In this document: in pieces, positions 1-64,000 of the stretch
Layout of the letters: the number at the start of each line of letters is the position of its first letter
Numbering within the stretch: position 1 is the first letter of the stretch
Assembly (NCBI RefSeq): GCF_018531425.1
Contig: NZ_JAHBOI010000003.1
Location: 248,001-312,000 of the forward strand
DNA length: 64,000 nt
Source: Paenarthrobacter sp. DKR-5
Lineage (GTDB): Bacteria; Actinomycetota; Actinomycetes; Actinomycetales; Micrococcaceae
Direction of reading: 5' to 3'
Position numbers and translations under genes: made by a program
Notes under the pieces: generated by a model
The model's input: the letters and a program-made list of their open reading frames with translations, nothing else
Databases searched by the model: none
Told to the model about the DNA's origin: nothing

Positions 1-260
1 GCCTGGCCAACGACACCGAGTACGGGCTCGTGGCGTACGTGTTCACCAAGGACCTGAACCGCGGGCTCCGGATGGGCGAGCGGCTTGAGACCGGCATGCT
101 CGGCCTGAACGCCGGCGTCGTGTCCAACGCGGCCGCTCCGTTCGGCGGCGTGAAGCAGTCCGGCCTGGGCCGCGAGGGCGGGCTCGAAGGCATCGAGGAG
201 TACCTGTACACGCAGTACATCGGCATCGCCGACCCGTACACCGACAGCCCGGTCGGCTAG
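1..260 (+). CDS. gabD: Succinate-semialdehyde dehydrogenase, C-terminal end (partial)
   Basis: The 5' end lies outside the window; the reading frame is open from base 3 to the TAG at 258-260. The visible 85 residues are the C-terminal part of an NAD(P)-dependent aldehyde dehydrogenase. They include the FGGVKQSGLGREGG segment and the EYLYTQYIGI tail that are typical of GabD-type succinate-semialdehyde dehydrogenases, which oxidise succinate semialdehyde to succinate in GABA catabolism. The catalytic Cys and Glu lie upstream and cannot be checked. A strong hairpin follows 44 bases after the stop. Another ALDH subfamily is possible, but the tail fits GabD best. Confidence 0.85.
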   Translation, partial: LANDTEYGLVAYVFTKDLNRGLRMGERLETGMLGLNAGVVSNAAAPFGGVKQSGLGREGGLEGIEEYLYTQYIGIADPYTDSPVG

Positions 261-303
261 GCAGACTGCCGGCGGCGCGTCAGCGCGTCGGCGTTAGCAA
301 CCT

Positions 304-339
304 GGACCGGCGATAGGGAAATCTCCCTATCGCCGGTCC
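304..339. terminator. Perfect 16-bp hairpin between convergent genes; part of a repeated element
   Basis: The arms GGACCGGCGATAGGGA (304-319) and its exact complement (324-339) flank a 4-base loop, followed on the plus strand by TTTGTG. It sits between the gabD-like gene and the convergent transglutaminase gene, so it can end both transcripts. The preceding GCGTTAGCAACC (291-302) together with the left arm resembles the element at 11741-11830, so this is probably a copy of an intergenic repeat family used as a terminator. Confidence 0.75.
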
Positions 340-374
340 TTTGTGCTCACCGGGTTGTGCTCACCGGACTCTGC

Positions 375-2855
375 TTACCGGGCGTGCCAACCGGAGTGGC
401 CGGTGTGCCCGCGCCGACGTCGCCGCAGCGGGTGGCGCAGCCAGGCGCCCCAGCGGGAGAAGATCGACGCCGGCAGGACGACGGCGCGCACGCGCTGCAG
501 CAGGGGCGCCCGCCCGCGCAACGCGCTGCGCACCGCGGAGAGGTCGCGCCGGGCTTCCTCGCGCCGGGCTTCGTCTGCGCCGCCGCTCTCCGGCCCGGGA
601 CGGCCGTAGGCGGTCTCCTCATAGCGCCTCGCCAGGCGTCCAAGGGCGGCCTCAGCCTCGGCCGGCGCCCCTGCCGGCCCAGGCATCCCTGGCGACGCGG
701 CCACCGCGTCCGTCGCCGCCTGCGGCCCGGCTGCGCCGCGCAGCAGGCGGCCGGCGAACCGCCGCGGCGTCTCGCTGGCCAAGGGCGGCGAACCGTAATC
801 CGCCGCCAGGTCGGTCAGTTCGTCCCACGGCGCTGCACCCCCGGGCCGTCCCGACCGCCGGCGCCGCAGGGCAGCGCGGCTTGCTGCCGGGGCCGCTGCC
901 AGCAGGCCGGCCAGCAGCAGCCCGGCCGCGGCGGGCAGCCAGTCGGTGCCCCGTGCAGGCTGAGCCGGTGCCGGGGCGGCCGCGGCCGGCGTCGTCGGCT
1001 TCGCGCTGGGGGCGGCCGCTGCGCCGCTGGGCGCCTGCCGCGGATCCAGGCTGTCGGCCGACGTCCGTCCCGGCCGCTGCGGCGAGTCGGTCACGGCATA
1101 GTCGGGGACGGCCCCCCGCGAGGGCGTCGGCTCGAACGGAACCCAGCCGAGGCCCTCGAAGTACAGCTCAGGCCACGCGTGCGCGTCGCGGGAGTCGACC
1201 TGGTACTCGGTGAGCTTGACGCCGTCTTCGGAAGGAACGGTCCTGCCGGTGGGTTCCCCGGGGGCGTAGCCCACGGCGATCCGGCTCGGGATGCCGGCCA
1301 GCCGGGCCATGACCGCCATCGTGGACGCGAAATGCACGCAGTAGCCGCTCTTGGCCTGCAGGAATTTGGCGATCACGTCCATGCCGCTGCCGTCGTACCC
1401 GCCGTCGACCGGTGCCTGCTCGGAGTAGGTGAAGTCCCCGGAGCGCAGGAAGCGCTGGATGGCAAGGGCCTTCTCATAGGGTGTGCGGGCGCCGCCGGCC
1501 ACGGAGTTTTCGGTGGACTTGATGATGTCCGGAACCGGCGGCAGGGCCAGGAACTGCCGGTCCAGGTTGCTGCGCGGCGGGTCCGCCGCCGCCGCCAGCG
1601 CTGCCGGCCCGAGGTCCGGGGTGACGCTGCGCACCAGGTAATTCTGGCCTGCGGAGTTGGTGTCCTCGCCCTTGATGGACAGCGTCTCCGGATCCCAGGT
1701 CCATTTGCCGTCCAGGCCCAGGACGCTGACCGGGGCGTAGGGGACCGGCAGCCAGGGGCTGCTGAAATCGCCCGAGTCGATGCGGGTGGTCGTCGTCTTG
1801 CCGGACTGGCCGGGACCCAGCACGTCAAAACCCATCCGGCCCACGCCCAGCTGCCGCTGGTCGTCCCGGGGTGTCGGCTGCCAGACGCTTCCCTCGAAGT
1901 CATCCAAGGTCACCGCCCGCAGGTAGAGCGGGGTTGTGGCGTCGGTCGCGTAGGTCATCCTGCTTTGGCCGCTTGCTTCGCGCAGGTCGTTGCCGAGCGC
2001 GATCATGGGGTTAAGGCCGGTGGCCGAGCCCCACGGGTTGAAGCGCGACCCCTGCGGAAAGGTGCCGGTCGTGAAGCCGGGCACGACGGCGGTGAGCAGG
2101 ACGGTGACGGCCAGCGCGGCGGTGCCGGTGAGTGCGGCACGGCCGGCCTGGCCTCCGGCCAGGGACCGCTGCGCCGACAGGCCCGGCCTTCCCGGCGTGC
2201 CGCCGGCATACCACTGGCTGCAGGCGAGGATCAACAGGAAACCCGCGGCGCCAGCAGCGAAGCCGAGCGGCCCGGCGCTCTCCGGCTTCACCAGCGCCGG
2301 CACCACCAGCACCGCCAGGATGCCCGTGCCGGACAGGGCCGGCAGCTGCAGCGAGACCGCGAGGGCCTCTGTGAGAATGGCCACCGCACCCAGCCCGGCG
2401 CAGGCCGCCAGCACGATGGCTGCGTTCGGCTGCACCGGCGCCGTCTCGCCCACCAAGGTGTCGCGGGCCCGGCCGAGCAGGGGACCCAGGGCGGTAACGG
2501 TGTCAGGGACGGGAATGAAGCCGAGCAGGCTGTGTGAACGCAGGAACTGAGTGCTTAGCAGGCAGGCGAGGGCGGCTGCCTGGACCAGGTGGACGACGGC
2601 GGCCGGCGCCCGCAGGCTGCGTGCGAATGCTCCCGCCGCCAGCACGCCGCCGGTCGTGACCAGGCCCGCCGGCAGCCACGCCCACCCGCGGAACACCCCG
2701 TTGAGCGCCAGGGAGCTGCCCGCAACCGCGCAGAAAACGGCTCCGGCCATCACCCACGGCATGGTCCCGGCGCCGGGGGACCCGCCGCCCGGACCGCCGC
2801 TTAACCCCGCCCCGGCTGGGCCTGCGGCGCCCTGCCGGGTGGCGGTGGCCGTCAC
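375..2855 (-). CDS. Membrane-anchored transglutaminase-like protein (DUF3488/TgpA type)
   Basis: A predicted membrane protein of about 826 aa. The start chosen is the GTG at 2855, whose GTGA overlaps the TGA of the upstream DUF58 gene; the ATG at 2762 is an alternative. Residues about 34-260 form several hydrophobic segments, followed by an extracytoplasmic part with a transglutaminase core: Cys506 in SGYCVHFAST, His559 in SRDAHAWPE, and an acidic residue in PFEPTP. A Pro/Ala-rich linker, another membrane helix and a DUF4129-like tail follow. In TgpA proteins this core acts outside the membrane, but the substrates are unknown. It is the last gene of a moxR-DUF58-transglutaminase operon, a widespread set thought to act in envelope protein or peptide processing. 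The 3' end contains imperfect GTGCTCACCGG repeats overlapping the non-coding spacer. Confidence 0.85.
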   Translation of the reverse strand: MTATATRQGAAGPAGAGLSGGPGGGSPGAGTMPWVMAGAVFCAVAGSSLALNGVFRGWAWLPAGLVTTGGVLAAGAFARSLRAPAAVVHLVQAAALACLLSTQFLRSHSLLGFIPVPDTVTALGPLLGRARDTLVGETAPVQPNAAIVLAACAGLGAVAILTEALAVSLQLPALSGTGILAVLVVPALVKPESAGPLGFAAGAAGFLLILACSQWYAGGTPGRPGLSAQRSLAGGQAGRAALTGTAALAVTVLLTAVVPGFTTGTFPQGSRFNPWGSATGLNPMIALGNDLREASGQSRMTYATDATTPLYLRAVTLDDFEGSVWQPTPRDDQRQLGVGRMGFDVLGPGQSGKTTTTRIDSGDFSSPWLPVPYAPVSVLGLDGKWTWDPETLSIKGEDTNSAGQNYLVRSVTPDLGPAALAAAADPPRSNLDRQFLALPPVPDIIKSTENSVAGGARTPYEKALAIQRFLRSGDFTYSEQAPVDGGYDGSGMDVIAKFLQAKSGYCVHFASTMAVMARLAGIPSRIAVGYAPGEPTGRTVPSEDGVKLTEYQVDSRDAHAWPELYFEGLGWVPFEPTPSRGAVPDYAVTDSPQRPGRTSADSLDPRQAPSGAAAAPSAKPTTPAAAAPAPAQPARGTDWLPAAAGLLLAGLLAAAPAASRAALRRRRSGRPGGAAPWDELTDLAADYGSPPLASETPRRFAGRLLRGAAGPQAATDAVAASPGMPGPAGAPAEAEAALGRLARRYEETAYGRPGPESGGADEARREEARRDLSAVRSALRGRAPLLQRVRAVVLPASIFSRWGAWLRHPLRRRRRGHTGHSGWHAR

Positions 2856-4246
2856 CGCCGGCCCCGCCGCGGGGGAGGCGGCGGCAATGGCGCATCGAGC
2901 GAAGACCAGGCTGCCCGAAGCGGTGTTCGCGGGCTCACGGCGGCCGCCTTCCACCCGGCGTGGCGCAGGACGTCGACGGCGGACTGTGCTTCGGTGCCAT
3001 GTTCGGAGACCACCAGTGCGAACGCATTCGCACCGGTGTCCGCGGCCGCAGCGAGCAACCGGGCGTCGGCGTCGGACAGCTGGCCGAGGATGGCCAGGAG
3101 CGGGCCGCGGTGCCGGTGGACCGCGAGCTTGTTCAGCAGTTCCTCGTCGAAGGCGGTTCCCCTGCCGGTCTCGGGTCCCGCCCCGGTGCCGTGGCGGGGA
3201 TGCGGCGGGTCGCGGAGCTCAAGCGCCGCCAAGCCCTCCCGGATGGCCTGCAACCCCGCGGGCCCGTCGAATTCCTCGGCGTCCGGCGCGGAGGCAGACA
3301 CCGAACGGGACAGCCCCGGCAGCGCGTGTGTGTCCAGCAGCCGCAGCGTGTAGCCCCGGTCGAGGAGGTGCGTCGCCACGGACACGGCTGCGGTCACGGC
3401 CCACTCGAACCTTTCGCTCGTCAGCTGCGGCGGGTGGTTCTCCCCGTCCTGGCCGCCCGCACCGAACGCCGCGGCGAAGCCGGAGGAGTACGCGTGGAAG
3501 CGCTGGTCGAGGATGAGGACGGCCTCCGGCGTCGTCACCGATTCCTCCTGCCGCACCATCAGATTCCCCTGCCGGGCTGTCGCCGCCCAGTGCACGCGCC
3601 GCATCGGGTCCCCGTGCCGGTACTCCCTGGTCATCACGTCGTCGTCGCTCGGCGTGGCTCGCAGCCGGGTCGGGGACGTGCCGTCGCTGCTGCGCGCACC
3701 TGTCAGCGCGTTGGCCGGCAGCTCGACGGCCGCGGGCGTGACCGTCAAGGTGTCCGTCCCGGCGAGGGCATGCCGGTGCCGGCACAGGCCGAACGGGTCG
3801 GTGAACTCGGCGGTGACGGGGCCGATCGGGAAGAGCCCGCGCCGGTCCGAAGTCAGCCGGTAGCTGTAACGGCTGGGGCCGCCGCGGCCGCTGGAACGCG
3901 ACGGGTAGCCGAACACCGCCCCGGGGCCGAACCGGGCGGGCAGGCGGTCCTCCAGCAGCACCCGGCCCCCAGGACCGGCCGGCCCGCTGACGGTCAGGTG
4001 GACCACGGCCTGTTCGCCGGTCTGCACCCCCGGCGGGACGAATTCGCGCAAGACACTGAACCGCGGCTTGAGCAGCCGCAGCCCGGCGAGTGCCAGCAGC
4101 GGAAGGACGATGAGGAACAGACCCAGGCTGAGCAGGTCGCGCCTGCCCATCACCTGGGCGAGGAGCAGGAAGAGCACGCCCGAAGCCGCAACCCCCCAGC
4201 CCCGCGGCGTCAGCGCGGTGGCTGCCAGCCTGGCTGCCGGGTCCAC
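2852..4246 (-). CDS. DUF58 domain protein
   Basis: 464 aa. Two hydrophobic segments near residues 18-58 anchor the protein, and the rest is predicted to include a beta-rich region and a von Willebrand-A-like domain. The DUF58 signature is visible as REYRHGDPMRRVHWAATA followed by GNLMVRQEE, roughly residues 205-235. DUF58 proteins are usually encoded next to MoxR ATPases and are thought to be their partners. Here the gene starts 10 bp after moxR and ends in a 4-bp overlap with the transglutaminase gene, so the three are almost certainly one transcript. The molecular role is not established for the family. Confidence 0.88.
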   Translation of the reverse strand: MDPAARLAATALTPRGWGVAASGVLFLLLAQVMGRRDLLSLGLFLIVLPLLALAGLRLLKPRFSVLREFVPPGVQTGEQAVVHLTVSGPAGPGGRVLLEDRLPARFGPGAVFGYPSRSSGRGGPSRYSYRLTSDRRGLFPIGPVTAEFTDPFGLCRHRHALAGTDTLTVTPAAVELPANALTGARSSDGTSPTRLRATPSDDDVMTREYRHGDPMRRVHWAATARQGNLMVRQEESVTTPEAVLILDQRFHAYSSGFAAAFGAGGQDGENHPPQLTSERFEWAVTAAVSVATHLLDRGYTLRLLDTHALPGLSRSVSASAPDAEEFDGPAGLQAIREGLAALELRDPPHPRHGTGAGPETGRGTAFDEELLNKLAVHRHRGPLLAILGQLSDADARLLAAAADTGANAFALVVSEHGTEAQSAVDVLRHAGWKAAAVSPRTPLRAAWSSLDAPLPPPPPRRGRR

Positions 4247-4256
4247 GGCCGCCGTC

Positions 4257-5309
4257 CTACCGGCCGCCGAAGGAGCGTTGCCCGTCTCCGGCGGCTACAG
4301 GGAGCCTGGCCAGGATCGCTGCGAGCACCGACGACGGCGTCTCGCCGGCCCCGGCGGCCCGGCGGTTCAGCAGGAGCCGGTGCGCCAGGACCGGGTCCGC
4401 CACGTCCATGACGTCGTCGGGCAGCACGTAGTCCCGGCCGGCCAGCGCCGACCCTGCCTTGGCCGCCCGCAGCAGCTGCAGCATGGCCCGCGGACTGGCG
4501 CCGAGCCGGACCTGCGGATCCTCCCGGGTCGCGCGGCCAAGGGACACGATGTATTCCTTGACCGCCTGCGAGACGAAGATTCCCTGCACCGCGCCTATCA
4601 TTGCGGCGACCTCCGCCGCGGAGACCACGGGATGCACCGCCTCCAGCGGGCTGACGGACTGGTGCGTCTGCAGCATTTCCATCTCCGAGGCGGCGTCCGG
4701 GTAGCCCATGGAAATCCGGGCCATGAAGCGGTCCCGCTGCGCCTCCGGCAGGGGATAGGTGCCTTCCATCTCGATCGGATTCTGGGTGGCAACGACCATG
4801 AAGGGTTCGGACAGCGGGTAGGAAACGCCGTCGACCGTGACCTGGTGCTCCTCCATGCATTCGAGCAGCGCGGACTGGGTCTTTGCCGACGCCCGGTTGA
4901 TTTCGTCGCCGATGACGATGTTCGCGAACACGGCTCCGGGCCGGAATTCGAACTGCCGCGAGGCCTGGTTGTAAACGGAGACGCCGGTGACGTCGGAGGG
5001 GAGCAGGTCCGGAGTGAACTGGATCCGGCTGACGGAGCAGTCGATGGCCCGGGCAAGGCTCTTGGCGAGCATGGTCTTGCCTACGCCGGGCACATCCTCC
5101 ACGAGCAAGTGGCCCTGTCCCAGCAGGACGGTCAGGGCCAGCCGCGCCGCCTCGGGCTTGCCGTCGATGACCGTGTTGATCACCGAAAGCACCCGCTCGC
5201 TGGCGCGGAGGAAGTCCTGCGGCGTCAGCGCCGCCGGGCGGGCGGCAGGCGCCGGCTGCGCGGGCTCGTCAAGCTCCTCGGGGAGGGTCATGCGGTTCTG
5301 AAAATCCAT
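4257..5309 (-). CDS. MoxR-family AAA+ ATPase
   Basis: About 350 aa from the ATG at 5309, chosen because a GGAAGG Shine-Dalgarno lies 7-8 bases upstream; the open frame extends further to 5390, but that extension is Arg/Cys-rich and unlike the family. Walker A VPGVGKT (73-79), Walker B IVIGDEINR (131-139), sensor 1 ATQNP (174-178) and an ERDRF-like QRDRF arginine region are all present, so it should be an active ATPase. MoxR proteins act as chaperone-like remodelling factors with DUF58/VWA partners, which are encoded directly downstream. The start is about 150 bp from the divergent tatD start, so the promoters share that gap. Confidence 0.9.
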   Translation of the reverse strand: MDFQNRMTLPEELDEPAQPAPAARPAALTPQDFLRASERVLSVINTVIDGKPEAARLALTVLLGQGHLLVEDVPGVGKTMLAKSLARAIDCSVSRIQFTPDLLPSDVTGVSVYNQASRQFEFRPGAVFANIVIGDEINRASAKTQSALLECMEEHQVTVDGVSYPLSEPFMVVATQNPIEMEGTYPLPEAQRDRFMARISMGYPDAASEMEMLQTHQSVSPLEAVHPVVSAAEVAAMIGAVQGIFVSQAVKEYIVSLGRATREDPQVRLGASPRAMLQLLRAAKAGSALAGRDYVLPDDVMDVADPVLAHRLLLNRRAAGAGETPSSVLAAILARLPVAAGDGQRSFGGR

Positions 5310-5461
5310 CGGAAGCCTTCCGCCACAGTCGGCAGCCGCACAGCGGCAACCGCACCTCCGCCGGGGCTCCAGTCCCGCCGGATGATCCAAGATTACTAGC
5401 AGAACTCCGTCCCGCCGCAGAGAGTTCCCGGGTGCCCGCCGCAGGGACCTAGGCTGGAGAC

Positions 5462-6409
5462 ATGAGCCACCATCCCGCCCCCGCCGCCTACCGCCGACAG
5501 CCCGACCCCGCGGAGGGTGCGGCGCACGCGGGCGACGGCGCGGCGCGCGGCAGCAAGGACGTGGACGGCCGCCGCCGCAACCTCGACTACCCGCCTGCTC
5601 CGGAGCCGCTGCCGGTGCCGGTGATGGACAACCACACCCACCTGGACTTCCGGGACGGGCTGGTTTCCGTGTCCGTCAAGGATGCGCTCGATGCGGCGGA
5701 GGCCGTCGGCATCCAAGGCGCGGTGCAGGTCGGCTGCGACCTGGCCTCCTCCCGCTTCACCGTCGAGGCCCTCGACCTGGACCGGCGGCTGCTCGGGGCA
5801 GTGGCCCTGCACCCGAACGAAGCGCCGGAACTGGCTGCGGCCGGCGAGTTGGAGGAGGCGCTTGCCGAGATCGAGGTGCTCGCGGCCCACCCCCGGGTGC
5901 GCGCCATCGGCGAGACAGGCCTGGACTACTTCCGCACTCCGGCCGAAGGCGTCGAACGCCAGCAGTACAGCTTCCGGCGGCACCTCGACATTGCCAGGCG
6001 GCTTGGGCTGACCGTGCAGATCCACGACCGCGACGCCCACGACGACGTCGTCCGCGTCCTGCGCGAGGAGGCCTCGCCGGAGCGGGTGGTCTTCCACTGT
6101 TTCTCCGGCGACGCGGAACTGGCCCGGCTCTGCAACGCGAACGGCTGGTTCATGTCCTTCGCCGGCACCCTCACCTTCAAGAACGCCGCGAACCTGCGCG
6201 AGGCGCTCGCCGTGGCCGATCCGGAACTGGTCCTGGTCGAAACCGACGCGCCGTTCCTCACACCCCACCCGTACCGCGGCAGGCCAAACGCGTCCTACAT
6301 GGTGCCCTACACGGTCCGTGCGATGGCCGAACTCGCGGGGGCCGACCTCGCCGAACTGGGGGCCCGGATTGCCGCGAACACCGAGCGCGCCTACGGCAAC
6401 TGGAGCTGA
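5462..6409 (+). CDS. TatD-family metal-dependent hydrolase
   Basis: 315 aa, ATG preceded by GGAG. An N-terminal extension of about 55 residues (low complexity, His/Pro/Arg-rich) precedes the TIM-barrel metal-binding start DNHTHLDF (His58, His60). Further metal-site elements are GETGLDYFR, QIHDRDAHDD, VFHCFSG and the C-terminal ETDAPFLTPHPYRG. TatD proteins are metal-dependent nucleases/hydrolases with a role in DNA quality control in some bacteria. The gene is divergent from moxR and upstream of rpf; in many actinobacteria tatD, rpf, rsmA and ispE are neighbours, so the context is normal. Confidence 0.9.
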   Translation: MSHHPAPAAYRRQPDPAEGAAHAGDGAARGSKDVDGRRRNLDYPPAPEPLPVPVMDNHTHLDFRDGLVSVSVKDALDAAEAVGIQGAVQVGCDLASSRFTVEALDLDRRLLGAVALHPNEAPELAAAGELEEALAEIEVLAAHPRVRAIGETGLDYFRTPAEGVERQQYSFRRHLDIARRLGLTVQIHDRDAHDDVVRVLREEASPERVVFHCFSGDAELARLCNANGWFMSFAGTLTFKNAANLREALAVADPELVLVETDAPFLTPHPYRGRPNASYMVPYTVRAMAELAGADLAELGARIAANTERAYGNWS

Positions 6410-7873
<1,464 letters not shown>

Positions 7874-7914
7874 GGAACGGCGCAGCCTCCTCAGGGAAAG
7901 ACCGGTCCCGTCAA

Positions 7915-7948
7915 CAGGCCGGGCGGCGCAGGAGCGCCGCCCGGCCTG
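7915..7948. terminator. Strong GC hairpin after rpf
   Basis: Perfect 15-bp stem (CAGGCCGGGCGGCGC, 7915-7929) with a 4-base loop, right arm 7934-7948. It lacks a U-run, which is common for actinobacterial terminators. It ends 16 bases before the rsmA start, so it separates rpf from rsmA transcription or tunes read-through. Confidence 0.7.
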
Positions 7949-7964
7949 CGGCTACCATGGAGCA

Positions 7965-8843
7965 GTGACTTCCTCAGCCGACGCCCCCAGGCCGCTGCTT
8001 GGCGCCGCCGACATCCGACGCCTCGCTGAGGAACTGGGGATCCGCCCCACGAAGACGCTGGGGCAGAACTTCGTGATTGACGGAAACACCATCCGCCGCA
8101 TCGTGGCCGCTGCCGCGGTCGATCCGGAGGAGACGGTCCTGGAAGTGGGCCCGGGCCTGGGTTCGCTCACGCTGGGCCTGCTGGACGCCGCGAAATCCGT
8201 CGTCGCGGTCGAAATCGACCCGGCGCTCGCGGCCCGGCTACCGGCCACCGTGGCGGAATGGCGGCCCGACCTCGCCGGCCATCTCGACGTCGTGCTTGCG
8301 GACGCGCTCAAGGTCACCAGCCTGCCGCAGGAACCGGCCGCGCTGGTCGCCAACCTGCCCTACAACGTGGCCGTGCCCGTGGTGCTGCACCTGCTCGAAC
8401 ACTTCCCCTCGCTGCGCCACGGCCTGGTCATGGTCCAGGACGAAGTGGCGGACCGGCTCGCAGCGGGGCCGGGATCGCGGGTCTACGGGGTGCCCTCCGT
8501 CAAAGCCGCCTGGTACAGCAGCATGCGCAAGGCCGGCGTCATCGGCATGAATGTCTTCTGGCCCGCGCCCAAGATCGCCTCCGGCCTGGTGGCCTTCACC
8601 CGCCGGGAACCCCCCGTCACCAAGGCGTCCCGTGCTGAGGTCTTCGCCGTCATTGATGCCGCCTTCGCCCAGCGCCGCAAGACCTTGCGGGCAGCCCTGG
8701 CCCGCTGGGCGGGCTCCGCGCCGGCGGCCGAGGAGTGCCTGCGGGCCGCAGGCGTGGACCCCACGGCCCGCGGCGAGGTCCTCGCGATCGAGGATTTCGC
8801 CCGCATCGCCGCGGCCCGGCTCAGCCTCCACGCCGCGCTCTGA
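7965..8843 (+). CDS. rsmA: 16S rRNA dimethyladenosine transferase RsmA/KsgA
   Basis: 292 aa from the GTG at 7965, chosen because a GGAG lies just upstream and the longer open frame reads through the rpf 3' end. N-terminal [16 protein letters not shown]-binding motif [12 protein letters not shown] (about 60-70), acidic motif AVEIDPALA and the catalytic NLPYN motif are all present, as is the C-terminal [10 protein letters not shown] helix. The enzyme dimethylates the two adjacent adenosines near the 3' end of 16S rRNA during small-subunit assembly. Length is normal. It precedes ispE by 63 bp, the usual actinobacterial arrangement. Confidence 0.96.
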
Positions 8844-8906
8844 CGCGGCCGTCACAGCCGCCGGGCAGCTTGGTGGGCTCCGAGGGCGTCCTCTAAGTTG
8901 GTAACC

Positions 8907-9869
8907 ATGAGCGCAGCACGGGAGAAGTTCACCGCCAGGACGGTGCGCGTGCGTGCCCCGGGCAAAATCAACGTCTCCTTCCGCGTCGGCCCGCTGCGCG
9001 AGGACGGCTACCACTCGGTGGCGAGCGTCTACCTCGCGGTCTCCCTGTACGAGGAGGTCGCTGCCACCTCCACCGAAGAACCCGGCATCACCGTGGGCCT
9101 GGACAGCCGCAGCACGCTCGACCTGTCCGGACTCGACATGCCGCTGGACCACCGCAATCTCACCTACCGCGCCGCGGCGCTCATGGCGGAAGTGACCGAG
9201 CATCCCAGCGGGGTGCATCTGGAGATCACCAAACGCGTCCCGGTCGCGGGCGGCATGGGCGGCGGCTCCGCGGACGCGGCGGCAACGCTGCTGGCCTGCG
9301 ACGCGCTCTGGAACAGCGGGCTGTCCCGCGAGGAGCTGGCACACCTGGCATCGGAGCTGGGCGCGGACGTGCCCTTCGCACTGCTCGGCGGCACCGCCGT
9401 CGGCCTCGGAACCGGGGACCGGCTCACCCCGGCGCTGGCCAAGACCAGGCTGAACTGGGTGCTGGTGCCCGCCGCGTACGGCCTCTCCACGCCGGAGGTC
9501 TACCGCACCCTGGACCGGCTGCGCCGCGAGCAGGGCATCGAGCCCGATGCGCCGACGGAAGTGGACCCGCAGGTGCTCAAGGCGATGCGCGCCGGCGACG
9601 CGGGCGTGCTTGGCGACGCGCTGGTGAACGACCTGCAGCCGGCCGCACTGCATCTGGCGCCGGGCCTGCGCGCCACCTTGGAACAGGTCGAACGCGCCGG
9701 GGCGCTCGCCGCCATCGTCTCGGGCTCCGGCCCCACAGTCGCGGTGCTGGCCGCCGACGACGAAGCCGCCATGGACCTGGTGGACCGGCTCGGCGCCGAG
9801 GGCGTGGAAGCGCTCGCTGTCCACGGGCCCGTGCAGGGGGCGAAGATCATCTCCGATACGCTTCTGTAG
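8907..9869 (+). CDS. ispE: 4-diphosphocytidyl-2-C-methyl-D-erythritol kinase
   Basis: 320 aa from the ATG at 8907 (a TTG lies three codons upstream). GHMP-kinase features: RAPGKINVSF near the N-terminus, the ATP-binding VPVAGGMGGGSADAAATL glycine loop and the C-terminal VSGSGPTVAVL. IspE phosphorylates CDP-methylerythritol in the MEP pathway of isoprenoid synthesis; this also supplies undecaprenyl phosphate for the wall and the polysaccharide locus in this window. It lies between rsmA and the ABC-F gene. Confidence 0.95.
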   Translation: MSAAREKFTARTVRVRAPGKINVSFRVGPLREDGYHSVASVYLAVSLYEEVAATSTEEPGITVGLDSRSTLDLSGLDMPLDHRNLTYRAAALMAEVTEHPSGVHLEITKRVPVAGGMGGGSADAAATLLACDALWNSGLSREELAHLASELGADVPFALLGGTAVGLGTGDRLTPALAKTRLNWVLVPAAYGLSTPEVYRTLDRLRREQGIEPDAPTEVDPQVLKAMRAGDAGVLGDALVNDLQPAALHLAPGLRATLEQVERAGALAAIVSGSGPTVAVLAADDEAAMDLVDRLGAEGVEALAVHGPVQGAKIISDTLL

Positions 9870-9905
9870 TTCCTTTCCACGCACCAAAACCAGAGAGTTG
9901 TTTCC

Positions 9906-11732
9906 GTGGCACACCTGCTCGGCGGTGAGAACCTGACCGTTTCGTTCGCGACCCGCACCGTCCTCGACGGCGTCACCCTCGGTCTCGAGGAAGGGGACCG
10001 GATCGGCGTCGTCGGCCGCAACGGTGACGGAAAATCGACCCTCATGCGCCTGCTCGCCGGCCGGTCCACCCCCGACTCCGGGCGCGTGACCAAGCGCCGC
10101 GACGTCAATGTCGGCTTCCTGGACCAGTCGGACGTGCTCGACGGCGACCTCAGCGTCGGCCGGGCGATCGTCGGCGACGCGGCAGACCACGAATGGGCGG
10201 CGAACCCCGCCATCCGCGACATCATGGGCGGCCTCGTGGAGGACGTCGACTGGCACGCCGTCGTCAGTTCGCTCTCCGGCGGCCAGCGCCGCCGCGTGGC
10301 CCTGGCCAAACTGCTCATCCAGCCGCACGACGTGGTGATGCTCGACGAGCCGACGAACCACCTCGACGTCGAGGGCGTGGCCTGGCTCGCCGAGCATCTG
10401 ACGACGCGCTGGCGGCCCGCCGACGGCGGCCTGCTCGTCGTCACGCACGACCGCTGGTTCCTCGACGAGGTCTGCAACCGCACCTGGGAAGTCCATGACG
10501 GCATCGTCGAACCGTTCGACGGCGGCTACGCGGCCTATGTGCTCGCCCGCGCCGAACGAGACCGGATGGCCGCCGTCGTCGAGGGTAAGCGGCAGAACCT
10601 GATCAAGAAGGAGCTGGCCTGGCTGCGCCGCGGTGCGCCGGCGCGGACCTCGAAGCCCAAGTTCCGGATCGAGGCGGCCAACGAGCTGATCTCCGACGTC
10701 CCCGAACCGCGTGACAGCCTGGCGCTGAGCAAGATGGCGACGGCGCGCCTGGGCAAGGATGTGCTGGACCTGGAGAACGTGACCCTCCAGCTCGGCGACG
10801 GGGGGCCCATCTTCAAGAACATCACCCTGCGGCTGGCGCCGGGGGAGCGGCTGGGCCTGGTCGGCGTCAACGGTGCCGGCAAAACCACCCTGCTGCGCCT
10901 GCTCAATTCGGAGATCGCGCCGACGTCGGGCCGGATGAAGCGCGGCAAGACCGTGCAGACCGCCGTGCTCAGCCAGGAAGTGCGCGAACTCGACGACGTT
11001 GCCGACCTGCGGGTCATCGAGGTGATCGAACGCGAGAAGCGGGTGTTCTCCGTCGGCGGCCGGGAGCTCTCAGCCGGCCAGCTGGTGGAGCAGCTCGGCT
11101 TCAGCAACCAGCGGCAGTGGACCCCGGTCCGCGACCTCTCCGGCGGTGAACGGCGCCGGCTGCAGCTGCTGCGCCTGCTCGTGGGCGAGCCGAACGTGCT
11201 GATGCTCGACGAGCCGACCAACGACCTGGACACGGACACACTGGCCGCCGTGGAGGACGTGCTGGACGGCTGGCCCGGGACGCTCGTCGTGGTCTCGCAC
11301 GACCGCTACCTGCTGGAGCGTGTCACCGACCACCAGATGGCGCTGCTCGGGGACGGGAAGCTGCGGGACCTTCCGGGCGGCGTGGACCAGTACCTGGAAC
11401 TACGCAAGGCGGCGCTGCAGTCGGCGGGCTCGTCCCCGGCGGCTGCCCAGGCTCCGGCGGCTGCAGGGAGCGGGGCAGGAGCGGCGAGCGGTGGAAGCTC
11501 GGAAGCGCAGAAGCGCGAAGCCCGCAAGGACCTGACCCGGATTGAACGCCAACTGGGCAAGCTCAGCCAACAGGCGGACCGGCTGCAGGCGCAGATGGCC
11601 GAGGCCACGAACGCCGCGGGCGGTCCTGACTTCGAGGTCCTCGCGGAGCTGAACACGAAGCTGCAGAAGCTCGGAACGGAGCAGGAACAGCTCGAGGAGG
11701 AGTGGCTGGCCGCGTCCGAGTTCCTCGAGTAG
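9906..11732 (+). CDS. ABC-F family ATPase, Uup-like
   Basis: 608 aa, GTG start with an AGAGAG upstream. Two ABC domains without membrane segments: Walker A GRNGDGKST and GVNGAGKTT, signature motifs LSGGQRRR and LSGGERRR, Walker B VVMLDEPTNHLD and VLMLDEPTNDLD. The linker carries ELAWLRRGAPARTSKPK, typical of Uup-type proteins, and the C-terminus from about residue 505 is an Ala/Gly/Ser linker followed by a charged coiled coil (RIERQLGKLSQQADRLQAQM). Uup-like ABC-F proteins act on ribosomes or branched DNA intermediates; antibiotic protection is less likely given the housekeeping context. Confidence 0.9.
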   Translation: MAHLLGGENLTVSFATRTVLDGVTLGLEEGDRIGVVGRNGDGKSTLMRLLAGRSTPDSGRVTKRRDVNVGFLDQSDVLDGDLSVGRAIVGDAADHEWAANPAIRDIMGGLVEDVDWHAVVSSLSGGQRRRVALAKLLIQPHDVVMLDEPTNHLDVEGVAWLAEHLTTRWRPADGGLLVVTHDRWFLDEVCNRTWEVHDGIVEPFDGGYAAYVLARAERDRMAAVVEGKRQNLIKKELAWLRRGAPARTSKPKFRIEAANELISDVPEPRDSLALSKMATARLGKDVLDLENVTLQLGDGGPIFKNITLRLAPGERLGLVGVNGAGKTTLLRLLNSEIAPTSGRMKRGKTVQTAVLSQEVRELDDVADLRVIEVIEREKRVFSVGGRELSAGQLVEQLGFSNQRQWTPVRDLSGGERRRLQLLRLLVGEPNVLMLDEPTNDLDTDTLAAVEDVLDGWPGTLVVVSHDRYLLERVTDHQMALLGDGKLRDLPGGVDQYLELRKAALQSAGSSPAAAQAPAAAGSGAGAASGGSSEAQKREARKDLTRIERQLGKLSQQADRLQAQMAEATNAAGGPDFEVLAELNTKLQKLGTEQEQLEEEWLAASEFLE

Positions 11733-11740
11733 GGGCAGGC

Positions 11741-11830
11741 CGTTGGCATCCCGGACCGGCGCGTTGGCAACCCGGACTCGCGCGTTGGCAACCCGGACCG
11801 GCGTGAGCGAAATTTCCCTATCGGCGGTCC
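11741..11830. repeat. Three tandem ~21-bp repeats plus degenerate hairpin, related to 291-339
   Basis: CGTTGGCATCCCGGACCGGC (11741-11760), GCGTTGGCAACCCGGACTCGC (without last base, 11761-11780) and a third copy (11782-11802) are followed by a degenerate version of the hairpin seen at 304-339 (GGACCG at 11795, CGGTCC ending 11830; GAAATTTCCCTATC in between). It lies between the convergent ABC-F and TetR genes and probably acts as a terminator. Two related copies in one window suggest a genome-wide palindromic repeat family. Confidence 0.6.
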
Positions 11831-11867
11831 GGTTTCCTATCCGGAGCGCGCCACCGGTCGGTGCGGA

Positions 11868-12533
11868 CTAGTCCGTCAAGGACCGCAGGCGGGGGTTCTG
11901 CTTCAGCCCCGTCAGGCCGTTCCAGGCCAGGTTCACCAGATGGGCCGCGACGGCGTGCTTGTCCGGCGCGCGGCTGTCCAGCCACCACTGCCCGGTCATC
12001 GCCACCATGCCGACCAGCATCTGCGCGTACATCGCACCGTCGTCGGCGCTGAAGCCGCGGCGGGCGAACTCGTCGGAGAGGATGTGCTCTACCCGTGCCG
12101 CAACCTTCGACAGCAGCGTGGAAAAGGCGGTTTCCGGCTGCGAGGGCGGAGCGTCGCGCATCAGGATCCTGAACCCGTCGGTCCGGTCCTCGATGTAGGT
12201 CAGCAGCGCCAGGGCGGCGCGCTCGAGCAGCACCCGCGGGCCGGCCTCCTCCGCCAGCGCGCCGGTGATGGCCGCGAGCAGAATGTGGAATTCTTCGTCC
12301 ACGACCTGCCGGAACAGGCCTTCCTTGGAGCCGAAGTGCTCATAGATGACCGGCTTGGAGACACCGGCAGCGGCGGCAATGTCCTCGATGGTGGTGCCGT
12401 CGAGACCGCGGATCGCGAACAGCCCCCGGGAAACCTGGATCAACTGGGTGCGGCGCTGGACGCCCGTCATCCGCAAGCGGACCGGGCCCACCGCGGCGCG
12501 AGCAGTTGTAGTCACCCCTCCATCATGCCCCAT
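11868..12533 (-). CDS. TetR/AcrR-family transcriptional regulator
   Basis: 221 aa from the ATG at 12533, chosen for the GGAGA placed 5 bases upstream; the longer frame to 12581 lacks such a site. The N-terminal HTH reads RRTQLIQVSRGLFAIRG, then TTIEDIAAAAGVSKPVIYEHF, the canonical TetR signature. The remainder is a helical ligand/dimerisation domain. It is convergent with the ABC-F gene and divergent from tRNA-Gln/glmU. A TetR gene in this position is common in Arthrobacter-like genomes; the ligand and targets are unknown. Confidence 0.9.
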   Translation of the reverse strand: MGHDGGVTTTARAAVGPVRLRMTGVQRRTQLIQVSRGLFAIRGLDGTTIEDIAAAAGVSKPVIYEHFGSKEGLFRQVVDEEFHILLAAITGALAEEAGPRVLLERAALALLTYIEDRTDGFRILMRDAPPSQPETAFSTLLSKVAARVEHILSDEFARRGFSADDGAMYAQMLVGMVAMTGQWWLDSRAPDKHAVAAHLVNLAWNGLTGLKQNPRLRSLTD

Positions 12534-12627
12534 CACAGTCTCCGGGGGGTCCTGCCAAGTCGCGCCCTGCCGCGGCCGCATGGCAAACTAGTTTTTTGTG
12601 CGTGCGGGCGACCGTCTGCAGGCACGG

Positions 12628-12699
12628 TCCGCTCTGGTGTAACGGCAGCACCCCGGCCTTTGGAGCCGTGGAGTATAGGTTCGAATCCTATGGGCGGAA
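12628..12699 (+). tRNA. tRNA-Gln (anticodon TTG)
   Basis: 72 nt cloverleaf. Acceptor stem TCCGCTC pairs with GGGCGGA (one G-T pair), with discriminator A at 12699. The anticodon loop CTTTGGA gives TTG, reading CAA/CAG. The T arm ATAGG-TTCGAAT-CCTAT is perfect. The top anticodon-stem pair is a C/T mismatch. CCA is not encoded. It lies 107 bp upstream of glmU, on the same strand. Confidence 0.93.
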
Positions 12700-12805
12700 C
12701 TGTCAATCGCCGGCGCCGAGCGGTGCCGGGCGGGTGGCAGACCAAGTCCCCCGCGGCCGGACACGCGTGTTTTCCGGTCTGGACCGAGCGAGGAGTGCCC
12801 TTTTC

Positions 12806-14278
12806 ATGACCTCAGTCAGTGTCGAGACAGCCGCGGTGATCGTGCTGGCAGCCGGGGCCGGGACCCGGATGAAGTCCCGCACCCCCAAGATCCTGCACCC
12901 GCTGGGCGGCCGGTCGATGATCGCCCACGCCCTCGAAGCCGCCCGCGGCCTGGAGCCGGCCAAACTCGCCGTCACGGTCCGCCACGAACGGGACCAGGTG
13001 GCCGAGCACGTCGCGGCGCTGGACCCGGAGGCGATCATCGTGGACCAGGACGACGTCCCCGGCACCGGCCGCGCGGTCGAGGTCGCGCTTGAGGCGCTCG
13101 ACGCCGGAGCTCCCGTGCAGGGCACCGTCGTCGTCACGTATGGCGACGTCCCGCTGCTGACCAGTGAACTGCTCGAGGAACTCGTCGGCAGCCACCAGGC
13201 AGCGGGCAACGCGGTGACGGTGCTCACCGCCATCCTCGAGGACGCCACGGGCTACGGCCGGATCCTGCGCGCCGGGGACGGCACGGTGACCGGGATCCGC
13301 GAACACAAGGACGCCACCGACGACGAGCGCGGCATCAACGAGGTCAACTCCGGGATCTACGCGTTCGAGGCTGACGTGCTCCGCCGTGCGCTCGCCAAGG
13401 TCACGACCGAGAACGTGCAGGGCGAGAAGTACCTCACGGACGTGCTGGCACTGGCGCGGGACGAGGGCGGCCGGGTCGCCGCCGTCGCCACCGAAGACCG
13501 CTGGCAGGTCGAAGGCGCGAACGACCGCGTGCAACTGGCCGCCCTCGGAGCCGAGCACAACCGCCGGATCGTGCAGAAGTGGATGCGCGCGGGCGTCACG
13601 GTGGTCGACCCGGCCACCACCTGGATCGAATCGACAGTCGAACTGGCCGAGGACGTCACGCTGCTGCCGGGCACGCAGCTCAAGGGCCGCACCACGGTGG
13701 CGCGCGACGCCGTCGTCGGCCCGGACACCACCCTGACGGACGTCCAGATCGGTGAAGGCGCCGAGGTCGTCAGGACGCACGGCTCCGGCGCCGTCATCGG
13801 GCCGCGGGCCACGGTCGGACCCTTCGCCTTCCTGCGCCCCGGCACCGTGCTGGGCGAGGCGGGCAAGATCGGCACCTTCGTGGAGACCAAGAACGCACAC
13901 ATCGGCGCCCGCTCCAAGGTGCCGCACCTGAGCTACGTCGGCGACGCCACCATCGGCGAGGACTCCAACATCGGGGCTGCGTCCGTCTTCGTGAACTACG
14001 ACGGCGTGAACAAGCACCACACCACCGTCGGGTCCCACGTGCGGATGGGCAGCGACAACATGTATGTCGCCCCTGTCACCATCGGCGACGGCGCCTACAG
14101 CGGTGCCGGCACTGTGATCCGCAAGGACGTCCCCGCCGGCGCGCTCGCCATCAATGTGGCGCCGCAGCGCAACCTGGACGGCTGGGTTCTTGCCAACCGG
14201 CCCGGCACCCCCGCCGCCACCGCGGCCGAAAAAGCTTCAGCGACCGACGATATCTCCTTAGAAAGCGATCCTTCATGA
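12806..14278 (+). CDS. glmU: Bifunctional GlmU (GlcN-1-P acetyltransferase / GlcNAc-1-P uridylyltransferase)
   Basis: 490 aa from the ATG at 12806, with GAGGAG upstream; the longer frame would read through the tRNA. The N-terminal nucleotidyltransferase has LAAGAGTRMKSRTPKILH, the metal/UTP-site TYGDVPLL and the NEVNSGIYAF region. The C-terminal left-handed beta-helix carries hexapeptide repeats and the conserved acetyltransferase segment KNAHIGARSKVPHLSYVGDA and NYDGVNKHHT. It makes UDP-GlcNAc for peptidoglycan, teichoic-type polymers and probably the polysaccharide encoded further right. It overlaps prs by 4 bp (ATGA), so the two are co-translated. Confidence 0.97.
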   Translation: MTSVSVETAAVIVLAAGAGTRMKSRTPKILHPLGGRSMIAHALEAARGLEPAKLAVTVRHERDQVAEHVAALDPEAIIVDQDDVPGTGRAVEVALEALDAGAPVQGTVVVTYGDVPLLTSELLEELVGSHQAAGNAVTVLTAILEDATGYGRILRAGDGTVTGIREHKDATDDERGINEVNSGIYAFEADVLRRALAKVTTENVQGEKYLTDVLALARDEGGRVAAVATEDRWQVEGANDRVQLAALGAEHNRRIVQKWMRAGVTVVDPATTWIESTVELAEDVTLLPGTQLKGRTTVARDAVVGPDTTLTDVQIGEGAEVVRTHGSGAVIGPRATVGPFAFLRPGTVLGEAGKIGTFVETKNAHIGARSKVPHLSYVGDATIGEDSNIGAASVFVNYDGVNKHHTTVGSHVRMGSDNMYVAPVTIGDGAYSGAGTVIRKDVPAGALAINVAPQRNLDGWVLANRPGTPAATAAEKASATDDISLESDPS

Positions 14279-15255
14279 GCGAAATCACGGCACACGGCGA
14301 AAAGAAGCTGGTTCTGGCCGCCGGCCGGGCACACCCCGAACTGGCCGAACAAATCGCCAAGGACCTGGGCACCGAACTGTTGCCCATCAACGCCTACGAC
14401 TTCGCCAACGGCGAGATCTACGTGCGCGCCGCCGAGAGCGTGCGCGGCACCGACGCGTTCGTGATCCAGGCCCACCCGGCGCCGCTGAACAACTGGCTGA
14501 TGGAACAGCTGATCATGATCGACTCGCTCAAGCGGGCGTCTGCGAAGCGGATCACCGTGGTTTCCCCGTTCTACCCTTACGCCCGCCAGGACAAGAAGGG
14601 CCGCGGCCGCGAACCGATCTCCGCCCGCCTGGTGGCGGACCTGTACAAGACCGCCGGCGCCAACCGGCTGATGTCCGTGGACCTGCACACCGCGCAGATC
14701 CAGGGCTTCTTCGACGGACCGGTGGACCATCTGATGGCGATCCCGCTGCTGGCGGACTACATCCGCACCCGCGTGGATGCGGACAACATCACCGTCGTCT
14801 CGCCGGACACCGGCCGGGTGCGGGTGGCCGAGCAGTGGGCCGAGCGCCTCGGGGGCGCCCCGCTGGCGTTCGTGCACAAGAGCCGGGACCTGACCGTGCC
14901 GAACAAGGCTGTCTCGAAGCAGGTCGTCGGCCAGATCGAGGGCCGCACCTGCGTGCTGATCGACGACATGATCGACACCGGCGGCACCATCGCCGGCGCC
15001 GTCCAGGTGCTCAAGAGCGCCGGCGCGAAGGACGTCATCATCGCAGCGACGCACGCGGTGTTCTCGGACCCGGCGGCCCGCACGCTCTCCGAGTCCGGGG
15101 CCCGGGAGGTCGTGGTCACCAACACGCTCCCCATCCCTGCGGAGAAGCGGTTCCCGCAGCTGACCGTGCTTTCCATCGCCCCGCTGATCGCCCGCGCGAT
15201 CCGCGAGGTGTTCGACGACGGGTCCGTCACCAGCCTGTTCGACGGCGCGAGCTGA
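14275..15255 (+). CDS. prs: Ribose-phosphate pyrophosphokinase
   Basis: 326 aa, starting in the ATGA overlap with glmU. Diagnostic elements: FANGEIYVR, the ATP-binding FYPYARQDKKGRGREPIS loop, DLHTAQIQGFF, and the PRPP-binding signature VLIDDMIDTGGTIAGA. It makes PRPP from ribose 5-phosphate and ATP for nucleotide, His and Trp synthesis. The glmU-prs pair is common to Gram-positive bacteria. No clear terminator follows; a 68-bp gap leads to the acyl-CoA dehydrogenase gene. Confidence 0.97.
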   Translation: MSEITAHGEKKLVLAAGRAHPELAEQIAKDLGTELLPINAYDFANGEIYVRAAESVRGTDAFVIQAHPAPLNNWLMEQLIMIDSLKRASAKRITVVSPFYPYARQDKKGRGREPISARLVADLYKTAGANRLMSVDLHTAQIQGFFDGPVDHLMAIPLLADYIRTRVDADNITVVSPDTGRVRVAEQWAERLGGAPLAFVHKSRDLTVPNKAVSKQVVGQIEGRTCVLIDDMIDTGGTIAGAVQVLKSAGAKDVIIAATHAVFSDPAARTLSESGAREVVVTNTLPIPAEKRFPQLTVLSIAPLIARAIREVFDDGSVTSLFDGAS

Positions 15256-15323
15256 CCTAGCGGGAGCGGCGCGCCGGGGGACGGGTTTCGACGGCGGGGA
15301 TTTACTCAGTAGCCTTAGCGCTT

Positions 15324-16448
15324 ATGAGCATCGGAATCCCCGCGCGGGAACAGCACGGCCCCGGCGGCGCCGAAAGAGCGGGCGCGGTCCTGCTGGGCGG
15401 CGCCACCGTTGACCGGGACTTCCTCGACGGCCTCGGGGACAGGGCCGTGGCCCTGGCCCCCGATCCGCGGGCTGACGCCGAGGCATTCCTGCCCGGAGCG
15501 CTGGACCTGGCGGTGGAGCTGGGGCTGACCGCGCCTCCGCCCGGCGAGGGGTACACGCAGCTGCTCTGGGAGCAGCTGGCCACCATTGCCGCCGCGGACC
15601 TGAGCGTCGCCCGCGTGGTCGAGCCGCATCTGGATGCGCTCGCCATCCTGCGCCAAGCCGGGCCGATGGATTTCTCCAGCCTGGAGGAAGACGCGGCCAG
15701 CAGTTGGGGCGTCTTCGCCGCCGAGGCGCCGGACCTTCGCTTGGAGGCCACGCTGACCGACACCGGCTGGCGCCTCGACGGCGTCAAGCCCTGGTGCTCG
15801 CTCGCTGCCCACTTGTCGCACGCCGTGGTCACTGCCCACACGGGCGATACCCGTCGGCGCGCCTTCGCCGTCCGCCTGCGCGGGCCGGGAGTGGAGGTCC
15901 GGCCGGGGAACTGGGCCGCCCACGGGCTGGCCGGAATCGCCAGCGGGCCAGTGAGGTTTGACGGCGTCCCGGCCGTACCCGTCGGACCGGACGGCTGGTA
16001 CCTCGACCGGCCGGGCTTCGCCTGGGGCGGGATCGGCGTCGCCGCCGTCTGGTACGGAGGTGCCGTCGGGGTCGCGCGCCGGCTCTGGCAGAAGTACAGC
16101 ACCAGCCACCCGGACCAGATCGGCCTGTTCCAGCTGGGCGCCGTCGATGCGGCCCTGGCCTCAGCCCGCTGTGCCTTGCTGGAGGCCGCCCGACTCGTGG
16201 ATGCCGGGGAAGCCGCGGCCTCCGAGGGCGCGCTGCTGGCACACCGGGTCCGCGCCGTGGTGGCCGCCGCCGCCGAGGAAGTGCTCGCCCAGGTGGCGCA
16301 CGCGCTCGGCCCGGCACCGCTGGCGTTCGAAGCCGCGCACGCCCGGCGGGTCGCCGACCTGCAGCTCTACGTCCGCCAGGACCACGCGGAGCGCGACCGT
16401 GCGGCGCTGGGCCAGGCACTCCTGGCCCGCGGAACAACACCATGGTGA
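15324..16448 (+). CDS. Acyl-CoA dehydrogenase-like flavoprotein
   Basis: 374 aa. An all-helical N-terminal segment, a central beta domain with DGVKPWCSLAAHLSHAVV and the C-terminal helical bundle give a weak but recognisable acyl-CoA dehydrogenase fold. The catalytic base usual in fatty-acid enzymes is not evident, so the substrate may not be a simple acyl-CoA. The ATG of the next gene lies inside the last two codons (16442), and that gene in turn overlaps the glycosyltransferase. The three genes therefore form one tight operon and probably one biosynthetic step series rather than fatty-acid oxidation. Confidence 0.75.
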   Translation: MSIGIPAREQHGPGGAERAGAVLLGGATVDRDFLDGLGDRAVALAPDPRADAEAFLPGALDLAVELGLTAPPPGEGYTQLLWEQLATIAAADLSVARVVEPHLDALAILRQAGPMDFSSLEEDAASSWGVFAAEAPDLRLEATLTDTGWRLDGVKPWCSLAAHLSHAVVTAHTGDTRRRAFAVRLRGPGVEVRPGNWAAHGLAGIASGPVRFDGVPAVPVGPDGWYLDRPGFAWGGIGVAAVWYGGAVGVARRLWQKYSTSHPDQIGLFQLGAVDAALASARCALLEAARLVDAGEAAASEGALLAHRVRAVVAAAAEEVLAQVAHALGPAPLAFEAAHARRVADLQLYVRQDHAERDRAALGQALLARGTTPW

Positions 16449-17893
16449 GTTTCAGCCACCTCGACGCCGGCACGCCGGAGGCGGCATGGCTCGCCGACGG
16501 AGGCCTGGACGGTTTGCCGCCGCTTGACCTCGCTGGCGTGCGGCATCTGGTGCTGTTCGCTGCCCATCCGGACGACGAGTCGCTCGGTGCCGGAGGCCTG
16601 CTGGCCGCCGCGGCAGCCGCCGGGAGTGCCGTCGACGTCGTGGTGGCCACCAACGGCGAGGCCTCCCACCCCGCATCTCCGACCCGGACGCCTGCCGAGC
16701 TGGCCGCTGTCCGCCGGGCCGAAGTGGCCGCGGCAGTGGCCGCGGCGGCGCCGGGGGCGGCCGTTCACCTGCTGGAGCTGCCGGACGGGCGCCTCGCTGG
16801 CCACGCGGCGGAGGCTGAGGCCGCCCTCCGGGCCCTCGTCCGCGGAAAGAACGGGCTGCTGCTGGCCGCGCCGTGGCGAGCTGACGGCCACACCGACCAC
16901 GACGCGGCCGGGGCGATCGCGGCACGGGTGGCGGCGGACACCGGAGCGCGGCTGCTGGAGTATCCGGTGTGGCTCTGGCATTGGGGGACCCCCGGCGCCC
17001 AGGAGGTGCCGTGGGACCGGTGCCGGCGGCTGGACCTGCCGCCGGCGGCCCTGGCAGCGAAGCGGGTGGCGCTGGCCCGCCACGTCAGCCAGACTGAACC
17101 GCTTTCGGACCGGCCCGGGGACGAAGCACTGCTCAGCCGCGCCATGCAGGAGCACTTCGAGCGGCCCTTCGAGGTCTTCATCGAGGAGGTCTTCCCCGGA
17201 CAGGTTTCCACTGCGGAGGTCTTCCCCGGGGAGATCGTCACTGAGACAGCATGGTCCGGCGTTGAGGAAACCGTGCCGCAGCCCGGAACCGTGCCGGACG
17301 CGGCCGGTGTCTTCGACCAGCTGCATGCCGGCAGCGACGACCCTTGGCGGTACACCACCAGCTGGTACGAACAGCGCAAACGGGCGTTGACTCTGGCCAT
17401 CCTGCCGCGCGAACGTTTCGCCTCCGGCCTCGAGGTGGGCTGCTCCGTAGGGGTGCTGACCCGGGAGCTGGCGGCCCGTACCGACCGGCTGACCGCCGTC
17501 GACGTCAGCGCGCAGGCACTGACGCATGCCGCCCGGCGGCTGGAGGGGACGCCCAACGTCGTGCTCGAGCGGCTTCAGACACCGGGGGAGTGGCCGGCGG
17601 GGACCTTCGACCTGATCGTCGCCTCAGAGGTGGGGTACTACTACTCGGCGGAGCAACTCGATGCCTTCGTGCGGCGCTGCCTGGCCGCGCTCGCCCGGGA
17701 CGGAGTGCTGGTGGCCTGCCACTGGCGGCATCCGGTGCATGGCTGGCCGCTGGACGGGGACGACGTGCACCGCCGGCTCAGCACGGAGGCGGGCTTGGAG
17801 CTGCTGGCCCGGCACGAGGAGGAAGACTTCCTGCTCGAGGTGTTCGTCCGGCCTCCGGCGATATCGGTCGCCCGTGCGGAGGGGCTGCTGTGA
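16442..17893 (+). CDS. PIG-L family deacetylase fused to a NodS-like SAM methyltransferase
   Basis: 483 aa with two enzyme domains. Residues about 34-250 are PIG-L/LmbE-like: the zinc motif AAHPDDES (41-48) and DGHTDHDAAG near 155 supply the metal ligands for de-N-acetylation of an N-acetyl-glucosaminyl-type substrate. A linker containing two similar EVFPG segments follows. Residues about 310-465 form a class I methyltransferase with GLEVGCSVGVLTREL as SAM motif I and DLIVASEVGYYYS, resembling NodS-type N-methyltransferases. Deacetylation then N-methylation of an amino sugar is a natural reading of the fusion. The genes overlap on both sides (7 bp upstream, 4 bp downstream). Confidence 0.85.
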   Translation: MVSFSHLDAGTPEAAWLADGGLDGLPPLDLAGVRHLVLFAAHPDDESLGAGGLLAAAAAAGSAVDVVVATNGEASHPASPTRTPAELAAVRRAEVAAAVAAAAPGAAVHLLELPDGRLAGHAAEAEAALRALVRGKNGLLLAAPWRADGHTDHDAAGAIAARVAADTGARLLEYPVWLWHWGTPGAQEVPWDRCRRLDLPPAALAAKRVALARHVSQTEPLSDRPGDEALLSRAMQEHFERPFEVFIEEVFPGQVSTAEVFPGEIVTETAWSGVEETVPQPGTVPDAAGVFDQLHAGSDDPWRYTTSWYEQRKRALTLAILPRERFASGLEVGCSVGVLTRELAARTDRLTAVDVSAQALTHAARRLEGTPNVVLERLQTPGEWPAGTFDLIVASEVGYYYSAEQLDAFVRRCLAALARDGVLVACHWRHPVHGWPLDGDDVHRRLSTEAGLELLARHEEEDFLLEVFVRPPAISVARAEGLL

Positions 17894-18606
17894 GGCAACC
17901 CCCCGCGCCGAAGGCTGCCCTCCCCGCCGCGATCAGCGTGGTGATCCCTGCCCGGAACGAGGAGGAGCTGCTGCCGCGCTGCCTGGCCTCGGTCCGCCGG
18001 GCCCGCGAGCAGCTGGCAGCGGTTGAACCTGCGGTCAGGGTCAGCGTGACGGTGGTCCTCGACGAGTGCGACGACGGGTCCGCCGCCGCCGTCGCCGCCT
18101 CACCCGGAGCGAAGGCGCTGCGCGTGGAGGCCGGCAGCGCCGGTGCCGCGCGGGCACTGGGGGCGCGGATCGCGCTCGAGGAACCGTTCCCCCCAGCGGG
18201 ACTGTGGCTGGCCAACACCGATGCCGACAGTGTGGTCCCCGCCAACTGGCTCGTGCACCAGGCAGCGCTCGCCGCCGCGGGCGTCGAGCTGATGGCCGGT
18301 ACCGTGGAACCGGACCCGGCCGATCTCGACCAGGCACGTCTCGCCGTATGGCTGTCGACCCACGAGCTTGCGGACGGGCACAGCCACGTTTTCGGGGCGA
18401 ACCTGGGCATCCGCGGGGACCTCTACCTCAGGTCCGGCGGCTTCCAGCCTCTCGCGCACGGCGAGGACCGGGCGCTGGTGGCCGCCGCGAAGCGGCTCGG
18501 CGCCGTCTGGCGGGCCACCGACGGCTGCCGGGTGCGGACGTCCGGGCGGCTGCACGGGCGGGCCCGAGGCGGATTCGCGGACTACCTGCGTTCCGAAACT
18601 GCCTGA
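17890..18606 (+). CDS. Glycosyltransferase family 2
   Basis: 238 aa from the GTG at 17890, which overlaps the previous stop as GTGA. GT-A fold features: AISVVIPARNEEELLPRCLASV at the N-terminus, a DECDDGS motif, the metal-binding NTDADSVVP (DXD-like) and FGANLGIRGDLYLRSGGF followed by HGEDRAL. It should transfer a nucleotide-activated sugar. As the third member of the acyl-CoA dehydrogenase / PIG-L-methyltransferase operon, it probably builds the glycoconjugate that the fusion protein modifies. A strong hairpin follows 13 bases downstream. Confidence 0.85.
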   Translation: MRQPPAPKAALPAAISVVIPARNEEELLPRCLASVRRAREQLAAVEPAVRVSVTVVLDECDDGSAAAVAASPGAKALRVEAGSAGAARALGARIALEEPFPPAGLWLANTDADSVVPANWLVHQAALAAAGVELMAGTVEPDPADLDQARLAVWLSTHELADGHSHVFGANLGIRGDLYLRSGGFQPLAHGEDRALVAAAKRLGAVWRATDGCRVRTSGRLHGRARGGFADYLRSETA

Positions 18607-18619
18607 CGGCGGACGCGAA

Positions 18620-18649
18620 GAGGGCCCGGCCGTTTCCGGCCGGGCCCTC
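18620..18649. terminator. Bidirectional hairpin terminator
   Basis: GAGGGCCCGGCC (18620-18631) pairs perfectly with GGCCGGGCCCTC (18638-18649) around a GTTTCC loop. It lies between the convergent glycosyltransferase and SRPBCC genes and can stop both. There is no U-run. Confidence 0.8.
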
Positions 18650-18688
18650 CCGGTCATGCCGAAGCAGGTTCGGCGCTACAGCCAGGCG

Positions 18689-19150
18689 CTACTGCCCGGG
18701 TGCGCTTACGTCGCCGCGCCACGCCCCGGTCTCGCTGCCCTGGCTCTCGATGAACTCCTTGAACCGCGTCAGGTCCGACTTCACCTGGCGGTCGTCGGCG
18801 CCCACCACGGCACCCACCTTCTCGGTGAAGGTTTCCGGGTGCCAGTCCAGCTGCACGGTCACCCGCGTGCTGCTGTCCCCGAGCCGGTGGAACGTCACGA
18901 CGCCGGCGTGGTCCTTGCCGTCGGTGCTCTTCCACGCGACCCGCTCATCAGGGTGCTGCTCGGTGATCTCGGTGTCGAACTCTCGCTCGACGCCGCCCAC
19001 TTTGGTCTTCCAGTGCGAATGCGTCGCGTCCTGCTGCGTGATGGATTCAACGCCGTTCATGAAGTGCGGGAAGGACTCGAACTGGGTCCACTGGTTGTAC
19101 GCGGTCGAAACCGGAACCTGGACATCGATGGATTCAGTAACCGTTGCCAT
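18689..19150 (-). CDS. SRPBCC family protein (polyketide cyclase/dehydrase-like)
   Basis: 153 aa from the ATG at 19150, chosen for a clear AAGGAG 6 bases upstream; the frame opens at 19177. The sequence begins MATVTESIDVQVPVSTAY, with NQWTQFESFPHFMNGVESI characteristic of small START-like SRPBCC proteins (helix-grip fold with a hydrophobic cavity). There is no signal peptide. Members are often stress-induced in actinobacteria; ligand and reaction are unknown. A promoter-like pair and an AT-rich palindrome lie upstream (see the 19151-19483 entry). Confidence 0.85.
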   Translation of the reverse strand: MATVTESIDVQVPVSTAYNQWTQFESFPHFMNGVESITQQDATHSHWKTKVGGVEREFDTEITEQHPDERVAWKSTDGKDHAGVVTFHRLGDSSTRVTVQLDWHPETFTEKVGAVVGADDRQVKSDLTRFKEFIESQGSETGAWRGDVSAPGQ

Positions 19151-19483
19151 TTGACTCTCCTTCGGGATTGCCTTCACTGACAGACCTGTGCCTGGCCCTG
19201 TTTCGACGCTATAAAGCCGCTACAGGGGTGCGCAAGACTATTTGATAAGTTTACTTATTTTTTGGCGGAATGAGACATCGGGGCGCCTGGCGGCAGCCCC
19301 GGCCCCGCGCGAAAGTGCTCCGCCGGGCTGGTAGACTGTTCCGGATACCTTGGCGAGGGAGACTGACACCGTCCACTGACGGCTCCGTTATCGACTGGGT
19401 CTGCAACTCCTTCACGTATGGCGTGGATGGTCGGTTCCGGACCTGCGCCCTTGCTGCCAGCGAAGCAACACTGAGGAGTAACC
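19151..19483. promoter_or_regulatory. Divergent promoter region with palindrome ATAAGT-TT-ACTTAT
   Basis: 333 bases between the divergent SRPBCC and rplY genes. On the minus strand, TTGCGC (19228-19233) and TATAGC lie 16 bases apart and could form the SRPBCC promoter. The palindrome ATAAGT-TT-ACTTAT (19245-19258) sits just upstream of that -35, an operator-like position. On the plus strand, TAGACT near 19332 is a possible -10 for rplY, leaving a leader of about 140 bases with no recognised structure. Confidence 0.4.
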
Positions 19484-20116
19484 ATGGCTGACCACAAACT
19501 TGACGCCCAGCTGCGCACCGAGTTCGGCAAGGGCGCTGCCCGCCGTGCCCGCCGCGCGCACCAGATCCCCGCGGTCATCTACGGCCACGGCGCAGAGCCC
19601 CTGCACGTGAACCTGCCGGGCCACCAGACCATGATTGCGGTCCGTGCGGCCAACGCCCTGCTGACCCTGAACGTCGACGGCGAGGAGCACCTGGCGCTCG
19701 TCAAGGACGTCCAGCGTGACCCGGTCCTGCAGATCATCGAGCACGTTGACCTGCTGACCGTCCGCCGCGGCGAGAAGGTCACGGTTGACGTGCCCGTCGT
19801 CGTCACCGGCGAGGTCGACGCCACCGCAGTCGCCACCCAGGAAGCCGCCACCATCTCGGTCGAGGCCGAGGCGACGCACGTGCCCGCACACCTCGAGGTC
19901 GACGTCGAAGGCCGCACCCCCGGCCAGCACCTCCACGCTTCGGACATCAAGCTCCCCAGCGGCGTGAGCCTGCTGGTCGACGCCGAGACGATGATCGTGA
20001 ACGTCTCCGAGCCCGTTGTCGCCGACCTCGGCGAGGAAGCCCCCGCGGCTGAGGGCGCAGAGGCCGCTGAGGGTGAAGAGGCTGCCAAAGCAGCCGAAGA
20101 GGCCCCCGCCGAGTAA
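19484..20116 (+). CDS. rplY: 50S ribosomal protein L25 / general stress protein Ctc
   Basis: 210 aa, ATG with GAGGAG 6 bases upstream. The N-terminal 5S-rRNA-binding domain is recognisable from [17 protein letters not shown] and PAVIYGHG. The C-terminal TL5/Ctc domain contains [23 protein letters not shown]. An acidic Ala/Glu-rich tail (about 185-210) is typical of actinobacterial L25. It binds 5S rRNA in the large subunit. It lies 23 bp upstream of pth, the usual order. Confidence 0.96.
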
Positions 20117-20139
20117 TAGACAGTAGTCGGCACTCTCGC

Positions 20140-20724
20140 ATGAGCAACACCTGGCTGGTAGTCGGGCTCGGGAACCCCGGGCCCGACTACAGTCATAACC
20201 GGCACAACATCGGCCAGATGGTCCTGGACGAACTGGCGTCCCGGCTCGGAGGGACCTTCAAGGCCCACAAGGCGCGGGCCCAGGTGCTCGAGGCCCGGCT
20301 GGGCATCGGCGGCCCCAAACTGGTGCTCGCGAAGCCTCTGACGTACATGAACCTATCGGGCGGTCCCACAGCAGGGCTGGCCCGATTCTTCGACATCCCC
20401 GCCGCAAACGTCATCGCGGTACACGACGAGCTGGACATCCCGTTCAACGAGGTGCGGCTCAAGCTCGGCGGCGGCGAAGGCGGCCACAACGGCCTGCGCG
20501 ACATCAGCAAAGCGCTGGGTACCAAGGACTACCACCGCGTTCGCGTCGGCGTCGGCAGGCCTCCGGGCCGCATGGATGCCGCAACCTTCGTGCTGAAGGA
20601 CTTCGCGGCGGCCGAAAAGAAGGACCTGCCCTTCCTCATCTCGGAGGCTGCGGACGCCGTCGAGGCGCTGATCACGGACGGACTCCAGGCCACGCAGCAG
20701 AAGTTCCACTCCAGCAGGGCCTGA
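20140..20724 (+). CDS. pth: Peptidyl-tRNA hydrolase
   Basis: 194 aa. Conserved elements: [20 protein letters not shown] with the catalytic His, [20 protein letters not shown] and [12 protein letters not shown]. The enzyme releases peptides from prematurely dropped peptidyl-tRNA. It is co-oriented with rplY and probably co-transcribed. The stop codon is the loop of a small perfect hairpin, CAGGGCC-TGA-GGCCCTG (20715-20731), a possible weak terminator before the regulator array. Confidence 0.96.
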
Positions 20725-20857
20725 GGCCCTGGCGCGTGACGCCGGCAAACCTTTCCCGCAACAACCCTCCCGCTGCGCAGGGGTTTATGGGTAAGGTAAG
20801 CGGAACAGCCGGACATGGGGCGTCCGGTTGGGTCAACGTGCAAGGGGTCGAGCACAT

Positions 20858-23596
20858 ATGGTCTTCAATACGGCTGCGGTCTCCACTCCGTCTGCAGCCC
20901 AAGGGACGGCCGGCACTGGCCGCGGAACAGCGGCGGACCGGCACAACTGGTCCGTTCTTGCGCGCGAAACAGAAAAAGACCTCGCCAAAAGCATCCTGAA
21001 CGACCCGTCCAAAGCCGGGGTTGTGATCACCGGCGACGCCGGCGTGGGCAAGTCCTCGATGGCCGGTGCGCTGGTCACCGACCTCGGCGCCACGCACCTG
21101 GTCCTGCATCTGCGCAATTCGTCGGCAACAGCCAACACCCCCTACGGCGGACTGGGCTTCCTGCTCGCGCGTCTGCCCCGCGGCTCCGCGGATTCCCCTA
21201 CAGCCGTCCTGCACGGGGTGGCGGCCCTGCTCAAAGCCGACGCCGGTGACCGGCCGGTCGTGCTCGTCGTCGACAACGCGGGCTCCCTGGACGAGATGAG
21301 CACCGGCGTCGTCATGCACCTGCTGCTGACGCGCTCCGCGAAGATGGTGGCACTGTGCCAGAACACGGCGGACCTCCCCCCTGACTTCCACTGGCTGCTG
21401 CAGGAAGGCCAGCTCGGGTCCGTCACGTTGCACAACCTCAGCCTCGAACAGACGAAGCAGGTGCTCTCAGCGATCCTCGGCGGCCCGGTTTCGGCGGGAA
21501 CCGCCGCCGGCCTGCACACGGCCTCCGGGGGGAACCCTTTCTACCTGCAGTCCCTGGTCGTGCGGGAACAGGGCGGCGGCAACCTTGCGCTGAAGGGCTC
21601 AGTCTGGACCCTGCGGGAGCCGATTGCCCAGCACAACAGCGGCGGAGTGGAGGAGCTGTTCCGCGGGAGGTGGGCGCGGCAAGCCCCCGAGGCACGCGAA
21701 GTCATCGAGATGCTCTCCCTCGCCCGGCACGTCTCGCTCAACGAGCTGGCCATGCTCTACGGAGCAGACATCGTCGCCGATATGGAGGATGAGGGTACGA
21801 TCGTCGTCGACCACAGCGACCGGCACTGGGTGTCGCTGCGCGAACCGTACTTCGGGGACGCCGTCCGCGGCTGGCTCCCGACGCCGCGGCGACGGGAACT
21901 CTTTGCCCGGCTGCTGGGCGCCGCGGAGCTCTCCCCGGAGACGATGTCCGACAGGGATTTGCTCGGCTATGTCGCATGGAGCCAGGACTGCGGCGTGGAG
22001 GTCAGCCCCGAGCTGGCCCTCGCCGCCGTCGAAGCCGCCGTGCGGCTGCTCAGCCCCGCACTGGCGATCAAGCACGCCGAATCCATTGATGCCTCGGCGG
22101 CCGAATGGTTCCCGGCCCAGCTGCGCCGCGCCGAGGCGCTGCTCCTGCTCGAACAGCCGCGTGAGGCGTTGTCCGTGCTGGATGAGGCGATGGTTATCCG
22201 TCCCACTGGCCTTCCCGACTGCGATTACGTGGACTATGTGGTCATCCGCTGCCGGGTGCTGAGCTGGATCCCCGACAGCAGCGAGTCCATCCCGGCGCTG
22301 CTGCACAATGCGCGTCTGCGGATGGCGGAGTGCCTGGATGAGGCCGGAACCGTCGACTCCGGGAAGCTGCTGCACGCCCGGAACGCGCTTGAACTAGCGG
22401 AACTGGACTACCTGTGCTTCGTCGGCGACTACGCCGCCGCCGTCCCGCGGCTGGAGCGCGCGTACCAGGAACCGGGGGAAACGGACGAAGAGTTCCGGCT
22501 CCGGTGCGGCATCGCCCTGATCGGCGGTTGGTGCATCACGGGCAGGGAGATGGATGCCCTGGCGCTGGCCGCGGAGATCGGGGCCGTCCTCAAGGACGAA
22601 CCAGAGCTGGACCAGCTGTACGACGAGTTCCTCGGCCAGTATTTCGCGGCGCTCATGCTCACCGGCAGGTGGCAGCAATGCGTGGCAATCCTGCAGAATG
22701 CCCTCGAGGACAGCGCCGGCAGGCTCCAGTTCTTCGGCGGGGTCGCGGAAATGTCGCTCGGGCTCACCTACGTGTACGCGGGCAGGGGACAGCAGGCGCT
22801 CGGCCCGCTGCTCTCCGGCATCGCCCAGCTCGAGCTGCGTCCTACCCGCAACATTCTCATCGTCGCGTACGCGGCCACGGCTTTCGCGTACGCGCAGACC
22901 GGCAACCACGCACAGGCGTACAAGTACCTCGAACTGATGGTGGCCTCGCCGGGGCCGACCAGCTGGCAGACGCAGTCGGCTGCCTCTTTTTGCGGTGCGA
23001 TGGCGCGCCGCTGGCTGGGGGACCCCGCTGCGAAGGCGCGCCTGCTGGCCTCGGCCCGGCAGGACATCGACGCGGGCCGCTGGACGACGGCGGGCATCAG
23101 CCTGCTGGGCGCCACCGTGCCGGGCACCGAGGAGGAATTCCGGCTGATCGAGGAAGTGGCCGCCCACCGGCAGGGGCCGCTTGCCGAGCTGGGCAGGCTG
23201 GTGGCGCTGGGGAGCCGGACCAAGAAGGCCAAGGTGCTCCTGGAGGCGGGGGAGGCGGCGCGCGCACTGAGCCTTGACGCTGTCGAGGCGCGCTGCATGG
23301 CGCTCGCGGTCGACTATGCCCGCGACGCCGGCGATGTGGCGTCGGCGCGCGTTGCCCAGACGCGGCTGGACGCCCTGAGCCGTGTGATGCCGGCCCTGCC
23401 CGTCGCGCCGCGGACGGGCGCGCCGCTGCTGACGGCCCGCGAACGCCAGGTCGCCCGGCTGGCAGGCCGCGGCAGCTCCAACAAGGAGATCGCCGCCCAG
23501 ATCGGCGTGTCGATCCGGACGGTCGAGGGCCACCTGTACCAGGTGTTCACCAAGCTGGGCGTGGCCTCGCGGAGCGATCTTGTCGATCTTGTCTGA
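20858..23596 (+). CDS. LAL-type LuxR regulator, array member 1 (A-type)
   Basis: 912 aa from the ATG at 20858 (AAGGGG about 10 bases upstream); an upstream TTG at 20828 would add ten residues. Layout: a 50-residue unstructured N-terminus; a STAND/AAA ATPase with Walker A GDAGVGKSS (59-67) and Walker B VVLVVDN (134-140), followed by the conserved SGGNPFYLQ; a long helical TPR-like region (about 300-840); and a C-terminal LuxR HTH (857-912) with NKEIAAQIGVSIRTVEGHLYQVF. Such proteins are ATP-dependent, ligand- or partner-sensing activators of the MalT type. In Walker B the second acidic residue is Asn (VDNA), which may impair hydrolysis. Pairs with member 2, 14 bp downstream; closest visible relative is member 3. 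Confidence 0.9.
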   Translation: MVFNTAAVSTPSAAQGTAGTGRGTAADRHNWSVLARETEKDLAKSILNDPSKAGVVITGDAGVGKSSMAGALVTDLGATHLVLHLRNSSATANTPYGGLGFLLARLPRGSADSPTAVLHGVAALLKADAGDRPVVLVVDNAGSLDEMSTGVVMHLLLTRSAKMVALCQNTADLPPDFHWLLQEGQLGSVTLHNLSLEQTKQVLSAILGGPVSAGTAAGLHTASGGNPFYLQSLVVREQGGGNLALKGSVWTLREPIAQHNSGGVEELFRGRWARQAPEAREVIEMLSLARHVSLNELAMLYGADIVADMEDEGTIVVDHSDRHWVSLREPYFGDAVRGWLPTPRRRELFARLLGAAELSPETMSDRDLLGYVAWSQDCGVEVSPELALAAVEAAVRLLSPALAIKHAESIDASAAEWFPAQLRRAEALLLLEQPREALSVLDEAMVIRPTGLPDCDYVDYVVIRCRVLSWIPDSSESIPALLHNARLRMAECLDEAGTVDSGKLLHARNALELAELDYLCFVGDYAAAVPRLERAYQEPGETDEEFRLRCGIALIGGWCITGREMDALALAAEIGAVLKDEPELDQLYDEFLGQYFAALMLTGRWQQCVAILQNALEDSAGRLQFFGGVAEMSLGLTYVYAGRGQQALGPLLSGIAQLELRPTRNILIVAYAATAFAYAQTGNHAQAYKYLELMVASPGPTSWQTQSAASFCGAMARRWLGDPAAKARLLASARQDIDAGRWTTAGISLLGATVPGTEEEFRLIEEVAAHRQGPLAELGRLVALGSRTKKAKVLLEAGEAARALSLDAVEARCMALAVDYARDAGDVASARVAQTRLDALSRVMPALPVAPRTGAPLLTARERQVARLAGRGSSNKEIAAQIGVSIRTVEGHLYQVFTKLGVASRSDLVDLV

Positions 23597-23610
23597 AACC
23601 AGGGGGTGCG

Positions 23611-26277
23611 ATGCCACAGCTCATCGGGCGTGAGGATGTCCTTTCCGGCGCGCTGCAGGCCATCCGCAGCCCGTCGACGGCTGCCGTGTTCGTCGTCGGC
23701 GACGCCGGCATCGGCAAGTCCTCGGTCCTGGGTGCGCTGGCGGAGGAACTGGCGGGTGAGGCGAGCATCGTGCGCATCCACGGTAGCTCCTCCCTGGCCC
23801 AGGTGCCCTACGGGGTGCTCTCGCCGTATCTGGCTGATCTGCCGGTGGAAGAGGCGGACTCCCCGGTCGCGGTGCTGAGGGCGTTCTGGGCCCGGTTCGA
23901 CAGGGACCGCGCCAGCGACAAGCCCCCGCTGCTCGTGGTCGACGACGCGCACGACCTGGACCCGGCGTCGGCGGCAGTGATCGTCGAACTCGTCAGTGCC
24001 AACTGGGCCCGGCTGGTGGCCGCATCCCGGACCAGGCCCGGCCTCCCGGACTCCATGCTGCAGCTCTGGTACGACGGCCTGGCACAGCGCTTCGACCTCG
24101 CCCCGCTCTCCCCGGACCAGGTGCAGGACTTCGTCACCGCCAGGCTCGACGGCGTGTTGCTGCCGAGCGTTTCGCAGTTCTTCGCCGGTGTCTCCGGAGG
24201 GAACCCGCTGTACCTGGAGTGCCTGCTGGAGGAAGCCCAAGCCTCCGCCAACCTCGTCCGGTCGCACGATGTCTGGCTGCTCACCGGTCCGGTGGTCACC
24301 CAGGGCAGGGGCCTGGCTGATGTGCTGAAGAACCAGTTGCTGCGCCGGCCGCCCGAGGAGCGGGAAGCGCTGAGCCTGATCGCGCTGGCCGAACCGGTGC
24401 CGGCGTCGCTGATCGAACGCATGGTGGGCTCGGACCTGGTGCAGTCCCTCGTGGACAATCAGCTGGTCTCGGTCAGCGAGGAAGCCGAAACGGTGCTCCG
24501 GCTCTGGCACCCGATGTACGGGGAGGCTCTGCGCCACCTGGTCTCCGCGTCGCGAAGCCTGCAGCTGCGCCAGCGCCTGCTTGCCCACATGGATTCCGAG
24601 CCCAAATCGGCCGAAGGGCTGCTGCGGATGGTCAGCTGGTCACTGGAATGCGGGGTTGAGGTAGCGGACGGGCCGTTGCTGAAGGCGGCGTGGCTGGCCA
24701 GCAAGCTGTTCCAGAACGACCTTGCCCTCAAGGCGGCTTCCATGGTCAGGGACCCCGGCCTGCTGACCCAGGCGCGGGCCGTGATGGCCAGGGCGTACTA
24801 CAACATCGGCCGCTACCGGGAAGCCGGGGAACTGCTGGAGCACAACTTCTCCGCGGAGGCGGACCTGAGCGGGGTGCTGACCGGCAGCCTGCTCTGGGCC
24901 GCGACGCGGACGGCCCTCGGACACAGCCACGAACAGATCGCGGCCGACGCCGCCGCCCTGCGCCAGGCAGTCGCCCCGGAGCGGACGCTGGGCTCCGGCC
25001 TGCCCGACGACATCGTCGCCAAGGCGCACCAGCGCAGCGACCTGGTCGAACTGATGGCGCTCTCGCTGGAAGGTGACTACGCTGCCCTGACCCGTAAGCT
25101 CGAGGAGCTCTCGGTCCCTGTCGGCACCGCCGACGAAAGGCCGGTGGAGACGCGCATCTTCTGCTACGTGATGGAATCCGAGGTGCTGCTCGCCTCCGGC
25201 CGTGCCGTCCAGGCGCAGGCGCTTGCCCTCCGGGCCTGGGAACTGTTGCCCGAGGGCAACGACGAACTCTTCTTCTTCTCGGAATTCATCCTCGTGCGCT
25301 ACCTCAGCGCCGCCATCGAAGCCGGTGACTGGGAAGCAGCGGAGACGGCTCTCGCCCGGTACACCGCGTCCTCGAGCCTGGGCCTGATCCTTTTCGGCGG
25401 CAGCGTCAACTCAGCCAAGGGCCTGATTCTGCTGCGCCAAGGCAAGGTGGCCGAAGCCCTGCGTCTGCTGGGGCCCGCGCTGGAGGCCCTGCGCCTGAAC
25501 GACCCGCAGCACCTGTTCTCGCTCAGCGCCGCCATGGCGTTCTACGCGGCGGCAACATTGGGCGAACAGGAGCAGGCCCTGGCCTACTTGGAGGATTTCA
25601 CCGCTACCGAGGATGCCGGCGCCCGCTACACGCGGGCCGTCGCCGCAACCTTCGTAGCAGCCGGAGAAGAACGCCTGCACGGGGACGGCCGCGGCCTGGA
25701 CAAACTGCACGCGCTGCTGCCGGAAGCGCAGCGCTGGGGCCTGAGCGGGCTGGAGCTCCAGATCCTGTGCACCTGCGTGGACCTGGGCGACCTGAGCCAG
25801 CTGGACCGCCTGCTTCAGGTCACCGCCGCCGTCGAAGGGGAACGGGCCGGAGCATGGCACAAGTACGCCGGAGCGTTGGCAGCCGGTGACGGGGAACTGT
25901 TCATGGAGGCTGCGGAGGCGTTGGCAGCCGTGCACATGACTCATGCCGCCCGGGAATGCTATCTGCAGGCCGCCGAGGCCTTTGAGGCCGACGGGGACCG
26001 TGCCCGCGCCCGGACCGCCGAGACTATGCGCCGCAGCTACGATGATGAGCTTGGCCTCGAAACTGACGGCAGGCAAGCCCCTGCCCGTCCGGTGCCCGAC
26101 CAGCTGACCAAGCGGGAGCGCGACATTGTGACCCTTGCGGTGGAGGGGCTTTCGGACAGGCAGATCGCGGACCGGCTGATGGTCTCCGTGCGCACCGTCG
26201 AAGGGCATCTGTACCGCAGCTACGCCAAGCTCGGCGTGAACCGGCGCGAGCAACTGCAGGACGTCTTCCCGGGCTGA
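23611..26277 (+). CDS. LAL-type LuxR regulator, array member 2 (B-type)
   Basis: 888 aa, ATG with GGGGG 5 bases upstream, 14 bp after member 1, so co-transcribed. It begins with MPQLIGRED, a typical ATPase entry, then Walker A GDAGIGKSS (30-38), Walker B LLVVDDAHDLD (107-117) with an intact acidic pair, and SGGNPLYLE. A helical repeat region carries WSLECGVEVAD and LGPALEALRLNDP, both shared with member 4. The C-terminal HTH is 832-888 (RQIADRLMVSVRTVEGHLYRSY). The last 68 coding bases up to 26264 are almost identical to member 4. No ligand is known. The adjacent polysaccharide locus is a plausible target. Confidence 0.9.
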   Translation: MPQLIGREDVLSGALQAIRSPSTAAVFVVGDAGIGKSSVLGALAEELAGEASIVRIHGSSSLAQVPYGVLSPYLADLPVEEADSPVAVLRAFWARFDRDRASDKPPLLVVDDAHDLDPASAAVIVELVSANWARLVAASRTRPGLPDSMLQLWYDGLAQRFDLAPLSPDQVQDFVTARLDGVLLPSVSQFFAGVSGGNPLYLECLLEEAQASANLVRSHDVWLLTGPVVTQGRGLADVLKNQLLRRPPEEREALSLIALAEPVPASLIERMVGSDLVQSLVDNQLVSVSEEAETVLRLWHPMYGEALRHLVSASRSLQLRQRLLAHMDSEPKSAEGLLRMVSWSLECGVEVADGPLLKAAWLASKLFQNDLALKAASMVRDPGLLTQARAVMARAYYNIGRYREAGELLEHNFSAEADLSGVLTGSLLWAATRTALGHSHEQIAADAAALRQAVAPERTLGSGLPDDIVAKAHQRSDLVELMALSLEGDYAALTRKLEELSVPVGTADERPVETRIFCYVMESEVLLASGRAVQAQALALRAWELLPEGNDELFFFSEFILVRYLSAAIEAGDWEAAETALARYTASSSLGLILFGGSVNSAKGLILLRQGKVAEALRLLGPALEALRLNDPQHLFSLSAAMAFYAAATLGEQEQALAYLEDFTATEDAGARYTRAVAATFVAAGEERLHGDGRGLDKLHALLPEAQRWGLSGLELQILCTCVDLGDLSQLDRLLQVTAAVEGERAGAWHKYAGALAAGDGELFMEAAEALAAVHMTHAARECYLQAAEAFEADGDRARARTAETMRRSYDDELGLETDGRQAPARPVPDQLTKRERDIVTLAVEGLSDRQIADRLMVSVRTVEGHLYRSYAKLGVNRREQLQDVFPG

Positions 26278-26440
26278 GCCGCCCCCAAGCCGCAGTTTCC
26301 CGCCGGCCCCGGCCCGCCGCCCCACCGGTTGGGAAGTGCCAATGCGGTACCAGCCCTTACGCATCGCGGTGCGCGGAAGTACTCTGTGGAAACGGCTGCG
26401 TTCGCCATGGCAGCCGTTACTCGTGCGAGGGGCGGCACAG
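26278..26440 (+). promoter_or_regulatory. Leader of array pair 2 with a 9-bp hairpin
   Basis: 163 bases between members 2 and 3. AACGGCTGC (26391-26399) pairs perfectly with GCAGCCGTT (26410-26418) around a 10-base loop, 22 bases before the chosen start. TTACTCGTGC (26417-26426) is repeated exactly at 32096-32105, upstream of pair 3. No confident -35/-10 was seen. Confidence 0.4.
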
Positions 26441-29161
26441 ATGACAGCACGTGACTCCGCGTTGCCCGCTTCCAGGGCTCCCGGCGCCGGCAGTCTGCCT
26501 GCGCCACAGTCGGCGGCCGGCTGGGCCGGCCTGGGGTGGGCGGACGAACTGGATCACGCCATCCGGCTTCTGGAGGCACGCGGAATGTCGGGGGTCGCGG
26601 TTGTCGGTATGCACGGTGCCGGAAAATCCCTTTTCGCCTCGGCCCTCGTGGACACCCTCGGCGCCGGTTTCCACACGGTGCACCTGCACGCGAATCTGCT
26701 CGGTGTCCCTCTTGATTACGGACCCCTTGGCTTCCTGCTGGCCAGGCTACCCGGTGACAGCACCGATTCCCCGACGGCGGTCCTGCACGCAATGGCCAGG
26801 CTGATCCAGGAGGACGCGGCAGGGAAGTCCGCCGTCCTCGTCGTGGACGATGCCTCTGCCCTGGACCACTTCAGCGTCGGGGTGCTCGTGCACCTGGTGG
26901 CAACCGGAACGGCGAAAGTCGTTCTGGTCACCTCGTCGGTGCGCAGCCTCGCCCCCGAGTTCCTCCGGCGATTGCGGGAAGGGCGGTTCGCGACCATCAC
27001 CCTGCAGAACCCCGGAGTGGAACGCGCCGGCGCGATGCTGCGGTCGCTGCTGGGCTCCTCCGTGTCCGCCAGCGCCGTCAGCGCCCTGCACGCCGCATCC
27101 GGCGGCAACCCGGTCTACCTCCGTGCCCTGGCCGAAGACCAGCGCGCGGCCGGGAACCTCGTGTGCACCGGCGGCATCTGGATGCTGCGCGAGGCCGCCC
27201 TCGACCGGTCCGCGCTGGATGACCTGCTCCGCGTCCGGTTGAACCGCGAGAGCCCGGAGGCGCAGGACGTGATCGAGCTGCTGGCCGTGGGCCGGCACGT
27301 CCCGCTCCACGAGCTCGTCGTGCTGTCCAGGGCAGACGTCGTTGCCGAACTCGAAGACAACGGCACCGTCCAGGTGGAAAACGGAGCGCGAGGCTGCGCC
27401 TCGCTGGCCGACCCGCTCTTCGCCGACGCCGTGCGAGGCTGGATTCCGGTGCACCGTCGGCGCGCCCTCTCAGCGCGGTTATCCCGCCCCGACGGTGACG
27501 GGACGGTCCCGCCGAGCGGCCGCCAACTGGTTGATTACGCGCTGCGGACGCTGGACTGCCGGTTGCCCCTTCGCCCCGCCCTGGCGCTCGCGGCCGGCCA
27601 CGCCGCCGCTTCCATGCCGCTGCCGGAAGCGGTGCTCAGCTGCGTGGAGGCCATCAGGCGCGACGACGGCGAATGGTTCACCGGCCAGCTGCTCAAGGCC
27701 GAAGCCTGCCTGCTCCTGGAAAGGCCTGACGAGGCACGGGCGCACCTCGACGAGATCCCGGCAACTCTCGTGGAACAGGCGGAAACCGACGACCTTGTTC
27801 GCTATGTCGCGGACAGATGCGAGATCGACCACGCCGTCGAGTCGCCCCCGCGCTCTCCCGCAGACTGCCTGGCTCGGGCCCGGGGACTTGTCGCTGAAAG
27901 GGACCGTCCAGGCGAAGTGGAAGCCGCCGCCACCCGCCGGGCCGCGGCCAGGCTCGAGGTACTGGCATTCGCCGAGCGCTGCTTTCAGGGGGACTATCAG
28001 GCGGTGCTGGGCCCCTTGGAAGATGCTCTTGCGTCGGGCCGGCTGGCGGAGGAAGACCTGCGGTACCAGTGCGGGGCGCTCCTTGTCGGCGCCCGGTCCG
28101 TATGCGGCCGGGAGCTCGATGCCCTGGACCTGGCCGCACGGTTGACGGCGGAGGCCGGCTTCCGCCACACCGGCCCACACAGCCGGCACGCCCTCGTGAG
28201 CCAGTACTACTTCGCCCTGCTGCTCGCCGGACGGTGGCGTGCCTGCCTGGACCTGGTCCAGCAGGCCTGGGAAGGAAAACTGGCGAGGCTGGCCCGTTCC
28301 GGAGGAGCCGCGGAGACCTACACCGGCCTGGCTTTGGTCTATGCGGGGCAGGGCGCGCGTGCGTTGGAACACCTGCAGTCGGCCGTCGCCCAGCTTGAGG
28401 GCAGGCCCGCCAGAACCCGCCTCGCGACCGCCTACGCGGCCACGGCCTTCGCCTACGCGCAGACCGGTGAGGCGAGCCAGGCGTACAAGTACCTGGAATT
28501 GCTCGCCGGCACGCCGCGCCCAAGGCAGTGGCAGATGATGTCAATCACCATGTTCTGTGAAGCGATGGCGCTGCGTTGGCTGGGGGACGCGTCAGGCCGC
28601 ACGCTGTTGTGGGCCGCCGCACAGGAAGACCTCGGGCACGGGCGCGTGACGACCGCAGGTATCTCCCTGCTGGGCATGAGCATCCCCGGCAACGACGAGG
28701 AGTTCCGTCTCCTCGAGGAGGTCGCCGCACGCCGCCAGGGCCCGCTCGCCGAGCTTTCGCGCACCATCGCCGAGGGCAGCAGGACACGGCGGCCCCGCAG
28801 GCTCCTCGAAGCAGCCGAAATGGCACGGTCCATGGAACTGGAGGCGGTGGAGGCACGCTGCGCTGCATTGGCGGTCGATTTTGCCCGGGAAGCGGGGGAC
28901 GCCGTGTCGGGCAAGGCAGCGCAGGCGCGGCTTGACCGGCTCACCGCGAGCATTCCGCGCCTGCCGGTCACCCCCAGCGTCAGCGCTCCGGTCCTGTCCG
29001 AGCGGGAACGGCAGGTGGCACTGTTGGCAAGCAACGGCGTGCCAAACAAGGAAATCGCGGCGCGCCTTGGCCTTTCCGTCCGAACGGTCGAGGGACACCT
29101 CTACCAAGTCTTCACCAAGCTGGGGGTAACGTCGAGAAGCAGCCTTGCCGGTCTCGTGTGA
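26441..29161 (+). CDS. LAL-type LuxR regulator, array member 3 (A-type)
   Basis: 906 aa from the ATG at 26441, which has a GAGGGG upstream and gives an N-terminus like that of member 1; the frame opens at a GTG at 26336, but that part overlaps the leader hairpin. Walker A GMHGAGKSL (56-64), Walker B AVLVVDDASALD (131-142), SGGNPVYLR, TPR-like helices and the HTH at 852-906 (NKEIAARLGLSVRTVEGHLYQVF). Segments such as LGFLLARLP, DSPTAVLH and AATAFAYAQTG with QAYKYLEL are shared with member 1 and not with member 2, which shows that member 3 is a duplicate of member 1. Walker B has DDA but lacks the His seen in B-types. Confidence 0.9.
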   Translation: MTARDSALPASRAPGAGSLPAPQSAAGWAGLGWADELDHAIRLLEARGMSGVAVVGMHGAGKSLFASALVDTLGAGFHTVHLHANLLGVPLDYGPLGFLLARLPGDSTDSPTAVLHAMARLIQEDAAGKSAVLVVDDASALDHFSVGVLVHLVATGTAKVVLVTSSVRSLAPEFLRRLREGRFATITLQNPGVERAGAMLRSLLGSSVSASAVSALHAASGGNPVYLRALAEDQRAAGNLVCTGGIWMLREAALDRSALDDLLRVRLNRESPEAQDVIELLAVGRHVPLHELVVLSRADVVAELEDNGTVQVENGARGCASLADPLFADAVRGWIPVHRRRALSARLSRPDGDGTVPPSGRQLVDYALRTLDCRLPLRPALALAAGHAAASMPLPEAVLSCVEAIRRDDGEWFTGQLLKAEACLLLERPDEARAHLDEIPATLVEQAETDDLVRYVADRCEIDHAVESPPRSPADCLARARGLVAERDRPGEVEAAATRRAAARLEVLAFAERCFQGDYQAVLGPLEDALASGRLAEEDLRYQCGALLVGARSVCGRELDALDLAARLTAEAGFRHTGPHSRHALVSQYYFALLLAGRWRACLDLVQQAWEGKLARLARSGGAAETYTGLALVYAGQGARALEHLQSAVAQLEGRPARTRLATAYAATAFAYAQTGEASQAYKYLELLAGTPRPRQWQMMSITMFCEAMALRWLGDASGRTLLWAAAQEDLGHGRVTTAGISLLGMSIPGNDEEFRLLEEVAARRQGPLAELSRTIAEGSRTRRPRRLLEAAEMARSMELEAVEARCAALAVDFAREAGDAVSGKAAQARLDRLTASIPRLPVTPSVSAPVLSERERQVALLASNGVPNKEIAARLGLSVRTVEGHLYQVFTKLGVTSRSSLAGLV

Positions 29162-29214
29162 CTCTTTCATTGGGGTGTGCCACAGCGGTGGTATGAAAGG
29201 CAGCGACAAAGGAA

Positions 29215-31881
29215 ATGGCCGAACAACACATAGTCGGCAGGGACAGCGCGCTCGCGGCAGCAGCCGCGGCTGCTGCACGATCGGCCCGCTCAGCGGTGTT
29301 CCTCATCGGCGAACCCGGCATCGGAAAATCCACGATCCTCCGGACATTGGCAGCGCGGCTCTCCGGGCGGATGCCGACGATGAGCGTGAACGCAAGTCCG
29401 TCCCTGTCCGATGTGCCGTACGGTGTCCTCGCACCGTACCTCAGCGGCCTCCGCCCGGAAGAGGTGACCTCTCCGGTTGCAGTTCTTCGGGCGGTACGAG
29501 CGTGGATTGACCGAACCGGGCACCTGAAAGGTCAACCGGTGCTGCTGCTCGTTGATGATGCCCACGACCTCGATGAGGCAACAGCTGCGCTCATCGTCGA
29601 CCTGGTCGGGGCGAACTGGGTCCGCTTTGTCGGCGCGGCGCGACCCCGGCCCGGCATGCCGGCTGCGGTGCTCCAGCTGTGGGCCGAAGGAACAGCGCAG
29701 CGGATCGACCTCGGTCCGTTGGATTGGGAGGCCGTCCACCAACTCGCCGAGCAGCACCTTGGCGGCCCGGTACTGCCCAGCATCAGCCAGCTGCTGCGCC
29801 GTGCCTCCGGCGGAAATCCGCTGTACGCCCTGCAGCTGATGGACGCAGCGGCCGCGACCGGAGCGCTCTTCCGGCGCAACGGAGTGTGGCTGCTGGGCGG
29901 CAGGCTGGACGGCACAGGACCGTCCGTGGCGGTCGAGGAGCAGTGGCGTGGACTTGCCCAGGCGGAACGGGAGGCGCTCTGCATGGTCGCGCTCGCCGAG
30001 CCGGCGCCGCGCGAGGCGGTCGAGGAACTGATGGGCCACGACGTCGTCGATGCCTTGCTCGACAGCCACCTCGCCGTGGCGGCATACGAGCCCGACCCCG
30101 TCCTTCGGCCGAGGTACCCCGTCCACGGGGAGGCACTGCGGACGCTGGTCTCGGCCTCCCGCAGCCTGGAACTGCGCCAGCGCCTGTTATCGCGGATCGG
30201 GCACGAGCCCCGCACAGCGGAGAGTATGATGCGGATGGTCGCCTGGTCGCTCGAATGCGGGGTCGAGGTCGCGGACAAGCAGCTGCTGAGCGCCTCCATC
30301 GAGGCGGCCAAAATGTTCGACGACGAGCTGGCGGCCCGCGCGGCCCGGCTCGTCAGGGATCCGGGGCTGCGCAAATGCGCCCGTACGGTCATGGCGCGGG
30401 TGCATTACAACGCCGGCCGCTACGAGGAGGCCGCGAGTGTCCTCAAGCACGATTTCGGTCGTGGCAATGATGTGCAGGAACTGCTCACGGGCACCTTGCT
30501 GTGGGGAGCGACCCGCACGGCACTGGGCGACGGGCCGGGGGAGATCGCCGCCGATGCGGCCGCGCTGGCCGCCGCCGGTGAGCGCCTCGCCAGGTCGCAC
30601 CCGGGCTCCGAGGCACGGATGAGCCGTTCGGTGAGCCGCCGCGCTGCCGAACTGGAGATGCTTGCCCTGTCCCTGCAGGGGGACTACGCCGGGTTGGGGG
30701 CACGGCTGGACGGCCAGCGTCCTGCGGAAGGGCGTCCGGGACCCGCACCCGCCCCGTCGTTCCTGCATGCGCTGGAGGCCGAACGGCTTCTTGCGGCGGG
30801 GAAGGCTGAGAGCGCCGCGCGGGAAGCCGCGGCGGGCCTTGACCGCCTCGCTGACGAGGAGCAGGATCTCTTCTTTCACCGGGAGTTCCTGCTGATCCGG
30901 TATGTCGCGGCGCTCGCCCTCTGCGGTGAGTGGGAAACGGCTGCCGCTGCCCTCGACTCGTATTCTTCGACCTCCGGGTACGGGCTGCTCCCGTTCGGAG
31001 GCGGCGTCCTCGCGGCACGGGGATTCCTGCTGCTTCGGCAGGGCAGGACGGCAGAAGCAGAGCGGATGCTCGGACCGGCGCTGGAGTCCCTCAAACTGAA
31101 CGATCCGCTGCAGCTGTGTGCGCTGACTGCGTCGATGGAGTTCCTCGCCGCGGCCTCCGGACCGGACGCGGCCTCCGGATTGGACGCCGCCTCCGCCTCT
31201 GCTGCGGCGCTGGAAGCTTACGAGAGCCGGAACCAGCTCGGCCCCCTGTACCAGCGGATGCTGGCCCGGATACTGGTCGCGGCCGGCACCGAAGGGCTCC
31301 ACGGGGACGGCCGGGGGCTCGCGGAACTGGGGCGGCTCGCCGAGGAATGCCGCGGGCCGGACCGGGCCGGACTCCGGATGCAGGCACTCGTGCTGCGCCT
31401 CGAGTGCGGTGACGACGAAGCGGCGCCGGGGTTGCTGGAACTCGCTCCGCTGCTCGAAGGCCGGTGGGCGGCAGCCTGGCGCGCGTATGCCGAGGCACTG
31501 CGGCTCGACGACGGTACAGCCTATGCGCGGGCCGCGGCCGGCTTCCAGGAACTCGGTCTGGCCGCGGCCGCCACACGGTGCTACGACAAGGCAGCAACAG
31601 CGATGCGCAGAGCCGGCGACAAGGCCGGTGAGCGCCAGATGCGCAGGAGCAAGGGAGCTGCCCCTGCGCCCGCGGCCAACGGTGTGACTCCGGGACCGGT
31701 CACCGTGCTGACGGACCGCGAGCGCGACATCGTATCCCTTGCCGTCGACGGCCTCACCGACCGGGAGATTGCCGCCACCCTCCATGTGTCCGTACGCACG
31801 GTCGAAGGGCATCTGTACCGCAGCTACGCCAAGCTGGGCGTGAACCGGCGCGAGCAGCTGCAGGACGTGTTTCGGGGCTGA
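29215..31881 (+). CDS. LAL-type LuxR regulator, array member 4 (B-type)
   Basis: 888 aa, exactly the length of member 2. Begins MAEQHIVGRD; Walker A GEPGIGKST (32-40); Walker B LLLVDDAHDLD (110-120); SGGNPLYAL; shared B-type segments WSLECGVEVAD, RLVRDPGL and LGPALESLKLNDP; an Ala-rich insertion near 645-665 (AASGPDAASGLDAAS); HTH 832-888 with TDREIAATLHVSVRTVEGHLYRSY. The start is weakly placed (AAGGAA two bases before ATG). The 53-bp gap to member 3 contains an inverted repeat CTTTCAT (29164-29170) / ATGAAAG (29193-29199), which might shift the ratio of the two proteins. Confidence 0.9.
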   Translation: MAEQHIVGRDSALAAAAAAAARSARSAVFLIGEPGIGKSTILRTLAARLSGRMPTMSVNASPSLSDVPYGVLAPYLSGLRPEEVTSPVAVLRAVRAWIDRTGHLKGQPVLLLVDDAHDLDEATAALIVDLVGANWVRFVGAARPRPGMPAAVLQLWAEGTAQRIDLGPLDWEAVHQLAEQHLGGPVLPSISQLLRRASGGNPLYALQLMDAAAATGALFRRNGVWLLGGRLDGTGPSVAVEEQWRGLAQAEREALCMVALAEPAPREAVEELMGHDVVDALLDSHLAVAAYEPDPVLRPRYPVHGEALRTLVSASRSLELRQRLLSRIGHEPRTAESMMRMVAWSLECGVEVADKQLLSASIEAAKMFDDELAARAARLVRDPGLRKCARTVMARVHYNAGRYEEAASVLKHDFGRGNDVQELLTGTLLWGATRTALGDGPGEIAADAAALAAAGERLARSHPGSEARMSRSVSRRAAELEMLALSLQGDYAGLGARLDGQRPAEGRPGPAPAPSFLHALEAERLLAAGKAESAAREAAAGLDRLADEEQDLFFHREFLLIRYVAALALCGEWETAAAALDSYSSTSGYGLLPFGGGVLAARGFLLLRQGRTAEAERMLGPALESLKLNDPLQLCALTASMEFLAAASGPDAASGLDAASASAAALEAYESRNQLGPLYQRMLARILVAAGTEGLHGDGRGLAELGRLAEECRGPDRAGLRMQALVLRLECGDDEAAPGLLELAPLLEGRWAAAWRAYAEALRLDDGTAYARAAAGFQELGLAAAATRCYDKAATAMRRAGDKAGERQMRRSKGAAPAPAANGVTPGPVTVLTDRERDIVSLAVDGLTDREIAATLHVSVRTVEGHLYRSYAKLGVNRREQLQDVFRG

Positions 31882-32205
31882 AGCCCGCCGGGCTGTGCCT
31901 GGCGGCTACCTACTCGCCGGTTACCTCCGGTGGTTTCGGGTAGTTTGCGGCTTCTGCGGCGAAGCCAAGTACTTTCCGCTGTCCATCGCGCGTATGGCCT
32001 GAAGCGGCCGGCAGGAACCAAGTAGTCCGGTCCCACGAAACTGCGTACCGCCCGAGAGTTGGCGGACGGCCCCGCCCAAGGAAGTCGAGTACCGCTTACT
32101 CGTGCCCGCCCCGCATACCCAAACCTAGGTTGGAGCTACTGGGAAAGTGCTGACGGCGCCGAAAGGATCCGCGTACTTCAATTGCATACCGGGGGAGGAA
32201 TTCAC
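31882..32205 (+). promoter_or_regulatory. Long promoter region of array pair 3 with operator-like motifs
   Basis: About 320 bases without a large gene, notably AT-richer than the flanks. It contains CAAGTAC (31966-31972) and CAAGTAG (32019-32025), the latter matching sites in both divergent polysaccharide promoters, and a perfect palindrome CGAGTA-N5-TACTCG (32086-32102). TTACTCGTGC (32096-32105) recurs upstream of member 3. A weak CTGACG/TACTTC pair (18-base spacer) near 32150-32179 could be the promoter. Confidence 0.4.
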
Positions 32206-32271
32206 ATGTTTGCCAGGTCTCATTGTCGGTCTCACTTTGACCGTCCGCTGCAGGACGGGGTTCGGTCATGA
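32206..32271 (+). CDS. Putative 21-aa leader peptide coupled to array member 5
   Basis: ATG at 32206 follows the strongest ribosome-binding site in the region, GGGGGAGGAATTCAC. It encodes MFARSHCRSHFDRPLQDGVRS and stops in a TGA that overlaps the ATG of the member 5 gene (ATGA at 32268). Member 5 itself has only a weak GACGGGG site. The arrangement suggests translational coupling, or a regulatory upstream ORF, rather than a functional peptide, though the peptide is Arg/His-rich and carries one Cys. No homologue is recognised. Confidence 0.5.
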   Translation: MFARSHCRSHFDRPLQDGVRS

Positions 32272-34898
32272 CCGCCTCCTACGCCCGGGGGCCGTTCGTC
32301 GGCCGGGCAGCGCTGGTCGAAGAACTCATCGAGGCCGTGGGCCGGCAGCGTGGCCGCGGGGCCATCCTGGTTGGACCGGCCGGCGTCGGCAAGACCTCCC
32401 TGGCGCTGCGGGCCCTGGAACAGGCCTCCGATAAGGCAGCGGTGGTGCGTGTCCATGGCAGCTCCGCCGTTTCCGGCCTGAGCTACGGGGCCCTCCGGTC
32501 GCTCCTGCAGGGGGCCAGCCCGGAAGTTTTCGAACAGCCCGTCCTGCTGATGCGCGCACTGACCAAACAACTCCAGGCCCGCGGCAACGGCAAGCAGGTC
32601 ATCCTGTTCGTGGACAACGCCCAGCAGCTCGACGACCTCGGGGCGATGGCCCTGCGGCAGCTGGTCATCGCCGGCACGGTCACCTTGCTTGCCGTCTGCG
32701 AGGACCTGCCCAAGGTCCGCGGCGAGCTCATGAGCCTGTGGCGCGACGGTCTGCTCACCCGCATCGATGTCGGCCCCTTTGATCTGGCCGAAACCACGGA
32801 CTGGCTTGCCGCACATTTGGGCGCTCCGGTGTCTCGGGCCGCCGCGCAGGCGCTGTGGGACGCGAGTTCGGGCAACCCGCTGTTGCTGAAGATGCTGCTG
32901 CAGGCCCAGGTGGATGCGCGCACGCTCGTCGACGAGCAGGGGGTCTGGGTCCTGGCCGGCACCTTGGTGCACAGCCCGCAGATTGTGCACACAGTGATGG
33001 CCACTCTCGGCCAGCTCTCCCTCTCGGAAAAGCGTGCCTTGGAAACAGCGGCGCTGTCGCAGGCCCTGCCGCTGGAGCTGCTGCTGCAAAGCACGGACCG
33101 CCGGGCAGTCGACTCGCTGCAGACCAAGGGGCTGCTGCAGGTCGAACGCACGGCGCCTCCGCTCGTCCGCGTGAAGCGGAGCCTGACTGCCGAGGTGATC
33201 AGGGGCCAGATCCCTCCGGGCCGCCGGCAGGAGCTGCGCGAAGGACTTATGGAGGCCATGGGCAGCGCTGCCGTCCCGGCGGTCGGCACGCTGGCACTGA
33301 CTTCCTGCGCGCTCGACTGCGCCGTGGAGCTCGACGCCGAGACGCTGATCACCGCGGCGCGGCTGGCAAACCGCCTCGACGAGCCCCGCAACGCGCTGCG
33401 CTTCCTGGCCGCCGTGCCGGGGCAGGACCAGCCTGCCGCGGCGCTGGTGGAAAAGGCAGCGGCTCTGCTGGCCGTGGGGGAGAACGCGGCGGCGGCCAAC
33501 GTGCTCGCCCACGCCGAGCGTGCCGGTGGCGGTACGGCACTGGACGCGGTCCAGCTGCGGATCCTGCGGAGCCGCCTGCTGCGCGCCAGCACGGAGGGAT
33601 GGCGGGACGCCGCTTCGGCCCTGGCCGGCCCCGGCGCGGAGGAGCGCGGCGCCGGGCCGGTCGACGGGCAGGACGAGGGCACCAGCCTCCTGCAGCTCGC
33701 CGGGCTCGAACTCGCCGCCTACCAGGGCCGCTACACGGACATCGAGGACGGACTCTTCACCCTCTTCACCAGGGGCTGCACGGCCGACATCCGGCTGCGC
33801 GCCGGCGCGCTGCTCTTCGAAACGTGGGCGATCTCGGGACTGCAGGGCAAAGCCGAGCGGCTCGCCGTCGACCTGTCCGTCCAGCTCGAACGCCCCGAGG
33901 TCCTTCCGCACACCCGCCACGAGGTCCAGGCACGGCTGTTCACCGCCTTCCTGACCACCGGCATCTGGGAACAGTGCGACAGATCACTCGCGGCGGGGGC
34001 CGGGAGCGCGGGCGTCGCCGACCTGCGCCAGGCCACCGCCAACCAGCTGTGGGAAGGCGTCCTGCAGGCCTACCGAGGCAACGCTGAACGGGCGTTGGAA
34101 CACCTGCGGCCAGCAGTCAGCCAGCTGCGGGTGACCGACCCGGACGGCTCGTTGCTGCTGGCGACCGCGGCCGCCGGGTACGCGTACGCTCTGGCCGGCG
34201 AGAAGAACCTCTCGCTGGACTGTCTGGGCGAATTCAAGCGCTGCGGCGGACACGCCAGCTGGCTGGTCCGCAGCACCGCCCGGTATTTCGCCACCCTCGC
34301 CTCGGCCGAACTGGCGTCGCGGGAGCTGGCCATCGAAAGGCTCGTCGCACAGGCCGACGCCGCGCGGGAGCGGGGCGCGATAGCCCAGGAACTGCGCCTG
34401 CTCAGCGGGGCCGTCCGGCTGGGCGGACTGGAATGGGTGGCCCGGCTCGCCGGCGTCGCGCACGAAAACCAGGGACACTTCGCCCAGATCTGCCTCCTGT
34501 ACGCCTCGGGGCTGGAAAACTCCAACCCCGGGCAGCTGCTGAGGGCGCTCCAGACGGCAACGGTCCTCGCCGATGACGGGTTCGCCGGCGACATCGCCCG
34601 GGCGACGGCGGACATGGCCAAGGAAACCGGGGACCGGGACACCCTCCACACCGCACGGCAGTTCCTGCAGGCCAGTGCCCGCCGCTGCGGCGGGGTGGAC
34701 CTGCTCCACGGTGACATCCAGATCCTGACGGCACGCGAGTTGGAAGTGGCCGCCGATGTGATCTCCGGAGCCAGCAACAGGGCCATCGCTGCGAAGATGA
34801 ACGTGTCGGTGCGCACGGTGGAGGGCCACCTGTACAAGATCTACGGCAAGCTCAACATCACGAGCCGGGCGGAACTGCGGGAGGTCCTGGCCTCATGA
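32268..34898 (+). CDS. LAL-type LuxR regulator, array member 5 (A-like)
   Basis: 876 aa. FVGRAALVEEL entry; Walker A GPAGVGKTS (36-44); Walker B VILFVDNAQQLD (111-122) with Asn in place of the second acidic residue, as in member 1; ASSGNPLLLK; TPR-like region; HTH 820-876 (NRAIAAKMNVSVRTVEGHLYKIY, then GKLNITSRAEL). The Walker B variant, the AAAGYAYALAG helix and the SRAEL ending place it with the A-type, though its N-terminus resembles B-types. It overlaps member 6 by 4 bp (ATGA), the tightest pair of the three, and starts inside the stop of a short leader ORF. Confidence 0.9.
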   Translation: MTASYARGPFVGRAALVEELIEAVGRQRGRGAILVGPAGVGKTSLALRALEQASDKAAVVRVHGSSAVSGLSYGALRSLLQGASPEVFEQPVLLMRALTKQLQARGNGKQVILFVDNAQQLDDLGAMALRQLVIAGTVTLLAVCEDLPKVRGELMSLWRDGLLTRIDVGPFDLAETTDWLAAHLGAPVSRAAAQALWDASSGNPLLLKMLLQAQVDARTLVDEQGVWVLAGTLVHSPQIVHTVMATLGQLSLSEKRALETAALSQALPLELLLQSTDRRAVDSLQTKGLLQVERTAPPLVRVKRSLTAEVIRGQIPPGRRQELREGLMEAMGSAAVPAVGTLALTSCALDCAVELDAETLITAARLANRLDEPRNALRFLAAVPGQDQPAAALVEKAAALLAVGENAAAANVLAHAERAGGGTALDAVQLRILRSRLLRASTEGWRDAASALAGPGAEERGAGPVDGQDEGTSLLQLAGLELAAYQGRYTDIEDGLFTLFTRGCTADIRLRAGALLFETWAISGLQGKAERLAVDLSVQLERPEVLPHTRHEVQARLFTAFLTTGIWEQCDRSLAAGAGSAGVADLRQATANQLWEGVLQAYRGNAERALEHLRPAVSQLRVTDPDGSLLLATAAAGYAYALAGEKNLSLDCLGEFKRCGGHASWLVRSTARYFATLASAELASRELAIERLVAQADAARERGAIAQELRLLSGAVRLGGLEWVARLAGVAHENQGHFAQICLLYASGLENSNPGQLLRALQTATVLADDGFAGDIARATADMAKETGDRDTLHTARQFLQASARRCGGVDLLHGDIQILTARELEVAADVISGASNRAIAAKMNVSVRTVEGHLYKIYGKLNITSRAELREVLAS

Positions 34899-37588
34899 AC
34901 CCGGAAGGGGAGCATCGCCCGCGCGGACCTGTCCCGGTTGGCCGGGCGGACGCGCTGGACGCTGTCGCCGGCAGCCTGCTCACCGACGGCGTTCTGGGGA
35001 CGCTGGTGATCGGGGACGCGGGGCTGGGCAAGACCGGCCTGGCGCGCGCGGCCCTGGCTGAGCTCGGGCCCAGGCTCAAAGCGTTCCGGATCTCCACCAG
35101 CCGCTCGCTCGCGTCGGTCCCCTTCGGGGCGCTCGCCCCGTTCCTCGACTCGCTGCCCGCTGAGGCACCGCTCTCAGGCTGGCACGTGACCGGCGCCCTG
35201 CTGGAACATCTGCGCGCCGAACTGGCCGACGGCGAGGAAGCCCTCCTGGTGATCGATGACGCGCACGACCTGGACGAAGGAAGTGCCGGCGCCGTCGCCC
35301 AGCTTGTCGCGACCGGGGGAGTGCGCCTGCTTGCCCTCGCGCGGCCGCAGCCCGGGCCCCCGGCCGCTTTGCTCTCGCTGTGGCGGGACGGCCTGCTCGC
35401 GCGCTACGACCTGGCACCGCTGGGCGCTGCGCAGAGCCGGGAACTGTGCGAACAGGTCCTTGGCGGCCCCCTGCTGCGCGCTTCCGCCGCGTTGCTGCAC
35501 CATGCCGCCGGCGGCAACCCGATGTTCCTGCTCGCGTACCTGTCCGAAGCCCGCAGGCTCGGCAGGCTCAGGGAAACCAACGGGGTGTGGATCCTCGTTG
35601 ACCACCGGCCGGCGGTCAACCCTTTCCTGCTCGACCTGGTCCGCGAGCAGCTCCTCCGGCTCGGGGAGGACGAAATCGAGGTCCTCGAGACGGCAGCCCT
35701 GGCCGAGCCGGTCCAGCTCTCGGTGTTGCTGGCCGCCGGCAGCCCCGGCGCTGTCGACAGCCTGGAGGAAGCCGGCCTGATCAAGGTTTCTGCCGGGCCG
35801 GAGCGGCAGGTGGCGCTGCACTGCCCGCTCTATGCCGAGGTGATCCGCCTGCTGGTGCCCGCCGGCCGCAGCCTCGCCCTTCACCGGCAGGTGAGTGCCC
35901 TCATCGACACCGGCACGCTCACCGGCCCCGCGCTCGTGCGCTACGTCGCCTGGTCGCTCGATGGCGGGTCCATCTTGCCTGAAGCCCTCCTGCTCCGCGC
36001 TGCGCGGGAGGCCAACCGGCTCTTTGACACCGGCCTGGCGAAGCGGGCGGCAGGGCTGGTCTGCTCGCCGGAAGGCGCCGCGGCGGCACGGGTCGAGCTT
36101 GCGCGCGCGGACTTCTACCGCGGCGACTGCGCCCAGGCGGCGGCGATGCTGCACGGCCTTCCCTCGACGGCTGCCGATCCTTCCACGATTGAGGCAAGCG
36201 CCCTGCTCGGGCTCCGGGTGGCCCTGCGCGAGGGGACTGATCCCGGCGAGCTCAGGCTGGCCGCAGCGGCTTGGAAGCAGGCCGCGGGCCGGTGCGCCGC
36301 GGCCGGCGACGTGGCGGCGGCCGCGGCAGCGGAATCCGCCGCCGCCGTCTTTGACCTGCAGGCACTCGCGCTGGACGGACGCTACCAGGAGGCTGAAGAA
36401 GGGCTCGAGCGGCTCGTTGCGGGCCCGCACAGCGTGTTCCGGGTTCTTGCCCTGACACTGCTGGCGGAAGGACTGACGTCCGCGGGCCGCTGTGACGCCG
36501 GCGCGGCAGCCAGCGAAAGGGCACTGGAGCTGCTGGGCGAGCACCCCGACCCGGCAGGGCTGGAGGACGAATGCGTCCTCGTCAGCCACGCGTTCTCCTT
36601 GCTGCAGTCCGGGAGATTCAGTGAACTTGATGCGGTGCTGGACGGATACCTGCACCGGGCTCCGCTGAGCCTTGTGTGTTTTGGCGGGACGGTCCAGTTG
36701 CTGGAGGCGCTCGCGGACCTCCGCCGCGGCCTGATGCGTGCCGCGTTGGAGAAACTGGTGGTGGCAGTCGAGGCGCTGCGGTGTTCCGATCTGGCCCAGC
36801 TCGAGCCCTTTGCCGTATCCGCCGCGGCCTACGCGGCATCGCTGCTGGGGCGGCGGGACCTCACCGAGCGCTACACCGCCGGCTTCCTGGAACTGCCGGC
36901 CGCGGGACGCCGGCAACTGCATCTGCTGGCGAGGGCCCACGTGCTGGCGGCCGGGGCTGCGGTGAACAGTGTTTCCCTCACACTCGAAAGCCTGGGCAGG
37001 CTGCGCGAGGAAGCCCTTGGTCACGGCCTGCCGGCAGCCGCGCTGGACATCGCCATGCTGGAGATCCGCCTCGGCGCGCAGGGTGCCTGGGAGGGTCTGG
37101 CGGAACTCTCCAAGCGGCTCGAGGGCCGCTACCAGGGGGTGCTCAACGACTACGCCCATGCCGTCATGGACCGCGACCCCGCGGCACTGCTGCGCACCGG
37201 AGATGACGCCGCCGACGCCGGGTACCCTCTCGTGGCGGCGGAGTGCGCCGCGCACGCGATGCGGTATCTCCAGGCCGGTTCCGTCCGGCGCGAGCTGCGC
37301 GCTGCCTCGCAGCGGTTGCAGCAGTTGCGCCCGGGCCTCGAGGGGATCGCCACCGCATTCCTCGCCCTGCCGCAGGAGACCTCGCGGCTTACCCGCCGCG
37401 AAACGGACATCGCCACGCTTGTGCTCAACGGGGCCGCCAACCGGGAAGTGGCCGAACGCCTCTCGCTTTCCTTGAGGACCGTCGAAGGCCATCTCTACCG
37501 TATCTTCTCCAAGCTGGGCATCAACCGCCGCGAGGATCTGACCGCGTCCCACTTGAATGGCAACCCGGGGATCCCAGGCGCGGCCTAG
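34895..37588 (+). CDS. LAL-type LuxR regulator, array member 6 (B-type)
   Basis: 897 aa, starting in an ATGA overlap. VPVGRADALDAV entry; Walker A GDAGLGKTG (40-48); Walker B LLVIDDAHDLD (117-127), intact; AGGNPMFLL; Ala-rich helical repeats including YVAWSLDGGS; HTH 832-887 (NREVAERLSLSLRTVEGHLYRIF, then SKLGINRRED), followed by a ten-residue tail. The DDAHDLD motif and the NRRE ending match members 2 and 4. It is the last of the array and converges with the APS kinase gene 49 bp further on; no strong hairpin was found in that gap. Confidence 0.9.
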   Translation: MNPEGEHRPRGPVPVGRADALDAVAGSLLTDGVLGTLVIGDAGLGKTGLARAALAELGPRLKAFRISTSRSLASVPFGALAPFLDSLPAEAPLSGWHVTGALLEHLRAELADGEEALLVIDDAHDLDEGSAGAVAQLVATGGVRLLALARPQPGPPAALLSLWRDGLLARYDLAPLGAAQSRELCEQVLGGPLLRASAALLHHAAGGNPMFLLAYLSEARRLGRLRETNGVWILVDHRPAVNPFLLDLVREQLLRLGEDEIEVLETAALAEPVQLSVLLAAGSPGAVDSLEEAGLIKVSAGPERQVALHCPLYAEVIRLLVPAGRSLALHRQVSALIDTGTLTGPALVRYVAWSLDGGSILPEALLLRAAREANRLFDTGLAKRAAGLVCSPEGAAAARVELARADFYRGDCAQAAAMLHGLPSTAADPSTIEASALLGLRVALREGTDPGELRLAAAAWKQAAGRCAAAGDVAAAAAAESAAAVFDLQALALDGRYQEAEEGLERLVAGPHSVFRVLALTLLAEGLTSAGRCDAGAAASERALELLGEHPDPAGLEDECVLVSHAFSLLQSGRFSELDAVLDGYLHRAPLSLVCFGGTVQLLEALADLRRGLMRAALEKLVVAVEALRCSDLAQLEPFAVSAAAYAASLLGRRDLTERYTAGFLELPAAGRRQLHLLARAHVLAAGAAVNSVSLTLESLGRLREEALGHGLPAAALDIAMLEIRLGAQGAWEGLAELSKRLEGRYQGVLNDYAHAVMDRDPAALLRTGDDAADAGYPLVAAECAAHAMRYLQAGSVRRELRAASQRLQQLRPGLEGIATAFLALPQETSRLTRRETDIATLVLNGAANREVAERLSLSLRTVEGHLYRIFSKLGINRREDLTASHLNGNPGIPGAA

Positions 37589-37637
37589 TCGTCTTCCCTC
37601 CGGGGCGCCGCTGCTGCCCCCGCGCCGCTGGCCCGAG

Positions 37638-38936
37638 CTAAGCTCTGGAGCGCCGCGCCAGCAGCGCCAGGACCGCATCCACCGCGGCGTCTACCGGCAT
37701 GGAGGCCGTATCGAGCATCAGGTCGGCATCCGTCGGAACCTCGTAGGGAGCATCGATTCCCGTGAAGCTGGTGAGCAGGCCCGCCCGGGCTTTGGCGTAG
37801 AGGCCCTTGCGGTCCCGTCCCTCGCACACCTCTAGAGGGGTAGAGACATGCACCAACACGAAGGTCCCGCTGTCTTCGGCCATCAGCCGGGCCTGCGCCC
37901 TGGTCGCCTCGTGAGGGGCGATCGGTGCGCAGATGGCAATTCCCCCGGAACGCGCGACGGCAGCTGCCACCCAGGCGATACGGCGCACGTTGAGGTCTCT
38001 GTCCGCCGGCGAGAAGCCCAGCTCGGAGGAGAGCAGACGGCGCACGTCGTCGCCGTCGAGCAAAATGACCGCGCGCGGGTCGGCGTCTTGCAAACGCTCT
38101 GCAAGGGCGCGGGCGACGGTCGATTTGCCGGCGCCGGACAACCCGGTGAAGAAAACGACGAGCCCCTCGGCCCGCTGCAGGCGGGATGCCTCCCGGCCCC
38201 GGCTACCCCAGGCGGGACCGGACCCGGCACCGGCGTCCGTGGCAGGGCTGAACTCAAGCACCGTGCGGCCGCCGAGACGCTCCAACGCGTAACGGGTAAG
38301 CCCTCCGTCCGGCTGCGGGCCGCGCGGGTCCACAGGTTCGACCAGCAAGCCCACGCGGGCGCCTGGCACTTCCGCCGCGCAGCGCTGCAGGGCGGCCAGC
38401 AGCCCGGACGCGGCGTTGCCTCCCGGCCGCTGGCTCGGCACGACGGCCACCAGCAGCAGCGTGGCGCCGGCGGCCGACGTGAGGGCGGCCGCCATGGCGG
38501 CGGCGGAGGGTTCCGCGCGGAACGCCGCGACGACGAGCGGTCCGCCGTTTTCCGCGGCGACCGGCCGGGTCAGGCGCAGGGTTCGCGCCGGCGGGTGTTC
38601 GGCGGGCTGCAAGGGACTCAGCGGCCCGGCGAGGAAAAGGGTGTCCGGACCGCCAGGGGCGCTGGTCCGCACCGCCAGGGCCGCGAGCGGCGTGCCGTCG
38701 GCGTCGGTCAGTTCGAGCGCGCCGTGGCGCAGTGCCTCAGCGGCCAGCGGCAGCGGTACCTCGAGGGTGAACCGTGCCGGCCAGCCCGCCGGCGTCTGCG
38801 CTGGCAGGCAGTAACCGTCCGCAGGGGAGTACAGGCCGCCGAGCAGCAGTTCCAGCTCGTCGAGGGCAGCCGGCTGCAGGGCCAGCGCCGGACGCAGCAG
38901 CGCCAACGGCTCCGAGGCGGGACCGGGTGAGCTCAT
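37638..38936 (-). CDS. cysC: APS kinase with degenerate ATP-sulfurylase-like N-terminal domain
   Basis: 432 aa from the ATG at 38936, which overlaps the upstream TauE stop as ATGA; the open frame continues upstream but only through the permease gene. Residues about 255-432 are a complete adenylylsulfate kinase: P-loop GLSGAGKST (265-273), LDGDDVRRLLSSELGFS, DRDLNVRRIAWVA and GLYAKARAG. It phosphorylates APS to PAPS. Residues 1-240 resemble the ATP-sulfurylase N-terminal domain (ELELLLGGLYSPADGYC), but the QTRNP and HxGH nucleotide-binding motifs are absent, so this half is probably structural. ATP sulfurylase activity would come from CysDN, encoded at 42680-44838. The gene feeds sulfotransferases of the polysaccharide locus. 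Confidence 0.9.
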   Translation of the reverse strand: MSSPGPASEPLALLRPALALQPAALDELELLLGGLYSPADGYCLPAQTPAGWPARFTLEVPLPLAAEALRHGALELTDADGTPLAALAVRTSAPGGPDTLFLAGPLSPLQPAEHPPARTLRLTRPVAAENGGPLVVAAFRAEPSAAAMAAALTSAAGATLLLVAVVPSQRPGGNAASGLLAALQRCAAEVPGARVGLLVEPVDPRGPQPDGGLTRYALERLGGRTVLEFSPATDAGAGSGPAWGSRGREASRLQRAEGLVVFFTGLSGAGKSTVARALAERLQDADPRAVILLDGDDVRRLLSSELGFSPADRDLNVRRIAWVAAAVARSGGIAICAPIAPHEATRAQARLMAEDSGTFVLVHVSTPLEVCEGRDRKGLYAKARAGLLTSFTGIDAPYEVPTDADLMLDTASMPVDAAVDAVLALLARRSRA

Positions 38937-39898
38937 GAGTCCGCTCCCGTCCGCGGAGCGGCCGCCACCCGCAGGGGCAGCAGACGCGGCAGGAGTCGCC
39001 CGGCCAGGGCAGGGAAGCCAAGGCGGCGGCGAAGCTGCATCCAGACCGGCGTCCCCACCAGCAGCGCGGCAAGCAGCACCAGCACCGTCGAAAGGTTGCC
39101 GACGCCGAGCATTTTCAGCGCAGACGCCAGCAGGACGAGGGCCAGCGCGCGCCGCACGAAGCCGCCCGGCATCCGAGCCGAGAGCTGGGCGCCGAGGAAG
39201 ACTCCGGGAATGCCGCCGATCACTAACGGCACGGTGACAGCGAGGTTCAGGTCGCCAAACAGGGCATGCCCGGCGGCGGCGGAGGCCACCAGCGGAACCG
39301 CCTGCAGGAGATCGGTGCCGACCAGCTGGCCGGCCTTGAGCCCCGGGTAGAGCAGCATCAACCCGATGATCATGATCGACCCGGACCCCACGGAGGTGAG
39401 GCCGACAAAAGCGCCTCCAAGCACGCCCAGCAGGACCGTGGGCAGGCGGCGCACGGCGGCCGCGGGCCGGCACAGGCGGTGCCGCGGGACGCTTCCGTCG
39501 CGCCGACGTGCCCTGTCGGCCAGGCGCAGGTACGCCCGGACGGCCAGCAGCACCACCGTCAGCAGCAGGGCTGCTCCAAGCCCCGCCTGGATCAGCTCCT
39601 GCACCGCCTCTCCCGGCGCGGCCAGTTTGAGAAGCAGCACGGCCGAAAAAGCGGAGGGAACCGAACCCAGGGCCAGCCATTTGACGAGGCCGAGGTTCAC
39701 CGTGCCGTGGCGCAGATGCACGGCGGACCCCACGGGCTTCATCACGGCGCTTGCCAGCAGGTCACTGGACACCGCGCTGAGCGGCGGGACGCCAAAGAAG
39801 AGGACGAGGACCGGTGTCATGAGCGCGCCACCTCCCATGCCGGTCAAACCGACGACGATCCCGACTCCGAAGGCTGCCAGACCCATGGTGAGCTCCAT
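38933..39898 (-). CDS. TauE/SafE family permease (sulfite/sulfate or organosulfonate)
   Basis: 321 aa from the ATG at 39898, chosen because MELTMGLAAFGVGI starts directly at the first membrane helix; the frame opens to 40192 through non-conserved sequence. The family hallmark is the repeated GxxVGLTGMGGGALMTP (near 15-30) and VGLTSVGSGSIMIIGL (near 165-180), with about eight hydrophobic segments. TauE/SafE proteins move sulfite, sulfonates or other small anions. Its 4-bp overlap with cysC and position beside the sulfation genes suggest supply or export of a sulfur anion for PAPS synthesis; direction of transport is not predictable. Confidence 0.85.
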   Translation of the reverse strand: MELTMGLAAFGVGIVVGLTGMGGGALMTPVLVLFFGVPPLSAVSSDLLASAVMKPVGSAVHLRHGTVNLGLVKWLALGSVPSAFSAVLLLKLAAPGEAVQELIQAGLGAALLLTVVLLAVRAYLRLADRARRRDGSVPRHRLCRPAAAVRRLPTVLLGVLGGAFVGLTSVGSGSIMIIGLMLLYPGLKAGQLVGTDLLQAVPLVASAAAGHALFGDLNLAVTVPLVIGGIPGVFLGAQLSARMPGGFVRRALALVLLASALKMLGVGNLSTVLVLLAALLVGTPVWMQLRRRLGFPALAGRLLPRLLPLRVAAAPRTGADS

Positions 39899-40138
39899 GG
39901 GCGCGAGTCTGCCACGGCCGGACATCATGGCACAGCGTAATCGGCAGCCCCGCGACAGGGCGGCGGCCCGCGAACAAGTAGGCACCCGCATCCGTGCAGG
40001 AGCCGGGCAAGTAGCCGCTGCGGGAAAGTGGAGAGTCGGCGCCGGGAAGTCGGGTAGCACCCACTCACGCGCCGGACTTTTCCGGATCCTACGCTCCTTG
40101 TATTGAGTCCATACGACGGTAAGAAACGGATCTCCCCG
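39899..40138. promoter_or_regulatory. Divergent promoter region of the sulfur/EPS genes with two CAAGTAG sites
   Basis: About 240 bases between the TauE-cysC pair and the plus-strand EPS operon. CAAGTAG occurs at 39975-39981 and 40008-40014, 33 bp apart (about three helical turns), which would place two bound proteins on the same face. The same heptamer occurs upstream of array pair 3 and, on the other strand, in the second divergent EPS region at 54091-54097. No definite -35/-10 was identified; CTTGTATTGA near 40098 is the most AT-rich candidate. Confidence 0.4.
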
Positions 40139-40321
40139 ATGAGTGATGAAGCCACACCTCGAATGTTGACCAATGCCGCAGCAGTGCTGCACGCCTGGCG
40201 CTTCGGCGGCCAGGCCCCCCGTACGGGACCGGCGACGGTGGAGTCTTCTGAGACCGAGACTTCCCCCCCAGCCGTCGCCGGCCCCTCCTTCTCCGCCTTC
40301 CGCCCCGGTGACCAGCGATGA
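40139..40321 (+). CDS. Small ORF coupled to the initiating sugar transferase gene
   Basis: 60 aa, MSDEATPRMLTNAAAVLHAW to start, then a Pro/Ser/Thr/Glu-rich tail ending FRPGDQR. The stop overlaps the ATG of the downstream gene (ATGA at 40318), and the sugar transferase has only a weak ribosome-binding site of its own, both of which argue that this ORF is translated. No signal peptide, membrane segment or known domain is seen. It may be a small EPS-associated protein or merely a coupling ORF. Confidence 0.45.
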   Translation: MSDEATPRMLTNAAAVLHAWRFGGQAPRTGPATVESSETETSPPAVAGPSFSAFRPGDQR

Positions 40322-41844
40322 CCGGACTGGAGGCGACGGTCGGAGCCCGGCTCGAACGCCCGGTCATCGGCTTCGCGCCGGCCCGGTCCCGGACCAGCCG
40401 GCGGACAGCGGTCAAGCCCGGGCTCGCCTGGGCCTGGCGCTACCGGCGGCTGCTGGGCTTCAGCGACGCCGTAGTCCTGATCGCTGCGGTGGCCACGGCC
40501 CAAGTGGGCCGCTTCGGTCTCCACGAGCTCGATGCGCCCGTCAGAGGGTGGGGCATCGCATACCCGGTGATGTCGGTGGTCATCGCCGCAGTCTGGATGC
40601 TTGCCCTCGGCGCCTACCGCAGCCGGGACATCCGCGTCGTGGGCATCGGGTCGGACGAGTACAAACGGGTGGTCAACGCCACCGTCACCGTCCTCGGGGT
40701 GCTCGGCATCGTGTGCCTGGTCTTCAAGGTCGACGTCGCGCGGGGCTTCTTTGCCTTGGCATTCCCGCTAGGGGTGTCGGGCTTGCTCGGTTCACGTTGG
40801 GCGCTACGCCAGTGGCTCACCCGCCAGCGGGTGAAAGGCCACTACCTTTCCCGCGTGATCGTGCTCGGAAACCGCAAGGACGCCGCGTACGTGATCAACC
40901 AGATCGACAAGAAATCCGGAGCCGCCTATGAGGTGGTGGGTGCGGCGCTGCCGGCCGGTGACCCGAGACTGAGCCTGGCCGTGGGAGCTCGGCAGGTCCC
41001 GGTCGTCTGCACTGCCCACTCGGTCATCGACGCCGTGCGCACCACGGGGGTCGATGCCGTCATCGTGGCAGGCCCGCTCAAGGGCGGCAGCTCGTATATC
41101 CGCAAACTTGGCTGGCTTCTGGAGGAGACCGGCACCGAACTGGTCCTGGCAACCGGCCTGACCAACGTTGCCGGCCCGCGCATCCATTCCCGACCGGTGG
41201 AAGGCCTGCCGCTGATGCACGTGGAGTTGCCGCAGTACTCCGGGGCGAAGCACGCCTTGAAGCGTCTGACCGACATCGTGCTCTCCGGCGTCGCGCTCGT
41301 CGCGCTGGCCCCGCTGTTCCTTGTCCTGGCCATAATGGTCAAACGCGACAGCCCCGGGCCTGTGCTCTTCCGGCAGGAACGCGTGGGCCGCGACGGCGAG
41401 CCCTTCCGGATGCTGAAGTTCCGCTCCATGGTGGACCACGCAGAAGACAACCTCGCGGGCCTGCTGGCGCAGAACGAAGGCGCGGGGGTGCTGTTCAAGA
41501 TGCGCGACGATCCCCGGGTGACCAAGGTCGGCACCTGGATGCGGCGGTACTCCCTCGACGAACTGCCGCAGCTGTGGAATGTGCTGGTCGGCGACATGAG
41601 CCTGGTCGGGCCGCGGCCGCCACTGCAGCGCGAGGTGGACGGATACAAGAGCCATGTGCACCGCAGGCTCTACATCAAGCCGGGCCTGACAGGCCTCTGG
41701 CAGACGAGCGGCCGCTCCGAACTGAGCTGGCGCGAGAGCGTCCGGCTTGACCTGTACTACGTCGAAAACTGGTCCCTGACCGGCGACATCATGATCATGT
41801 GGCGCACCGCCAGAATGCTCACGAACCCCGTCGGCGCCTACTAG
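40318..41844 (+). CDS. Undecaprenyl-phosphate sugar-phosphate transferase (WbaP/CpsE type)
   Basis: 508 aa, first major gene of the EPS operon. N-terminal membrane helices (about 40-165), a central soluble Rossmann-like domain (VIVLGNRKDAAYVINQI, about 178), and a C-terminal transferase domain: KRLTDIVLSGVALVALAP, LFRQERVGRDGEPFRMLKF, YSLDELPQLWNVLVGDMSLV with GPRPPL, and KPGLTGLWQTSGRS. This is the polyisoprenyl-phosphate hexose-1-phosphate transferase family, which puts the first sugar of a repeat unit on undecaprenyl phosphate. It therefore starts the polymer made by the locus. Which sugar (glucose or galactose usually) cannot be told. Confidence 0.93.
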   Translation: MTGLEATVGARLERPVIGFAPARSRTSRRTAVKPGLAWAWRYRRLLGFSDAVVLIAAVATAQVGRFGLHELDAPVRGWGIAYPVMSVVIAAVWMLALGAYRSRDIRVVGIGSDEYKRVVNATVTVLGVLGIVCLVFKVDVARGFFALAFPLGVSGLLGSRWALRQWLTRQRVKGHYLSRVIVLGNRKDAAYVINQIDKKSGAAYEVVGAALPAGDPRLSLAVGARQVPVVCTAHSVIDAVRTTGVDAVIVAGPLKGGSSYIRKLGWLLEETGTELVLATGLTNVAGPRIHSRPVEGLPLMHVELPQYSGAKHALKRLTDIVLSGVALVALAPLFLVLAIMVKRDSPGPVLFRQERVGRDGEPFRMLKFRSMVDHAEDNLAGLLAQNEGAGVLFKMRDDPRVTKVGTWMRRYSLDELPQLWNVLVGDMSLVGPRPPLQREVDGYKSHVHRRLYIKPGLTGLWQTSGRSELSWRESVRLDLYYVENWSLTGDIMIMWRTARMLTNPVGAY

Positions 41845-41856
41845 GAACGGAAAGCA

Positions 41857-42678
41857 ATGATCCTCCTGAACAGACTGGGCACGCTCGCCGCAGGCGGCCT
41901 GACCGACCAGCAGCTCGCCGAGGCTCTCGCCCGCAAGGCCGGGGAGAGCCTGCTCAAGATCCAGTCCGCCGTCCTGCGGGCCGGCGAGGGCCGCGAGCCG
42001 GCCGGTCTCGGAGCGGAGGGGGACAGGAAATCGCAGGAATACCTGCGCAAGGCCCTGGCCCGGACCCGGCCGCAGGATTCGGTGCTTTCTGAGGAAGCCG
42101 CGGACGACCCGAGGCGGCTGTCCGCGAAACGCGTCTGGATCATTGACCCATTGGATGGAACGCGCGAGTTTTCCGAAGGCCGCCGCGACTGGGGGGTGCA
42201 TGTGGCCCTGTGGTCAGGCGGCAACCTTACAGCCGGGGCGGTGGCACTGCCCCGGCTGGGGCTGGTGTGCGGAGCACCCGCCCAGCCGCCGGCGCGGTCC
42301 ACGGGCCGGAAGATCCGGCTGGCGGTGTCACGGAGCCGGCCGCCGCGCATCGCCGAGACCGTGGCCGCGCACCTCGGCGCCGAGTTGATCCCGATGGGCT
42401 CTGCCGGATACAAAGTCTGCGCGGTCGCCAGCGGAGAGGTCGACGGCTACCTGCACGACGGCGGCCAGTACGAATGGGACTCCGCGGCGCCTGTGGTCGT
42501 GGCCCGCTCCGCGGGGCTGCACGTGAGCCGGCTCGACGGCACTGCGCCGCGGTACAACCAGCCGGATCCGTACCTGCCGGACCTGCTGGTCTGCCGCCCG
42601 GAACTGCGCGACAGGTTGCTGGAAACCATCAAGAGGGCCCGGCTCAGCGAAGCCGCAGCCCGGAAGACGGGAGACTGA
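41857..42678 (+). CDS. cysQ: CysQ-like 3'(2'),5'-bisphosphate nucleotidase
   Basis: 273 aa, GGAAAG before the ATG, 12 bp after the sugar transferase. Inositol-monophosphatase superfamily signatures: SEEAADD, the metal site WIIDPLDGTREF and QYEWDSAAPVVVAR. EFSEGRRDWGVHVAL is typical of CysQ-type enzymes. It would dephosphorylate PAP, the product of sulfotransferases, preventing product inhibition. Placement directly upstream of cysDN and in the same operon as sulfotransferase-like genes supports this over an inositol role. Confidence 0.88.
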   Translation: MILLNRLGTLAAGGLTDQQLAEALARKAGESLLKIQSAVLRAGEGREPAGLGAEGDRKSQEYLRKALARTRPQDSVLSEEAADDPRRLSAKRVWIIDPLDGTREFSEGRRDWGVHVALWSGGNLTAGAVALPRLGLVCGAPAQPPARSTGRKIRLAVSRSRPPRIAETVAAHLGAELIPMGSAGYKVCAVASGEVDGYLHDGGQYEWDSAAPVVVARSAGLHVSRLDGTAPRYNQPDPYLPDLLVCRPELRDRLLETIKRARLSEAAARKTGD

Positions 42679-42679
42679 G

Positions 42680-43591
42680 ATGGCGGAGACGACCCGGGGC
42701 ACGCTGTCCCACCTGAAGGTGCTCGAGTCCGAGGCGATCTATATCATCCGCGAAGTCGCCGCGGAGGTGGAACGGCCGGCCCTGATGTTCTCGGGGGGCA
42801 AGGACTCGATCGTCATGCTCCATCTGGCGCGCAAGGCCTTCGCCCCCGCCGGGATACCCTTCCAGGTACTCCACATCGACACCGGGCACAATTTCCCGGA
42901 GGTGCTCGACTTCCGCGACCGCGTGGTGGCCGACCTTGGGCTGAATCTCGTGGTCGGCTCCGTGCAGGAGGCGATCGACCGCGGCGTCGTCCGGGAGGAA
43001 CCCAACGGCTCCCGCAACAGGATCCAGACCCCCGTCCTGCTGGAGACAGCGGACAAGCACGGATTCAACGCGCTGCTCGGGGGCGCCCGCCGCGACGAAG
43101 AGAAATCACGGGCCAAGGAACGGGTGTTCTCGTTCCGTGACGAGTTCGGCCAGTGGGACCCGAAACGGCAGCGGCCCGAACTGTGGAACCTCTACAACGC
43201 CAAGGTGCGCGTCGGCGAAAGCATGCGGGTGTTCCCGCTGTCGAACTGGACCGAACTGGACATCTGGAAATACATCGCGGCCGAGGGCATCGAGGTGCCG
43301 GACCTCTACTACGCGCAGCGCCGGGAAGTCTTCGAACGCCACGGCATGCTGTTCGCCGTCAACGACCTCTGTCGGCCCGCCGACGGGGAGAAGACGTTCG
43401 TGGAGTCCGTGCGTTACCGCACGGTCGGCGATGCCACGCTCACCGCCGCTGTCCGTTCCGAGGCCACCACCGTCGACCTCGTCCTGGCCGAGATCGCTTC
43501 CACCACGGTCACCGAACGCGGAGCAACCCGCGGCGATGACCGGGTGAGCGAGGCCGCCATGGAAGACAGGAAGAAAGAAGGCTACTTCTGA
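42680..43591 (+). CDS. cysD: Sulfate adenylyltransferase subunit 2
   Basis: 303 aa, GGGAGA upstream, one base after the cysQ stop. Adenine-nucleotide alpha-hydrolase fold: PP-loop FSGGKDSIVMLHLARKAF (37-54), HIDTGHNFPEV, GGARRDEEKSRAKER and VFPLSNWTELDIWKYI. The C-terminus ends in the conserved DRKKEGYF. With CysN it makes APS from sulfate and ATP. No cysH or sulfite reductase is nearby, unlike assimilatory cys operons. The stop overlaps the cysN start by one base (TGATG). Confidence 0.96.
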   Translation: MAETTRGTLSHLKVLESEAIYIIREVAAEVERPALMFSGGKDSIVMLHLARKAFAPAGIPFQVLHIDTGHNFPEVLDFRDRVVADLGLNLVVGSVQEAIDRGVVREEPNGSRNRIQTPVLLETADKHGFNALLGGARRDEEKSRAKERVFSFRDEFGQWDPKRQRPELWNLYNAKVRVGESMRVFPLSNWTELDIWKYIAAEGIEVPDLYYAQRREVFERHGMLFAVNDLCRPADGEKTFVESVRYRTVGDATLTAAVRSEATTVDLVLAEIASTTVTERGATRGDDRVSEAAMEDRKKEGYF

Positions 43592-44838
43592 TGGACCTCC
43601 TTCGTTTTGCCACGGCCGGGTCGGTCGACGACGGCAAGAGCACACTGATCGGCCGGCTGCTGTATGACTCCAAGGCTGTCCTGAGCGACCAGCTTGCCGG
43701 AGTGGAGCGGGCCAGCCGCGACATGGGCGCCGGGTACACCGAACTCGCCCTGCTCACCGACGGCCTGCGCGCCGAACGGGAACAGGGCATCACCATCGAC
43801 GTCGCCTACCGCTACTTCGCCACCGCGGTGCGCAAATTCATCATCGCTGACACCCCGGGACACCTGCAGTACACCCGGAACATGGTCACCGGCGCGTCCA
43901 CTGCGGACCTGGCGATCGTGCTGGTCGACGCCCGGACGGGACTGAAGGAGCAGAGCCGGCGGCACGCCTTCCTGGCCTCGCTGCTGCAGGTTCCCCATCT
44001 GGTGCTCGCCGTGAACAAAATGGACCTGGTGGGCTACTCCGAGGAGGCTTTCCAGGCCATCCGGGCCGAGTTCTCCGAATTCGCCGCAAAACTGCAGATT
44101 GCGGACCTGACAGTGATCCCTGTCTCGGCACTCAACGGTGACAACGTCGTTGACCGGTCGCCCAATATGCCGTGGTACGAGGGCGCGTCGCTGCTGCACC
44201 ACCTCGAACACGTCCACATTGCCAGTGACCGGAACCTGGTCGACGGCCGCTTCCCGGTCCAGTACGTGATCCGCCCGCATGACCGGGAGTACCCCGATTA
44301 CCGCGGGTACGCGGGACGGGTCGCCGGCGGCGTGATGCGCCCGGGCGATGACGTCGTGGTGCTGCCGAGCGGGCTGCCGAGCCGGATCGTTTCGATCGAC
44401 ACGGCCGACGGGCCGGTGGAGGAGGCCTACGCCCCGATGGCCGTCACCGTGCGGCTGGAGGATGACCTGGATATCTCCCGAGGCGACATGATTTGCCGGC
44501 CGCACAACCAGCCCAAGGTCAGCCAGGACATCGATGCGATGGTGGCCTGGATGAGCGAGAGCCCGCTGCGGCCGGGCCTGAAACTCGCGGTCAAACACAC
44601 CACCCGCAGCGCGCGGGCGCTGGTGCAGGACATCCAGTACGAACTCGATGTCAACACGCTTCACCGCAACGCGGACAGTTCACAGCTGGGCCTGAACTCG
44701 ATCGGCCGGGTCCGGCTGCGCACCACCACGCCGCTGCTGGCGGATGAGTACCGGCGCAACCGGGAGACCGGCGGCTTCGTCCTGATCGACGAGCAGACGC
44801 ACGACACGGTTGGCGCAGGAATGATCCTGCAGGCCTGA
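43591..44838 (+). CDS. cysN: Sulfate adenylyltransferase subunit 1 (GTPase)
   Basis: 415 aa, starts in the TGATG junction with cysD. EF-Tu-like GTPase: G1 GSVDDGKST (10-18), EREQGITIDVAYRYF switch I, G3 DTPGH (87-91), NKMDLV (G4) and VSALNGDN. Beta-barrel domains follow (about 230-415). GTP hydrolysis drives APS formation. There is no fused CysC domain; the APS kinase is encoded separately at 37638. The gene is followed by a 37-bp gap and a strong ribosome-binding site for the pssD-like gene. Confidence 0.96.
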   Translation: MDLLRFATAGSVDDGKSTLIGRLLYDSKAVLSDQLAGVERASRDMGAGYTELALLTDGLRAEREQGITIDVAYRYFATAVRKFIIADTPGHLQYTRNMVTGASTADLAIVLVDARTGLKEQSRRHAFLASLLQVPHLVLAVNKMDLVGYSEEAFQAIRAEFSEFAAKLQIADLTVIPVSALNGDNVVDRSPNMPWYEGASLLHHLEHVHIASDRNLVDGRFPVQYVIRPHDREYPDYRGYAGRVAGGVMRPGDDVVVLPSGLPSRIVSIDTADGPVEEAYAPMAVTVRLEDDLDISRGDMICRPHNQPKVSQDIDAMVAWMSESPLRPGLKLAVKHTTRSARALVQDIQYELDVNTLHRNADSSQLGLNSIGRVRLRTTTPLLADEYRRNRETGGFVLIDEQTHDTVGAGMILQA

Positions 44839-44875
44839 CACGACCCAGCACCCAGCACGAGGCGGAGGAGGGACA

Positions 44876-45358
44876 ATGACCACGCAACTGCCGGCGCCCG
44901 GCGGCGAACGGATCCTGCTGGTGGGTTCGAGCGGGGGACATCTGGCGCAACTGCTGTCGCTGCGCCCCTGGTGGTCCCGGCACGAGCGGGCATGGGCGAC
45001 GTTCCGGACGCCGGACGCCGAATACGCGCTCGCGGACGAGCCGGATGTGTCCTGGGTCCACTCGCCCACGACCCGCAACGTCCCGAACCTGTTGCGCAAT
45101 ACCGCGCTCGCTGCGGGCCTGGTCCGGAGGTTCCGGCCCACCGTGGTCGTAAGCACCGGGGCCGGGAGCGCCCTGCCGTTCTTTGCCCTCGGCCGGCTCC
45201 AGGAGGCTACTACGATCTACATTGAAGTTTTTGACCGGGTCGAGAGCCCGACGATGACCGGGCGGCTTTGCCGGCCCTTCACGGACCTGATGTGCGTGCA
45301 GTGGGAGGACCAGCTCGGCCTGTACCGGGACGCGCACCTCGTGGGGAGGCTGCTGTGA
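44876..45358 (+). CDS. PssD/Alg14-like glycosyltransferase membrane subunit
   Basis: 160 aa with GGAGGAGGG upstream. Alg14/PssD signatures: RILLVGSSGGHLAQLLSL, RPTVVVSTGAGSALPFFALG and IYIEVFDRVESPTMTGRL. In Alg13/Alg14 and PssE/PssD pairs, this subunit binds the membrane and acceptor lipid while the other binds the UDP-sugar; together they add the second sugar to the lipid-linked repeat. The next gene (GTGA overlap) starts with the matching PssE/Alg13 domain, confirming the pairing. Confidence 0.88.
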   Translation: MTTQLPAPGGERILLVGSSGGHLAQLLSLRPWWSRHERAWATFRTPDAEYALADEPDVSWVHSPTTRNVPNLLRNTALAAGLVRRFRPTVVVSTGAGSALPFFALGRLQEATTIYIEVFDRVESPTMTGRLCRPFTDLMCVQWEDQLGLYRDAHLVGRLL

Positions 45359-46608
45359 ACGCCCGCGCCGGACGCACCATCGCCGTCCTGGTCGGGACCG
45401 ACCACCACCCGTTCCAGCGGGCCGTGGACTGGGCCGACACCTGGGCCGCCCGGAACCCGCAGGACGATGTGGTCGTCCAGCACGGGCACAGCCCTGCGCC
45501 CCGCGTAGCCAGCGGTGTGGCCTTCCTCGGGCCGGCGGACCTCGCGGCGCTGATGTCCGGAAGCGACATCGTCGTGAGCCATGGCGGCCCCGCCACCATT
45601 TCAGGGGCACGCGCCAGCGGCCACCTGCCGCTTGTCCTGGCCCGGGACCCCCGGCTGGGAGAGCACGTCGATGACCATCAGCAGCGCTTCGCGCGCTGGT
45701 CAGGGCAGCGTTCACTCGTCGTCTGTGTCGAGTCCGTGCAGGAACTGGAGGCCCGGGTCGCGCTCTGTGCGGAGCGGAAGGCGGGCACGCGGCTGGAACA
45801 CCCCTGCGGCGCGGGAGATGCTGATGACGCGGTCCTGCACCTGACCCGGCTGCTGCACAAGCACCGGTCCGGCGGGAACAAGGCGTCGGAGGGTGCGCCT
45901 GTGGTGCTGTTCGCGGGGGCCGCGGACGCCGGTGCGCGCCAGAGCCTCGCCGCCGCGGTGGCGCGCCGGGAGGGGACCGCCGTGCTGGGCGACGTCCGCG
46001 GGCTGTGGCGGACCGGGCCTTCCGCCACCGGCTGCGCCTGCGGGGAGAGCCTGGTGGAGTGCGAATTCTGGGAAGCCGTGGGCAAGGTGGCCTTCGGCGG
46101 CTGGCGCGACGTCGACCCGGACCGGCTCGAGGGGGCTCGGCGGGCAGTCGAAGCGCCGCGGGGCCGTTGGGGCAGCCTGCTGCCCGTCGAGCCGCCCGCC
46201 CGCCGCTTGGAACTGGCCGCCTACACCGCGTACTACCAGGCTCTCTACCGGGCCGCTCGCGAAGTCTCCGGAGCTGACGTCGTCGTCGACGTGGGCGATG
46301 ACCTGTTGCGTGCCTGCGCCCTGTCCCATAACCGCGAAATCGACCTGCGGGTGCTCTGGCTCGACGACGTCGCGGACCCGCTCGGACGGGCGCTGCGCCC
46401 GCTGGCTTTCGAAGCGCTGCGCCAGCGCGGTGTGCCGCACGCGCACGTCTCCGCGGCGCTGCTGCGTGACAGGCCCCTGCAAACATCCCGGAGGTTGGAG
46501 GAAGCATGGAATTCACTGGATCTGCCAGGCCCGCAGGTGGCACGGGGGCCCGGACCGGCCGGGCAGCACAGCCTGGTGTCCCAGCCCGGCGTCCAACGGT
46601 CAGCGTAG
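45355..46608 (+). CDS. PssE/Alg13-like catalytic domain fused to a sulfotransferase-like domain
   Basis: 417 aa from the GTG at 45355 (GGGGAGG upstream, 4-bp overlap with the pssD-like stop). Residues 1-165 are the sugar-nucleotide-binding PssE/Alg13 part: VLVGTDHHPFQRAVDWADTW and VSHGGPATISGARASGHLPL. Residues about 182-390 match the sulfotransferase fold: LGDVRGLWRTG, a CACGESLVECEFW cysteine motif and VGKVAFGGW, all usual in bacterial PAPS sulfotransferases. However, the PAPS-binding P-loop (usually RSGST) reads GAADAGARQSL (188-198), and the 3'-phosphate motif reads LDDVADPLGR, so activity is doubtful. The last 103 bases overlap the next gene. The fusion directly links sugar transfer to the sulfation theme. 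Confidence 0.8.
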   Translation: MNARAGRTIAVLVGTDHHPFQRAVDWADTWAARNPQDDVVVQHGHSPAPRVASGVAFLGPADLAALMSGSDIVVSHGGPATISGARASGHLPLVLARDPRLGEHVDDHQQRFARWSGQRSLVVCVESVQELEARVALCAERKAGTRLEHPCGAGDADDAVLHLTRLLHKHRSGGNKASEGAPVVLFAGAADAGARQSLAAAVARREGTAVLGDVRGLWRTGPSATGCACGESLVECEFWEAVGKVAFGGWRDVDPDRLEGARRAVEAPRGRWGSLLPVEPPARRLELAAYTAYYQALYRAAREVSGADVVVDVGDDLLRACALSHNREIDLRVLWLDDVADPLGRALRPLAFEALRQRGVPHAHVSAALLRDRPLQTSRRLEEAWNSLDLPGPQVARGPGPAGQHSLVSQPGVQRSA

Positions 46609-47498
46609 TCATCGCCACCCGCGACCGGCCCGCCCTGCTGTGCGAGGCCGTGCGTTCCGTGCTGGCCCAGACGTATGCGGGCCGCATCGAAGTGCTCGTC
46701 GTGCACGACCAGTCCGACCCAGACTTTTCGCTGGAGTTGAGCGCGCAGGACCGGGCCGTCCGCGTCCTGGCCAACGGGCGGCGGCCGGGGCTCGCAGGGG
46801 CTCGCAACTCGGGGATCGAGGAGGCTGCGGGAGAGTACATCGCGTTCTGCGACGACGACGATGTCTGGTCCCCGGGCAAACTCGCGGCGCAGGTCAGCAG
46901 GCTCGAGGAGGACCCTTCGGCGGACTTCGCCACCTGCGGCATCACCGTGCTGCACGACGGGCGCCGCCACGACCGCGTCCTCCGACGACACACGGTGACC
47001 TTCGCAGACCTGCTGCGGGACCGGCACACCGAACTGCACCCCTCCACCTTCCTGTTCCGCCGGGAGGCCGCGCACAACGGGTTCGGTCTGGTGGATGAGG
47101 CAGTGCCAGGGGGATTCGGGGAGGATTACGAGTTCCTGCTGCGTGCCGCCCGGCGGGCACCTATCGCCCATGTGCCGGAACCCTGGGTGACCGTACGGTG
47201 GGGCGCGCAGTCTTTCTTCTTCCAGCGCTGGCAGACGATGTCCGCAGGCTTGGCTGATGTGCTGGCGAAATATCCGGAGTTCGAATCGGTCCGGGCTGGC
47301 TCGGCGCGGATCCGCGGGCAGATCGCGTTCGCGCACGCTGCCCAGGCCAGCCGCCGTGAAGCCTGCCGGTGGGCCGCCTCCGCGATCCGCCGCAACCCGC
47401 TGGAACCGCGGGCTTTCCTGGCTCTCGGGGTTGCCACCGGCTGGGTCTCACCTGCAGCGGTCATGACCGCCCTGCACCGGCACGGTAAGGGTATTTGA
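46506..47498 (+). CDS. Glycosyltransferase family 2
   Basis: 330 aa. ATG preceded by GGAGGAAGC, an excellent ribosome-binding site, so the 103-bp overlap with the previous gene appears real. After about 30 low-complexity residues the GT-A domain runs VSVVIATRDRPALLCEAV, LAGARNSGIEEAAGEYIAF, then CDDDDVWSPGKL with the metal-binding acidic cluster, and GGFGEDYEFLLRA for the catalytic acidic motif. It should add a sugar to the lipid-linked repeat. Last gene of this plus-strand operon, followed by a convergent terminator. Confidence 0.9.
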   Translation: MEFTGSARPAGGTGARTGRAAQPGVPARRPTVSVVIATRDRPALLCEAVRSVLAQTYAGRIEVLVVHDQSDPDFSLELSAQDRAVRVLANGRRPGLAGARNSGIEEAAGEYIAFCDDDDVWSPGKLAAQVSRLEEDPSADFATCGITVLHDGRRHDRVLRRHTVTFADLLRDRHTELHPSTFLFRREAAHNGFGLVDEAVPGGFGEDYEFLLRAARRAPIAHVPEPWVTVRWGAQSFFFQRWQTMSAGLADVLAKYPEFESVRAGSARIRGQIAFAHAAQASRREACRWAASAIRRNPLEPRAFLALGVATGWVSPAAVMTALHRHGKGI

Positions 47499-47500
47499 GC

Positions 47501-47535
47501 GGTGCAGGGAGCGCATCCCGCGTGTTCCCTGCACC
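47501..47535. terminator. Hairpin between convergent EPS operons
   Basis: GGTGCAGGGA (47501-47510) pairs perfectly with TCCCTGCACC (47526-47535) around a 15-base loop, followed by CCCTTTG. It lies directly after the GT2 stop and before the convergent glycerophosphotransferase stop, so it can end both transcripts. Confidence 0.75.
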
Positions 47536-47546
47536 CCCTTTGCCGT

Positions 47547-48617
47547 CTAGAAGACCGCCTCGATCACGCGGCGCGACGCCTTGCCGTCTTCATTCGGACA
47601 GAACCGCTGCACGAACCCGTCGTAGCGGTCCCGCAAGCGGAGCTGATGGGCCGCCGCGTCGGTGAGGACGTCGGCTAGCGCCTCGGTGTCCGCGACCACC
47701 GGCCCGGGTGCCCACTGGTCGTAGTCGAAGTACATGCCCCGCACATCGTCGCGGTAGCCGGCCAGGTCGTAGGCGAAGAGCACGATGGGCTTTCCGGTCA
47801 CGGCGAAATCGTAGACGGCCGAGGAGTAGTCGGAGACCAGGACGTCCGCGGCCAGGTACAGCTCGGCGATGTCGGGGTAGTTGCTGACATCGCGCAGGAA
47901 GCCGTCGTCGCTGCCCTGCCGTGCCTGCACAACGCTGTGCAGCCGGTTCAGCAGCACGGTGCCTGCGGGCAGCAGCTGCCGGAGCAGACCGACGTCGAGC
48001 GCTCCTGGGTCGACGATGCCGCCGGCCCCGACCGAGTTGTCCCGCCACGTCGGCGCGTAGAGCACCACTTGTTGTCCGGACTCCAGCCCCAGCCGGCTCC
48101 GCACCGTCCGACGGATCGCCCCGGCTTGCGGAGAATTCAGAATGTCGTTGCGCGGATAGCCGGTTTCCAGGATGGGCCCGCCGTAATGGAAGGCACTGCG
48201 GAGGAGCCCGGAACACTCGGGGCTCGCGGAAAGCAGGTAATCCCATTTCTTGACATCCCGCACCATTCTTTTCATATGGGCGGCCGCGCCGGGATATTGC
48301 GCCATGTGCTCATCGAATCCCATGGTTTTTAGTGGAGTTCCATGCCAGGTCTGCAAATAGGTAACGCGTGGTCCTTTTACCAAATGCTTGCTCACAATGT
48401 CATTGGTAATCAGGAAGTCGCAGCTCAAGAGCCGTGCAAAATATTCCGGCGAGTGCCGGCGCACCCGTTCGACGCCGGCCGGCAGTTCGGTTGTTTCCTC
48501 GGCGACCCAGATCTGGCGAAGCTCCGGCCGCAGTATGGAGAGTTCCTCGGAGATTGCGCGCGGGTTGTCCGCGTAGCGGCCCCGCCAGCTCTCGAACATG
48601 ACGGTAGGGGTGTGCAT
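47547..48617 (-). CDS. CDP-glycerol glycerophosphotransferase family protein (TagB/TagF-like)
   Basis: 356 aa, AAGGAG upstream, 3 bp after the flippase stop. Family signatures: YLQTWHGTPLKTMGF, GYPRNDIL, VVLYAPTWRDN, LLNRLHSV and VLVSDYSSAVYDFAV followed by KPIVLFAYD. These enzymes transfer polyol-phosphate from CDP-polyol in teichoic acid synthesis or decorate capsules with glycerol phosphate. The donor could come from the cytidylyltransferase fusion at 59318. Bases about 48240-48430 use AT-ending codons (ATT, AAA, TTT) far more than neighbours, hinting at foreign origin. It is the last gene of the minus-strand wzy-wzz-wzx operon. Confidence 0.88.
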   Translation of the reverse strand: MHTPTVMFESWRGRYADNPRAISEELSILRPELRQIWVAEETTELPAGVERVRRHSPEYFARLLSCDFLITNDIVSKHLVKGPRVTYLQTWHGTPLKTMGFDEHMAQYPGAAAHMKRMVRDVKKWDYLLSASPECSGLLRSAFHYGGPILETGYPRNDILNSPQAGAIRRTVRSRLGLESGQQVVLYAPTWRDNSVGAGGIVDPGALDVGLLRQLLPAGTVLLNRLHSVVQARQGSDDGFLRDVSNYPDIAELYLAADVLVSDYSSAVYDFAVTGKPIVLFAYDLAGYRDDVRGMYFDYDQWAPGPVVADTEALADVLTDAAAHQLRLRDRYDGFVQRFCPNEDGKASRRVIEAVF

Positions 48618-48620
48618 GGT

Positions 48621-50171
48621 TCAGGCTCCTTCGGGTTCCGGGCGGCGGGTGCCGCTCCTGAGTGCGCGCAGTGCTTTGAGCTCCAGCGGACGGCGCCCCA
48701 GCCATAGGGCGCCGGCGTAGGCGGCGGCACCGAGCGAGAGCACGGCCGCGAAGAGCAGCGGCTCCTTCTGGTGCAGCAGGGAAAGCATCAGGGCCGGTGC
48801 TCCGAAGCAGAGGCAGGCGGCCCCGGCAACGATGCCGGCGGCCCTGCTGAGCGGGTTCATTGCCAACGAGGAACGGACGCAGATGAAGGTGGCGATGTTC
48901 TTGACCAGGACCGAGAGCGCCCAGGCCAGGGCTGCGCCCGGGAGCCCGATCACCGGAAGGAGCAGCAGGCACCCGAGGACGTCGATGCCGAGGGCCGACA
49001 GGGAGATCCAGAGACTTGTCCTGCTGCCGCCGGCCATGAGCAGCAGGGTGTCCAGCGGTCCGGCGGCGACCGCGAGCAGCATGGCGACGCTCATGATCAC
49101 CACGACCGACGCGGCCTCGGCGCCGTTGTAGCGGGCGCCGAACATCAGCAGGTAGAGCCCGCTCGCGCCGGCGGTGACGAGGTAGATCGGCCAGGCGACG
49201 GCCATGTTCCACGCCGTGGAGATTTTGAAGATATGCCCGGCCTCCGCCTGCTGGTTCCTGGCGAGCATCTGGCTGAAACGCGGCTGCAGGACCTGCTGTA
49301 TGGCGTTGCCCCCGAGCTGGCCGAGGGCGACAAACCGGGTGGCCGCCGTGTAGATCGCCGCGTCGCGGACAGAGAGCAGGGACGCGACGAGAACGATGTC
49401 CGCCCGCTGCAGGAGAATCTGGGAGAGCCGGGCCAGTCCGCGGGGCCAGGTGAAGCTCCAGAATTCGCGGCGCAGTTCGGCGCGGTCCGTGACGGGAGGT
49501 GCTCCGGCGCCGCGCCGCCGGAGCATTCGCTGCAGGATCCAGGCGGACAGCAGGCCGGCCAGCGCGTACGGGACGGCCCAGCCGACAGTAAGTCCGACAA
49601 TTCCACCACCGGTGAGCGCCACCAAGAGCGCCGCCACTGGCTGCAGGGAGGGGCGGAGCAGCTTGTCGAGCAGGACGGTGCTACGGACACTGCCGAACCC
49701 CCGTGCCGCGCCCAGCGAGAAATCACCCAGCGCGGCCACCGGCAGCAGGAGGGCGAGCAGCACCAGGATAAGCGGACCGCTGGGATGGTTGAGGCCGATC
49801 AGCGGGGCCAGCCAAGGGGAGAGCACCGCCGTGCCGAGAGCGAGCACGCAGCTGGCCGCCAGCACCGGACGGCGGGCCACACGCACGCACTCGGGGATGT
49901 CGGCGTCCCTCCCCGTGGCCTCGTACCGCAGCAGGAACCGCGCCATCCCGCCCTCCGTGCCCAGTGTCGCGGCGCCGAGCAGCACCAGGAACACGGAGGT
50001 GGCGGAGAACAGCATGCCGGCGACCGGCTGGCTGAACCGGTCGGTCACCACAACGACGAGCACGAAGCCGCCGATGGAGGCTATCGCCGCGCCCAGAAGG
50101 TTCAGTGAGCCGCTGCGGGCGATCCGGCCAAGCTGGGCGTCGGCTGTGGCCGTGCTCAGCCGCTCAGGCAC
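48621..50171 (-). CDS. Polysaccharide flippase (Wzx / MATE-like)
   Basis: 516 aa, GTG start at 50171 with GGAAG 7 bases upstream, overlapping the preceding gene by 8 bp. About 12-14 hydrophobic segments throughout; N-terminal RSGSLNLLGAAIASIGGFVL, and LGTEGGMARFLLRY in the first loop, typical of the polysaccharide-transport MVF superfamily. It should flip the undecaprenyl-linked repeat unit across the membrane. Together with the Wzy-Wzz fusion it makes this a Wzx/Wzy-dependent locus rather than an ABC-transporter or synthase system. Confidence 0.9.
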   Translation of the reverse strand: MPERLSTATADAQLGRIARSGSLNLLGAAIASIGGFVLVVVVTDRFSQPVAGMLFSATSVFLVLLGAATLGTEGGMARFLLRYEATGRDADIPECVRVARRPVLAASCVLALGTAVLSPWLAPLIGLNHPSGPLILVLLALLLPVAALGDFSLGAARGFGSVRSTVLLDKLLRPSLQPVAALLVALTGGGIVGLTVGWAVPYALAGLLSAWILQRMLRRRGAGAPPVTDRAELRREFWSFTWPRGLARLSQILLQRADIVLVASLLSVRDAAIYTAATRFVALGQLGGNAIQQVLQPRFSQMLARNQQAEAGHIFKISTAWNMAVAWPIYLVTAGASGLYLLMFGARYNGAEAASVVVIMSVAMLLAVAAGPLDTLLLMAGGSRTSLWISLSALGIDVLGCLLLLPVIGLPGAALAWALSVLVKNIATFICVRSSLAMNPLSRAAGIVAGAACLCFGAPALMLSLLHQKEPLLFAAVLSLGAAAYAGALWLGRRPLELKALRALRSGTRRPEPEGA

Positions 50172-51792
50172 GTTCGCTTCCGCTCAGGGCCGTCGAGGCC
50201 TTGGCCGGTTCCTTCACGGTCGCGGCGGCGGCGGGCTTTCCGGCGGTGCGCACTGCGCGTGCCGGCTTCGCCGTTGGCCAGCCGGCCCAGCGGTTGACCT
50301 TGACTATGACGGCACCCAGCACTTCTGCGGAGGCCTCCTGGAAGGCGCGCAGGCTGTCCTGGGCCTCGCGGCGGCGCGTGCCGCCGCGAACCACCTCCAG
50401 CATGGCCGCCCCGGACGCGGCCGCGAGTGAGCGCACGCCGGGCGACTGTACCGGGCGGGAGGCGATGAGCAGCACATCGCAGCGGCCGGACAGCTCCTCC
50501 AGCAGTGCGGCCGTCCGCGGGGAGTCCAGCATGCCCGGGGCTTGGCGTAGGGACGCGCCGGCCGCCACGACCTGCAGCCCCGGGGCGACCGGCTCGAGGA
50601 TCTCCGCCAGGCCGGCACGGCCTTGGAGAAGGTCCGCGAAGCCGGGCGCGCTGGTCCCGTCAGGGGTCCGGAGAGTTCCGGTGGTGTCCACCAGGATGGT
50701 CCGGATGTTGGCAGCGGCGAGGGACCGGGCGAGCGGTACCGCGGTCGCGGGAGCCGCTGCGGCCCGGCTGGCCGGCACGAGCAGAACTGTATGGCCGGCG
50801 CGTCGGCGCAGGGCGGCGAGCAGCTGCCCGCGCAGCGCCAGGGCTGCCTCGTCAAGGGAGGATTCAACGGGGAGCCGGAGGTCGGAAGGATCCGGTTGCC
50901 GGCGCAGCACGGCCCAGGCCGGCAGACCCATAGCCTGCAGTTCGCGGCCGGAGCGGACCCGTGCCCGGGTGCCGGAGAGCAGGAAGATCAGCCCCGCGGC
51001 CAGAAGCAGCCCGAGCGTCAACCCGGCGGCAAGGATGATTTGCTTCGGCCCGACGAGGCTGTCCTTGTCGGCCTGGGCCGGGGTCACCACGTGCCCGGCG
51101 TCGAGCGAGGTGGAAGAGATGTTGCTGATCTGCGCATTCAGCTGGCTGATGCGCGAGCCGACCGACTGGACCTGCACGTTCAGCATCCCGGCCTGCGCGG
51201 TCCCCGGGCGGGCTTTGACCAGTTGGGCGGTCAGCGCGGTCAGCTCCTGGTCGTACTTGGTCACCTCGGCCTGGATGCCTTTGACCTGGTTGGCCACCGA
51301 CGCAGCAGCCCGGTTGCGGCGGTAGGTCAGGTAAGCGTCGGCAAACGCCTGAGCGCGCTTGACGGCGACGTCAGTGGATGGGTCCGTGTAGTGCACCTGG
51401 AGCAGCTGCGTGTTGGTCGGGTTGGTGACCGTCACCGCGTTCAGGAGGTCGTTCTGGCTCGCCCCCGGGGCGGCAGCCGCAATGACAGCCTTGGCCACGT
51501 CGTTGGACCGCAGCACCTGCGATTCGCTCGCGAGGTTTACCAACTGCTCGCCGCGCGTGCTCGGGTAGAAGGGGTTGCCGTCGAGGGGATTGAGCAGGAT
51601 CAGTGCGCTTGCCGAGTGGGTGTCGGTGATCCCGCCAGCCACGCCGGAGCCCGCGAGGCCCCCGCCGAGCAGGCCGACGAGCAGCAGCGGCCACCACCGG
51701 CGCAGGGACGCGGTAAAGAACCCCGGCCGGCTGCTGCTGCGCGGCGCGGGCGCCGGGTCCGGGACGCCCAGATAGGGAGTTGGGTTGTTCAT
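50164..51792 (-). CDS. Wzz-type chain-length determinant with a Walker-less BY-kinase-like domain
   Basis: 542 aa, starting in an ATGA overlap with the Wzy-Wzz gene. Residues about 30-275 are a Wzz domain: transmembrane helix (33-55), periplasmic-type ALILLNPLDGNPFYPSTRG, coiled coil, and a second helix (about 253-272). Residues about 330-490 have the fold order of a cytoplasmic BY-kinase/ParA domain (TVLLVPASRAAAAPATAVPL, then ANIRTILVDTTG, then CDVLLIASRPV), but the Walker A lysines are missing and no Tyr-rich tail is present. It is probably a chain-length regulator without kinase activity. Confidence 0.85.
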   Translation of the reverse strand: MNNPTPYLGVPDPAPAPRSSSRPGFFTASLRRWWPLLLVGLLGGGLAGSGVAGGITDTHSASALILLNPLDGNPFYPSTRGEQLVNLASESQVLRSNDVAKAVIAAAAPGASQNDLLNAVTVTNPTNTQLLQVHYTDPSTDVAVKRAQAFADAYLTYRRNRAAASVANQVKGIQAEVTKYDQELTALTAQLVKARPGTAQAGMLNVQVQSVGSRISQLNAQISNISSTSLDAGHVVTPAQADKDSLVGPKQIILAAGLTLGLLLAAGLIFLLSGTRARVRSGRELQAMGLPAWAVLRRQPDPSDLRLPVESSLDEAALALRGQLLAALRRRAGHTVLLVPASRAAAAPATAVPLARSLAAANIRTILVDTTGTLRTPDGTSAPGFADLLQGRAGLAEILEPVAPGLQVVAAGASLRQAPGMLDSPRTAALLEELSGRCDVLLIASRPVQSPGVRSLAAASGAAMLEVVRGGTRRREAQDSLRAFQEASAEVLGAVIVKVNRWAGWPTAKPARAVRTAGKPAAAATVKEPAKASTALSGSERA

Positions 51793-53972
51793 GATCTTGT
51801 GGAGACCTTTCTGTGCAGGGGTATGGCCGACCGAAGCAGACGGAAACGTGATCGGGCGCGGATTTTGCCGGCAGCCAGTGCTGCCGTGAGCACCAGCAGG
51901 AATCCCATCAGGGCCCCGGAAGCGATATTGACCTCGGCCTGGTTGCGTACCGGCGTGACCTGCGCGGCCCGGATGATCTCGCCGGCCGAGCTCGGCGCGA
52001 GGGACAGCTTGTCAATCTGGTCCATCACGAGGGTGGAGGCGTCCGGCAAGCGCAAGGCACGCACGGCGTCGCCGGAGGCGACGTCGAGGACGAGGGTGCT
52101 GTCGAAGGCCTGCATTCCAGCGAGCTGCTCGCGCAGGGCGGTCAGTACGTGGTCGCGGCGCTGGGTAAGATCCGCGCTTCGGACCGACAGATACGAGTTG
52201 GCCAACGCGTCCACCACAGCGCGCGCACGGGTCGGGTTGGCGTCCGTGTAGGTGAGGTTGATGACCCGGGTGGTTGCCTCGGCCGTGATCGTTGTCCGTG
52301 CCGCAATGACGCCGGGATCGCCCAGGCCCACGCTCGACGCCGTCCTGGCCAGGGCCGTGCCGGAGAGCACCAATGCCGCTTCGGTGTCCACGGTGGTCTC
52401 TGAGGCGCGCAGGTTCTCGGTGCCGTCGGAATAGAGATACACGGGCGAGGGCGGAAGCAGCAGGGTCGCCTGCGCCGCGTACGTGGTTGGCTCGGCGGCG
52501 GCCTGCGCGGCCCCGGCGCCGCCGCCGGCAACCGCTCCGGCCAACAGCAAGGGCGCGAACCGGCGTACCGGGCGCAGCAGCGAGGCAAGGCAGCGGGAGG
52601 CAGCCGGTCCCTGCCGGCGCTGCTGGTCGCGCCAGATCAGTCCAAGGCCCAGCATGATGGTGTACAGCGGCAGGCCCAGTGTGTCGTAAATGAACATCTG
52701 CAGGGCGAAGAAGAGCAGCAGGGTGAAACCGGCGGCTTCCAGCGGGGTGCGGGAACGCCAGTGGGTTTTCGCCCGGACAAACAGGAAGGCCAGGAAGAAC
52801 ACGGCCCCCACCAGACCCTGCGAGAAAATCACCATCCACAGGTGGCCCTGGGTCCCCAGCGGCGGTACCGCGCAGGCCGGGCAGTCCGGCGTGGAGCCTC
52901 CGGCGATGGAGGCGAAACTGCCTTGGACGTTCCGGGTGCTGCCGAAGCCGAGCACAGGTGAGCCGTCCAACGTGCTTTGGACCGTCCTGACCAGCAGCTC
53001 GCCGCGCCGGTCGTTGCTGTGCGCGCTGTCCAAGGTGTCCGAGGAGAGCGAGGCCAGCGGGCTCGCAAGGAAAGCGGCAAATGCGAGGCCCAGGGCTGCG
53101 ATGACGACGAGGAGCGCCTGGCGGTTGCCTCTGGAGGCAAGCCGGACGAGGACGAACACGGCACCTACCGCCAGCGATGCCCAGAGACCGCGGTTCATGG
53201 AATAGACGATCGGCACCACCGAGACGGCCAGTACGAACGGAGCTGCGAACCGCCGCCACCCGGCACCTTTGCCGAACCAGGAGAGCAGGAAGAACGGGAG
53301 GAACATCGAGAGGTTGCTGCCCCAGGAGTTCGCAAAATCGAACGGCGCGATCGGACGGTACTCCTCGCGGCCGAGGAAGGTTGTCAGGGTGGCGGCGGAC
53401 GGGTGCGTGAGGGTCTGCACGAAGCCGTTGCTCCGCAGCGAGGCCGGCAGCAACGATTCCATCAGGGAGGTCAGCTCGAACTTCGGGGCGAGGACCCCGA
53501 GCAGTCCGCCGGCCACGGTGACGACAAACATCCAACCCAGCAGGCGCGCAATCCGCCGCGACGGGGCCTCCTCCTCGCTGAGGTTCCCGACCCACAGCAT
53601 GGCGACAGTGCACGCTCCGTACCACGCCAGGCGGTAGAGGAAGACCGTGAGACGGTCCGGCGTGGAGCCGGGCTCCGCCCCCGGCGCGTCGGTCCACAGC
53701 ATGGCGGCGCTTGCGACGACCCAGACCAGGAACAGCAGCCACCAGCCCATGCCTTTCGGGACGCGGATCCGTCCGTTGCGCACGAGCTGCACGAGCATCG
53801 GCACGGCCAGGACCAGCGGCAGGAAGGAGGCAACGCCCAGCAGCCACCACAGCGGGTATCCGGCGAAAAGGACGACAACGGGCCACGCCGCACGCCGTGC
53901 GGCTGACCGCGGCGGCCGGCCGCCTGCCGAACGCAGCGCGGGAAGAGGCTGGGGCGGCGCGATGGTCAACAT
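51789..53972 (-). CDS. O-antigen polymerase/ligase-like (Wzy) fused to a Wzz domain
   Basis: 727 aa, first gene of the minus-strand operon. Residues 1 to about 470 have ten or more hydrophobic segments and a large extracytoplasmic loop with NDRRGELLVRTVQSTLDGSP and VLGFGSTRNVQGSF, characteristic of Wzy/WaaL-type O-antigen polymerases. Residues about 485-710 are a Wzz co-polymerase: helix at 485-508, AQATLLLPPSPVYLYSDG, then LTYTDANPTRARAVVDALAN, and a C-terminal helix near 685-705. Fusing polymerase and chain-length regulator would fix their ratio at 1:1. A GGGGG lies about 12 bases before the ATG. Confidence 0.85.
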   Translation of the reverse strand: MLTIAPPQPLPALRSAGGRPPRSAARRAAWPVVVLFAGYPLWWLLGVASFLPLVLAVPMLVQLVRNGRIRVPKGMGWWLLFLVWVVASAAMLWTDAPGAEPGSTPDRLTVFLYRLAWYGACTVAMLWVGNLSEEEAPSRRIARLLGWMFVVTVAGGLLGVLAPKFELTSLMESLLPASLRSNGFVQTLTHPSAATLTTFLGREEYRPIAPFDFANSWGSNLSMFLPFFLLSWFGKGAGWRRFAAPFVLAVSVVPIVYSMNRGLWASLAVGAVFVLVRLASRGNRQALLVVIAALGLAFAAFLASPLASLSSDTLDSAHSNDRRGELLVRTVQSTLDGSPVLGFGSTRNVQGSFASIAGGSTPDCPACAVPPLGTQGHLWMVIFSQGLVGAVFFLAFLFVRAKTHWRSRTPLEAAGFTLLLFFALQMFIYDTLGLPLYTIMLGLGLIWRDQQRRQGPAASRCLASLLRPVRRFAPLLLAGAVAGGGAGAAQAAAEPTTYAAQATLLLPPSPVYLYSDGTENLRASETTVDTEAALVLSGTALARTASSVGLGDPGVIAARTTITAEATTRVINLTYTDANPTRARAVVDALANSYLSVRSADLTQRRDHVLTALREQLAGMQAFDSTLVLDVASGDAVRALRLPDASTLVMDQIDKLSLAPSSAGEIIRAAQVTPVRNQAEVNIASGALMGFLLVLTAALAAGKIRARSRFRLLRSAIPLHRKVSTRS

Positions 53973-54222
53973 AGGCTGACATCCCCCTGGGTGGATTCAC
54001 AAGACCGGATAAAACCTGCTCCCCGGCACGGGTTGTCGGGGGAATGGGACTGACTCTAGCCATTCCGGTACCACCTCCCTACACGTAGAACTACTTGTTT
54101 CCGGGCCTTTTGTGGCCCGGCATACTGCATTCATCCGCACGTCGGGGGGCGCGCACATATTCCATTGGAATTTCCTCCAGAAATACCTCAGTGGGGGAAA
54201 TGCGGCTCGGAAAGAAGGAAAA
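53973..54222. promoter_or_regulatory. Second divergent EPS promoter region
   Basis: 250 bases between the minus-strand wzy operon and the plus-strand PKD operon, AT-richer than the flanks. It contains near-palindrome CTACACGTAG (54079-54088), CTACTTG (54091-54097, complement of CAAGTAG), a perfect 7-bp hairpin CCGGGCC/GGCCCGG (54101-54120, six-base loop) and the palindrome ATTCCA-T-TGGAAT (54159-54171). A frame is open here from 54112, but the real start is placed at 54223 on ribosome-site and signal-peptide grounds. Confidence 0.45.
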
Positions 54223-57200
54223 GTGAAGCCTTTCCGGAGTGAATTATCAGGCGCTGCTGGCTCGACCATATTCCCTCCTGCATTGCTGCGGAACGGCCCG
54301 GCGAGGTGGCTCTACCTGGTCGTGGCGCTCGCGCTCGCGGCAGGCTTCCTGGCGGCGGCTCCCCCTCCGGCCTCGGCGGTTCAGCAAGGGACGCAGTCCG
54401 TGGTGGTCAGCGACAACCCGATCAGGACGACGCCGCATGTGCTCGACGGCTACGTGTCCGGGTTCGCGCAGGTGGGCGACATCGTCGTGGTCGTCGGCAA
54501 CTTCACCACCGTCCGGACCGCTGCCGACACCACCGAGATCCCGCGCACGAACATCTTCGCCTTCAAGTTCTCCACCGGTGAGATCACTTCCTTCGCTCCG
54601 GCCGTCAACGGCGAGCTGATGGATGTGGAAGCTACCGGGGACGGGAAGACCGTCTGGATCGCCGGCGGCTTCTCCAGCCTCAACGGGGAAACGGTCCGCG
54701 GAGTGGCCAAGATCGATGTGACAACCGGGCAGCGGGACCCCTCCTTCGCCGTCAACGCCTTTGACGGCCGGGTCAACCAAGTGATGCTCAGCAACGGCAA
54801 GCTCTACGTCACCGGGCGGTTCCTGAACGTCAACGGCAAACCGCAGACGTCCTTCGCGGGGCTGGACCCCGCCACCGGTGTGGTGCTCCCCGATGTGCGG
54901 CTGGACCTGAGCGGTCCCCGCAACGGCGGGGCCCTGTCGATCATGCGGGCGGACATCACGGCCGACGGCAGCAAGATGGTCGCCATCGGCAACTTCACCT
55001 CGGTCAACGGCCTCTCCCGCACCCAGGTCTTCGTTGCGGACCTGACGACATCGCCCACCTCGGTGGCGAACTGGTCCACCGAGCGGTTCGTTCCGCTTTG
55101 CCACGCCACGTCCTTTGACAGCTACGTGCGGGACATCAGCATCTCGCCGGACGGCACGTACTTCGTGATCGTCGCGACCGGCGCCTACTACGCGGGCACC
55201 ATGTGCGACGCGGCCTCCGCCTGGGACCTCAAGGCCACCGGCGGCAGCCTGCAGCCCAAGTGGGTCGACTACACCGGCGGCGACACCACCAACCGGGTGG
55301 CGGTCACCAACACCGCCGTCTACATTGGCGGCCACTTCAGCTATCTGAACAACCCCTTCATCGGCGACGCCGTCGGCCCCGGGGCCGTCGAACGCGAGGG
55401 GCTCGCCGCGCTCGACCCGCGGACCGGCCTGCCGCTGGCCTGGAATCCGGGCCGCACCCGCGGCGTCGGCGTCTACTCCTTTGTGGCCACCGACACCGGG
55501 CTGTGGATCGGCAGCGACACGGACCGGATCTCGAACTACCAGTACCACGGACGGATGGCCTTCATGCCGGTTGGCGGGGGCACCAACCTGCCGCTGGACA
55601 ACTCCGGGAGCCTGCCGGCGGACGTCTACGTGGTGGGCGCGGCGAAGGATGACAGCGGCGCCGCGGTAACTTCCACCTCTTTGGTGAAGCGCAGCTTCTC
55701 AGGTGCCGCGGTCACCGCCTCGCGCACCATGAACGTGGGCCAGAGCTTCTCCGACACCAGGGGAGCGTTCATGATTGACGGCAACCTCTTCACGGCCCAC
55801 GCGGACGGGACCTTCCGGATGCAGTCCTTCGACGGGACGACCCTGGGGGCCCAGACCACGATCAACCTTAACGGGCTCACCGCGTTCGCCAGTGAGATGA
55901 AGCAGATGACCGGTCTGTTCTACGACCCGGCCACCTCCCGCATCTACTTCACGCTGCAGAACGACGGGCACCTGTACTACCGGTACTACGGCACCCAGGC
56001 CACGATTGTCGGCGCGGAGCGCTACACCGCGGGTGCCAATCTGTCCGGCTTGGACTGGCGGGCGGTGCGCTCGCTCTTCCTCTCCGGCAGCACGCTGTAC
56101 GTGGGCGACAGCACCGGAACCCTCAGCCGCTGGGCCTGGGACTCCGCGTCCGGCCTCCCGTCGGCCGGCACCCGGGCCACCGTCTCGGGCGCCTCCGTCG
56201 ACGGCATCAACTGGAGTGCGCGCGATGCGTTCCTCTTCGCCGGGCCGACCAAGCCGGGACCCGCAACTGCTTCGGACCCCTCGGCAGCCTTCACCTCCTC
56301 GCTGTCCTCGCGTACCCTCGCGGTGGATGCGACGTCGTCCACGGCCAGCGCGCCGCTGAGCTCCTTCGCCTGGGACTTCGGTGACGGCGCCAAGGCCTCA
56401 GGCCGGACCGCCAGCCATGCCTACGCGGCGCTGGGGACGTACACCGTGAAGCTGACCCTGACCGATGCCAAGGGCCGCAGTGCCTCGACGGCACGGGTGG
56501 TGCGGATCAGCAACGACCTCACCGCCACCGGAACCGTGGCGCCGTCGGACGCGTACGGCAGTGCTGTCTACAACATCTCGCCCACGCTGTACTGGCGGCT
56601 GGGCGAGAAAAGCGGGACCGCGGCGGCTGACTCCAGCGCCTCGAACAAGCCCGGCACGTACCGCAGCGGGGTGACCCTCGGCACCGCCGGGGCGCTGGCC
56701 GGGGTGTCAGACACAGCCGGCACGTTCAACGGGTCCAACGGCCTCGTTTCCAGCAACAGCAGCTTCGTGAACCCGACGGTGTACAGCACGGAAATCTGGT
56801 TCAAGACCACCACGAAGACAGGCGGGGAACTCATCTCCTTCGGCAACGCGGCCACCGGCACCTCCACAACCCACGACCGGAAGGTGTACATGCAGAACGA
56901 CGGCACCCTGGTGTTCGGCGTCTATACCGGTAGCCGGGTGCTCGTCACCACAGCGAAGGCGTACAACAACGGCGCATGGCACCACGTCGTCGCCACCCAG
57001 TCCTCGGCGGGCATGCGGCTGTACGTGGACGGCGCCCTTGCCGGTCAGAACAGCACGACGGCGGCGCAGAACTACACCGGCTACTGGCGCGTTGGCGGGG
57101 ACAAGGCCTGGGCGAACGTCACGACGCCGTATATCTCCGGCGTCCTCGACGAAGCGGCTGTGTACCCCTACGCGCTCAGTGCCGATACCGTCGCCGAGCA

Positions 57201-58635
57201 CTACAACCTCGGGGCCGGCACGAACAGCGCTCCGACGGCAGCATTCAGCACCGCCGGCTCGTACCTGGACGTGCAGGCCGACGGCTCGGCATCCACAGAC
57301 ACGGACGGCACGATCTCCTCCTATGCTTGGACGTTCGGAGACGGCACCACCGGAACCGGGGTGCTTGCCTCGCACAGCTACGCAGCGGCAGGGACATACA
57401 CCGTCACGCTGAAGGTCACCGACAACCGCGGCGGCACGGGGACGGTGTCCCGCCAGGTCACGGTCTCCGACCGGGCGGCCAACAGTGCGCCCACGGCCTC
57501 CTTCACCGCCTCAGCCAAGGACCTCGCGGTGCAGTTCGACGGCACCGGCTCCAGTGACAGCGACGGCACGGTCAGTGCCTACGCGTGGAAGTTCGGCGAC
57601 GGCGCCACCGGCCAAGGGGCGACCGCCTCGCACAGCTACAGCGCGGCCGGGTCCTACCAGGTCACCCTCACCGTCACCGACGACGCCGGGGCCACCGGCG
57701 CCCTCACCAAAACGGTGAGCGTCACGGCTCCGGCGGCAAACCAGGCACCAACGGCCAAGTTTTCAGCGTCCACGGCCGGTCTGAGCGTCGACGTCGACGG
57801 CTCCGCTTCCACCGACGCGGACGGGACCGTGGCGGCCTACGCCTGGGACTTCGGTGACGGAGCAAAGGCAACGGGGGTGAAGGCCTCGCACAGTTACGCA
57901 GCGGCGGGCACCTACACGGTGAAGCTGACCGCGACCGACGACGCCGGAGCCACCGGAACAACGTCGCAGGCAGTGACGGTCGCGGCGCCGTCCGCGGCAG
58001 CCGTGAGCTTCCGCTCCGGGGCGCAGACCAACGTCAACAGCACTGCGCCAACCGTCACCGTGCCATCCGATGTGGCGGCCGGCGACGCCTTGCTCCTGAT
58101 CGCCACGGTGAATACGACGTCGAGCACGGCGGCCGACCCGACCGGCGTCACTGGCTGGCGGCTTGTGGACAGCAAGGCGGCAGGGACGATGCAGACCGTG
58201 CTCTGGGTGAAGACAGCCGCGGCCGGGGACGCGGGCAAAGCCCTGACCGTGCCATTGAGTGCGATCGCCAAAGTCTCGCTCCAGCTCGCCGCCTACCACG
58301 GCATCACCGGGCCGAACTGGCTCGCCACCTCGGCTTCGGCCATTGACCAGACGCTGGGCACATCCCATTCCACCCCGCAGGTCACGGTGCCGGCGGCCGG
58401 CAGCACGCTGGTCTCCTTCTGGGCGGACAAGACCAGCGTGGATGACAGCTGGACGCTTGACCCGCGGGTTACCGTCCGGGGCACCACCGGAGGGACCGGC
58501 GGCGGCCAGCTCGTCACGGCGTTCGGGGACACCGCCCCGGTGAGCGCCGGCGCCGCAGGAAATCTCGCCGCCACCCTCGGCACGGCGTCCGCCAAGGTCG
58601 CGCTGTGGAGCATCGTCCTGCAGCCGGGTTCGTAG
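54223..58635 (+). CDS. Large secreted PKD/LamG domain protein
   Basis: 1470 aa from the GTG at 54223, with GAAGGA 6 bases upstream. The signal peptide spans a basic N-terminus and the hydrophobic run near 28-47, with likely cleavage after PPPASA. Residues about 55-660 look like a beta-propeller-type region with recurring VxGNFT and NGKLYVTGRF blades. One PKD domain (about 685-765, WDFGDGAKASG), a LamG/concanavalin-like domain (about 789-996, YWRLGEKSG to GVLDEAAVYPYAL), three tandem PKD domains (about 1002-1256, each with FGDG) and a C-terminal beta domain of about 210 residues follow. No LPXTG or membrane anchor is visible. It is probably an extracellular matrix or polysaccharide-binding protein of the locus. 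Confidence 0.88.
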   Translation: MKPFRSELSGAAGSTIFPPALLRNGPARWLYLVVALALAAGFLAAAPPPASAVQQGTQSVVVSDNPIRTTPHVLDGYVSGFAQVGDIVVVVGNFTTVRTAADTTEIPRTNIFAFKFSTGEITSFAPAVNGELMDVEATGDGKTVWIAGGFSSLNGETVRGVAKIDVTTGQRDPSFAVNAFDGRVNQVMLSNGKLYVTGRFLNVNGKPQTSFAGLDPATGVVLPDVRLDLSGPRNGGALSIMRADITADGSKMVAIGNFTSVNGLSRTQVFVADLTTSPTSVANWSTERFVPLCHATSFDSYVRDISISPDGTYFVIVATGAYYAGTMCDAASAWDLKATGGSLQPKWVDYTGGDTTNRVAVTNTAVYIGGHFSYLNNPFIGDAVGPGAVEREGLAALDPRTGLPLAWNPGRTRGVGVYSFVATDTGLWIGSDTDRISNYQYHGRMAFMPVGGGTNLPLDNSGSLPADVYVVGAAKDDSGAAVTSTSLVKRSFSGAAVTASRTMNVGQSFSDTRGAFMIDGNLFTAHADGTFRMQSFDGTTLGAQTTINLNGLTAFASEMKQMTGLFYDPATSRIYFTLQNDGHLYYRYYGTQATIVGAERYTAGANLSGLDWRAVRSLFLSGSTLYVGDSTGTLSRWAWDSASGLPSAGTRATVSGASVDGINWSARDAFLFAGPTKPGPATASDPSAAFTSSLSSRTLAVDATSSTASAPLSSFAWDFGDGAKASGRTASHAYAALGTYTVKLTLTDAKGRSASTARVVRISNDLTATGTVAPSDAYGSAVYNISPTLYWRLGEKSGTAAADSSASNKPGTYRSGVTLGTAGALAGVSDTAGTFNGSNGLVSSNSSFVNPTVYSTEIWFKTTTKTGGELISFGNAATGTSTTHDRKVYMQNDGTLVFGVYTGSRVLVTTAKAYNNGAWHHVVATQSSAGMRLYVDGALAGQNSTTAAQNYTGYWRVGGDKAWANVTTPYISGVLDEAAVYPYALSADTVAEHYNLGAGTNSAPTAAFSTAGSYLDVQADGSASTDTDGTISSYAWTFGDGTTGTGVLASHSYAAAGTYTVTLKVTDNRGGTGTVSRQVTVSDRAANSAPTASFTASAKDLAVQFDGTGSSDSDGTVSAYAWKFGDGATGQGATASHSYSAAGSYQVTLTVTDDAGATGALTKTVSVTAPAANQAPTAKFSASTAGLSVDVDGSASTDADGTVAAYAWDFGDGAKATGVKASHSYAAAGTYTVKLTATDDAGATGTTSQAVTVAAPSAAAVSFRSGAQTNVNSTAPTVTVPSDVAAGDALLLIATVNTTSSTAADPTGVTGWRLVDSKAAGTMQTVLWVKTAAAGDAGKALTVPLSAIAKVSLQLAAYHGITGPNWLATSASAIDQTLGTSHSTPQVTVPAAGSTLVSFWADKTSVDDSWTLDPRVTVRGTTGGTGGGQLVTAFGDTAPVSAGAAGNLAATLGTASAKVALWSIVLQPGS

Positions 58636-58646
58636 CCGCGACCGGC

Positions 58647-58692
58647 AGTGCCAGCCAGGAAAGTGCCAGCCGGGAAAGATGCCAGCCAGGAA
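58647..58692. repeat. Three tandem 15-16 bp repeats
   Basis: AGTGCCAGCCAGGAA (58647-58661), AGTGCCAGCCGGGAA (58662-58676) and AGATGCCAGCCAGGAA (58677-58692) lie between the PKD gene and the small secreted protein gene. They supply several GGAA/GGAAA stretches before the next start; a regulatory role is not evident. Confidence 0.8.
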
Positions 58693-58714
58693 AGAAGAGC
58701 AAGGAAGGCAGATC

Positions 58715-59290
58715 ATGGGTAGGAACCGCACTGCAGTCGCCGTGGCGTTGGTGGTCGCTGCTACAGCCTCCGGGGGAGCCTGGCTCGCCTCCGCTGCTCC
58801 CGAGCAGCCCCCGGCCGCCGCTGGCGCCGTTGTCCCTGTGTCCGGCGGGGCGGCCCCCACCCTCCCGGCCCGGACCTCCGGGACGGCCCCGGGGCAGCCT
58901 TCGGCGGCGTCCGGGGCAGCCTCGGGGTCGGCGGCCGGGGACAAGTCGGCGGCCGGGGGAGCGAAGGCCGCAGCTGTCCCGCCGCATACCGTCTCAACCT
59001 GCGCGTCGGTGCGCCGCACGCTGATTTCGTTCAGCGCGGCCGGCAGCAAGGCGGGTCCGGACGGGCTGCCGGACCTGCTGGGCGGCCTGGACGAATTCTC
59101 GGCCAACGTCGAAGCGCTGGCCCGCAGCGACGCAGCCCTCGCCCCGGTGGTGAGCGGCATCAGCGACGTGCGCCGCCAATGGAGCACAGCTGCCTCCGCG
59201 GCTGCCGATTCCCGCACCGCCCCGGACGCGTCCGCCCGGCCGGGAATCACCACTCTCCAGAAGCTGGCCGGCTCACTGCCCTGCCGCTAG
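58715..59290 (+). CDS. Small secreted protein of unknown function
   Basis: 191 aa from the ATG at 58715, with AAGGAAGG upstream; the frame opens at 58679 within tandem repeats. N-terminal signal peptide (GRNRTAVAVALVVAATASGG). Residues about 28-85 are a low-complexity Ala/Gly/Pro/Ser region, then a conserved-looking helical part with HTVSTCASVRRTLISFSAAG and a terminal SLPCR; the two cysteines could form a disulfide. Not recognised. Its place between the PKD protein and the cytidylyltransferase fusion suggests an exported accessory factor of the polysaccharide. Confidence 0.75.
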   Translation: MGRNRTAVAVALVVAATASGGAWLASAAPEQPPAAAGAVVPVSGGAAPTLPARTSGTAPGQPSAASGAASGSAAGDKSAAGGAKAAAVPPHTVSTCASVRRTLISFSAAGSKAGPDGLPDLLGGLDEFSANVEALARSDAALAPVVSGISDVRRQWSTAASAAADSRTAPDASARPGITTLQKLAGSLPCR

Positions 59291-59317
59291 CGGCACCAAA
59301 CGGAAACGAGGGGGACG

Positions 59318-60718
59318 ATGAAAGAGAACGACAAGCCGGTCAAGGTCATCACCTACGGCACTTTCGACCTGCTGCACGAGGGCCACCTGCGGCTGCTGCG
59401 GCGCGCCAAGGCGCTGGGGGACCACCTCATCGTCGGGGTCACCAGCGACCAGTTCGACGCCAACCGGGGCAAGCTGAACGTCCGCGACAGCCTCATGGTC
59501 CGCATCTCCAAGGTCCAGGCCACCGGCCTGGCCGACGAGATCATCATCGAGGACTATGACGGCCAAAAGGTCAACGACATCCAGCAATACGGCGCGGCGA
59601 TCTTCGCCATCGGCTCGGACTGGGAAGGCAAGTTCGACTACCTCGCGGACTACTGCCGCGTCGTCTACCTCGAGCGCACCGCCGGCGTTTCCAGCACGCA
59701 GCTGAGGGCCGAGACTCTGGGCATCACGCGGCTCGGGATCGCCGGGACCGGCAGCATCGCCGACCGGTTCGTTGCGGAGGCCCTGCGCGTGAGCGGACTG
59801 GAGCTTGAAGCGGTCGCCGGTTCCGACCCGCAGCAGGCCCGGACCTTCGCGGAGCGGAACGGCATCCCCCGTGCCTGCGCCGATTACGGCGACCTGCTGG
59901 CGACCGTCGACGCCGTGTACCTGTGCGGGCCGAACGAGCAGCACTTCGAGCAGGCGAAGCAGGCGCTGGAGAGCGGCGTGCACGTGCTCTGCGAGAAGCC
60001 CTTCACCCTGTCCGCGGAGGAGAGTTGCTATCTTTACGCGCTTGCCGAAGAGCGCGGCCTGGTACTGCTGGAAGCCATCAAGACGGCCTACTGCCCGGGC
60101 TTCATCCGGCTCGTCGCCCTGGCCCGCAGCGGGGTGATCGGCCGGATCCAGTGCGTGGATGCGACCTTCACGAAACTCGCACTCCCCGGCGCGCCCGAAC
60201 TCGCGCCGCCCTACGGCGGGAGCGTGACGGAGCTGGCCAGCTACCCGCTGTTGGCCATCTCCAAGATCCTCGATTGTGCCCCTGACACGGTCAGTTTCGA
60301 CTCGTTCGGGCTCGATGAAGGCGTGGACGGGTTCACCAGGATCAGCTTCCGCTACCCCTCCGCCATCGCCTCCGCCACGGTGGCCATCGGCGCCAAAAGC
60401 GAAGGCCACCTGAACATCAGCGGCACCGGGGGCAGCATTTACGTCCCGGCGCCGTGGTGGAAGACCACCGATGTCCTCGTGCGGTTCGAGGACCCGAGCC
60501 GGAACCAGGAACTGCGGTTCCCCTACGCCGGCGACGGTCTGCGCTACGAAATCGCCGAATTCGTCTCGATGATCCGCGACGGGCGGGGGGCCTCCTACAA
60601 GCTGCGGGCCAAGGATTCCGCGTTCATCGCCGGCATCATCGGCCGGTTCCGCGGCTCTGGCGGCCGTTTCGATGTGGTGCCCGGCTCTGTCACGGTCCCG
60701 CTGGCGGCCGCCGGATGA
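59318..60718 (+). CDS. Cytidylyltransferase (TagD-like) fused to a Gfo/Idh/MocA oxidoreductase
   Basis: 466 aa with GGGGG upstream. Residues 1-135 are a glycerol-3-phosphate cytidylyltransferase-like domain: [17 protein letters not shown] with the HxGH motif (20-23) and [11 protein letters not shown]. Residues about 137-466 are a Gfo/Idh/MocA NAD(P)-dependent oxidoreductase: [13 protein letters not shown] for nucleotide binding and [10 protein letters not shown] for the conserved catalytic Lys region. The fusion can couple reduction of a keto- or aldose-phosphate with CTP activation, giving CDP-glycerol or another CDP-polyol. The obvious user is the CDP-glycerol transferase at 47547. Overlaps the next gene by 4 bp. 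Confidence 0.88.
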
Positions 60719-61797
60719 GTCCGAAGACCAGTCCCGACGCCCCGCGGACGGGACGCGGCAGGGCGGCCGCACTGCTCGCCGCGGGCCTGGTGCTGCTCGC
60801 CGCCGCGCTTCCCGGCTCGGCCGCGACCGTCACCTGCCCGCCGGCCACCGCCGCTGCGTCCGCACCGGCACCGGCTTCGGCGCCCTGCGCGGCCAGTTCC
60901 CGCGGAATACCCGCCTGCGGCGTGCTGGTGGGCGCCGCCGTCGGCGGGAACAGCGACCCGGCTCCCTTGGAGACCGCCCTCGGCAAGACCCTGCAGATCC
61001 GCCGCACTTTCTGGGGACCAAACGGCGTCGACAAGGCGGTGACGGCAGCCCGGCAGGATATTTCGGCCGGCAGGATCCCCTGGTTGAGCTTCAAGCTCCC
61101 CTACGACTGGCGGCGCATGGCCGACGGCGACGGCGACGCTTGGGCCTCCAGCCTGGTCGACAGGCTCGCGGCCCTGCGTGGGCCTGTCTGGATTGCCTTC
61201 CATCATGAACCCGAGGGGGACGGCCAGATTGGCGACTGGGTCGCCATGCAGCGCCACCTTGCCCCCATGGTCCACCAGGGCTCGCAGAACGTGGCCTTCA
61301 CCATGATTCTGACCGGCTGGCACCAGTTCCACGGCGACCCGCAGTTCAGCCTCGGAGCGCTCTGGCCCGGCGACGGCATGGTGGACCTGCTGGGGTTCGA
61401 TATCTACAACGAGTTCGGCAGCCTCAAGGACGGCCAGGCGAACACGACGATGCTGGACCTGGGGCAGACCTATTTCCCGCAAATCTCCGCCTTCGCCGGT
61501 GCTCATCACACCGCCTGGGGTCTGGCTGAAACCGGCCTGACCGACGACGCGGCCACCGCCGACCCCGGCTGGCTCGAACAGTCCTACACCGCGATGCGCC
61601 GCACCGGCGGCGTCGCGTTCACCTACTTCGACAGCAGCCTCAACTCCAACGGCAACTCCTGGGAACTCGGCAGCGGCACCAAGCGCAACGAGTTCCAAGC
61701 GATCCTGGACCAGGCCGCCGCCCCCCAGCAGCCCGGGCAGTCCGCGGCTCCCGTCCCGGCAACTTGCTCCCCGACAGCGAATCGAGCGCACCCATGA
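60715..61797 (+). CDS. Secreted glycoside hydrolase, GH26-like
   Basis: 360 aa from the ATG in an ATGA overlap at 60715. Signal peptide ([19 protein letters not shown]), an Ala/Pro/Cys linker, then a TIM-barrel-like domain: [26 protein letters not shown] with candidate acid/base Glu165, FDIYNEFGS and [11 protein letters not shown] with a second Glu as candidate nucleophile. This arrangement matches GH26 (beta-mannanase-type) enzymes. EPS loci often carry a hydrolase that trims or releases the polymer, which fits better than nutrient degradation here. Overlaps the kinase-like gene by 4 bp. Confidence 0.75.
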
Positions 61798-63047
61798 CAC
61801 TGCAGCACCCGGCGGCAACGACAGCCGGACCGATGAGACCGCTCCTGGGCACGGTCAGTGACTTGTGGCCGGATTCCGGGGGAGCCGCCCTCTGCAGGGG
61901 CGGAGGCGGGCATGAGGGGGGTACCGAATTCCTCGTGGTGCCCAGCGCCCGCGCCCCCCGGATGCTCATCCCCGCCCGTCCGGCAGCAGCGGCGGCTGCC
62001 TCCCTTCGCCGGTACAGCGCGGCGATCTCGGCCCGCGAGACAGCGCAGCGGCTCGTGCTCTCGGCGGGCCTGGCCGCGCGGGCCGGGCAGACGCTGCTGC
62101 CGGACAGGGTCATGGTGCGGCCCTCGTCGCCGGGCGGGGCCCCCGGCGCCCGGGACATTGGCGCCTACCTGGGCGGGATCCTCGGCCAGCCGGTTAGTGT
62201 GAGCCTGACCATCGGCCCCGTCCGCGCGAACCGCAAACCGGTGCTGGAGGCCTTCGACGGCCGCGGCCGGCCGTTGGCCTTCGTCAAGGTGGGGGATTCG
62301 GCGACGGCAGCGGAGCATGTCGGCCGGGAGGCGGAGGCTCTGCGCACCCTCAGCAGGGATCAGTTTGCCACTTTGGCGGTCCCCGAGCTGATCTCCGTCG
62401 GTAGCTGGCGAGACATGACGGTGCTCGTCATGTCCGTCCTGCCGACCGGCCCGCAGGCCGGGGGCGAGCGGTTCCGGAGGCTCCGTTCGGCCGCGCTGCA
62501 GGAACTGTCGGCGGCTTTTCCCGCCGGCCGGATGCCACTGGAGCAAACGCCGTTCTGGGCGGCTCTGCGCTACGGCGCGCAGGAGCTGGGCGACTCCGGC
62601 CTGCGCGCCGCGTTCACCGACGCCCTCGACCGCACCGGGCGGCGCTTCGGCGCCGTACCTGTCAACGCCGGTGCCTGGCACGGCGACTGCACGCCGTGGA
62701 ACATGGCGGTGCGGCGCGGCAAGCTGCAGCTGTGGGATTGGGAACGCTTCGAACTCGGAGTGCCGGTCGGGCTGGATGCGGTCCATTACGCACTGAACAC
62801 GCTGGTGCGGGTGCGGGGCGCCACAACCGGCACCGTCCTCGCGGGCCTGCGGGCCGGCGCCCCGCGTTTCGAGGAACCAGGTTCGGCGGACGCCCTGCTT
62901 GCGAACGCCTACCTGTGTTCCATCACTTTGCGCTACCTGCGCGGGGCCGAAGGTCCCGGAGGGGACGCCATCAGAGAGAAGAGCCTGATCATGCTCCAGG
63001 TACTGCAGTCCGTTGCTGCCCGTCCGGGCGGAGCAGTCCGTGGCTAG
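61794..63047 (+). CDS. APH-fold phosphotransferase of unknown substrate
   Basis: 417 aa from the ATG at 61794, in an ATGA overlap. The N-terminal 100 residues are not recognised. KVGDSATAAEHVGREAEAL near 165-183 carries the ATP-binding Lys and helix-C Glu. The catalytic loop WHGDCTPWNMAVRRGKL (295-311) has Asp298 and Asn303, and the metal Asp315 is in LWDWERFELG. This is the aminoglycoside/choline/homoserine kinase-like fold. In this setting it may phosphorylate a sugar or polyol of the polymer, or a small molecule precursor; antibiotic resistance is not suggested by context. Confidence 0.7.
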   Translation: MTLQHPAATTAGPMRPLLGTVSDLWPDSGGAALCRGGGGHEGGTEFLVVPSARAPRMLIPARPAAAAAASLRRYSAAISARETAQRLVLSAGLAARAGQTLLPDRVMVRPSSPGGAPGARDIGAYLGGILGQPVSVSLTIGPVRANRKPVLEAFDGRGRPLAFVKVGDSATAAEHVGREAEALRTLSRDQFATLAVPELISVGSWRDMTVLVMSVLPTGPQAGGERFRRLRSAALQELSAAFPAGRMPLEQTPFWAALRYGAQELGDSGLRAAFTDALDRTGRRFGAVPVNAGAWHGDCTPWNMAVRRGKLQLWDWERFELGVPVGLDAVHYALNTLVRVRGATTGTVLAGLRAGAPRFEEPGSADALLANAYLCSITLRYLRGAEGPGGDAIREKSLIMLQVLQSVAARPGGAVRG

Positions 63048-63915
63048 CGGGCTGCGCACGCTGACCCGCTGGGCGGGTGCCAACGCCCCGGACCCCGTCC
63101 TCGACGCGGCCCGACAAGGCGTTGAATGGTGGGGGACGGTGAGCGCTCCGCTGCGCATGCTGCCCTCCGTCATCATCATCGGCGCGCAGCGCAGCGGCAC
63201 CACCACGCTGTACCGGATGCTCTCCAGCCACCCCGCGGTGCTGCGCCCCACGGCAAGCAAGGGCATCGGCTACTTCGACGTGAACTACGACCGGGGCATG
63301 CGCTGGTACCAGGGCCACTTCCCGCTGGCCCGGCAGCGCCCGGCCGGGGCGGTGACCTTCGAAAGCAGCGGGTACTACTCGTACCACCCGCTGGCGGTGC
63401 GGCGGCTGGCCGCGGACCTGCCCGAGGTCAAGCTCTTGATGATGCTGCGTGAGCCGGTGGACCGCGCCTACTCGGCCCACCGCCATGAGTTCAACAGGGG
63501 ATTCGAGACTGAATCCTTCGAACGGGCCCTGGACCTGGAACCCGCGCGGCTGGCCGGAGAGGTCGAACGGATGCTGGAAGAACCGGGGTACCAAAGCTAC
63601 TCCCACCGGCACCACTCCTACTTGGGCCGCAGCCGGTACATAGACCAGGTTCTCCAGATCCACCGGCTGGTGGGCCCGGAGCGCCTTTACCTGGTCGATG
63701 CCAACCGCTTCTTTGCCGCGCCGCACGAGGAATTCGCCGCCATCCAGCGCTGGCTCGGCCTGCCGTCGTGGCAGCCGGAGAAGGTGGGCGTGTGGAATGC
63801 ACAGCCGCGCGAACCGCTGGATCCTGCGCTTCGGCGGGACTTGGAGGACTATTTCGACCCCTTTGACCGGGCGCTCGAACGCGAAGCGGGGATCCGGCTC
63901 TCCTGGCGCAGTTGA
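63040..63915 (+). CDS. PAPS-dependent sulfotransferase
   Basis: 291 aa from the GTG at 63040 (GGCGGAG upstream, overlapping the previous stop by 8 bp); a TTG at 63013 is an alternative. The 5'-phosphosulfate-binding loop IIGAQRSGTTTLYRML (46-61) and the 3'-phosphate motif LREPVDRAYSAHRHEF (136-151) are intact, as in heparan-sulfate-type carbohydrate sulfotransferases. SSGYYSYHPLAVRRL and SRYIDQVLQ further support the family. No membrane segment is seen, so it would act in the cytosol on nucleotide- or lipid-linked sugars. It is the strongest evidence that the product of the locus is sulfated. Confidence 0.92.
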   Translation: MASGLRTLTRWAGANAPDPVLDAARQGVEWWGTVSAPLRMLPSVIIIGAQRSGTTTLYRMLSSHPAVLRPTASKGIGYFDVNYDRGMRWYQGHFPLARQRPAGAVTFESSGYYSYHPLAVRRLAADLPEVKLLMMLREPVDRAYSAHRHEFNRGFETESFERALDLEPARLAGEVERMLEEPGYQSYSHRHHSYLGRSRYIDQVLQIHRLVGPERLYLVDANRFFAAPHEEFAAIQRWLGLPSWQPEKVGVWNAQPREPLDPALRRDLEDYFDPFDRALEREAGIRLSWRS

Positions 63916-64000
63916 GCCCGCTGCAGCGCGGCAGGATGCGCGCGGGCCGAACAGGTAAAGCCGAGCAGGTAAAATGGGTGGCAGGATTTTTCCCTGCCGC
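63916..64000 (+). promoter_or_regulatory. Downstream region with tandem 14-bp repeat, TAAAAT and a hairpin
   Basis: GCCGAACAGGTAAA (63946-63959) is followed immediately by GCCGAGCAGGTAAA (63960-63973), one mismatch. TAAAAT at 63970-63975 could be a -10 element for a gene beyond the window. GGCAGG (63980-63985) and CCTGCC (63993-63998) form a small hairpin. Confidence 0.35.

Follow-up and report, generated by a model that had tools for sequence, protein, structure and literature searches.

Overlapping genes can be coupled in translation, and strict coupling was reported for 13 of 14 such pairs examined in E. coli and Haloferax (Huber et al. 2019, PMC6728339). In E. coli, synthetic nonsense ORFs placed upstream are described as raising translation (PMC13255528). 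Frame transitions between neighbouring frames have been outlined for prokaryotic genes (PMC3711429), and regulators of the LAL type are also known (PMC3282765, PMC9659744).

The locus described here lies in a 64,000-nucleotide stretch of DNA from Paenarthrobacter sp. DKR-5, the whole of which was analysed and is referred to as the window. Six tandem LAL-type regulator genes are present, each predicting a P-loop ATPase domain and a C-terminal LuxR HTH, and 386 bases separate regulator 4 from regulator 5. These six regulators have their domain order and size in common with the known LAL regulators as presented in PMC3282765 and PMC9659744. Regulator 5 is preceded by a 21-codon leader ORF. As in the overlapping gene pairs of PMC6728339, the two ORFs are co-directional, share an ATGA stop-start overlap and have a strong Shine-Dalgarno sequence (SD) on the upstream ORF; unlike the pairs outlined there, the upstream partner is not a gene but a 21-codon ORF with no apparent peptide function. 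Like the synthetic ORFs of PMC13255528, the leader is a short out-of-frame ORF directly before its target with an apparently irrelevant peptide, but it is natural, and whereas the synthetic ORFs are summarised as having a strong ribosome-binding site beside the stop, here the strong site precedes the leader and a moderate SD-like stretch lies near the stop. The locus also resembles the frame transitions of PMC3711429, being fused in relatives and in two frames here, although here the split separates an initiation segment that lies beyond the ATPase domain. A limited literature search, of titles and abstracts, returned no description of a leader ORF before a LAL regulator.

The leader ORF and its overlap with regulator 5

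The features of the region are as follows.

32087..32101, no strand assigned, GAGTA-N5-TACTC dyad, putative LuxR-type operator, with similar sites upstream of relatives
32126..32131, + strand, TAGGTT, putative -10, at a conserved operator-to-TANNNT spacing
32191..32199, + strand, SD of the leader, GGGGGAGGA, core GGAGG at 32194-32198, -11.0 kcal/mol
32206..32271, + strand, 21-codon leader ORF, ending on an ATGA overlap with the regulator 5 start
32215..32234, + strand, ancestral initiation block retained as a relic (AGGTCTC...TGTCGGTCTCA) inside the leader, aligning with locus L002
32223..32240, + strand, dead ancestral start, TTG and four codons then TGA in the regulator's frame, at the position of the GTG start of L002
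32238..32268, + strand, possible hairpin pairing 32238-32243 and 32263-32268 and covering the SD-like GGACGGGG of regulator 5, within chance expectation
32268..34898, + strand, regulator 5, LAL type (AAA_16/AAA_22 and LuxR HTH), 876 aa, from domain matches
34895..37588, + strand, regulator 6, LAL type, 897 aa, starting on an ATGA overlap with regulator 5

The leader runs from ATG 32206 to TCA TGA (stop at 32269-32271) and predicts the 21 aa peptide MFARSHCRSHFDRPLQDGVRS. Its stop overlaps ATG 32268 of regulator 5 in the ATGA of TCATGACC (32266-32273), exactly as had been claimed from the sequence-only reading. The start of regulator 5 is forced and does not lie elsewhere nearby, because an in-frame TGA is found at 32238-32240 and 32268 is the sole ATG, GTG or TTG listed between that stop and the first 20 codons. 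The regulator 5 product is of LAL type, with matches to AAA_16 (E 9.8e-12) and GerE (E 3.4e-14) over 876 aa.

The Shine-Dalgarno GGGGGAGGAATTCAC upstream of the leader ATG was confirmed. Using an anti-SD core that we take to apply here, although it may not be this genome's own, the duplex energy is -11.0 kcal/mol for the leader versus -7.0 for the SD-like stretch of regulator 5 itself. Only 0.4% of the 3221 ATG and GTG triplets in the window have an equal or better SD than the leader, and the regulator 5 stretch falls in the best 7% of the same set. The earlier statement that the best SD of the region serves the 21 aa ORF holds among the 14 start codons listed at 31895-32268, where only TTG 32210, beside the same SD, ties with it. 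The SD of regulator 6 is likewise -11.0, and that of the leader is thus not the single best of the regulator cluster. At -7.0, the SD of regulator 5 resembles those at the ATG of regulators 1 and 3 and is stronger than that of regulator 4. Leader GC3 is 0.55 versus 0.88 in regulator 5, and is similar to that of the in-frame extensions found at the same place in the nine most closely related loci (0.38-0.65).

An overlap by itself is cheap, but an overlap with an SD of -11.0 is not: 864 of 2000 dinucleotide shuffles of the intergenic region hold some ORF of 5-45 codons ending on the start, whereas an overlapping ORF with an equally strong SD arose in 10 of 2000, and in the genomic background the regulator 5 leader is the single case with SD <= -10.9 (1 of 170 genes). 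This background was compiled by rough gene calling over 400 kb of the same genome and the window, keeping genes that have 120 nt or more of free DNA upstream. With the threshold at SD <= -9, two of the 170 genes have an overlapping leader ORF. The other gene, on the minus strand in the first 200 kb of G000:C9 (L114-L123), has a 25-codon leader with an SD of -9.3 and a 4-nt overlap.

The 21-codon ORF is probably a translation-initiation device that couples regulator 5 to an efficient upstream start by termination and reinitiation. Ribosomes would load at the strong leader SD and translate a peptide of no importance in itself; having terminated at TGA 32269-32271, they would begin again at ATG 32268, which overlaps that stop. 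The stop-start overlap belongs to the types associated with this process (ATGA or TGATG), and an SD of -11.0, among the best 0.4%, is consistent with efficient upstream initiation. Coupling by termination-reinitiation would account for the strength of the SD and the exactness of the overlap, as well as for the low GC3 and the unconstrained peptide. Translation of the leader, and dependence of regulator 5 upon it, are what the arrangement suggests; dependence is not forced by the sequence, since the SD-like stretch before regulator 5 (-7.0) is itself usable, which is the counterpoint to coupling. The hairpin that would cover the regulator 5 start is within chance, with 29/200 and 27/200 shuffles giving one as good.

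It had also been suggested that the leader acts on a pair of regulators, and the pairing is borne out by the ATGA at 34895-34898 through which regulator 6 overlaps regulator 5; regulator 6 would be coupled in the same way. If coupling is correct, the locus holds a natural leader ORF whose peptide is irrelevant and through which the dosage of two regulators is set, and as such the leader is a natural new instance of the already known stop-start coupling.

The initiation region in the closest relatives

A family-wide search gave a match at E <= 1e-90 in 97 of 395 genomes, in a comparison set with one genome of the genus. The regulator 5 query against genome contigs gave 40 pattern matches, of which none was confirmed. 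In a quick tree of 61 rows, drawn from the 113 loci then collected, regulator 5 is sister to nine loci and the ten-row group has an SH-aLRT of 97; the 40 short upstream loci L065-L104 were inspected visually and enter no count.

The regulators of all nine sister loci have their start codon 9-11 nt downstream of where a GGTCTC block begins, and the 81-87 nt from there to the domain anchor are in frame, so that none of the nine has a separate leader at that place. The boundaries of the leader ORF, whose lack of conservation had been named beforehand as evidence against the leader, are absent from the closest relatives (9/9), where an in-frame extension is found instead. More widely, all 27 related regulators examined have GGTCTC 9-11 nt before an in-frame start, at a distance of exactly 10 nt in 23 of them, where the start was taken as the first in-frame ATG or GTG 6-19 nt after the start of GGTCTC, a choice that favours tidy spacing. 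Among the loci with the block that were examined (L002, L004, L006 and L036-L064), it occurs in more than one reading frame, and only its AAGG side is SD-like. GGTCTC was considered as a dedicated regulatory element and rejected as unspecific, a loose form of the pattern occurring in eight of eight genomes with 7-13 matches versus 0-6 in the reversed control; the SD-like AAGG may account for this excess.

A relic of the block is retained inside the leader at 32215-32234. Its local alignment with L002 scores 28, a value reached by 0 of 500 shuffles, and among the alignments with the other eight sister loci none reached 5%. The TTG at the position of the L002 start is poorly served by its SD (-3.2), and a stop ends its frame after five codons. 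The leader ATG is 17 nt upstream of this dead TTG and 86 nt from the domain anchor, off frame, compared with 81-87 nt in frame in the sister loci. The alignment with L002 favours a new start that would have formed upstream of the dead one, and the distance to the anchor suggests that the leader ATG may itself be the ancestral start with its frame broken. Under either reading the separate leader appears to be new in this lineage and would replace the ancestral initiation site. The coupled leader would have arisen when the ancestral start of regulator 5 lost its open frame, the presumed ancestral state, still found in the nearest relatives, being an N-terminal extension that is in frame, poorly conserved and preceded by the GGTCTC block. 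Should this be correct, the relatives with their fused state would permit a direct measurement of what coupling adds over a simple start site.

The same 86 nt, off frame here and matched by 81-87 nt in frame in the nine sister loci, could also reflect an assembly or sequencing frameshift in a gene that is really fused as in the relatives. This is improbable: the relic block and dead start argue for real re-modelling rather than one error, and a strong SD together with an exact ATGA overlap would not be expected from an error. An exact-pattern search for independent sequence of this species gave no matches, in a resource from which its own records may be left out.

An N-terminal extension that decayed after its frame broke could leave the leader as a by-product, perhaps translated, with regulator 5 starting independently and no notable coupling. 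The fused, poorly conserved extension of the nearest relatives has the same length (81-87 versus 86 nt), a relic frame with an in-frame stop remains, and the SD of regulator 5 itself (-7.0) would serve an independent start. However, the leader SD is stronger than a by-product would be expected to have (10/2000 shuffles; 1/170 genes), its stop falls exactly on the regulator start, and overlapping leaders recur in other clades, and we consider this explanation unlikely.

Leaders in other clades

Comparable leaders were found in a further genus, g31, in which 38 genomes were searched and 12 matched places in 11 genomes were obtained at E <= 1e-110. Seven of the regulators carry a 36-codon leader (35 codons in one case) with its TGA inside the first codons of the regulator, in a 7-nt overlap of the form ATGYTGA. 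Four of the other five places have a different arrangement, and L113 is outside the leader comparison. For six of the seven leaders, leaving out the one that is a codon shorter (L049), pN/pS is 0.91 over all codons and 0.98 over codons 2-33, versus 0.22 for codons 3-62 of the regulator. The leader frame carries no peptide signal, since the shifted frames give 0.83 and 0.94. In these leaders the ORF boundaries are kept and the peptide drifts as if unconstrained. Coupling is the best explanation because, in this seven-regulator clade, the architecture is kept and the peptide is not. Other loci are closer to regulator 5 than those of g31, which bear on the window leader as an analogy.

A 19-codon leader with an SD of -10.0 and an ATGA overlap precedes the regulator of L009, from another genus, whose own SD is weak (-4.3). 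Credible leaders occur at no fewer than three separate positions in the tree, namely the window, the seven-locus clade and L009; the number of independent origins is uncertain, because the tree is a quick one in which long branches meet (L003 with L113, L008 with L009). L003 and L008 were rejected as further leaders, as their 24-codon ORFs have moderate SDs (-5.6 and -5.1) that could be due to chance, and the regulator of L008 has a better SD of its own (-8.0). Inspection of L005, L007, L105, L032 and L035 gave no convincing leader. L109, L111 and L112 have just a 6-codon ORF ending 9 nt before the start, and L110 has such an ORF and one of 38 codons with an SD of -6.2. In these four species (L109-L112) a GC-rich stretch ending in CACC[AG]TGTAGTGGGGCGCTATG abuts the regulator start and is nearly identical by eye; the DNA upstream of it differs, and a start codon is followed by an immediate stop.

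We tentatively suggest that the 5' segment before the ATPase domain in tandem LAL regulators could be an interchangeable initiation module, alternating between an in-frame extension and an out-of-frame leader coupled through its stop. In the window lineage the operator, the -10 and the length of the segment would have been kept through the switch, a possibility that we put forward with the same reserve. This apparent exchange within one regulator family is the most interesting aspect of the locus.

A putative operator and the possibility of a sensing leader

A transcription start downstream of 32206, which would have spoken against the leader, is not indicated. The LuxR-type dyad and TANNNT motif, both upstream of the leader by comparison with relatives, place the predicted transcription start near 32138, and the leader and regulator 5 would then share a transcript; a scan for the sigma-70 consensus found no promoter. 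GAGTA-N5-TACTC occurs exactly once in the 3.78-Mb genome, at 32087-32101, and a rough estimate expects about one such match. The spacing from operator to TANNNT is 38 or 39 in 18 of the 27 loci examined, including the window (39); seven of the other nine have no operator match to the pattern and two have no TANNNT in range. The dyad may mediate autoregulation.

The leader had been offered either as a coupling device or as a sensing leader. Coupling is the better supported mechanism, though by inference, and the sensing half found no support. For sensing, stalling on the peptide or on particular codons would control regulators 5 and 6. The placement before a regulator pair is in keeping with this, as are the single Cys codon and the presence, a few kb downstream on the opposite strand, of sulfur genes (APS kinase, TauE), and the leader loosely resembles cysteine-regulation leaders of actinobacteria. 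However, there is no codon run in the leader, it is absent from 9/9 sister loci, and the peptide is unconstrained in the clade with comparable leaders (six compared). Searches at the leader found no terminator, no surplus of RNA structure (z +0.98) and no Rfam family, and the peptide has no NCBIfam match. Neither a terminator or alternative RNA structure under the control of leader translation, as in attenuation, nor a conserved peptide or regulatory codon run was thus seen, the latter judged from the codons, the sister loci and the pN/pS of the analogous clade. A cysteine-attenuation leader in particular was rejected on the one Cys codon, the missing terminator and the absence of an NCBIfam match. 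Sensing is accordingly very improbable and, if coupling holds, the locus is a warning against taking every short leader before a regulator for a sensor.

Downstream of the regulators, window positions 37638-42678 predict an APS kinase, a sugar transferase, an inositol-phosphatase family protein and a TauE-type exporter, which may belong to a cluster for a sulfated polysaccharide. Before regulator 3, at 26376-26440, GGAAGTACTC and CGTTACTCGTGCGAGG resemble the operator before regulator 5, and the regulator 3-4 pair may therefore be transcribed from a separate promoter that is controlled in a similar way.

Follow-up and report, generated by a model that had tools for sequence, protein, structure and literature searches.

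Comparative analysis of a 64,000-nucleotide stretch of DNA from Paenarthrobacter sp. DKR-5 (hereafter the window) strongly supports the presence of a protein in which a PssE-type glycosyltransferase is joined to a pseudo-sulfotransferase. The preliminary description of this DNA had proposed a pseudoenzyme, and the proposal is supported: the same loss was found in seven species that form one clade, the retained core is under purifying selection, and no intact orthologue was found within the clade. Lacking a known PAPS site, the domain (hereafter the dead domain) should not sulfate by the usual mechanism. As all of its donor-binding parts are lost and yet its core is kept in at least seven species, it is probably a non-catalytic helper in making a sulfated surface sugar coat. 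The best overall explanation, to which we give a probability of about 0.5, is that it serves as a non-catalytic acceptor-side or structural module of the PssD/PssE glycosyltransferase, with sulfation ancestrally occurring on the same lipid-linked sugar.

Pseudoenzymes are known from most enzyme families. In the literature searched we found no report of a bacterial pseudo-sulfotransferase or of a PssE-sulfotransferase fusion, and nothing specific on sulfated EPS in Arthrobacter, on pseudo-sulfotransferases or on PssD/PssE fusions. Proteins of this kind should not be annotated as sulfotransferases.

Table 1. Features of the window around the fusion gene (coordinates in the window; residues are those of the fusion protein).
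Feature	Position	Strand	Basis or remark
PssE-type glycosyltransferase and pseudo-sulfotransferase fusion, whole gene	45355..46608	+	417 aa; ORF
PssE/Alg13-like GT-B C-terminal (donor-binding) domain, residues 8-140	45376..45774	+	Intact HGGPATI and GEHVDDHQ motifs
Pseudo-sulfotransferase domain, residues 176-395	45880..46539	+	Homology to intact sulfotransferases
Site of the lost 5'-PAPS P-loop (GRSGSTLL in intact relatives)	45922..45945	+	No P-loop residue conserved inside the dead clade
Retained core LGD..W, C.CG..x..C.FW, VG..AFGGW, residues 206-262	45970..46140	+	9/11 family-invariant residues kept in 7/7
Second retained block: long helix, SGA.V, ALSHNREIDLR, residues 281-332	46195..46350	+	Alignment, model
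Lost DSSK lysine: K to D at residue 315, clade-specific D316	46297..46302	+	Alignment
Site of the lost, shortened 3'-phosphate loop (VRD.R.VAYSW in intact relatives)	46366..46389	+	Alignment
PssD/Alg14-like partner subunit	44876..45358	+	NCBIfam PssD 105 bits, slightly below the 110 cut-off; Alg14 E 8.7e-11
GT2 glycosyltransferase	46506..47498	+	Follows the PssE-sulfotransferase unit in 7/7 dead-fusion loci; overlaps the fusion 3' end
CysQ, CysD, CysN (PAP phosphatase and sulfate adenylyltransferase)	41857..44838	+	Profile matches
WbaP/EPS-type initiating sugar-phosphate transferase	40318..41844	+	Profile matches
ORF with C-terminal APS kinase (CysC), completing PAPS synthesis	37638..39680	-	True start probably further in
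Second sulfotransferase	63013..63915	+	Intact P-loop GAQRSGTTT and 3'-phosphate loop REPVDRAYS

The fusion gene and its glycosyltransferase half

The fusion gene begins with GTG and overlaps the stop of the preceding pssD by 4 nt. GC3 was 0.81-0.94 across the entire frame, a coding-type value, indicating that the C-terminal half is not a misread frame. A misread frame or pseudogene was ruled out by this GC3 together with the same open frame in six other species. An AlphaFold2 model of the protein, built from an alignment of 55 window and locus sequences, had a mean pLDDT of 89.6; a PDB sequence search with the single fusion protein returned no match.

The N-terminal half had been described as PssE/Alg13-like, and this is borne out by a Pfam match, intact signature residues and a MurG-like GT-B fold. 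Glyco_tran_28_C matched residues 8-138 (E 1.1e-5, 26 bits against a cut-off of 22), and the family was matched by all seven dead-fusion members. In the fold search the modelled half aligned with the C-domain of MurG and other GT-B enzymes (Z 13-14). The two-component PssE/Cps14G and PssD/Cps14F glycosyltransferases, which are Alg13/Alg14-like, share with the fusion the HGGP and GEHVDDHQ signature and an upstream pssD with overlapping stop and start codons, and the adjoining PssD/Alg14-like gene is kept in 7/7 dead-fusion loci. The fusion differs from these systems in two respects. Standard PssE stops after about 165 residues whereas the fusion carries 240 more, of sulfotransferase descent. Unlike named PssE, it also scores only 49.4 bits against the NCBIfam PssE equivalog, under the 120-bit cut-off. 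The N-terminal half is predicted to work like PssE while lying outside the named equivalog.

Sulfotransferase descent of the C-terminal half

No Pfam family matched the window protein or the other clade members from about residue 176 onward. By homology, the C-terminal half is nevertheless a sulfotransferase by descent. A profile of the seven dead members aligned by hhalign with one of 25 intact sulfotransferases at a probability of 100% (E 4.6e-45, 218 columns), and blastp of the dead half against the nearest intact relative, L006, gave E values down to about 1e-37. Pfam PF13469 (Sulfotransfer_3) recognised 13/13 of the intact relatives tested. The likeness to the actinobacterial enzymes of this family (L006, L147 and genes of Nocardioides and Micromonospora, with the fold of TPST and CurM/OlnO) amounts to homology over about 220 residues, with a common core of Cys-x-Cys-Gly...Cys, AFGGW and DLR. 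Unlike these relatives, the dead domain is undetected by Pfam, has no P-loop, DSSK lysine or 3'-phosphate loop, and carries an eroded C-terminal motif.

The L006 model (pLDDT 92) matched human TPST1-PAP (Z 18.1, rmsd 3.4 Å, 240 aligned residues) as well as the olefin-synthase and CurM sulfotransferases, a clear match to a TPST-like PAPS sulfotransferase fold for the modelled protein. In the dead half, residues 181-390 were modelled mostly at a pLDDT of about 82-97, and the order of modelled secondary-structure elements was as in L006, except that some of the 3'-phosphate loop and of the C-terminal part is missing. The fold search with the whole fusion model gave no sulfotransferase among the matches listed, because the glycosyltransferase half accounts for those matches and the dead half was not matched alone; this result says nothing on the fold of the dead half.

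Loss of the PAPS motifs

The preliminary description had noted the absence of an RSGST-type P-loop and an RDP-type 3'-phosphate motif, and both losses hold in the window and in six other species. The P-loop was invariant in 25/25 intact relatives and absent from all seven dead members. At the 3'-phosphate site the equivalents of R340 and D341 are gone, and the loop after them is shortened or deleted. The DSSK lysine is likewise gone, and the loss is wider than first stated, extending to the C-terminal PAPS-side region (YED, AGNP..RF, D..WR). Overall, intact proteins show little or no variation at R-S-G-S-T-L, the DSSK lysine, V-R-D with the later S-W, Y-E-D and the C-terminal G..R..D..W-R, all of which are missing from all or nearly all of the seven.

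The current definition of a sulfotransferase rests on the PSB lysine or arginine, the PB-helix serine and the sheet architecture (PMC11625862); both of these residues are absent from the dead domain. We considered that the nucleotide site might have been remodelled for another ligand. This was rejected, as the former P-loop stretch holds no residue conserved within the clade (0/23 positions).

The retained core and selection

The LGDVRGLW, CACG...CEFW and AFGGW features reported earlier are indeed retained, and are largely features conserved in intact and dead members alike. To count what was kept and lost we used the 34 residues on which all 25 intact proteins agree. The dead clade kept 0/7 of these in the P-loop region, 9/11 in residues 206-262, 0/2 in residues 281-332 and 1/14 after residue 333. 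Retention in residues 206-262 thus contrasts with 1/23 elsewhere (Fisher p 9.7e-6), and the positions kept there are G, Cys, W and GGW positions. In the C-terminal third only 1/85 positions is invariant. C227, C229 and C236 (46033-46062) form a C-x-C-x6-C motif that is conserved in intact and dead members and is possibly a metal site.

Between the same pairs of genomes, the PssE halves were 53-67% identical and the dead halves 35-63%, mostly 35-50%. The reverse was found in intact fusions, in which conservation of the sulfotransferase half equals or exceeds that of PssE. In the closest pair (L002-L032) dN/dS of the dead half was about 0.2, the other pairs being near synonymous saturation. The dead half thus diverges faster than PssE yet shows a low dN/dS in the closest pair, indicating relaxed but continuing constraint. 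From these comparisons, the dead domain is under purifying selection while evolving faster than the PssE half.

Distribution and evolutionary history

A search for the same fusion in other genomes, suggested in the preliminary description, found it in six further species with the same losses. All seven species belong to the GTDB family of the window and are Arthrobacter relatives: the window genome, Arthrobacter sp. Soil763 (G421), Arthrobacter sp. H14-L1 (G055), G027, G249 and the MAGs G494 and G028. In the family sampling the dead fusion was found in 6 of 395 genomes. The seven fusions formed one clade both in the sulfotransferase-domain tree (support 100/99) and in the PssE tree (support 91/80).

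Intact fusions were found in Catellatospora (L036, L037, L040, L041, L083), an actinobacterial MAG (L035), G816 (L147) and G004 (L005). They have the same domain order as the dead fusions, and the same slot between PssD and GT2 where this was checked (L036, L147), but keep their PAPS motifs. Most lie on other sulfotransferase branches, with L147 placed near L006, beside the dead clade. Grouping of the dead clade with L147 was neither favoured nor rejected (p-AU 0.15). In Nocardioides, PssD, PssE, sulfotransferase and GT2 are separate and intact genes. This order is common to the Nocardioides genes, the fused intact genes of Catellatospora and G816, and the dead fusions, indicating that the separate-intact, fused-intact and fused-dead states fill one genomic slot.

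It had been stated beforehand that homologues with intact PAPS motifs could show the fusion to be an ordinary enzyme. Such homologues do exist, but only outside the dead clade; they thus show the ancestral state and do not make the fusion an ordinary enzyme. The place of the window protein within the clade varied, with L107, L108 and L033 in the sulfotransferase-domain tree and with L145, L002 and L032 in the PssE tree, and the full-length tree left it unplaced. As its grouping differs among trees, we gave up the idea of using tree incongruence to argue for movement of the dead domain independent of the second sulfotransferase.

Tentatively, and at somewhat less than even odds, we propose a bacterial pseudo-sulfotransferase that originated when the domain was joined to a glycosyltransferase and that later acquired a new, non-catalytic function, for example in handling the lipid-linked acceptor or in arranging the enzymes of sugar transfer and sulfation, with intermediate stages surviving in related genomes. 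The presence of each stage of origin in related genomes offers a direct test of why a catalytic domain persists after its chemistry is lost.

PAPS supply and the second sulfotransferase

With CysQ, CysD and CysN in the locus and an APS kinase nearby, the locus and its immediate neighbourhood can supply PAPS. CysQ-CysD-CysN adjoin pssD in 6/7 dead-fusion genomes; in the seventh, G249, they share a 20-kb stretch with it. The stretch before the APS kinase resembles by eye an ATP-sulfurylase N-terminal (PUA-like) part, an unusual form of CysC. The rest of the locus encodes a TarF-like glycerophosphotransferase, a flippase, weakly Wzz- and Wzy-like membrane proteins, a PKD/lectin-domain protein and a cytidylyltransferase fusion.

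The second sulfotransferase is the only one in the window genome detected by Pfam Sulfotransfer_3. Exactly one enzyme of this kind was found in each of the seven dead-fusion genomes, in the same locus in six; the seventh is a fragmented MAG. Wherever its motifs were read, P-loop and 3'-phosphate loop were present. The set (the window enzyme and L189-L193) comprises two types, with P-loop RSGTTT or KRGGTTS, that are about 33% identical. The enzyme is present as well in two genomes in which the other-class sulfotransferase is intact, either fused (G816) or stand-alone (G034). None of the seven dead-fusion genomes yielded an intact paralogue of the dead class, and a heterodimer of the dead domain with such a paralogue was rejected for this reason.

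The loci of the window type in Arthrobacter relatives are probable sulfated-polysaccharide loci, a family marked by the dead fusion. A close parallel is the synechan xss cluster of Synechocystis, a Wzx/Wzy polysaccharide cluster with two sulfotransferases (PMC8205485). Both are EPS loci with two sulfotransferase-class proteins of distinct subfamilies, a flippase and glycosyltransferases. Unlike xss, the window locus has one sulfotransferase that is dead and fused to a glycosyltransferase, and carries its own PAPS genes.

Role of the dead domain

In the explanation we prefer, the fusion would combine the catalytic (donor-binding) subunit of a PssD/PssE-type glycosyltransferase with a sulfotransferase domain devoid of its PAPS site. 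The ancestral protein may have transferred a sugar and then sulfated that same undecaprenyl-PP-linked sugar. This lineage would then have lost sulfation at that position, or the second sulfotransferase would have taken it over. The PAPS-distal part (the Cys-rich/AFGGW segment, the long helix and the SHNREID strand) may have been kept for structural or acceptor-side work with PssD/PssE. It might hold the growing lipid-linked oligosaccharide, stabilise the glycosyltransferase complex, or both, and could place the complex between the initiating transferase and the next glycosyltransferase. We infer an acceptor-side or structural role because of which residues are kept, and folding could be the sole reason for keeping the core.

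This last point leads to a reading that we consider doubtful but worth weighing, in which the dead domain binds neither a ligand nor a partner of its own and persists as a passive prop, the fused PssE folding or being stable only in its presence. Evolution faster than that of PssE, the eroded and variable C-terminal third and the conserved hydrophobic and Cys core are in line with such a prop, as are the other PssE-like genes of the family, which manage without the domain in many genomes (solo frames of about 190-230 codons). By contrast, the polar residues S324, N326, E328, R284 and D316 are conserved across the clade beyond what a bare fold needs, even though some of them also occur in intact L006. 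The preliminary description had suggested instead that the dead domain recruits the second sulfotransferase; it would dock that enzyme on the glycosyltransferase complex, and sulfation would come after sugar transfer. The single copy of that enzyme in all dead-domain genomes, its usual place in the same locus and the nearby CysQ-CysD-CysN fit this idea. However, the enzyme also accompanies intact versions of the domain, and it belongs to another subfamily with two divergent types against a single dead-domain clade. These observations weaken a dedicated partnership, and we regard recruitment as unlikely.

Binding to an already sulfated lipid-linked intermediate, a role also raised in the preliminary description, with the dead domain as a lectin-like reader gating PssD/PssE activity, would agree with retention of the region away from the PAPS motifs and with a locus able to make PAPS. 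Nothing specific points to it, and sulfation, if by the second enzyme, could come before or after PssD/PssE; this reading is improbable. That the dead domain remains an active transferase, using a non-canonical donor site, seems barely credible. PSB residues can vary, as in mycobacterial Stf0 (PMC11625862), and a His near the C-terminus (H405) is present in 7/7, in a region where the alignment is uncertain. Set against this, the former P-loop shows no conservation within the clade, and the lysine and the R-D..S residues were lost together.

Other features of the window

A cytidylyltransferase fused to a GFO/IDH/MocA oxidoreductase (59318-60718, + strand) lies near the TarF-like glycerophosphotransferase gene (47547-48617), which suggests that the polymer contains a polyol or glycerol phosphate supplied in CDP-activated form. 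Within the available flanks, TarF and the cytidylyltransferase fusion were found only with loci carrying the type A second sulfotransferase. The PKD protein (54112-58635, + strand) has 1507 aa and combines PKD with laminin-G; the dead-fusion genomes whose flanks are long enough carry a PKD relative in this locus, as do G816 and Catellatospora. Further upstream, six consecutive large ORFs of 876-941 aa occupy 20828-37588 (+ strand). The two that were tested (32268-34898 and 34895-37588) are AAA/STAND-type LuxR regulators, and the run may consist of paralogous regulators.
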